Positions 1-30,493 of a stretch of 30,493 bases of DNA are shown piece by piece (position 1 is the stretch's first letter; each line of letters starts with the position of its first letter). The notes below the pieces were generated by a model. The model had not been told where the DNA came from. It worked only from the letters and a program-made list of their open reading frames with translations, and made no database searches. Source of the DNA: Candidatus Eiseniibacteriota bacterium (GTDB lineage Bacteria > Arandabacterota > Arandabacteria > JAGLYR01); NCBI GenBank assembly GCA_023132135.1, contig JAGLYR010000026.1, positions 1-30,493 of the forward strand. Direction: 5' to 3'. The position numbers were made by a program, and so were the translations under genes.

Positions 1-331
1 TCTGGCCGCATCGACCGAAGGCCTGGCCTTCAGTCTCCGAGGATCCACACCGGCTTCGACCCGCCTCGTGGGCGCCTGGCCGAACCCGTTCAACCCGACC
101 ACGGCTGTCCAGTACGAACTCCGCCATACCGAGCACGTGACCCTTCAGGTCTACGATGCGCAGGGACGGCTGGTACGGACGCTCGTGAATGAGACCATCA
201 ACGCCGGGAGCTACTCGGCCGTCTGGAACGGCAGGGACAGCAACGGCGTGGAGGTCTCCAGCGGCACCTACTTCGTGCGGATGCATACGAGCCGGTATGA
301 ATCCACAAGCAAGGTGGTGATGCTGAAGTAG
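1..331 (+). CDS. Secreted surface protein, C-terminal fragment with FlgD-like sorting domain (5' end outside window)
   Basis: The reading frame is open from base 2 to the TAG at 329-331, giving about 109 residues with the start outside the window. The visible part is the end of a cohesin-like segment (EGLAFSLRGSTP) followed by a complete FlgD-like / type IX-style sorting domain: LVGAWPNPFNPTT, then VYDAQGRLVRTL, WNGRDSNG, and SSGTYFVRMHTSRYES. It is almost the same as the C-terminus of the protein encoded at 595-4476, so this is an upstream paralogue with the same tail. By family knowledge such domains direct export across the outer membrane or surface anchoring. What the missing N-terminal part does cannot be said. 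Confidence 0.9.
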   Translation, partial: LAASTEGLAFSLRGSTPASTRLVGAWPNPFNPTTAVQYELRHTEHVTLQVYDAQGRLVRTLVNETINAGSYSAVWNGRDSNGVEVSSGTYFVRMHTSRYESTSKVVMLK

Positions 332-342
332 GAAATCCATTT

Positions 343-376
343 GGGTCATCGGGGGCCACAGAGCCCCCGATGACCC
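343..376 (+). terminator. Perfect 14-bp hairpin after the first surface-protein gene
   Basis: Bases 343-356 and 363-376 are perfect reverse complements (14 bp, GC-rich) around a 6-nt loop, starting 12 nt after the stop codon. No T-run follows, so it is either a terminator without a U-tract or a 3'-end stabilising hairpin. A similar hairpin follows the next surface gene at 4489-4520. Confidence 0.6.
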
Positions 377-594
377 GCTATCGGCGCGAAGGGAGGGGGG
401 GGGTGGCGAGCTGACCATTCACGTGCAGTCAGAGCACTCACCGCTGTGCTCTTGGAACACTGAATCCCCGAAGCGGTGGTCAAGATTGGACATCTTGCAT
501 CTCAGCTGATCGCTCCGTTAGGTACATCGTGGTGCAGGTATAGTGTAACCTGGAGGACACACCGGGTCGCAGGTGCAGGTAAGGAGGTGCGAAG
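377..594. other. Intergenic stretch before the beta-helix protein gene
   Basis: About 220 bases with no supported gene. It holds a G-run near 391-403, a TATAGT sequence at 539-544 that could be a -10 box but has no good -35 partner, a repeated GGTGCAGGTA (531-540 and again just before the ribosome binding site), and the strong ribosome binding site AAGGAGG at 581-587. Confidence 0.5.
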
Positions 595-3500
595 ATGAAG
601 TGCACAAGGATACCGTCGGTCCGAGCGTTTTTCGGAGTGGTTGCAGCGGTTTTGCTGCTATGGGGAGGGGTTGCAGAGGCTTCCTGGTTTACGTATCCGG
701 TGAGTGCTCTGTATGCCTCCTCCGACTTCGATACAGTGTGTTTCGGCCTCGCGACTCTCGATGGCCGGACAGACAACGGCACGTCCGTCGACTTTGAATT
801 CTCGGGAGTCACCTCTGGTGGATCCGGAGTGAAGGACGACTACGCTGTACTCACCGTCTACGGACAGACTGGAGCATCCGATTTCAGCGGCTTCACAGGT
901 GCCGCAATCCTGGTCGAGAACCTGGACGATGAGACTGTGAAGATGCACCTGTTTATGAACACGGGTTTCACGGGCCCCGCTGGTGTCCCCGCGAGTTGTT
1001 TGCAGAACGACACCTTCTGGGGAGGGCCGTGGTTTCCCATCCAACCAGGGGAGACGGTACTGCTCACCCTGGATTTTGGCAACGCCCAGGCTTGGAACCT
1101 CTCGGACAATCCTTCGCCCCACACTTGTGGTGTCAGTCCTACCTGTGGGGTCGGTAACTCTTGCATAAACGGCAACCAGTATGCAATCAACGCCTACGAT
1201 CAGACGGAGGTTTCAGGCATCGGATTCGAGGTTCTGAAGGAGTCGGGCGATGGAGACGCACTTGTACGCCTGATTCCCTGCCTAGCCCCGCCTGATGCCT
1301 ATGTTGACGGAAGCTGGACCGGTACTTCAGTCGGTGACCAAGTGTGGTTTGCAGGGCATCCGGCCACCATGGGATACGACGCATTCGACACCATCCAGGA
1401 CGGCATCGCCGGGGTCTCCGGCAGCACGGTCAACGTGGCGGCAGGCACCTACAACGAGCAGGTCCGCTTCTCCAAGGGTGCGACGGTCGTCGGAACTGGA
1501 ACGGTCCTGATAGATCCCAGCGGGGCACAGTTCGAGGGCCCGAAGGCGGGCGCTGACTGGGTCCGTTCGGCCGTCACCTTTGAGGCCGGCAGCAGCGGAG
1601 CCACGCTCGATAACGTCACCATCCAGAACAGCAACGCCAGCGATCTGAACGGGAATGCCGGAATCGAGGTGATCGATGGAAGCATCGACAACGTCACGAT
1701 CCAGAACGTGACAGTAAGTGGGGTCTCCGGCCACGGATTCGGATCCTACGACACGGATCACACCTGGCCACCCCCGTCAGGATGGCTCATCGACCACTGC
1801 CAGTTCTCGACATCGGCTACTGGTACCTGGTCCGGCATGCGTCCGCAGAACATGGACGATCTGACGATCCAGTATTGCGATATCGGCCCCACGAACTACG
1901 GAGGGATCCTCCTCATCAACACAAGCACGAGTGTGGTGGTCCAGTACAACACTGTACACAACACGGTCAGGGCCGGGATCCAAGTGGACTCCTACTGCAC
2001 CGAGACGGCTGACATTCTGTACAACGAGGTCTACGCCACCAACAGCGCCAGTGCAGTCGATTATGGAGACGTGCGCCTCTACGGACAGTACTTACCCGAT
2101 CCCCATGGCGGCGCCCCTGCTACTGTTACGATCCAGCGCAACGTCCTGCGCGACGGGTACAACGGCGTGTGCGTAAAAAACGGCCAGGACATCTCCACAC
2201 GAACTGTCACCGTCAAGTGGAACAGCATCACGAATCATACTAGCTACGGCGGTTACAATGGTGGAACAGGGACCCTCAACGCCTCCGTCAACTGGTGGGG
2301 CGCTGCGAGCGGTCCGGTCCATACCGGGAATCCCAGTGGGACCGGAGACGCCGTGAGCGACTACGTCGACTACGATCCGTGGATTGGCAAATCCGGTGGG
2401 GAGAACATCATCTGCGTGCCCGATCCCCAGGAGATCAGCCTTGCGGACCTCGTGGGCAGCAACTATGAGGATGACGTTGTTGTCCGCTACCTGGGCGGTG
2501 GAAGCGGAGCGGTCTACGGCTACTCCATCGAGGTGGAATGGAACGGCACCGTGATTTCGGCTGCTGCGGGTAATTTCCAGAGGCCGGCCTCGGGACCCTT
2601 CAGCACCGCGTCTTTGTTCCAAGTTATCCCCATGGCCTCCAACAAGGTCCGGATCGACTGTGCCATCGGCGGCGCCGATCCCGGGACCCTCGGACCGGAT
2701 GACCTCTTCCAGTGCACGTTCACGGCAGTCGGGACTCCGGACTATGCGACGAGCGATGTGGATATCACCATCCTGGCAGTGCGAGATAACAACAACCAGG
2801 CTCTGACCGGGTTCTACGAGGACGACGGAGAGGTGATCGTGGATCTGGTGGGTCCGTCGGTGACCGGCGTGGTCATAACCAATACCACACTCGCTCACAC
2901 CAACGACTACATCAAGGACACCGACAACGCGCACGTGTATGCCAACGTGACCGACGGTGGTCCCGGTGTCACCGTTACCGCGAACCTGAACAGCCTAGGT
3001 GGCGGCGCGGCAGTCCCGCCCGGAACCTTTGCCGGCAGCGATGCCGACTGGGACTACACCGTCAACACAGGGTCTGCGGTCGAGTCCAATGTCAATGTCA
3101 CCGTGACTGCGACGGACGGACTCGGAAACAGCAGCAGCGCCAGTGATGTTGACGGAATCATGCTCGACAACATCGCGCCGGCTGCCATCACAGGCTTCGA
3201 CGCCGAGCCGCATCACCAGCGGGTGGCTCTCTCATGGGATAATCCGAGCGGCTTGGACACGTACTACTACGGTGTCGTGGTGCGTTTCGATAGCAGTTCT
3301 GTTTACCCCGTCTACGGTAGTCATGGAATCTACCCTGCTGACGAGAGCGGCGGTGACGGTGATGCATACAACAACACGGGCGCAGTCACCGGCGGCGACC
3401 ACACCGTATCCAACCCGCGCAGTATCTACTACTACACGGCCTTTGCGTACGACTGGGCCATGAATCATGGTCCGGCCGATGGAGACGCACAGGATCGGGC

Positions 3501-4476
3501 CACCAACTACTGGCTGGGCGATGTCACTGGAAGCTGGACGCCCGGCAGCGAAGACTACGACGGCTCCGTGGATGCGGGCGATGTGAGTGTCCTGAGTGGT
3601 GTCTACTGGACATCGGGCCTGTCTTGGTCTGCGACCGAGTGTGATGTCGGACCGACCGACGATGGAAGTCGCTTGGGCATCCCGACTGTGGACGATCAGA
3701 TCCAGTTTGAAGACATGATGATCTTCGCCATGAACTTCAACGTGGTCACGCCGACCGGCATGCCCCCTGTGGTTCAGCTCGCCGGTCGTCCCGAGGCCGG
3801 GCCTCCGGTGCTGAGGCTGGAGTCATCCGAGATGGCCAAGGGAATGACGGTGAGTCTCTGCCTGGGCGGCAACACCGCCGAGGTCAAGGCCGCCAGCATG
3901 GTGCTCACCTATGATCCCGAGATCCTGGAGATGGTGAGCGTGACACCCACGCTTGCCGATCAGGTACTCTTCGAGTATCGGGAGGCTCAGCCGGGTGAAA
4001 TCTGGATCGACTTGGCGGCTATGGGTACCGACGTGGCCATCCGTGGCTCTGGCGAGGTGGCCCAGCTGACCTTCCAAGTCAAGTCCGATGGTGACCTGGA
4101 CATTCGGTTCAGCGAGGTAGATCTCCGTGGCATTTCCAACGATCGGCTAGCGGGTTCCGCCGAAGGGCTAGCATTCAATCTGAGGGGAGCCACGCCGGCA
4201 GAGACACGACTGGTCGGCGCCTGGCCGAATCCGTTCAACCCATCAACCACAATCCGGTACGATATCCGTCATCCCGAACACGTCACCATCCAAGTTTACA
4301 ATGCTCAGGGCCGTCTCGTAAGAACCTTGCTGGACGATACCCTGCAGCCTGGCCGCCACTCGACGGTTTGGAACGGTCGGGACGGCCAAGGAGTTGAGGT
4401 TTCGAGCGGAACGTATTTCGTGCGAATGCACACTTCGCGCTATGAATCTACGAGAAAGGTGGTTATGCTCAAGTAG
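595..4476 (+). CDS. Secreted right-handed beta-helix protein with cohesin-like, dockerin-like and sorting domains
   Basis: A 1293-residue exported protein. The ATG follows AAGGAGG by 7 nt and starts a clear Sec signal peptide (hydrophobic core FFGVVAAVLLLWGGVAEA, residues about 12-29). In order: an unassigned N-terminal domain (30-230); a parallel beta-helix (about 260-570) with AFDTIQDGI and VNVAAGTYNEQV at its start and NWWGAASGP at its end, the pectate-lyase-like fold often used for polysaccharide binding or cleavage; a cohesin-like domain (about 604-715); an Ig-like domain (753-860); an FN3-like domain (865-960); a two-part dockerin-like segment (973-1047, DYDGSVDAGDV and IQFEDMMIFAMNF); a second cohesin-like domain (1083-1195, LTYDPEILEMVSV); and the sorting domain (1205-1293). 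The helix could make it a lyase, but I see no catalytic signature that would settle this. Everything from the Ig-like domain on is shared with the GH5 protein at 9441-14291, so the array works as an interchangeable C-terminal cassette. Confidence 0.85.
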   Translation: MKCTRIPSVRAFFGVVAAVLLLWGGVAEASWFTYPVSALYASSDFDTVCFGLATLDGRTDNGTSVDFEFSGVTSGGSGVKDDYAVLTVYGQTGASDFSGFTGAAILVENLDDETVKMHLFMNTGFTGPAGVPASCLQNDTFWGGPWFPIQPGETVLLTLDFGNAQAWNLSDNPSPHTCGVSPTCGVGNSCINGNQYAINAYDQTEVSGIGFEVLKESGDGDALVRLIPCLAPPDAYVDGSWTGTSVGDQVWFAGHPATMGYDAFDTIQDGIAGVSGSTVNVAAGTYNEQVRFSKGATVVGTGTVLIDPSGAQFEGPKAGADWVRSAVTFEAGSSGATLDNVTIQNSNASDLNGNAGIEVIDGSIDNVTIQNVTVSGVSGHGFGSYDTDHTWPPPSGWLIDHCQFSTSATGTWSGMRPQNMDDLTIQYCDIGPTNYGGILLINTSTSVVVQYNTVHNTVRAGIQVDSYCTETADILYNEVYATNSASAVDYGDVRLYGQYLPDPHGGAPATVTIQRNVLRDGYNGVCVKNGQDISTRTVTVKWNSITNHTSYGGYNGGTGTLNASVNWWGAASGPVHTGNPSGTGDAVSDYVDYDPWIGKSGGENIICVPDPQEISLADLVGSNYEDDVVVRYLGGGSGAVYGYSIEVEWNGTVISAAAGNFQRPASGPFSTASLFQVIPMASNKVRIDCAIGGADPGTLGPDDLFQCTFTAVGTPDYATSDVDITILAVRDNNNQALTGFYEDDGEVIVDLVGPSVTGVVITNTTLAHTNDYIKDTDNAHVYANVTDGGPGVTVTANLNSLGGGAAVPPGTFAGSDADWDYTVNTGSAVESNVNVTVTATDGLGNSSSASDVDGIMLDNIAPAAITGFDAEPHHQRVALSWDNPSGLDTYYYGVVVRFDSSSVYPVYGSHGIYPADESGGDGDAYNNTGAVTGGDHTVSNPRSIYYYTAFAYDWAMNHGPADGDAQDRATNYWLGDVTGSWTPGSEDYDGSVDAGDVSVLSGVYWTSGLSWSATECDVGPTDDGSRLGIPTVDDQIQFEDMMIFAMNFNVVTPTGMPPVVQLAGRPEAGPPVLRLESSEMAKGMTVSLCLGGNTAEVKAASMVLTYDPEILEMVSVTPTLADQVLFEYREAQPGEIWIDLAAMGTDVAIRGSGEVAQLTFQVKSDGDLDIRFSEVDLRGISNDRLAGSAEGLAFNLRGATPAETRLVGAWPNPFNPSTTIRYDIRHPEHVTIQVYNAQGRLVRTLLDDTLQPGRHSTVWNGRDGQGVEVSSGTYFVRMHTSRYESTRKVVMLK

Positions 4477-4488
4477 TGGTTCAACATC

Positions 4489-4520
4489 GTCTTCGGGGGA
4501 GCTTGCACTCCCCCGGAGAC
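4489..4520 (+). terminator. 13-bp hairpin after the beta-helix protein gene
   Basis: Bases 4489-4501 pair with 4508-4520 (13 bp, one G-T wobble) around a 6-nt loop, 12 nt after the stop. It has the same position and style as the hairpin at 343-376 and also lacks a T-run. Confidence 0.55.
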
Positions 4521-4554
4521 CCCTGCTTTCCCACTCGGCGAACGGAGAGAGATC

Positions 4555-5397
4555 ATGTTTGGGAGAATCGGCAGCTTGACAGGGGACCTATGGCCTCGAA
4601 GCACTTTGCTGTTGACCGTCGCGGTCGCTCTTATCTGTCTTCCGTCGCTGGTCGTGGCTGTCCCAACAGTCTACATCGACCCGGTCATCACCCAAGTCGA
4701 TGTGGGGGAGCAATTCGACGTGTCGATCATGATTAACGCAGACGTCGACACCATCGCCAACTTCCAGATCTTCGTAGAGTTCGATCCGGCAGTCCTGGAG
4801 TTCGTGAATGCCCTGGAGGGCTCATTGTACACGAACCTGCTGCCTGGGTTCTGGACCTGGTTTGGCGCCGAAGAGGAATCCCTTGGCACGTGGGAAGTCT
4901 TCGATATCGTCTTCCCTTCCGGCAGCTTCGTCATCGCACCGGGGGAGTTGGTGAGACTCCGATTCAATCCTATTGCCGAAGGATACTCCGAGCTTGACCT
5001 GGTATCTGTCGTTGTCACCGACATCGAGCGCTACCCCATCGAGGCACTGAGCTGGGATGACGGCGCAGTGTACGTCGGTCCCTTCTCTGGTGTCCCGGGT
5101 GATGCCCGCGGGCCAACCCGTTGGAATCTGGGCGATCCGTTTCCCAACCCATCGCGCGGGGCGACACGGATATCCCTCACCCGACCTATAGACGCAGCGA
5201 GCGAGGAATGTCACTTCGGCGTCTACGATGTCGAAGGCCGGATGGTGAGAGATCTGACGGACCTTCTCGGGAAGACGTCTGACCTGGCGTGGGACGGGCG
5301 TAGTCGCTTTGGCATCGGTGTGCCGTCCGGGGTGTACTTCTTTCGACTCGTGACCCCGGAAGGGGTGGCCACTCGAAAAGTCATCCTCGTGCGCTAG
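4555..5397 (+). CDS. Exported single-cohesin protein with sorting domain
   Basis: A 280-residue protein starting at an ATG 5 nt after GGAGAG. The signal peptide has its core at about residues 17-36 (LLLTVAVALICLPSLVVA). Residues about 38-178 form a cohesin-like domain: VGEQFDVSIMIN, FQIFVEFDPAVLEFV, and APGELVRLRFNPIAEGYSEL. Residues 192-280 are a divergent FlgD-like sorting domain (GDPFPNPSRGATRIS, VYDVEGRMVRDL, WDGRSRFG, PSGVYFFRLVT). It is the simplest cohesin-like protein here and lies among dockerin-like proteins, so it might act as a surface receptor for them. Cohesin folds also occur as general beta-sandwich modules, so binding is inference. Confidence 0.82.
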   Translation: MFGRIGSLTGDLWPRSTLLLTVAVALICLPSLVVAVPTVYIDPVITQVDVGEQFDVSIMINADVDTIANFQIFVEFDPAVLEFVNALEGSLYTNLLPGFWTWFGAEEESLGTWEVFDIVFPSGSFVIAPGELVRLRFNPIAEGYSELDLVSVVVTDIERYPIEALSWDDGAVYVGPFSGVPGDARGPTRWNLGDPFPNPSRGATRISLTRPIDAASEECHFGVYDVEGRMVRDLTDLLGKTSDLAWDGRSRFGIGVPSGVYFFRLVTPEGVATRKVILVR

Positions 5398-5483
5398 TTC
5401 GCACGAATTGAATCCAAGGATTGCTCCCGCGCATGCTGGCATACGGATCTGGGCGCTGCGGCGCAGCGTGGAGGTGTCTTCCA

Positions 5484-8400
5484 ATGTCCAAAGCCAAACC
5501 CATTCATGGTCGGTTCGTCATCGCCCTTGTGGCGGTCGCGTGGTTGTTCGCTCCTTCGGGAACCGACGCAACCGTTCGCCTGACGCCCTTCACAATCTCC
5601 ACCCCGTCGGTGGCTCCTCTTCCGGCGAGCAGTGATCCCATCAACTGCACCCAGTCGCAGACCTTGGGGTTCTTCTTCACACCGGATGCCGGAACGCCCG
5701 CTCTCAAGGGCTACTCCGTTCGGGTCCAGGCGGACAGCGAGCTGTCCTTTGATGACACGGATTTCACGGTCAACACACTTCCGTCCGGCGCGACCGTCCA
5801 GTACTACATCAACCATAATGCGAGCAATGACTGGACGATTGACTACGCCATCATGGGATCCACCTCCGGAATCACAACCGCCGAGGAACTCTTCTCCGTC
5901 GAATTCCACGCCGTGAGTGAGGGGTCGGGTGTGGTTTCCATCGCGAGCGCGACCTTCCGGGACCTCACCAACGAATCCTTCCCTGTCGACTACAGCGGCA
6001 CGGCAACGATCGTTGTGGATTGCAGCGCTCCCAGCGGGACGATGGTCATCAACAACGACGACACCTACACAAACTCCACCTCCGTCACACTCACGAGCAG
6101 CGTCTCCGATGGCGAGACTGACATGAGCGAGATGCGCTTCAGTAACGATGGCGGAAACACATGGCCCGAGGGTTGGGTTCCCTACGGGACATCTCACGCC
6201 TGGACTCTCACATCGGGTGACGGGACCAAGACGGTCACGGGCGAGTACAGCGACCTGGCCGGAAACGTCTTCAGTACGAGCGACGACATCATCCTGGATA
6301 CGTCCGGGCCCGACGCTCCCACGATGGACACCGAGCCGACATACACCGCGGGAACTTCAAATACGGTGAGTTGGAGTGACGAATCGGGAAGCGGTGCGGT
6401 GGCATACTACGCCGAATGCGCCACGGACGCAGGTTTCTCCAACGTTGTAGGCAATTCGGGATGGATCGCCGGTCAATCCCATGACTTCACCGGGCTAACG
6501 GACGGGCAGATGTACCACTATCGTGCGAGGGCTCGCGATGCTGCTTTGAACGAATCCGGCTGGTCGAATACCGTTTCCTCGACCCAGGACAACTCCATTC
6601 CCTCCTCTTCTGTGGAGGCGCTTCCAACGTACCAGACATCTCTGACCTTCGACGTCAGCTACTCGACTTCCGACGGCACGAGTGGTGTCGCCTCGGTGGA
6701 GCTGTTCTACAACGTGGACGGAGGGGCCTACAGCTCCTACGGGACCTTCACAAGCGGCCCTATCTCGTTCACCGCCGGCGGCGATGGAACCTACGGCTTC
6801 TACACGATCGCCACGGACAATGCCGGCAACGTGGAAGACCCGCCGGCGAGTCCGCCCGACGCAAGCACCATCGTGGACACCACGCCGCCCGATGTGCCGG
6901 ATATGACGGCCGAGCCCACCTTCACGGCGGGTACGAGCAACACGGTGTCCTGGACCGATGAATCGGGTAGTGGCGCAGTTTCCTACTACGCCGAGTGCGC
7001 GACCGACGCAGGATTCGCCAATGTCGTCGCCAATTCCGGGTGGATCCCGGGGCTCACCCACGATTTCACAGGTCTCGCGGACGGCCAGATCTATTACTAC
7101 CACGTCAAGGCCAGGGACGACGCGGGGAACGAGTGCGACTGCTCGAGCTCGGTCTCCTCGACCCAGGACAGCAGCGACCCGGCATCGAGCGTCGATGCTC
7201 TCCCGCCCTACCACGGGACGGTGACCTTCGACGTGCTCTACACGGCCAATGACGCCACCAGTGGTGTGGCTTCCGTGGAGCTCTTCTACAATTTCAACGG
7301 TGGAGGGTACAGCTCCTACGGGACCTTCGTCTCCAGTCCGATTTCCTTCACAGCAGGATCGGGTGACGGCGTATACGGTTTCTACACCATTGCCAACGAC
7401 AACGTCGGCAACGACGAAGATGCTCCGGGCGCGCCACCCGATGCCAGCACCGAGTTGGACACGTCCACACCGTCGAGTCCGACCATGGACCCCGAGCCCA
7501 CCTATACGGCGGGCACCAGCAACACCGTATCCTGGAGCACGGTCACGAAGGCCGCACCGGTGACTTATTATGCCGAGTGCGCCATGGACGCCGGGTTCAG
7601 CAACGTGGTGGGCAATTCCGGCTGGATCCCGGACACGTCTCACGAATTCACCGGCCTGGCGGATAACCAGATCTACTACTACCACATTAAGGCCAGGGAC
7701 GATGCGGAGAATGAGGGTGCATACTCGAGCTCCGTCTCTTCCACCCAGGACGATTCGAACCCCTACGGATCCCTGGCGATTGATGGTGGTGCGACACACA
7801 CGAACACGACGACGGTGACTCTCAACAACAGCGTCAGTGACGATGTCAGCGGCCTGCACGAGATGCGCTTCAAGAACGAGGTCGGCGGCGCCTGGTCCGG
7901 CTGGGAGGCCTACGCCTCGACACGGGCATGGACGCTGGATGCCGGTGATGGCACGAAGACCGTCTACGCCGAGCACAGTGACAACGTCGGGAATGTCTTG
8001 GCCACCAGCGATGACATCGTCCTCGATACCGGACCTCCGGGCGCCGTGAGCGGGATTTCGGTGTCACCGGGTCACAAGAAGGTGACCGTCGCGTGGGCGG
8101 ACCCGGGGGACAGCGACCTGGCCCAGATCGAGATCTGGCGCGCCGTGTGGCACGATGGATCCCTGAACTCGGTCTATCCTGAGTATGACGACGACCCCGG
8201 CAGTACGACCCCGACCCGTCCCGCCACTCGCGCACAGGCGGAGGCCAGCGCCGAATGGGCTCTCGTTGGAACGGCTAACCCCGGGGATGAGAGCCACGAA
8301 GACAACTTCGTCTCGGATGATCGCGGGATCTACTACTACGAGATCTTTGCCAAGGACCATGCCGGGAACTTCAGCAACCCGGCGATGAACAGCGACCGGG

Positions 8401-9416
8401 CTACAAACTACTGGCTGTGCGATGTGGATGTCGACACCGGCCCCGGTGGAAGCGACTACGACGGAGACGTCGACTTTGACGACGTCAACGTCCTCAGCGC
8501 CGCCTACTGGGGATCCAGCCCGCCCTCGCCACCGTCCTGGCCGCAGAACGAGTGTGACTTGGGACCCACCGATGACCACAGCGGCACCGGGATTCCCCTG
8601 ACCGACGACTACGTCGATTTCGAGGATTTGATGATCTACTCGCTGAACTACGGCGAGGTGAGTGCAAAGGACCCCGCGTATCGCCCCGTGCACCTGGCAG
8701 GACAGCCGGAATCCGGGAGACCCGTCCTGCGCCTCACGATCCTGCGCTCTTCAGAAACCGGTGAGGATATAACGGTGTCTCTCTCCCTGGGAGGAAACCG
8801 GGACACGGTCAAGGGCGCCAGTATGATCCTTCGCTATGACCCGGAGACCCTGGAACACTCCGAAACGATCCTCGCCCCGGCCCTCGCCGCGGCGGGACAC
8901 CGGGTCTTCATGCATACGGAGGAAATCCAGCTCGGTGAAGTCTGGCTGGACCTGGCAGTTCTGGGAACCGGAGAGGTCCTTCACAATTCAGGAGAGCTGG
9001 CCCGGATCAGGTTCGGAATCAAGGCCGAAGAAGACCCCGAAGTCTGTTTGGCAATGGTCAAGATGCGAGACGCAGCCAACGCCTGCATCTCGGCGGAGAT
9101 TGAGGATCCGGTCTGGAACCCCGGACCCTCCTCCCTCATCGAAACCCGAATCGTCGGTGCGTGGCCGAACCCCTTCAATCCGACGACGACCATCCAGTAC
9201 GAGCTCCGCCGGCCGGACCACGTGAGCCTGCGGGTCTACGACACGCGCGGGCGACTGGTCGCTATCCTTGTGGACGAGAGAATGGATGCCGGCTGCCATT
9301 CGGCCATCTGGAACGGCCGAGACGGTCACGGGTCTTCGGTCGGGAGCGGAATCTACGCGGTGAAAATGCAGTCGGGACAACATGAGTCCGTCACGAAGGT
9401 GGTCTTGCTCAAGTAA
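5484..9416 (+). CDS. Secreted Ig/FN3 repeat protein with dockerin-like and sorting domains
   Basis: A 1310-residue exported protein. I place the start at ATG 5484: GGAGGTG lies 7 nt upstream, and the protein then begins with a normal signal peptide (MSKAKPIHGRFVIALVAVAW). An in-frame ATG at 5421 would add 21 residues of poor signal-peptide character. Domains: cohesin-like N-terminal domain (about 33-175); Ig-like domain (182-275); three copies of an FN3-like unit beginning near residues 278, 470 and 665 (each with EPTYTAGTSNTVSW or a close variant, and YYAECA.DAGF), the first two alternating with a second beta-sandwich unit (FDVSYSTSDGTSGVASVELF); a second copy of the Ig-like domain (about 760-850); FN3-like domain (853-973); dockerin-like segment (976-1060, DYDGDVDFDDVNVLSAAYW and VDFEDLMIYSLNYG); cohesin-like domain (1075-1210); sorting domain (1222-1310). 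No catalytic domain is visible, so a structural, adhesive or scaffold role is likely. Confidence 0.82.
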   Translation: MSKAKPIHGRFVIALVAVAWLFAPSGTDATVRLTPFTISTPSVAPLPASSDPINCTQSQTLGFFFTPDAGTPALKGYSVRVQADSELSFDDTDFTVNTLPSGATVQYYINHNASNDWTIDYAIMGSTSGITTAEELFSVEFHAVSEGSGVVSIASATFRDLTNESFPVDYSGTATIVVDCSAPSGTMVINNDDTYTNSTSVTLTSSVSDGETDMSEMRFSNDGGNTWPEGWVPYGTSHAWTLTSGDGTKTVTGEYSDLAGNVFSTSDDIILDTSGPDAPTMDTEPTYTAGTSNTVSWSDESGSGAVAYYAECATDAGFSNVVGNSGWIAGQSHDFTGLTDGQMYHYRARARDAALNESGWSNTVSSTQDNSIPSSSVEALPTYQTSLTFDVSYSTSDGTSGVASVELFYNVDGGAYSSYGTFTSGPISFTAGGDGTYGFYTIATDNAGNVEDPPASPPDASTIVDTTPPDVPDMTAEPTFTAGTSNTVSWTDESGSGAVSYYAECATDAGFANVVANSGWIPGLTHDFTGLADGQIYYYHVKARDDAGNECDCSSSVSSTQDSSDPASSVDALPPYHGTVTFDVLYTANDATSGVASVELFYNFNGGGYSSYGTFVSSPISFTAGSGDGVYGFYTIANDNVGNDEDAPGAPPDASTELDTSTPSSPTMDPEPTYTAGTSNTVSWSTVTKAAPVTYYAECAMDAGFSNVVGNSGWIPDTSHEFTGLADNQIYYYHIKARDDAENEGAYSSSVSSTQDDSNPYGSLAIDGGATHTNTTTVTLNNSVSDDVSGLHEMRFKNEVGGAWSGWEAYASTRAWTLDAGDGTKTVYAEHSDNVGNVLATSDDIVLDTGPPGAVSGISVSPGHKKVTVAWADPGDSDLAQIEIWRAVWHDGSLNSVYPEYDDDPGSTTPTRPATRAQAEASAEWALVGTANPGDESHEDNFVSDDRGIYYYEIFAKDHAGNFSNPAMNSDRATNYWLCDVDVDTGPGGSDYDGDVDFDDVNVLSAAYWGSSPPSPPSWPQNECDLGPTDDHSGTGIPLTDDYVDFEDLMIYSLNYGEVSAKDPAYRPVHLAGQPESGRPVLRLTILRSSETGEDITVSLSLGGNRDTVKGASMILRYDPETLEHSETILAPALAAAGHRVFMHTEEIQLGEVWLDLAVLGTGEVLHNSGELARIRFGIKAEEDPEVCLAMVKMRDAANACISAEIEDPVWNPGPSSLIETRIVGAWPNPFNPTTTIQYELRRPDHVSLRVYDTRGRLVAILVDERMDAGCHSAIWNGRDGHGSSVGSGIYAVKMQSGQHESVTKVVLLK
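6316..7760 (+). repeat. In-frame tandem FN3-like/beta-sandwich module repeats within the 1310-aa protein
   Basis: Units begin near 6316, 6892 and 7477, so the period is about 576-585 bases. The first two are complete two-domain units and the third contains the FN3-like half. Signature stretches recur in each: EPTYTAGTSNTVSW (or EPTFTAG...), NVV.NSGWI, and SVSSTQD. At the DNA level they are similar but not identical, so the duplication is not recent. Confidence 0.8.
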
Positions 9417-9440
9417 GAAACGATGCCCGAGGGGACCACG

Positions 9441-12400
9441 ATGAAATCTTCAGTTGGATACATCCTTCTCCTGTCGATCGCCATTCTTGTCCCCGGACCG
9501 GCGGCAGAGGTTCGCTCGCCCGCGTCCATCGAACTCGTTCCGGCCATTGACGTCACGACTTGGCCGGATGCTCCCTTCCGTTGGCGGGACATTGCGACCA
9601 ATGGATACGCGCCATCCTATCAGGACGCGTACACATACGGGGATGCTTCGATCACAGTGACGTTCGACTCTGAGGCGGATTCTTCCTTCGCAGGCCACTT
9701 GTCCGCGACCAACCTGAAGCCGAACTTCGCCTACCAGATGAAGCTGGCCGGGAAACCGTCGGGGCTGTGGGGACCCGCGGGGGACGACAGCACAAACGAG
9801 CGGATCGGGTACGCAGGACGCTGGTGGCGGGTCCAACCGAACCCCGGAAACAGCAACGACGCAGACTACGAGGCCCACCACGACGACCCTGCGTATATCT
9901 ACGAAGGGTACCTGCTCTTCGATTTCTTCCTGACCGACCGGTTCGGAAACGCGGAGGTCGATTTCGCCACGGAGAGCAGCTTCCATGTTCTCTGGTGGGA
10001 ACACCAGCGAACGCCGCAGGCGTGCGACAGCCCGGTCAAGTGGCGAACCGTCACCGGCGAAGAGGGTGACGACGCGTACGCCATGGATCTCGTTCCCACC
10101 GACATCGGTGTCTATGCAGAGATCGAGAGGCTATGCTATGGAGAGACCCGACTTCCCCCCGGTCTCTACAACTGCAGGTTCGTCCTGACCGAGGAGAGCT
10201 TCCACCAGTCCGGGGGGCCCGCCAATCCCGGTTGGGTGAGCGTCAGCGGGAATCAGTTCCAATTGAACGGTGGAGCCTTCCACTACGCGGGAACAAACTG
10301 CTACTACCTGATGCACTATGCCGCGAACGCGGGGACCCGCTCCTACGTGGACGAGGTGCTGGAAGAGTCGAAGGAAATGGGTCTCAACGTCGTCCGGACG
10401 TGGGGCTTTTCCGATGGCGGAGCCAGCGCCCTGCAAACCGAACCCGGCGTATACAACGAGACCGTCTTTCAGGGACTGGACTACGTACTCTACAAGGCCG
10501 GGCAGCTGGGACTCCACGTGCTCCTTCCTTTCGTTAACAATTGGGACGACTACGGGGGGATGAACCAGTATGTCCAGTGGACGCAGGGCGCGGCTCCTCC
10601 CGCCGACAGCTTCGTGACCGTCAACGGAACTCACTTCGAGGTGGCCGGTCTGCCGTACTACTACGCAGGCGCCAATTTCTGGTGTGGACTGAATCTCGGA
10701 TCCGCCGGTCCGGGCGGAGACCGCTCCAGACTCGAGCGAGAGCTGGACCGTTTTGTGTCGTTGGGCATCAACAACCTTCGCGTCATGGCCGGCAGCGAGG
10801 GTCCCGACACGGAACCCTGGCGGATGGTGCCTTCCCTTCAGACCTCACCGGCCGTGTACGATTCCCTGGTTCCGGACGGTCTCGACTATCTTCTGGCGGA
10901 GATGAAGGAACGGGAGCTGCGCGCGGTCATGTGCCTCAACAACTTCTGGCCGTGGTCAGGCGGAATGGCTCAGTACGTCAGTTGGAACGGCGGCGGGTCC
11001 ATTCCCTACCCACCACCGGAGCCGGGGGGAGACTGGAACGCGTATCAGGATTACGCGTCGGACTTCTATTCAAACGCGGGGGCAAAGGAGGATTTCCAGG
11101 ATTACATCAGTTTCATCATCAATCACGTGAATCCGTACACCGGCTTGGCCTACAAGGACGATCCCACGGTCATGAGCTGGGAGCTGGGGAATGAGCCCCG
11201 GGGATTCAACAACAACGCCACGGCCTTCAACCAGTGGATCGACGATACGGCGGCCTACATCAAGTCCCTGGACTCAGAGCATCTGGTGACGACCGGCTGT
11301 GAGGGAGATACCCCGTGGCCCTCGTGGAACGGGCTGGACTTTACGGCCAATCACAACGGCCCCGACATCGACTACACGACCATGCACATCTGGCCGCAGA
11401 ACTGGGGATGGTACGACCCCTCCAATCCGGGGGGCACCTATGCCTCGGCCGAGGCCAATGCCCGCTCGTATTTCAACACTCATGAGACGAAGGCATCGAC
11501 GCTGGGCAAGCCAATGGTTCTCGAAGAATTCGGGCTGGCCCGGGATGGTGGTAGCTACGATCCTGCCTCGACCACCGTATGGAGAGATACATTCCTTGCA
11601 GCCATGTACGACGAAGTCTATGCCTCGGCATCCTCCGGCGGACCCGCCTGCGGAGACAACTTCTGGGCCTGGGGAGGGGAGGGACGGCCACTGGTACCCT
11701 ACGGCAGCTACTGGAACGCCGGTGATCCGTGGATCGGTGACCCCCCCCATGAACACCAGGGTTGGTACAGCGTCTACGACATCGATTCCACGACCCTTTC
11801 GGTTCTATCTTCCCACGCCCAGAACATGGCCTCCCTCGTGGGCGCCGCCACGGGTCACGACGATTTCTACACCTATCCCCAGTGCAAACAGTGGTACAAA
11901 GACCATATCTCCGCCGTCCTCAATCGCGTGAACACGTTCAACGGCATCACCTACAAGGACGACCCCACCGTGTTTGCCTGGGAGCTGGCGAACGAGCCCC
12001 GCTGCACATCCGACGTCTCCGGGAACACACTTCAGGGTTGGATCGAGGAGATGGCGGCCTACATCAAGAGCCTGGATTCGCAGCATATGGTAACCACGGG
12101 TTCGGAAGGCTTCTACGGACCGTCGGGGCCGTCCCACAATCCCTACGGTTGGTTCGCCAACCAGGGCGTGGACTTTATCCCAAACCACCAGCCGGCGAGT
12201 ATTGACTTCGGGTGTTTCCACGTCTGGCCCGATCACTGGAGTCTGAACTACGCTCAGTCGATGGCTTGGGCGGATGATCACATTGAGGACAGCGAGTCTC
12301 TACTGGGGAAACCGGTGATTCTCGAGGAGTTCGGGAAACACCGACCCCTGAGCACCCGAGACCAGTTCTACCAGGGCTGGTACGACGCCTTCTTCACCGA

Positions 12401-14291
12401 TGCGGAGGCCGGCAAGGCTGCGGGTGGGACGAACTTCTGGATTCTATATCACGACGCGTATCCGGACTATGACGGTTTTGGGGTCTACTATCCCGCGGAC
12501 ACCAGCACCGTCAACATCATCATGACCGAAGCCCGAAGGATCCGGGACCTGTCGCAGCCGGTCCCCAACGAGGGCAACTGGGCATCCGCAGCCGTCTGCG
12601 ACACCCTCTTCTTCGAGATCACCGGAGAAGTCCTGAGTCCCAGCGTGGCCCAGGTTTCGATCGTGAACGTGTCTCTCTCCCACACGGACGACTATGTGAA
12701 GGATGGTGATGAGGTCACGGTTGCCGCGACCGTGACCAGCCTCGATCCGATGTTCGGAATCGATGACATCAGGGCCGATCTCCAAGGGTTGGGTGGCGGA
12801 GCGTCGGAACCACCGGACGCATTCGTGGACGATGTTGCCACGTGGAGCGTTTCCAGCGTCGCGTGCAGTCCTTCGGACGGGATAGTCACGGTGACCGTCA
12901 CCGCGACCGATCCAATACTGAAGGCCACGGCCCACGGGTACGATCAGATCACGGCGGACAACACGGCCCCGGCTGCTGTGAGCGGACTCGGCGGCGCCCC
13001 CCGGCACGAGGCAGTCGCCCTGTCATGGGATGACCCGACCAGTCTGGATACTAACTACTACGGGATCATGATTCGCTATGCCGGCAGTGGCGACTATCCA
13101 GTGTATGGATCGCCGGGGGCCTATCCGACGACACCCCTTGGGGGCGACGGGCAGGCGTTCGACGGAACCGGTCTGCAGACGAGCGCCATGCACACGATCT
13201 CCGGCCGGGACATTCTGTACTACACGGCGTTCGCGTACGACTGGGCCCTGAACTATGGACCGGCGGGCGGCGGCGGCCAGGACCGCTCGACCAACTACTG
13301 GCTCGGAGACGTGGCCGGGAGCTTTTCCCCCGGCAGTCAGGACTACGATGGCCTCGTCGATGCCAAGGACATCAACTCATTGAGCGCCGCGTACTGGAGC
13401 CCGTCCCCTCTTCTTTCCCCCCACAACGAGTGTGATGTCGGTCCGACAGACGACCACAGCGGGTTCGGAATCCCTGAACCGGACGATCTCGTCGACTTCG
13501 AGGACCTGATGATCTTCTCCCTCACGTACGGTGAAGTAAGCAAGGGCTCGGCGCCTCCTTTTGCGAAGTTGACCGGATCTCAGGAGTCCGGTCCGCATGT
13601 CCTCCGCCTGATAGCTGCAACGGAAGGACCACGGGACGGGTGTCTGGGAGTCACTCTGGGACTTGGCGGGAATCGGGATGAACTCAAGGGAGCCAGCGTG
13701 ATCCTGATCTACGATCCATCCACGCTGGACTACGTCCGGACCCGCCTCAGCCCTGCGCTGGAGGCCGCCGGCGAACGCATCTTCTTCTGCGCCGCCGAGA
13801 CCGGACCCGGAGAGATCCGGCTGGACCTGGCCGTCCTTGGAGCCGGGCGGACGATTCTCGGCACGGGCGATGTGGCCCACCTTGAGTTCCATACTGCAAA
13901 CGGAGGGGCGTTGTCCATCCACATCGAGGATGCGGAACTCCGCAGCGCAGGCAACGCGCGTCTTCCCTGGGTGGCCGAGGATCTGTCCCTTCGGATTTCT
14001 GCGTCCCTTCCACCGGCAACTCGGCTGCTGGGAGCATGGCCGAATCCGTTCAACCCGACCACCACGGTCGCCTACAATATCTGCGATCCCCAGCATGTGG
14101 TACTTCAAGTCTATGATGCGGAGGGACGTCTCGTTCGGACACTGGTGGATGAAAGGAGAACCCCCGGTTTCCACTCAGTGATCTGGGACGGGCGGGATTG
14201 CAACGGGCATGAGGCGAGCAGTGGTGTCTATTGGGTCCGAGTGCGCGCGGGGGTCTACGACTCCGGGTGCAAGATCGTCCTCTTGAAGTGA
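9441..14291 (+). CDS. Secreted beta-mannanase-type protein with one GH5 domain nested in another, plus dockerin-like and sorting domains
   Basis: A 1616-residue exported protein. ATG 9441 follows GAGGGG and begins a signal peptide (MKSSVGYILLLSIAILVPGP); an in-frame ATG at 9423 has weaker context. Residues 25-260 are an unassigned domain (FAYQMKLAGKP, GRWWRV). Residues 265-385 are the front half of a GH5 barrel resembling subfamily 7 endo-mannanases (NVVRTWGFSDG, LLPFVNNWDDYGGMNQYV). Residues 386-800 are a complete second GH5 domain: acid/base Glu585 in SWELGNEPRG, nucleophile Glu696 in VLEEFG. Residues 801-1040 complete the first barrel: GHDDFYTYPQCKQWYKDH, Glu852 in AWELANEPRC, Glu963 in ILEEFG. 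Both catalytic pairs are intact. Then follow Ig-like, FN3-like, dockerin-like (DYDGLVDAKDINSLSAAYW; VDFEDLMIFSLTYG), cohesin-like and sorting domains. Likely role: hydrolysis of mannan-type polysaccharide at or outside the cell surface. It lies 24 nt after the previous gene, probably in the same operon. Confidence 0.88.
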   Translation: MKSSVGYILLLSIAILVPGPAAEVRSPASIELVPAIDVTTWPDAPFRWRDIATNGYAPSYQDAYTYGDASITVTFDSEADSSFAGHLSATNLKPNFAYQMKLAGKPSGLWGPAGDDSTNERIGYAGRWWRVQPNPGNSNDADYEAHHDDPAYIYEGYLLFDFFLTDRFGNAEVDFATESSFHVLWWEHQRTPQACDSPVKWRTVTGEEGDDAYAMDLVPTDIGVYAEIERLCYGETRLPPGLYNCRFVLTEESFHQSGGPANPGWVSVSGNQFQLNGGAFHYAGTNCYYLMHYAANAGTRSYVDEVLEESKEMGLNVVRTWGFSDGGASALQTEPGVYNETVFQGLDYVLYKAGQLGLHVLLPFVNNWDDYGGMNQYVQWTQGAAPPADSFVTVNGTHFEVAGLPYYYAGANFWCGLNLGSAGPGGDRSRLERELDRFVSLGINNLRVMAGSEGPDTEPWRMVPSLQTSPAVYDSLVPDGLDYLLAEMKERELRAVMCLNNFWPWSGGMAQYVSWNGGGSIPYPPPEPGGDWNAYQDYASDFYSNAGAKEDFQDYISFIINHVNPYTGLAYKDDPTVMSWELGNEPRGFNNNATAFNQWIDDTAAYIKSLDSEHLVTTGCEGDTPWPSWNGLDFTANHNGPDIDYTTMHIWPQNWGWYDPSNPGGTYASAEANARSYFNTHETKASTLGKPMVLEEFGLARDGGSYDPASTTVWRDTFLAAMYDEVYASASSGGPACGDNFWAWGGEGRPLVPYGSYWNAGDPWIGDPPHEHQGWYSVYDIDSTTLSVLSSHAQNMASLVGAATGHDDFYTYPQCKQWYKDHISAVLNRVNTFNGITYKDDPTVFAWELANEPRCTSDVSGNTLQGWIEEMAAYIKSLDSQHMVTTGSEGFYGPSGPSHNPYGWFANQGVDFIPNHQPASIDFGCFHVWPDHWSLNYAQSMAWADDHIEDSESLLGKPVILEEFGKHRPLSTRDQFYQGWYDAFFTDAEAGKAAGGTNFWILYHDAYPDYDGFGVYYPADTSTVNIIMTEARRIRDLSQPVPNEGNWASAAVCDTLFFEITGEVLSPSVAQVSIVNVSLSHTDDYVKDGDEVTVAATVTSLDPMFGIDDIRADLQGLGGGASEPPDAFVDDVATWSVSSVACSPSDGIVTVTVTATDPILKATAHGYDQITADNTAPAAVSGLGGAPRHEAVALSWDDPTSLDTNYYGIMIRYAGSGDYPVYGSPGAYPTTPLGGDGQAFDGTGLQTSAMHTISGRDILYYTAFAYDWALNYGPAGGGGQDRSTNYWLGDVAGSFSPGSQDYDGLVDAKDINSLSAAYWSPSPLLSPHNECDVGPTDDHSGFGIPEPDDLVDFEDLMIFSLTYGEVSKGSAPPFAKLTGSQESGPHVLRLIAATEGPRDGCLGVTLGLGGNRDELKGASVILIYDPSTLDYVRTRLSPALEAAGERIFFCAAETGPGEIRLDLAVLGAGRTILGTGDVAHLEFHTANGGALSIHIEDAELRSAGNARLPWVAEDLSLRISASLPPATRLLGAWPNPFNPTTTVAYNICDPQHVVLQVYDAEGRLVRTLVDERRTPGFHSVIWDGRDCNGHEASSGVYWVRVRAGVYDSGCKIVLLK
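10596..11840 (+). other. Inserted GH5 domain inside the outer GH5 barrel
   Basis: This 415-codon in-frame segment splits the outer GH5 barrel after its GGMNQYVQW motif and before DDFYTYP, positions that are close together in ordinary GH5_7 mannanases. Gly-Ala-Ala codons stand on both sides (10587-10595 and 11841-11849), consistent with a short duplication at the junction. From 10611 to the end it aligns without gaps to 14396-15625 of the next gene, at a constant offset of 3785 bases. Confidence 0.85.
11538..11673 (+). repeat. Near-identical 136-bp patch shared with 15323-15458
   Basis: Compared with 15323-15458 the two 136-bp stretches differ at one base (11579 A versus 15364 G). By eye the 100 bases before differ at about 25 positions, and the roughly 80 bases after differ at about 20. 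The sharp edges suggest gene conversion between the two GH5 copies. Confidence 0.85.
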
Positions 14292-14317
14292 TCTTCGGCT
14301 GAGTTTAAGGAGTCATC

Positions 14318-15940
14318 ATGAGACCCTTGCTTGTGCTTTGTGCCCTGGTTCTCTGCATCACTCCCTGTGGAGCGTCCCGGGCCGAGAACACCGGCTTCGT
14401 TCAGACCGACGGGGTGCAGCTCACGCTGGGCGGGGAGCCATACTACTACGTTGGGACGAACTATTGGTACGGGCTCAACCTGGCGTCCCTGGGCCCGGGT
14501 GGAGACCGCGATCGCCTTCACCGTGAGCTGGACCGCCTGTGGTCTCTGGGAATCCGCAATCTGAGAGTCATGGCCGGTTCGGAAGGTCCGGACACGGAAC
14601 CCTGGCGGATGGTCCCCTCGCTCCAGATCGATCCCGGAGTGTACAACCCGCAGGTCCTGGACGGCCTAGATTATCTCCTGTCGGCCATGAACGATCGCAA
14701 CCTGCGCGCGGTCATGTGTTTGACCAACTTCTGGCCGTGGTCCGGCGGGATGGCCCAGTATGTGAGTTGGAACGGCGGGGGTGCGATTCCCTATCCCCCA
14801 CCCGAACCTGGAGGGGACTGGAACGTCTACCAGGACTACGCCTCGGATTTCTATTCCAATGCGGGGGCCAAGCAGGACTTTCGGGACCACATCGCCTTTC
14901 TCGTGAATCGGGTCAATCCGTATACGGGTCTCGCCTACAAGGACGATCCGACGATCATGACCTGGGAGCTGTGCAATGAGCCCCGGGGGTTCCACAACAA
15001 CGCCGCCGCCTTCAACCAGTGGATCGATGATACGGCTGCCTATATCAAGTCCCTGGATTCGAATCACCTGGTGACCACCGGCTGCGAAGGGGACACACCG
15101 TGGCCTTCGTGGAACGGATTGGATTTCGACGTGAACCACGATGGCCCGGATATCAACTACGCAACCATTCACATCTGGCCGCAGAACTGGGGCTGGTACG
15201 ACCCATCGAACCCCGGCGGGACGTATGACCCGGCTGAGGCCAATGCCCGATCGTATTTCAGCGACCACGAGGCCGAGGCGGTGACTCTGAACAAGCCCAT
15301 GGTCCTCGAGGAATTCGGATTAGCCCGGGATGGTGGTAGCTACGATCCTGCCTCGACCACCGTGTGGAGAGATACATTCCTTGCAGCCATGTACGACGAA
15401 GTCTATGCCTCGGCATCCTCCGGCGGACCCGCCTGCGGAGACAACTTCTGGGCCTGGGCCGGAGAGGGTCGGCCTCTTGAGCCCTGCGGGAGCTACTGGG
15501 ACCCCGGAGATCCGTGGATCGGCGACCCGCCCCACGAACACCAGGGTTGGTACAGCGTGTACGACTTGGATGGGACGACCCTGACCGTTCTGGAATCGCA
15601 CGCCGATGACATGCTTGCGCTGATGCCGTGGACGGCTATCGAGGAGGAGCGCCCGTCCCTTGGAGAGCAGCGCACCGGGCACCTTGGGGTATTCCCGTCA
15701 CCTAGTTCGGGGCAGGTTTCCATCTGTGGAAGACTGCCCAAGGGTTTTGACAATGGAAAGGTGGAGATCTATGACCTCAGGGGTCGGCGTGTCGGGAGCT
15801 ACCGCTGCGCGGGCCCCCTGATCAGCATCTCCTGGCCTGGAGACGTCGAAGGCTTGGATGGACTAAGTTCAGGGGTCTATTTCGCTCGACTGTCCTGGGG
15901 TCAGGACTCCGTGTCGACCAAGTTCGTGTACTTGAAGTAG
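14318..15940 (+). CDS. Secreted GH5 beta-mannanase-type enzyme with sorting domain
   Basis: A 540-residue exported glycoside hydrolase. The ATG is 5 nt after AAGGAG, 26 nt after the previous stop, so it is probably in the same operon. The signal peptide is short (MRPLLVLCALVLCITPCGAS). The GH5 catalytic domain covers about 27-435: NLRVMAGSEGPDTEPWRM, NFWPWSGGMAQYVSWNGG, acid/base Glu221 in TWELCNEPRGF, HIWPQNWGWYDPSNPGGTY, and nucleophile Glu332 in VLEEFGLARDG. The motif set resembles mannan endo-1,4-beta-mannosidases (GH5_7), but substrate is inferred. Residues about 455-540 are a divergent FlgD-like sorting domain (VFPSPSSGQVSI, IYDLRGRRVGSY, SSGVYFARLSW). It lacks the Ig/dockerin/cohesin array of its neighbours. 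It is a full-length paralogue of the GH5 domain nested in the preceding protein. Confidence 0.9.
   Translation: MRPLLVLCALVLCITPCGASRAENTGFVQTDGVQLTLGGEPYYYVGTNYWYGLNLASLGPGGDRDRLHRELDRLWSLGIRNLRVMAGSEGPDTEPWRMVPSLQIDPGVYNPQVLDGLDYLLSAMNDRNLRAVMCLTNFWPWSGGMAQYVSWNGGGAIPYPPPEPGGDWNVYQDYASDFYSNAGAKQDFRDHIAFLVNRVNPYTGLAYKDDPTIMTWELCNEPRGFHNNAAAFNQWIDDTAAYIKSLDSNHLVTTGCEGDTPWPSWNGLDFDVNHDGPDINYATIHIWPQNWGWYDPSNPGGTYDPAEANARSYFSDHEAEAVTLNKPMVLEEFGLARDGGSYDPASTTVWRDTFLAAMYDEVYASASSGGPACGDNFWAWAGEGRPLEPCGSYWDPGDPWIGDPPHEHQGWYSVYDLDGTTLTVLESHADDMLALMPWTAIEEERPSLGEQRTGHLGVFPSPSSGQVSICGRLPKGFDNGKVEIYDLRGRRVGSYRCAGPLISISWPGDVEGLDGLSSGVYFARLSWGQDSVSTKFVYLK
15323..15458 (+). repeat. Near-identical 136-bp patch shared with 11538-11673
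   Basis: Partner of the patch in the preceding gene, with one mismatch. It begins just after the nucleophile motif and ends in the FWAW codons near the barrel's last strand. Confidence 0.85.
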
Positions 15941-15965
15941 GATTCCAGAATTCTGACTGCAGAAG

Positions 15966-16517
15966 CTACAAGCCCTTGAGCTTGACTCGCAGGCTGAGAC
16001 CGGGGTCCGCTACACCCTCAGGGAGCTCCCCGGTGGCGTAGAATCGCAGGTCTTGAACCCCTCCCCGCCCCGTCCCGGCAAGTAGGCCGTCTCGGCCTTG
16101 GATTATGCAGACGCTCACCTGTGTTTCGTCCGCTTCCGTCAACACACACGTGACTCCATCGGCAGGCACCTCAACCGCGTTCGGGGCCAGGAAGAGAGCC
16201 TCAACGCGCAGATGCCATTCGGGGTTGTTGGTCTGCACCTCCACAGATACCGTGTCGGTCCGAAACCGGCCCTCCACATCCAGAGCGTGAACATCAACCA
16301 CATACTCGGTGCGAGGCAGGAAGATGACCGTGGGAAGCGCAGCGGATGCAGAGACACTGTTCTCCCGAGAGATGGGCCTCACGCCGCGACCCAAGTCGAC
16401 CTCCGCCGGCGGCGGTCCGTCCGCCCCTCGACATCCAACGATCAGATACAAGAGGCTCAACATCGCTGCGACGATGCGGAAGGGGCTCTTCATGCTCAAT
16501 TTCGCGGGTAGACTCAC
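15966..16517 (-). CDS. Putative lipoprotein, last gene of the secretin cluster
   Basis: A 183-residue protein with a lipoprotein-type signal (LLYLIVGC, Cys29), so probably a membrane-anchored periplasmic protein. The rest looks like a beta-rich domain (FLPRTEYVVDVHALDVEGRF, VSVEVQTNNPEWHLRVEALF, and a C-terminal LSLRVKLKGL). I do not recognise a family. The GTG start at 16517 overlaps the stop of the secretin gene by 4 bases, suggesting translational coupling. An ATG at 16493 would give a shorter 175-residue form with the lipobox Cys at position 21 and is also plausible; neither has a strong ribosome binding site. The coupling suggests a role with the secretin, possibly as a pilotin or accessory protein, but that is inference. 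Confidence 0.7.
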   Translation of the reverse strand: MSLPAKLSMKSPFRIVAAMLSLLYLIVGCRGADGPPPAEVDLGRGVRPISRENSVSASAALPTVIFLPRTEYVVDVHALDVEGRFRTDTVSVEVQTNNPEWHLRVEALFLAPNAVEVPADGVTCVLTEADETQVSVCIIQGRDGLLAGTGRGGVQDLRFYATGELPEGVADPGLSLRVKLKGL

Positions 16518-18157
16518 AACAGGTCAAACTCTTCGTAGGGGATCATCAGATAGGGAGTGATAAGGATCACGACTTCGGTTTCGACGGTTTCGGTGACGGT
16601 GTGGCCAAAAAGTCGTCCCAGCACAGGGATATCGCCCAAGTATGGGATGCGGTTTTCTTCTTTCCTTTCCTGCCGGTTTCGAAGCCCGCCGATAACGATG
16701 GTCTCCCCATTCATGACACGGATGCGGGTACTTACAGAACGTACGCTGGTTACAGGAAGGTCGCTCAGCCCGGTGGCAACCACATCGCTGACCTCGGTCT
16801 CGATATCGCTGGTAATTTCAGCCGAAGCCCCCACGTAAGGGGTAATCTTGAGGGTGATCCCCGTCGCGATCTTCTCCAGAGTGAAATAGGAGAAGGTGAC
16901 TGATCCCTGGAGCAACGTGAAGAACGCTTCCCTCGCAATCCGAATTTCCGCCGCATGCCCTTCCGTGGTTGCCACCCGAGGGTTGGCCCGTATGTGGAGT
17001 TTGCCCTTCTGGGCCAGGCCGCGAATCGTGGCTCTCAAGTCCATCACCGACTTGATTCTTGTTAACCCTGCGACGAACAGTGAATCAAACGCGGCGGGCG
17101 CGAGTTTCGCCACCCTGAACGTCTGGTCTTCCCCACCACTGTCCATCCACGACCAATCGACACCGAGACTTCTCCGCACATCGGATCTCATCTCGACGAC
17201 CATTGCATCGATCATGATCTGGGGACTTGGAAAATCCAACCCCGCAAGGTCATCCTCGAGAGCCTGGATGATGTTCCTCGGAGCCGTGACCGTAAGGGTA
17301 TTGGTTTCCCCATCCACGCGAAGGTAGTCCATATAGAAGCTGGGGAGCATTCTGAAGGTTTCCTGAGCAGTCCGGTAACGGGGCTTGATTTGCCTGGTCT
17401 CGGTCAAGAGGGGGTAGGACGGGCTCTCCTTGATGGGGGCTCCGACCAGGTAGTAGTCCCTGGTCTTCTGGAATGTGAGACCAAGAGGAGAGAGAAGCCT
17501 CTCCAGTGCGTTCTCAAGAGATACGTCCCTTAGCTCGGCCGTGACGTATCCCTGGACCATGGCATCCGGTACGATGGACACGCCTGTCTGAGCGGAAATG
17601 TCCATCAGCGCTTGCCGGATGTCCGTCTCGTAGAAGACGTTCGTAACCAGGGGGCCCTGTTCTCCGGTACCTGCGCCCCCGTTCCACGCGGCCGCAGATG
17701 GATGGCTCACGCGCTCGCCGGGCGAAGCATCGGAGTCCATTTCGGGAGCGATTCCGGCCGCAGCGATCGCCACCCTGCACTCCTCTTCCTCCTCCGCCAG
17801 AGTCGGAAACTTGAACGGGCTTCTGGGATAGTACTTTCTCAGTAACGAATAGCAGCGCGCCGCCCTCAGGGGGTCGCCCATCCCCAAGCGCGCCGTACCC
17901 AGCAGATACAGCACCTCATCCATCCGATCCACCGCTCTGCCCTGCTGGCCGACGGACCGGAGCAGATCTGCTGCCTCTGCATAGGCGCCCTGTTCCAGGA
18001 GGAGCCTCGATTTCAGGATGGAGGTTTCCGCCAGGTCATAGGGAAGAGCGGTTCCTGGATCGGATTCCAGACGCCCGTGCGTGGACGCACATGACAGGCA
18101 GAAGCCCAGACAGAGAATGGAGATTTGTGCTCTCAAGCACGAATAGCGGAACTTCAT
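16514..18157 (-). CDS. TPR-containing secretin (type II/III/IV pilus-type outer-membrane channel family)
   Basis: A 547-residue protein with an N-terminal signal (ISILCLGFCLSCAS, possibly a non-standard lipobox). Residues about 40-115 look like TPR helices (LLLEQGAYAEAADLLRSVG, LYLLGTARLGMGDPLRAARC). Residues about 172-240 form an STN/N0-like domain (NVFYETDIRQALMDISAQTG, LENALERLLSPLGLTF). Residues 253-308 are an N1-like domain (NTLTVTAPRNIIQALEDDL). The secretin domain runs from about 310 to 540, with hallmark sequences MIDAMVVEMRSD, NGETIVIGGL, RIPYLGDIPVLGRLFG and EVVILITPYLM. Secretins form multimeric gated pores in the outer membrane. The start follows GGGAG by about 10 nt. It lies 3 nt after the beta-sandwich gene and overlaps the lipoprotein gene, so these three are clearly one operon. 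No ATPase or inner-membrane platform is visible nearby. Confidence 0.9.
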   Translation of the reverse strand: MKFRYSCLRAQISILCLGFCLSCASTHGRLESDPGTALPYDLAETSILKSRLLLEQGAYAEAADLLRSVGQQGRAVDRMDEVLYLLGTARLGMGDPLRAARCYSLLRKYYPRSPFKFPTLAEEEEECRVAIAAAGIAPEMDSDASPGERVSHPSAAAWNGGAGTGEQGPLVTNVFYETDIRQALMDISAQTGVSIVPDAMVQGYVTAELRDVSLENALERLLSPLGLTFQKTRDYYLVGAPIKESPSYPLLTETRQIKPRYRTAQETFRMLPSFYMDYLRVDGETNTLTVTAPRNIIQALEDDLAGLDFPSPQIMIDAMVVEMRSDVRRSLGVDWSWMDSGGEDQTFRVAKLAPAAFDSLFVAGLTRIKSVMDLRATIRGLAQKGKLHIRANPRVATTEGHAAEIRIAREAFFTLLQGSVTFSYFTLEKIATGITLKITPYVGASAEITSDIETEVSDVVATGLSDLPVTSVRSVSTRIRVMNGETIVIGGLRNRQERKEENRIPYLGDIPVLGRLFGHTVTETVETEVVILITPYLMIPYEEFDLL

Positions 18158-18160
18158 CTG

Positions 18161-19792
18161 CTATTGCTCCCGCCCCATGAAACATTCAAAAATGAGATCG
18201 TCGCTCACGGCAGACTTCCCACCCATGCCAGCCACTTCCGCCCGTGCAGCCAGGCGGAAGATCCCTTTGTCCAAGAGTGGCATAGGCATTCTGAACTCGC
18301 GTGTACCTCCGGGTGGGAGTATGAAATCGCCCCGACGGCCGAACTGCATGGTCTGGATTCGCCGCTGGTCGTGCTCTCGCTCCACGATGATACTGCCTGT
18401 GATACTCGCCACGCGCCCCCCCACGTTCTCGAGCACGAGCACGGCAGCCGTGGGATTGGACGTCGCCTGTGGGCGTGTCATGTCCAAAGATTCAATACGG
18501 AGTTGAGGTGTCTTGGCTGAGGGCGGGACGGCAATCACGGGAATCCCCATCTCCACCTCGGAAAGGTATCCCGCCTCATCGACTCCTGCTGCTCCCGCAA
18601 CCCGCACGGCGCACATCCCGAACGTGCCCGCGGTCCACTCCGGCTTGGTGACGGTCACGAGGAAACTCATGGAGGCATGGGGATTAAGACGAGCAGTCTC
18701 CGGCGAGACGCTGGCCCATTGTTTGTCCGGATCTGCAACCTCAGTGAAAGTCAGAAACCCGTTGGTCTCCTGATGGACGTCGACGACCGAGGCGCGGACA
18801 TCGACAGCCACAGTGTCACGATTCTGGACTCGAAGGGTAAGCGTACGGGTTCCCCCTGTCGGCAGAACGGCCTCCAAGTAGGGGGGTTCTACTCGGAAAT
18901 CAAGATCGAATTCCGACCGATCGAGGAGCCCGCCTGTCGCCACGGCGCCGGGCCGGGGTTTCGGGATCGTGATGTCGAACTTGCTCTGGGTTCGCCACCG
19001 TGCCCCCATGAGCAGTCGGACGTGCACGGTGTAGACCCCCGGAGTAGGGTTCTCGAGGAGTGGACACTTGACTTCCGCCGAGAGCCCGGGATAGAGCATT
19101 ACCGGATTGCCCGCAGCGGTGATGGGAAGCTGCGCGCGAATGGGGAAGGATCGCTGGGAGCGGTAAAGCAGAATATCGCCTTCGAGAAAGGACTTCCCCT
19201 GACCCTTGTTGGCAACTTTGAGAAGCAGCCCCGGCCCCTCGTTCACCAAGTACGGGTCGTAGGAGAGGTCTTCCGCCTTCAGCTCCATCTTCATCGTACC
19301 TGGGATATTGACCTCGATCCTGACGCTCAATACCGGTTGGACAAGAATGACGATCCGCTCATCCGGCCTGTCGGCAAGCCTCTTGACCTGCAGGTACCCG
19401 AAATACTGACCCTGTGCCCCAGCGGGAATGGAGATCGAGAACGGCACGTCCATCGTCCCGTCAGGTGGGACCTCCACGTAGTCCTGGATCGAGACCCACC
19501 CGGCGCACGACCGGGCCCCATCGCCCTTTGGGACGGCCATCGCTCCGCCGCCACGTCGCATCCCCAGATCGAGCGCTGAGATCTCACAGCGACTCACCGA
19601 TTGGGTGCCCGGGGCCATGATCGTGAGCTCGCTTCGGATGGTCTGGCCCGGAAGGCCGGAGAGTCCCTGCGAGGACATGCTAACTGCGAAGCCGGCCCTG
19701 TCCGCGTCCTGGCAGTTTGCAGGCGCGGCACACGCGAGGCAGTAAACCAAACAGAGCATCATGCCGAGCAGAGCCCGTTCGCGCGTTGTCAT
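18161..19792 (-). CDS. Exported multi-domain beta-sandwich protein, possibly chaperone-like
   Basis: A 543-residue protein. I choose ATG 19792 because GGAGG lies just upstream and the product then starts with a signal peptide (RALLGMMLCLVYCLACAAP). A longer frame from 19843 would start inside a hairpin. The body is beta-rich with several Ig-like units. The first (about 35-170) has the pattern GLPGQTIRSELTIMAPGT, then WVSIQDYVEVPPDGTMDVPF and IPAGAQGQYFGYLQV, reminiscent of fimbrial-chaperone-like or DUF916-like extracytoplasmic domains. Later units contain VLPTGGTRTLTLRVQN and AVLVLENVGGRVASITGSI. It is followed by the secretin gene after 3 nt, so the two are probably used together. A role in binding or guiding exported subunits is inference; a structural periplasmic or surface role is equally possible. 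Confidence 0.75.
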   Translation of the reverse strand: MTTRERALLGMMLCLVYCLACAAPANCQDADRAGFAVSMSSQGLSGLPGQTIRSELTIMAPGTQSVSRCEISALDLGMRRGGGAMAVPKGDGARSCAGWVSIQDYVEVPPDGTMDVPFSISIPAGAQGQYFGYLQVKRLADRPDERIVILVQPVLSVRIEVNIPGTMKMELKAEDLSYDPYLVNEGPGLLLKVANKGQGKSFLEGDILLYRSQRSFPIRAQLPITAAGNPVMLYPGLSAEVKCPLLENPTPGVYTVHVRLLMGARWRTQSKFDITIPKPRPGAVATGGLLDRSEFDLDFRVEPPYLEAVLPTGGTRTLTLRVQNRDTVAVDVRASVVDVHQETNGFLTFTEVADPDKQWASVSPETARLNPHASMSFLVTVTKPEWTAGTFGMCAVRVAGAAGVDEAGYLSEVEMGIPVIAVPPSAKTPQLRIESLDMTRPQATSNPTAAVLVLENVGGRVASITGSIIVEREHDQRRIQTMQFGRRGDFILPPGGTREFRMPMPLLDKGIFRLAARAEVAGMGGKSAVSDDLIFECFMGREQ

Positions 19793-19812
19793 TGCCTTCC
19801 TCCGTGAGATAC

Positions 19813-19844
19813 AATGCCCGGGGAGCAATCGCCCCCCGGGCATT
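19813..19844 (-). terminator. 11-bp GC-rich hairpin between two genes of the secretin cluster
   Basis: Bases 19813-19823 and 19834-19844 are perfect reverse complements around a 10-nt loop, 17 nt downstream of the stop of the gene ending at 19861. No T-run follows on the minus strand. It could reduce read-through into, or set the processing point before, the beta-sandwich/secretin/lipoprotein genes, giving more transcript for the upstream small exported protein. Confidence 0.5.
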
Positions 19845-19860
19845 GGAAGATCCCCCTCGG

Positions 19861-20637
19861 TTAGGGTGTGCTCTCTGTGAAGACCATATTGATGTGTGCC
19901 GTGTAAACGCCGGAGTCATCCGCTAGGCCCGAGCGCTCCACGCGAGCTTTGAATTCCACGGTTCCCTGACAGGACGCGTGGTAGTTGCCCCTTTTCATTC
20001 CTTCTGTCATGGGGAACGGCCACTGGTTCGGATAGAACGCGCTCTGATCGCCAGGAGTGCCGAAGTCGTCGTAACACTGGAACAGTGTCATGCTACCATC
20101 ACTGTTCGCGTCCTGCGCGTAGGTACCCCCTCCGTCGAGCGGAATGGTTCCGCAGCTCCAACGGGCATCGCCATCGATGAAACCCCCGCCGATATTTCCA
20201 TCCAAGCCTGTGTCTTTGTTGTTGGTGAATGCAATGGTGTACCATGTCGGAAGCTGATCGGTGTTGCTGGTCAGGTTCCCATCCGGAGTAACATCCCATT
20301 GCACATCGCAGTTGGACTCAAGCCAGAAGAAGGCCCCGTCGTAAGACTCATAGTAGCCTGTGGCGTACGGATCCTGGGACGACTTCGTGGCTGATCCGTA
20401 CCCAGCCCGCAGTATGCTGCTGTACCAATCCCCAGTGTTGCTCATGTCCTGGACAATGTCGTTAAAGACGATGTTGTGGTCCGCGTCCGTGTTGTTCCAG
20501 TAGACGTTCGTGTAGCATCCGATAGTCAGTGTGATCGTGATGTCGTCGGGGGTCGTTCCGTTGGTTTCGTACACGGTCGCCCCAGCCGGAGCTGCCATCA
20601 GCAACACCAGCGCACTTGCAAGCACATACCGCAACAT
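19861..20637 (-). CDS. Small exported protein, paralogue A (unknown family, possible exported subunit)
   Basis: A 258-residue protein starting at ATG 20637, preceded by AAGGAG at 9 nt. Signal peptide MLRYVLASALVLLMAAPAGA, then a mature N-terminus TVYETNGTTPDDITITLTIG. The mature protein is rich in Gly, Asp, Thr and aromatic residues, with motifs FYPNQWPFPM and PTWYTIAFTNN, and has a beta-rich C-terminus (CQGTVEFKARVERSGL, GVYTAHINMVFTE). It shares the YETN...PD...TLTIG start and the WxTIxF and FYPNxxxFPM motifs with the protein encoded at 22056-22736, so the two are paralogues. I know no named family. Placement in a secretin operon suggests an exported substrate or subunit of that system; this is inference. 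Confidence 0.78.
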   Translation of the reverse strand: MLRYVLASALVLLMAAPAGATVYETNGTTPDDITITLTIGCYTNVYWNNTDADHNIVFNDIVQDMSNTGDWYSSILRAGYGSATKSSQDPYATGYYESYDGAFFWLESNCDVQWDVTPDGNLTSNTDQLPTWYTIAFTNNKDTGLDGNIGGGFIDGDARWSCGTIPLDGGGTYAQDANSDGSMTLFQCYDDFGTPGDQSAFYPNQWPFPMTEGMKRGNYHASCQGTVEFKARVERSGLADDSGVYTAHINMVFTESTP

Positions 20638-20932
20638 GCTACACTCTCCTTGGTTGCCACCGTGCAACCTGTTGGATCCGCCGCGCGATTGACAGGGGGC
20701 GGGACTGTCTGTGCTAGATGGCTTCCCGCGCCGGGGTTGGCGGATTCCACCGGTTCCCCTGCCCGGCCATGTCCTTCGGGGGGCCGGACTGTCCCCGTGC
20801 CGACCGGAAGGCCGGAAGGTTTGCGCTTCTACGAAGCCCCACCTCCTTTCGCCTCTCTGCGCCGGGACTCACTGGACCATCGTCCGGAGCCCCGCGCGTT
20901 CCCATGTTCATGACCTCAATGGACTCCGACTC
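20638..20932 (-). other. Structured intergenic leader before paralogue A
   Basis: 295 bases with no supported gene. Read on the minus strand it contains several strong potential hairpins: a 5-bp stem at 20826-20838 (GCTTC/GAAGC) within an outer AGGT/ACCT pairing; a GGGG(AACC)GGTGG-AAT-CCGCC(AA)CCCC stem at about 20733-20759; GACAG/CTGTC at about 20691-20709; and a 6-bp GGTTGC/GCAACC hairpin at 20652-20669 just before the ribosome binding site. I could not fit it to a known riboswitch. It may be a regulatory leader or just the spacer between differently expressed genes. Confidence 0.4.
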
Positions 20933-21979
20933 TCAGAGCCCACTCGAGCTCACCAGCTGCAGGTTCGCCCCGTACTCGCCGGCGTGATCCTTCAACGTCA
21001 CCTGCAGGGCGAGACGGAATACCCCCCGGAATACTCCCCGGCTGTCCTCTCCAGCCAGGAGAACATTGCTCTCCGCCAAGGACGTCCAGGAATGTGCTTC
21101 TCCCCTTGCGTTCACCTTTGCCCAGAGAACCCGATCCAGGGGAATCTCGTGCTCCTCGCTGCGGAAGGGGCTGCCCTCCAGCCGGATTTCCCAGTAGGAG
21201 GAGTTGGAAGCGATCATCACCTCGATGTCCGGCTCCACGTCGAATCTTCCCCAACCCGTTCCCGCCTGAAGCCGGAAACCGTTGCTCAACGGGGATACCA
21301 TCGTGATTTCCGGAACTGTGACTTCAATCTCCACGCGCCTCTCTTGCCCCATCATCGTGGAAGTTTGGGGAACTCCCTCACCCAGAGAGCCACCCAACCC
21401 GATGAAAGGAATGAGCACCAACTCGCCACGGTATGTCCCGGGGACATCGAGCCAGGTCGGTTCGACTCCAAGCGTGAACGCCACCGCCAATGCTGACGCA
21501 GGCTCCCGGCTCTCGGCTACAATGACCCGATCCGCGAGCGGCAGCTGCCCGCCCGGGTTGGCTAGGTCGCTGATCCAGATCCGATCCTGTGCAAACACTC
21601 CCACCGGTCCCGCCAGAGGACCCAGTTCCACGGCTACTCCCCAACCGGGAAGTGCCGACTCCACGATCATGGTGACTTGTCCGCAAATGGCGGGGGGAGA
21701 TTCCAGCCCTTCTCCCTCGGTGAGAGGCAGCATCTCGGACACTTCGAAAGCTTCCGCATCCGGAAGGATCCGAACCAGTTCGATCACGGGTTCCTGCAAA
21801 CTCGCTGCGGTCTCTACTTCCTGGGCACAAACGCTGGTGGCAAGGCAGAGAATCCACAACACGCCCAGCATGGTCGCCCGGGTGACGATGCCCGTCCCAT
21901 TCTCGCCGGTCGCCGGTCCCCCGCCCCCCACCACACCACCCCGGCCAGCGCCCAATTCTCCAAGAGCTGATATTCGCAT
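20933..21979 (-). CDS. Exported beta-sandwich protein of unknown family
   Basis: A 348-residue protein. The ATG at 21979 follows GGAGGG by about 9 nt. This gives an unusually long, Gly-rich n-region before the hydrophobic stretch TMLGVLWILCLATSVCAQ (residues 36-53). ATG 21871 would give a normal signal peptide but has no visible ribosome binding site, so the exact start is uncertain. The mature part looks like at least two beta-sandwich domains: GWGVAVELGPLAGPVGVFA, VPGTYRGELVLIPFIGLGG, RRVEIEVTVPEITMVSPLS, FDVEPDIEVMIASNSSYWEI, and GVFRLALQVTLKDHAGEYGA. The YRGEL and GVFRLALQV phrases resemble strand patterns in pilus-chaperone-like and surface-protein domains. It lies between the two paralogous small exported proteins, suggesting a common pathway. 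Confidence 0.72.
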   Translation of the reverse strand: MRISALGELGAGRGGVVGGGGPATGENGTGIVTRATMLGVLWILCLATSVCAQEVETAASLQEPVIELVRILPDAEAFEVSEMLPLTEGEGLESPPAICGQVTMIVESALPGWGVAVELGPLAGPVGVFAQDRIWISDLANPGGQLPLADRVIVAESREPASALAVAFTLGVEPTWLDVPGTYRGELVLIPFIGLGGSLGEGVPQTSTMMGQERRVEIEVTVPEITMVSPLSNGFRLQAGTGWGRFDVEPDIEVMIASNSSYWEIRLEGSPFRSEEHEIPLDRVLWAKVNARGEAHSWTSLAESNVLLAGEDSRGVFRGVFRLALQVTLKDHAGEYGANLQLVSSSGL

Positions 21980-22055
21980 CTCAGAAACCCTCCGAATCGT
22001 GATCCGCCCGACCGATGCACCGCGGTCCTGTCGCCGACCGGACTTGCTTCTACAG

Positions 22056-22736
22056 CTATAGGCCCAGGGTCCGGTGATTTACCAGGTGGCACACGTACAG
22101 TCCCGGGGCAGCTTTCCGGCCCATGTCATCGGTTCCGTCCCAGATCATATGGTGCCAACCCATGTTTTGCGGCTCGGACACAAGAGTCCGCTGTCTCTCC
22201 CTCTCCATGTTGTACACTGTGAGGGTCACTTGCCCGGGCATTGCCAGGTAGTAGCTGATATGGAAGTGGAACAGGATAGTTGCCCGATCAAAGGACGTGA
22301 GAGACGGTGGACTCACGGCGCCGCGCGATCGGCCGGCCATCGGGAACGTAAGCGGATTCGGATAGAACACGCAAGAGCCACCCCCAGCATTAGCCATGAA
22401 AGAAATGGTGAACCACGAATCAAGCCTACCGCTGTCTGCCAGGAATCCGCTGGGGCTCACCAGCCCGGCCGCATTCTGATCCAGTGATTGCTCATCCTCT
22501 GGAAACGTTATATCGGAGCCCCCCAGCCACTGATCCCTGTCGGCTCCACCAAGATCTTCCAACCAGCCCTCTGCATTGGTACTATCCAGAACCTCTTCCT
22601 GGACGAACGTGAGACTCCCGATGGTCAGAGTCATGAGAATATCAGGGTACCTGGGGTTCGTCTCGTATACCGTTGCCATGGCGGGCGCGGTCATCAAGAT
22701 GACCAGCACGCATGCGAGGATAGGACACCTGCACAT
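22056..22736 (-). CDS. Small exported protein, paralogue B with FlgD-like tail
   Basis: A 226-residue protein. ATG 22736 is preceded by GGGAG at about 8 nt and begins a signal peptide (MCRCPILACVLVILMTAPAMA). The open frame extends upstream to 22925, but that extension has no signal-peptide character and lies in the leader. The mature N-terminus TVYETNPRYPDILMTLTIG matches paralogue A, as do DSWFTISF and FYPNPLTFPM. Unlike paralogue A it ends in a FlgD-like segment (PGQVTLTVYNMERERQRTL, MIWDGTDDMGRKAAPGLYV), close to the sorting domains of region 1 but lacking the final K-V-x-x-L-K. It is the first gene of the minus-strand cluster. Function unknown; a tip or anchor subunit is one inference. 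Confidence 0.75.
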   Translation of the reverse strand: MCRCPILACVLVILMTAPAMATVYETNPRYPDILMTLTIGSLTFVQEEVLDSTNAEGWLEDLGGADRDQWLGGSDITFPEDEQSLDQNAAGLVSPSGFLADSGRLDSWFTISFMANAGGGSCVFYPNPLTFPMAGRSRGAVSPPSLTSFDRATILFHFHISYYLAMPGQVTLTVYNMERERQRTLVSEPQNMGWHHMIWDGTDDMGRKAAPGLYVCHLVNHRTLGL

Positions 22737-23077
22737 CGTACGATCTCCCGTGTTGCCGCGAGGGGCAACCGTTTGAGCGTTCCTACTCACGATTGACGAA
22801 CCTGTTGGACACCTGGGAAAGGACGACACCGAACTGAATGATAACAGGGAGGGATCGGAAACGGGCGCAGGGCAGTTGTCCCAGAGGCGATGTCTTTCCC
22901 GCTTCACGGCCATCGACAGTCGCATACGCTAGCCCCCGCTCGGGGTCAGATGTCCCAGCTCAAGAATGCTTGGGACGGCAGGGATGAGGTTCCCTTGCTT
23001 CTCGGTTGCGATACTAGAGATCAAGTATGCTTGCCAAGAAACCCCGATCCCGGCATGTACTGCACCGAGCGACCGAT

Positions 23078-23106
23078 ACTTTAGCAGTACAGGCGATCGT
23101 TGTCAA
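23078..23106 (-). promoter_or_regulatory. Sigma-70-type promoter, leftward, for the secretin cluster
   Basis: On the minus strand TTGACA (23106-23101) and TAAAGT (23083-23078) are separated by exactly 17 bases: a perfect -35 and a 4/6 -10. Transcription would start near 23071 and run about 335 nt before the ATG at 22736. Confidence 0.6.
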
Positions 23107-23162
23107 GCAAATAATAAATAATCTAGTGGTCCACTTTCTCGATAGGCCACCTCTGCTTCTGC

Positions 23163-23190
23163 TTTGAATACTATCTACTTGCTGTATAAT
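23163..23190 (+). promoter_or_regulatory. Possible rightward promoter for a small RNA
   Basis: TATAAT at 23185-23190 is a perfect -10 box. The best -35 is TTGAAT (23164-23169, 4/6) with a short 15-bp spacer, so the promoter is plausible but not strong. Confidence 0.35.
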
Positions 23191-23196
23191 AACTCC

Positions 23197-23395
23197 TGAA
23201 TATCTGAGGCATGCTTGAGCTTCCGTCATGCAGTCGATTGGACCGGTGATACCGGGGCAGTGGGAAAGGGAAACCCTGACCCGCAGAGTAACCGTCACTC
23301 GATAGCAAAAGGAACCTAACGCTATATCCCGCAACCTATTGCAGGTAGCAGCCCGGGGCGGCTTGCAGGCAATGCGCGCCGGGCTTTGTTCGCTT
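23197..23395 (+). ncRNA. Candidate small RNA of unknown type
   Basis: The stretch between the -10 box at 23185-23190 and the terminator-like hairpin at 23350-23385 is about 195 nt long, has no credible ORF, and contains several self-complementary segments (CCGGT-GAT-ACCGG near 23239-23252; GCAA-CCTA-TTGC near 23331-23342). The next gene has its own promoter downstream of the hairpin, so this unit is separate. It does not fit 6S, SRP, tmRNA or RNase P. Confidence 0.28.
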
Positions 23396-23396
23396 T
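23350..23396 (+). terminator. Terminator-like hairpin with T-rich tail upstream of the tandem exported-protein genes
   Basis: AGCCCGG (23350-23356) pairs with CCGGGCT (23379-23385), enclosing a GC-rich loop that can pair further. The following bases are T-rich (TTGTTCGCTTTG), which fits a Rho-independent terminator read on the plus strand. Confidence 0.5.
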
Positions 23397-23431
23397 GTCC
23401 AGTAAAAATCCCCGCGCGTTCAAATAGGTAC

Positions 23432-23461
23432 TTGACGTGGAGGCTGATCTTCTGCTATAAT
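23432..23461 (+). promoter_or_regulatory. Near-consensus sigma-70 promoter for the tandem exported-protein genes
   Basis: TTGACG (23432-23437) and TATAAT (23456-23461) are separated by 18 bases. The start of transcription would be near 23468, leaving a leader of about 60 nt before the GTG at 23527. Confidence 0.8.
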
Positions 23462-23526
23462 ACCTAATTGGAAAGTGCATAAGCCCTAAGTAAGGAAGTC
23501 CCTGACCCTCGCGCAGGAGGTACACT

Positions 23527-24180
23527 GTGAAGTATGCTCTCTTTGCATGCCTTGCCGCGGCACTGACGCTCGCGCCACAGGCAGGTCTGGCACAGGACGG
23601 CCAGTATGTGATGGACTACTGGGGATTCACGGATCAGCAGCCAACGACAATGAACGGTCTGGGATTCGTCGACGACATCGCGCCACCGTTCATCTGGGAT
23701 CCCGTCACCTTCCAGTACACCTGGCTGATGGACAGCGTCACTCTGGACTCGATGTACACGGATGAGTTCGGATGTGAGCACTACTTCTACTCCGGTGGAG
23801 TCTACGAAGTCTACGAGGACATCTCGTGGAACGCGATCTACGACGACAGCGGTGAGAACTGCTCTATCAGTGATCCGAGCACTTTCACGGATGGAGAGCT
23901 CTACCTGCTTGGCAACATGCTATCGTTGACGCTCGAGTACTTCCCGGCATACCTGATGGGCAGCTACCAGGGAACCCTGGATCTCGTTGGTGGATCGCAC
24001 CTGGAGGACATCCCTGAGCTCCTGAGAAACGGCTGGACCTTTGGCGGTGTCACGGGCGAGCAGCGCATCTGTATTCCGGATGGATACGACTATCGCGCTG
24101 ACGGCCAGCTCTTCCTGTACGAAGACCCGACGGCGACGGAAGAATCCACTTGGGGCGGCGTGAAATCGCTGTTCCGGTAA
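23527..24180 (+). CDS. Exported protein of unknown family, tandem copy 1
   Basis: A 217-residue protein starting at a GTG 6 nt after AGGAGG. Signal peptide MKYALFACLAAALTLAPQAG, mature start near AQDGQYVMDYWGF. It is acidic and aromatic-rich, with motifs GFVDDIAPP, FQYTWLMDSVTLDSM, YSGGVYEVYEDISWNAIYDD, SDPSTFTDGELYLLGNM, GGSHLEDIPE and a final TWGGVKSLFR. No membrane segment or sorting domain is seen, so it is probably periplasmic or secreted. The next gene encodes a clear paralogue with the same motif order. I recognise no named family or enzymatic motif. The near-consensus promoter just upstream suggests strong expression. Confidence 0.82.
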   Translation: MKYALFACLAAALTLAPQAGLAQDGQYVMDYWGFTDQQPTTMNGLGFVDDIAPPFIWDPVTFQYTWLMDSVTLDSMYTDEFGCEHYFYSGGVYEVYEDISWNAIYDDSGENCSISDPSTFTDGELYLLGNMLSLTLEYFPAYLMGSYQGTLDLVGGSHLEDIPELLRNGWTFGGVTGEQRICIPDGYDYRADGQLFLYEDPTATEESTWGGVKSLFR

Positions 24181-24202
24181 GATGACTGACAGGAGGTTGG
24201 GA

Positions 24203-24853
24203 ATGAGAATCGGTATGGTTTTCGTTGTAGTTGTCGGGTTGCTGCTGAGCGCGGGTCCCATTGTCGCTGAGCAGTACCTCTTCGATTACTACGGTTTCTC
24301 CTGGGAGGAGAGCAACCTCCTCCAGGAAGTGGGGTTTATTGATCAGATCATGCCCCCGCTCACGGCGGATCTGGTGAACTACCAGTACACGTTTGCCTGG
24401 GTCGATCTGAACATCGACTCCGCCATCCCCATGGGCCCATACTGGCGCTACACTTACGTAGGAGGCTCTTTCCGGGTCTACGAAGATGCGTCGTTCAACG
24501 CGTGGTATGACGACTCCAATTGCCCGAGTCTCACGCTCATCAGCGACCCGTCCACGTTCACAGACAGCGAGCTGTACCTGGAAGCTGTGGTCGACACGAT
24601 CATCCACATGTACAATTCCATGACCAAGATCGGTTCTTTCTCAGGCACTATCTCGTATGTCGGCGGGACGCACCTCGGTGAGATCCCGCTCGGTTTCCGG
24701 GACGGCACCGTGTTCGGCGGTACAACCGCCAACCCCCTGGGCTGTATTCCGGTCGGGTGCGACTACCGGTGGGATGGGCAGGCGTTCTCCCTGGAGCAGC
24801 CTGTCGGAGCGGAGCACAATAGCTGGGGGGCTGTGAAGTCCTTGTACCGGTAG
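24203..24853 (+). CDS. Exported protein of unknown family, tandem copy 2
   Basis: A 216-residue protein. ATG 24203 is chosen because AGGAGG lies about 7 nt upstream and a signal peptide follows directly (RIGMVFVVVVGLLLSAGPIVA). An in-frame ATG at 24182 has no good site. It matches copy 1 throughout: YLFDYYGFSWEE, GFIDQIMPPL, YQYTFAWVDLNIDS, GGSFRVYEDASFNAWYDDS, ISDPSTFTDSELYLEAVV, GGTHLGEIPLGFRDG, and the same ending NSWGAVKSLYR. The duplication is old: many residues differ, but the length and motif order are conserved. The gene lies 22 nt after copy 1, so they share one transcript, closed by the hairpin at 24900-24930. Function unknown. Confidence 0.82.
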   Translation: MRIGMVFVVVVGLLLSAGPIVAEQYLFDYYGFSWEESNLLQEVGFIDQIMPPLTADLVNYQYTFAWVDLNIDSAIPMGPYWRYTYVGGSFRVYEDASFNAWYDDSNCPSLTLISDPSTFTDSELYLEAVVDTIIHMYNSMTKIGSFSGTISYVGGTHLGEIPLGFRDGTVFGGTTANPLGCIPVGCDYRWDGQAFSLEQPVGAEHNSWGAVKSLYR

Positions 24854-24899
24854 GTCCCGCACTGGTCCTTCCGGTGATTGTCATCTGAACGGCATACTG

Positions 24900-24930
24900 C
24901 AGGCGCCGCTCGTCATCGATGCGGCGCCTG
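24900..24930 (+). terminator. 10-bp GC-rich terminator hairpin
   Basis: Bases 24900-24909 pair perfectly with 24921-24930 around an 11-nt loop. The following TGTTTGTCGTTCT is T-rich. It sits between the convergent genes ending at 24853 and 24949 and may serve both. Confidence 0.75.
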
Positions 24931-24948
24931 TGTTTGTCGTTCTACTTC

Positions 24949-25449
24949 CTAGAATAGACGCAACGCGACGAGAACCACAACGGCCAATCCCAGACTCATC
25001 TTCGTGGAGAGGCCGAGCATCTTCCCGACAAAGGCCCCGAATCCCGCCCGGGCCGCTTCCGCCTGGCGCCGCTGGTAGATGAACTCAAAGAGGAAGGCCA
25101 GTACGAAAGCTCCCGCAAAAGCACCGATCACCGTTCCGACCAGGGGGATCATTCCTGTGCCGACGATAGCTCCGGAAACCCCACCCACAAAAGACCCCAC
25201 CGCGCTCCATCTCGATCCTCCGTAGCGGACGCTGGTGAAGGTCCCGAAGAGGAACTCAAGGAGCTCGCCGAGGAGAATCAGCCCGCCGACCAGCAGCAGG
25301 AACTTCCACCCGATGACGCTCCACCCCGTGGAGATGGCGTAGACGACTACAGCTCCCAAGGCGATGAAGTTCCCGGGCAGGCCGAAGAAGCTAGTGAAAA
25401 CCGCCACGAGAAGGCCCAAGAGGAAGAGGATGTTGAGGAAGATTGTCAC
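24949..25449 (-). CDS. DUF456-family membrane protein
   Basis: A 166-residue integral membrane protein. Hydrophobic segments lie at about 2-20, 25-45, 48-70, 80-125 and 148-165, with the typical N-terminal FFGLPGNFIALGAVVVYA and a Gly-rich membrane stretch (GGVSGAIVGTGMIPLVGT, IGAFAGAF) like DUF456 proteins. Their molecular function is not known. The start is a GTG at 25449 with AGAGG 6 nt upstream. It begins 11 nt after the stop of the preceding gene, so the two probably form an operon. Confidence 0.82.
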   Translation of the reverse strand: MTIFLNILFLLGLLVAVFTSFFGLPGNFIALGAVVVYAISTGWSVIGWKFLLLVGGLILLGELLEFLFGTFTSVRYGGSRWSAVGSFVGGVSGAIVGTGMIPLVGTVIGAFAGAFVLAFLFEFIYQRRQAEAARAGFGAFVGKMLGLSTKMSLGLAVVVLVALRLF

Positions 25450-25460
25450 TTGGCCTCTGG

Positions 25461-26438
25461 CTATCCCTCCGTGACCTCGACAGGTGCGAGGCCAATGTGC
25501 AGCCCCTGCAGACTGGCCGACAGCAATTCAGCCTCACCGACGATCTGCGTCTCCGACCGCGATTTCTCGGGATGTTTCCGGTTCTTCCAATCGTACGCTT
25601 CCTTGAACAGGATGTCGATCATCATGGGCTCGTCGTTCTTCAGCGCCAGATCCAGAATCGTGTTCAGTCCCCGTTCCCCTGGAGCGAGCAGCAGAACCAT
25701 CTTCCACTTCCCGGCGTCGAGGACCCAGCGGTCCCCCTCCCTCAGAGGCTTGCCGGCGATGGCAATCACCTGGCCGACGAACTTCTTGAACGTGGTATCG
25801 TCATCGTACGCAAACTCGGGCGCTCTCCGGATAGTGCCCGGTTCGCCCTTGGATGAACGCTCGGGCATTCTCTTCAGCAGATCGAGTCTCCCCACGAATT
25901 TCATCTCGAAATCAACCAGCAAGACCTCATCGAGGATCATCATCTTGTCCACGTGAACCCGGCCGTCGTGCGCGCTCATCTTGAAGACCGGGGCCGACTG
26001 CATTTTCCTGGCACGTTTGAAAAGATCCTTGAGGTTCGTCACGCCATCCAGGTGAATGCGGTAACCACCGGGCAGGACCATGTCGGAATGGCCTGTGTAG
26101 AGAACCTGCGGCACCGCCAGCGACTTGAGGTGGACGAAGTTCGGCATGAACAGTTTTTGTACGGCATTCTGCTGGACCAGGGGTCTCTTGGACTGCCGCA
26201 TCACCTCGCCGAGCGTGGCCGAGGTGTAGCTGTCGCCCACCTGCACCAGGGCGATCCAGACCGCCGCGAGGACAACAATGCCAATCACGATCGCAATGGC
26301 GACCACCCGGGCAATCGCCCCCACCCCCCATTCGGTGACCGGCTTGTGCCGATTCATGATCATCCGAACATAGTCCTGTTCCTCCGGACTCTCCTCGCCA
26401 CCGGCCCCACCGGCTTTCTCTTTGCTCTCATCCACCAT
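25461..26438 (-). CDS. Single-pass membrane protein of unknown function
   Basis: A 325-residue protein. ATG 26438 is preceded by GGAGG at about 8 nt; an in-frame ATG at 26465 lies upstream of that site and is less likely. The N-terminus is charged and cytoplasmic-looking (DESKEKAGGAGGEESPEEQD), then one membrane helix (about residues 38-62, GAIARVVAIAIVIGIVVLAA). The rest is probably outside the cytoplasm and contains LYTGHSDMVLPGGYRIHLDG, FKMSAHDGRVHVDKMMILD, and WVLDAGKWKMVLLLAPGERG. No enzyme motif is recognised. Its partner gene encodes a DUF456 membrane protein. Confidence 0.78.
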   Translation of the reverse strand: MVDESKEKAGGAGGEESPEEQDYVRMIMNRHKPVTEWGVGAIARVVAIAIVIGIVVLAAVWIALVQVGDSYTSATLGEVMRQSKRPLVQQNAVQKLFMPNFVHLKSLAVPQVLYTGHSDMVLPGGYRIHLDGVTNLKDLFKRARKMQSAPVFKMSAHDGRVHVDKMMILDEVLLVDFEMKFVGRLDLLKRMPERSSKGEPGTIRRAPEFAYDDDTTFKKFVGQVIAIAGKPLREGDRWVLDAGKWKMVLLLAPGERGLNTILDLALKNDEPMMIDILFKEAYDWKNRKHPEKSRSETQIVGEAELLSASLQGLHIGLAPVEVTEG

Positions 26439-26578
26439 CGTACTTCCCTCCTTCCCCGCAAGCACATCACGGACCGGGAGCTATTCTGCTGAAACGCCCC
26501 GGGAAATGCAAGACAATCCGAAAGATATCCACTCAATACATCCGGATGGCAGTATCTGAAACCGGTGAGAAAAGCAGA

Positions 26579-27310
26579 TCAGGAAAACCGAGGTTGCAAG
26601 TGTCTTCCAGGCCGGGTCAGAACAATCCCCCGGTTGCGGAATTCCTGAGCGATTCGGGAAACGACTTCCTCCTCCGAAAGCCCATCGGTCTGGACCCGGA
26701 ATTTCCGGCCGGTCCAGTCGGCATACCAGTCTTCGTAGAGATCCGCAATTTCCTCCAGGTACGGGTTGTCGGGAGAGAGAAGCTCCCTCTCCTGCTCTCT
26801 CCCTCGCCTCGCAATCCTGGCCCGAAGATTGGACGGAGCGGCGGACAGGAACACCATGACCCGGGGATCGGCAATTCCTTCGATTTCCGTTCTCACCAGT
26901 TCGGTGAGGGAATCGAACTGACCTGCGGTGAGGAGTCCGTAGTTGAGGTTTCGACGCGAGAAGATGCGGATGTCGTCCCACGGATGCCTCTCGATCACGG
27001 CCCGGATCCCTTCCGCGGCAATGCGCTTCAGTATCGTGGAGCGCTTCCGGATAAAGTGAACCTGCGTGTCATAGACATCCCGCCGAGCTTCTTCCACGGC
27101 TTTCCGGGAGATGGGATCGGTCCGGTCCTTGAGATTGTTGAAGAGCTCCACAGCGCGGTAGTACCGTGCAAGCACATCGCGGTCCACTGGCGAGCTGTCT
27201 ACGTCTTCCTGGAAAAACTCGTAGTCGCTCAGTTCCGCCACGCGGAATCCGATTGTCGACTTGCCGCTGGCAATCGGCCCTGTGATCACGAGGAACTCTG
27301 ACGAATCCAT
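26579..27310 (-). CDS. Deoxynucleoside kinase family protein
   Basis: A 243-residue protein of the deoxyadenosine/deoxyguanosine kinase type, which phosphorylates deoxynucleosides in the nucleotide salvage pathway in the cytoplasm. Seen in the sequence: P-loop GPIASGKST (residues 11-19), FFQEDVDSSP at the position of the usual substrate-binding acidic region, an ER-type motif in VIERHPWDDIRIFSRRN, and the lid ARIARRGREQERELL with three arginines. LEEIADLYEDWYADW matches the C-terminal helix region. Its length fits the family. The motif is ERH rather than the more usual (D/E)RS, so the preferred substrate is uncertain. The start is fixed by the P-loop close to the N-terminus; its ribosome binding site is weak. 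Confidence 0.82.
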   Translation of the reverse strand: MDSSEFLVITGPIASGKSTIGFRVAELSDYEFFQEDVDSSPVDRDVLARYYRAVELFNNLKDRTDPISRKAVEEARRDVYDTQVHFIRKRSTILKRIAAEGIRAVIERHPWDDIRIFSRRNLNYGLLTAGQFDSLTELVRTEIEGIADPRVMVFLSAAPSNLRARIARRGREQERELLSPDNPYLEEIADLYEDWYADWTGRKFRVQTDGLSEEEVVSRIAQEFRNRGIVLTRPGRHLQPRFS

Positions 27311-27564
27311 AGAATGCCTGACCCCGTGCTAGCCAGTTGACGGCACCCACCCGGTCACCAAGTAGTTCGTGTGCAGTCCAGACCCGGACGCCGCCATGCG
27401 GTCTCCACTCCCAAGTGTGCCCCTTTCCCCCATGTGAGGTCAAGCCCTGAGTTAGCCTGCGTAATGCCGCCGCGAATTGACTTTACAACCCGACGGCTAT
27501 CTCAGATACTGCTACTGTACGGCGTCGATGCAACCGGAAACCTGACCAGGCAGGAGTACACAAC
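27311..27564. other. Divergent intergenic region between kinase and secretin-N genes
   Basis: 254 bases with no supported gene. On the minus strand TTGACC (27443-27438) and CACACT (27419-27414), 18 bases apart, could be a weak promoter for the kinase gene. On the plus strand TTGACT at 27477-27482 has no well-spaced -10. CAGGAG at 27550-27555 is the ribosome binding site for the next gene. Confidence 0.35.
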
Positions 27565-27795
27565 ATGCTCAAGACTTTCTATCTCAAGCACGTCAAGGCG
27601 GAGGATGCGAGAAAGCGTATCGAGAATCTGGGCCTGGTTTCCTACTCCATCCAGATCGACACCGACGAGCGCCTCAACGCCATCACCGTGAACACACCCC
27701 ACCAGGACCTCCTCAGCCAGATAGAGCAATTCATCGACAGTATCGATGCCGACTCCCCGCCGCCGATTGACAAAGCGCAAGATCCTGTGGTATAA
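27565..27795 (+). CDS. Small orphan secretin N1-like domain protein
   Basis: A 76-residue protein with CAGGAG 9 nt before its ATG. Its sequence matches one secretin N1/N2-type domain: MLKTFYLKHVKAEDARKRIE, then IQIDTDERLNAITVNTPHQD and LLSQIEQFIDSIDA, the beta-alpha-beta pattern found in GspD/PilQ periplasmic domains. It has no signal peptide and no secretin beta-barrel. It could be a remnant of a larger gene, but upstream and downstream frames hold no further secretin sequence, or a free-standing domain acting as an adaptor. Its last codons contain the promoter of the next gene, with the TAA stop lying inside the -10 box. Confidence 0.68.
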   Translation: MLKTFYLKHVKAEDARKRIENLGLVSYSIQIDTDERLNAITVNTPHQDLLSQIEQFIDSIDADSPPPIDKAQDPVV

Positions 27796-27796
27796 T
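27767..27796 (+). promoter_or_regulatory. Consensus sigma-70 promoter for the C25 protease gene
   Basis: TTGACA (27767-27772) and TATAAT (27791-27796) are both perfect, 18 bases apart. The -10 box overlaps the stop codon of the small secretin-N gene. Transcription would start near 27803, about 50 nt before the ATG at 27854. Confidence 0.85.
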
Positions 27797-27853
27797 TCAG
27801 GCTGGGTTTTGTCTGCCGAAAATCACCTAACATGAAACGCAAGGAGGAAATTG

Positions 27854-30493
27854 ATGCCATTGCCTCCCGGGTTCGTGCGCTCGTGCGCGCCGGCCGTGAT
27901 CGTTGCCGGACTCTCGCTGGTACTGGTCGCAGCTGTTCCCGCAGCTGCCACAGTCGTGACCCACACGTACACCTTTTCTGAGCCCATGATAGAGATCCGG
28001 GACGGCTACACCTACGTCCACATGGAAGGCCTCCAGGAAATTGCCAATCCCGGTGAGCCGCTTCTTCCGATCCAGGGAGCCCGGCTTCTGCTCCCGCCAG
28101 GCGAGGAAGTTGTGCGTATTGAGGTTGTGCCCGGAGTTCGGGAAATCCTGCCCGGCGAACACCTTGTGGCCCCGGGACAAACCGAGTACCCGCTGAGTCA
28201 GGCAGGACCGTTTAACCCCACCCTGCCCAACCCGCGGATCTACGGGTCGGCCTTGGCCTTCCCGTCCGAGCTGGGGTTCTACGTGACCACCGAACGTGTG
28301 AGAGGCTACGACATCGCCTTCGTCCGCCTCTACCCGGTGGAGTACACACCTGCAACGGGCACTCTGGCATACTACAGCAGTCTGGACCTGAGGGTCGTGA
28401 CATCTCCGTCCACCGTTGCCGCGGAGCAGGCAGCCATGTTCCGCGCCGATGACCGCACCCGGGATCGTGTCGCCAGGCTCATAGACAACCCCGGTGCCGA
28501 GTACGCCTACGTGGATCCTGCGGGTCATCACAAGGGCGGCGAAAGAAACGGGGACTCCTATCCATACCTCATTGTCACTGACGATTCCTATGTCTCCATC
28601 TTCCAGGATCTGGCCGACTTCAAGACTTCGAAGGGACTGCGGACAAAGATCGTCCGCGTGGACAGCCTGACGGCCAACGTGGGCGGGAACGACGATCAAG
28701 ACCGGATCCGGAACTACATCATCGAAGCTTACCAGAATCTCGGAACCGAATACGTCCTTCTCGCAGGAGACGATGAGATCATCCCCCATCGCGGGCTCTA
28801 CGGATACGCCGGGTTCGACGAATACGACATCCCTGCAGACCTGTACTACGGCGGCCTGGACGGCAACTGGAATGCCGACGGCGACAGCCGGTGGGGCGAA
28901 CCGGCGGAGGCCGATCTGATTCCCGAGGTTCACGTGGGTCGTGCGCCGGTGGACAACACAACCGAGGCAGCCAACTTCGTCTTCAAGACTCTCAAGTACC
29001 AGCAGGATCCCGTGATCTCCGAATGCGGCAACCACCTCGTGGTGGGCGAGCTGCTATGGGACGACCCCACCTGGGGCGGGGACTACATGGAGGAGCTCCG
29101 TCTCGGGGCCTCGACGCACGGTCATACAACAGTCGGACTGCCCAATCCTTCCGAGGTGGACACTCTCTACGATCGCGGTCCATCCAACCCCACGTGGGAC
29201 AAGAACGACATAATTCCACTCATGAACGCCGGCCTTAACCAGATCCACCACCTGGGCCATTCCAGCAACACCTACACTCTGCGCATGGTGAACAGCGACG
29301 TCGATACCCGTTTCACCAACGACGGCGATAACCACAGCTTCTTCATCATCTACACCCAGGGGTGCTACTGCAACGCATTCGACAACCGCCAGTCCAACGG
29401 TAGCTACACCAGCGACGCCATCTCGGAGCACTTCGTCACAATCGAGGACGGAGCCGTGGCTTTTGTCGGCAACACGCGGTACGGCTACGGCGCTCATGAA
29501 AGCACCAACGGTTCCTCGCAGCGCTTCCATCGCCAGTTTGTGGATGCCATGTTCGGGGAAGGAATTTTCAGCATCGGTGCAACCAATGATGACTCGAAGG
29601 TGGATGTCATCCCGTTCGTCGACATGGCGGTCAATCGCTGGTGTTACTACCAGATCAATGTGATGGGCGATCCGGAGCTGCCCATCTGGTCCGATGTGCC
29701 CACCGCCCTCACCCTCACCCACGATGGAAACTGCTGGGTCGGCCAGAACGAGTACGAGGTCGTCGTCACCTCTGGACGGGGGCCCGTCGCGGATGCCTTG
29801 GTCTGCCTGAGTAGCGGGGATGGTGACGTCTACGCTGTGGGCAGAACGGACGAGGCGGGACGGGTGTACCTGGACCCAAGCCCGACTGCTCCAGGGACGG
29901 CGACCCTGGTCGTATCCGCCCAGGATTACCTTGTCGCCGAGGATACCGTGACGATCCAGACTTCGAACGATCCCTACGTGATTGTGTCGAACACAGTGGT
30001 GGACGACGATGGCAGTGGGCCCAGTTCCGGAGACGGAGACGGCTCCATCGAGGCGGGCGAGACCATCGAGCTGGATGTCGAGCTGGAGAACGTCGGGGAA
30101 ACAGGGATGACAGGCGTGTGGGCTACCCTGGCGCCGGCGGACTCCTTTGTTCAGGTATCCTCCGACACCTCCCTCTACGGAGATCTTCCGGCCCATGGGA
30201 CCAGCTATGGGAATCCTGTCTTCATCTTCACCGTGGGAGACCGTTGCCCCGACGGCCACGAGATCTCCTTTGATCTCACCATCAACGGCAGCCGTTCGCA
30301 CGGCGTGCGGCACCTGTTCTTCGAAACAGCTGCTCCAAGGATCGAGATGCTGAGCTACCAGTTCTCGGACGTCGGCTCGGGCAACGGGGACGGGTGCCTC
30401 AGCCGCACGGAAACGGTGGATCTGGCAGTCACGGTCGAGAACACCGGCGGTAACAAGGCTGTCGGCGTTGTGGGAACCCTGCTTCCGGGCAGC
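27854..30493 (+). CDS. Peptidase family C25 (gingipain-type) cysteine protease, 3' end outside window
   Basis: The ATG at 27854 follows GGAGG and opens a frame running without stop to the window edge (880 codons seen). An ATG at 27832 is in another frame. Signal peptide at about residues 9-36 (APAVIVAGLSLVLVAAVPAA). Residues about 40-230 look like the C25 propeptide (PLLPIQGARLLLPPGEEV, TERVRGYDIAFVRLYPVEY). The catalytic domain (about 235-620) has YPYLIVTDDSY, TEYVLLAGDDEIIPHRG, PEVHVGRAPVDN, the His motif IHHLGHSS (His469) and the Cys motif YTQGCYCNAFDN (Cys504, with a second Cys two residues on), then EDGAVAFVGNTRYGYGAHES and VMGDPELP. After it comes a carboxypeptidase-regulatory-like domain and at least two CARDB-like domains joined by acidic Gly/Asp linkers (DDDGSG, GDGDGSIEAGE). 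Role: secreted protease; PorU, the type IX sortase, belongs to the same family. Confidence 0.88.
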   Translation, partial: MPLPPGFVRSCAPAVIVAGLSLVLVAAVPAAATVVTHTYTFSEPMIEIRDGYTYVHMEGLQEIANPGEPLLPIQGARLLLPPGEEVVRIEVVPGVREILPGEHLVAPGQTEYPLSQAGPFNPTLPNPRIYGSALAFPSELGFYVTTERVRGYDIAFVRLYPVEYTPATGTLAYYSSLDLRVVTSPSTVAAEQAAMFRADDRTRDRVARLIDNPGAEYAYVDPAGHHKGGERNGDSYPYLIVTDDSYVSIFQDLADFKTSKGLRTKIVRVDSLTANVGGNDDQDRIRNYIIEAYQNLGTEYVLLAGDDEIIPHRGLYGYAGFDEYDIPADLYYGGLDGNWNADGDSRWGEPAEADLIPEVHVGRAPVDNTTEAANFVFKTLKYQQDPVISECGNHLVVGELLWDDPTWGGDYMEELRLGASTHGHTTVGLPNPSEVDTLYDRGPSNPTWDKNDIIPLMNAGLNQIHHLGHSSNTYTLRMVNSDVDTRFTNDGDNHSFFIIYTQGCYCNAFDNRQSNGSYTSDAISEHFVTIEDGAVAFVGNTRYGYGAHESTNGSSQRFHRQFVDAMFGEGIFSIGATNDDSKVDVIPFVDMAVNRWCYYQINVMGDPELPIWSDVPTALTLTHDGNCWVGQNEYEVVVTSGRGPVADALVCLSSGDGDVYAVGRTDEAGRVYLDPSPTAPGTATLVVSAQDYLVAEDTVTIQTSNDPYVIVSNTVVDDDGSGPSSGDGDGSIEAGETIELDVELENVGETGMTGVWATLAPADSFVQVSSDTSLYGDLPAHGTSYGNPVFIFTVGDRCPDGHEISFDLTINGSRSHGVRHLFFETAAPRIEMLSYQFSDVGSGNGDGCLSRTETVDLAVTVENTGGNKAVGVVGTLLPGS

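Follow-up and report, generated by a model that had tools for sequence, protein, structure and literature searches.

A complete exo-mannosidase-type GH5_7 barrel nested inside an endo-mannanase-type GH5_7 barrel in a predicted secreted protein of uncultured bacteria

Can one glycosidase barrel be carried whole inside the barrel of a homologous glycosidase, with the catalytic residues of both retained? The question is raised by a single open reading frame of 1622 aa (9423..14291, + strand) in a 30,493-nucleotide stretch of DNA from an uncultured Candidatus Eiseniibacteriota bacterium, the whole of which is referred to here as the window. A preliminary description had proposed that this frame encodes the front of one GH5 barrel (A), an entire second GH5 barrel (B) and then the back of A. 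The frame runs without a break, and G+C content is uniform over the nested-gene region. The protein probably starts at its second methionine, M7 (codon 9441), with the signal peptide MKSSVGYILLLSIAILVPGPAA, called by eye, and we infer that the product is secreted. Upstream of the catalytic region lies an N-terminal domain of ~230 aa (9519..10208, + strand) with no Pfam match, and downstream lies a C-terminal part (12561..14291, + strand) made up of an Ig/fn3-like stretch, dockerin-like repeats and a cohesin-like stretch, all three judged by eye, and a FlgD_ig / T9SS-type sorting tail (aa 1558-1609). Pfam assigns two stretches of the protein to GH5 (Cellulase, PF00150).

Barrel A, of endo-mannanase-like GH5_7 type, is encoded in two separated parts. 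A1 (aa 268-386; 10224..10580, + strand) spans β1 to β3 plus the first part of the β3-α3 loop and ends in GGMNQYVQW, and A2 (aa 812-1046; 11856..12560, + strand) begins with HDDFYTYP and supplies α3 and β4 to α8. Between them stands B (aa 397-806; 10611..11840, + strand), a complete GH5_7 barrel of the CmMan5A exo-β-mannosidase type, joined to A1 by the entry linker TQGAAPPADS (aa 387-396; 10581..10610, + strand) and to A2 by the exit linker GAATG (aa 807-811; 11841..11855, + strand). When the protein was compared with PDB sequences by phmmer, residues 5-120 of the mannanase chain 8gf3 matched residues 271-388 and residues 121-349 matched 809-1043, with no template residue absent or repeated, and the CmMan5A exo-mannosidase 1uuq, almost entire, covered residues 390-797 (E 2e-104). 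The mannanase template thus splits exactly around the 1uuq-like barrel, and other templates split likewise between aa 388 and 809. The insert, at ~410 aa, is larger than its host of ~355 aa and ~32% identical to it. The catalytic domains are not contiguous, as they would be in an end-to-end fusion, because B splits A; nor is the insert a non-catalytic binding module, since B is a full GH5 barrel with both catalytic glutamates and with its own β3-α3 loop unbroken (GGMAQYVSWNGGG...).

In A, the acid/base E858 (11994-11996) follows β4 in an NE motif and the nucleophile E969 (12327-12329) lies on β7 in an EFG motif; the corresponding residues of B are E591 (11193-11195) and E702 (11526-11528). The order, the points at which A is cut and resumed, and the intact loop of B all agree with the preliminary description, whose catalytic residues (852 and 963 in A, 585 and 696 in B) are these same glutamates counted from M7 and whose joins, at 10596 and 11840, adjoin the two linkers.

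An order of this kind could be produced by faulty assembly or binning between two similar copies of B: the window is a single contig (C179) in a MAG of 345 contigs, and a separate gene for a B-type enzyme with its own sorting tail (14318..15940, + strand; 540 aa), 82% identical in DNA to the nested B, lies ~2.5 kb away. Both joins are in frame, however, and the two copies differ too much to be mistaken for each other. Scanning 84,980 species genomes yielded 32 related loci, and ORF analysis and alignment of these recovered A1-B-A2 with an identical breakpoint in three further MAGs, one from candidate division LCP-89 (L011, on a 151-kb contig) and two from Candidatus Eiseniibacteriota (L012 and L013). 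An artefact is therefore exceedingly improbable, and misassembly is ruled out in practice by the recurrence of the order in three other genomes. The GH5-in-GH5 order exists, and it is a real architecture rather than a product of chance or of assembly, because the same nesting recurs in three other uncultured bacteria of two further candidate phyla.

The three additional nested copies are 66-69% identical to the window protein (67% for L013). In all nested copies A stops after GGMNQY(V/I)xW and restarts at HDDFY; in the L012 copy the contig ends after the first 12 residues of A2, and both pairs of catalytic glutamates are retained in L011 and L013, that is, in every complete nested copy. The architecture covers three phylum-level groups, represented in the collection by 8 genomes from the phylum of the window, 39 from that of L011 and 47 from that of L013; none of the other genomes among the 8 from the window's phylum has the nested order. 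Loci from Phycisphaerales, Cyclobacteriaceae and Acidobacteria led to three other phyla with ~1,180 genomes in all; A- or B-type relatives are present in 78 of these, none of them nested among the matches listed, and a search of viral contigs found no relatives.

The components also occur in other arrangements. In six genomes (L014, L015, L037, L042, G301 and G311) barrel A is intact, and, as the preliminary description had anticipated for ordinary enzymes, GGM(N/D)QYVxW continues directly into HD(D/H)FY within a few residues. Of these, L014 encodes B followed by an intact A, end to end in a single ORF. In the Krumholzibacteriota genome L015, a B gene follows an uninterrupted A gene whose product carries, ahead of A, the same ~230-aa domain as the window protein; with its insert taken out, the window locus would be expected to have this layout. 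Three others (L016, G291 and G293) have a B-type gene and no full-length A match. In a Ruminococcus MAG, two adjacent GH5_7-like genes stand in tandem (L040:5548-10357), and window A and B each match both. The intact A-type mannanase of G301 (L061) has ~45 extra aa after the nucleophile strand, and the β7-α7 loop is thus another insertion-accepting loop of GH5_7-type mannanases.

Whether the separated parts of A form one barrel was addressed with an AlphaFold2 model of the 779-aa region, built from a 10-row alignment (pLDDT 82.7, pTM 0.71). With Foldseek on its own, the alignments of the A templates were long and broken (rmsd ~24 Å); VIA-align resolved them. The endo-mannanase 9m20 superposes on model residues 3..778 over 357 residues (1.8 Å, Z 50.9, 42% identity), and these residues come from A1 and A2 jointly, while 1uuq superposes on residues 128..538 over 402 residues (1.9 Å, Z 54.6, 39% identity). 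A second AlphaFold model, with L013 as target (pLDDT 81.1, pTM 0.75), again has two barrels, with 3pzn placed on 1..773 (325 residues, 2.0 Å) and 1uuq on 131..541. In the predicted structures, A1 and A2 close one complete barrel and B is a second complete barrel leaving A from its β3-α3 loop, which is the outcome for which structure prediction had been proposed as a check.

The models also bear on how the two barrels are arranged. In the window model, β3 (98-102) and then a short helix (112-119) come before the insert and α3 (552-566) comes after it, which puts the insert in the β3-α3 loop on the catalytic face of A; the template loop there is short, so B must enter and leave at nearby points. 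The ends of a TIM barrel lie on its bottom face, and the cleft of B is therefore likely to open away from A, its active site probably facing outwards. The loop that carries B opens with NNWDDYGG, and the equivalent segment of the mannanase GmMAN19-1, to within 1-2 residues in numbering, contains W118, D119 and F120, which line subsites +1 and -3 to -5 (PMC12512182). This equivalence would place B at the rim of the A cleft. The earlier suggestion that B lies next to the cleft of A thus holds for topology, in that B leaves at the cleft rim; the active site of B itself probably faces away.

The assignment of activities follows from comparison with characterized GH5_7 enzymes. Barrel A has the fold and catalytic glutamates of GH5 subfamily 7 and resembles the endo-β-mannanases GmMAN19-1 (9m20), BlMan5_7 (8gf3) and tomato LeMAN4a (1rh9) in these features, in an NNW..GG.NQYV.W-type motif and in a short β8-α8 loop. 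The β3-α3 loop of those enzymes reaches (D)DFY/F within a few residues, whereas that of A carries a second enzyme. Barrel B has the fold and sequence of CmMan5A and, like the exo-β-mannosidases of Cellvibrio mixtus (CmMan5A, 1uuq) and Rhizomucor miehei (4lyp), a long exo loop; these enzymes are separate proteins, and stand-alone B-type relatives occur in many phyla, but B lies within the chain of another enzyme. Exo action in GH5_7 is explained by how long three loops are (PMC3526467), and residues 378-412 of CmMan5A form a steric barrier (PMC6160142). From the β8 Trp onwards, B has 49 aa and CmMan5A 48, as against 29 in A and 33 in the endo-mannanase 8gf3, and a GDPP(H/Q)E.QG.Y motif is common to B and CmMan5A. 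In aligned length B matches the loop that blocks the minus subsites beyond -1 in CmMan5A, a loop modelled in B with low confidence (pLDDT ~50, model residues 487-499). Because the full-length exo loop is found in B and is absent from A, barrel A most likely acts as an endo-mannanase and barrel B as an exo-mannosidase, and the protein is likely to function as an endo/exo pair. Taken as a whole, it is probably a secreted two-site mannan degrader, in which an exo-β-1,4-mannosidase (B) is inserted in the β3-α3 loop of an endo-β-1,4-mannanase (A), both of GH5_7 type.

Domain B of pyruvate kinase and domain B of α-amylase (GH13) are inserted in the β3-α3 loop, the same loop as here, but neither is a TIM barrel or a second enzyme. 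Internal carbohydrate-binding modules (CBMs) interrupt the catalytic domains of GH10, GH13/SusG, GH26 (GH26-CBM112) and GH148 enzymes (cases cited in PMC13357471); these inserts are likewise intercalated in a catalytic domain, but they are non-catalytic, whereas the insert described here is catalytic, homologous to its host and larger. The internal glycoside hydrolase modules described so far being CBMs (PMC13357471), one of the two barrels might be turning into a binding or structural module. Both glutamates, the β2 Arg, the β6 His and the β8 Trp are nevertheless retained in both A and B of the window protein, and L011 and L013 likewise retain the two glutamate pairs, so that decay of either barrel into a pseudo-enzyme is very unlikely. 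Bifunctional GH5 enzymes of the end-to-end kind have been described (PMC3526467; CbCel9B/Man5A, PMC4892530); CbCel9B/Man5A and L014 have two catalytic domains per secreted chain, as here, but consecutive rather than nested. In agreement with the preliminary description, which knew of no GH5-in-GH5 architecture, neither a glycosidase within a glycosidase nor a TIM barrel within a homologous TIM barrel was found in the literature searched, which takes in only part of the journals. New relative to that description are that the nesting is common to four genomes and that the pair looks like an endo-acting (A) and an exo-acting (B) enzyme.

The nested gene is one of four consecutive genes for secreted proteins with FlgD_ig / T9SS-type tails (595-4476, 4555-5397, 5421-9416 and 9423-14291). 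Pfam cohesin matches are found in 595-4476 (E 3e-8) and 4555-5397 (E 3e-5), while 5421-9416 and 9423-14291 show, by eye, repeats of dockerin-like type and stretches resembling cohesins; a possible cellulosome-like assembly in this uncultured phylum is worth a look. The contig that encodes these sorting-tail proteins also has a gingipain-type C25 peptidase gene (27851-30493) and a secretin gene (16514-18157, - strand).

The preliminary description took the origin of B to be visible in the gene just downstream. The two are indeed similar (81% identical in protein), and, apart from sorting-tail matches, the genome has no further relative of this kind at E 1e-5. In the best tree, however, the nested B of the window does not group with the downstream gene, and enforcing that grouping gave a p-AU of 0.08. 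The downstream gene is 73-76% identical to the nested B of other phyla, and those nested B are 72-73% identical among themselves. On these comparisons, derivation of B from the downstream gene is neither shown nor excluded.

The history of the insertion itself can be approached from the A barrels. A loop of the form W-S-x-T-A-(S/T)-x-H-D is common to uninterrupted A of separate lineages (L014, L015, L037, L042 and G311) and is expected to be the ancestral state, and the linkers differ among nested copies. The A tree spreads the nested copies over three positions: the window; L011, near L014, L037 and L042; and L012 with L013, near G301 and G311. A single clade of nested A gave a p-AU of 0.004-0.005 (0.046 for A1 and 0.16 for A2 when the halves were treated separately), and a single clade of nested B was not rejected (p-AU 0.23). 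These trees, built on 10-31 rows, disfavour a single insertion passed down vertically with the A gene, as a lead drawn from few rows; further leads are repeated insertion or a single insertion moved by recombination, and loss may also have occurred.

How the two barrels might cooperate can be outlined from the predicted arrangement. A would make internal cuts in mannan or glucomannan chains. Two short linkers would fix B at the rim of the catalytic face of A, where it would take mannose off the new non-reducing ends, the double tether keeping it near the site where fresh ends arise. This does not imply that product passes straight from one site to the other, given that B has its ends on its bottom face and a cleft that probably opens outwards; closeness alone, with no direct hand-over, would be the likelier mode. 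Nesting need not aid catalysis, because removal of the internal module from GH26-CBM112 changed no kinetic parameter significantly (PMC13357471). The architecture could accordingly be real but neutral, the loop tolerating B while the barrels work independently with no gain over a linear fusion or neighbouring genes. This reading draws on that same CBM112 result, on TIM barrels being reported as preferred insertion hosts (PMC13114784) and on related genomes that hold A and B as neighbours (L015) or as a linear B-A fusion (L014). The retention of all catalytic residues in nested copies at 62-69% overall identity, and the presence of the nested state in several separate A lineages, speak against it, although neither is proof of a benefit, and we consider neutrality possible but somewhat doubtful. 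The contrary proposal, that the same exo barrel entered the same endo loop more than once, separately or via recombination, since nesting outperforms fusions and separate enzymes, is put forward tentatively and with no greater expectation.

If that proposal is true, this would be a first instance of an endo/exo machine, kept by selection, in which one catalytic barrel sits inside another that is homologous to it. The insert is homologous to its host, larger, apparently active and retained across several candidate phyla. The GH5 β3-α3 loop can accept a whole second enzyme, a property useful to enzyme design, and separate genes, linear fusion and nested forms provide a natural comparison set in which the benefit of nesting is directly testable. 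For the bacteria that carry it, nesting could couple the cutting of mannan chains with the trimming of their ends.
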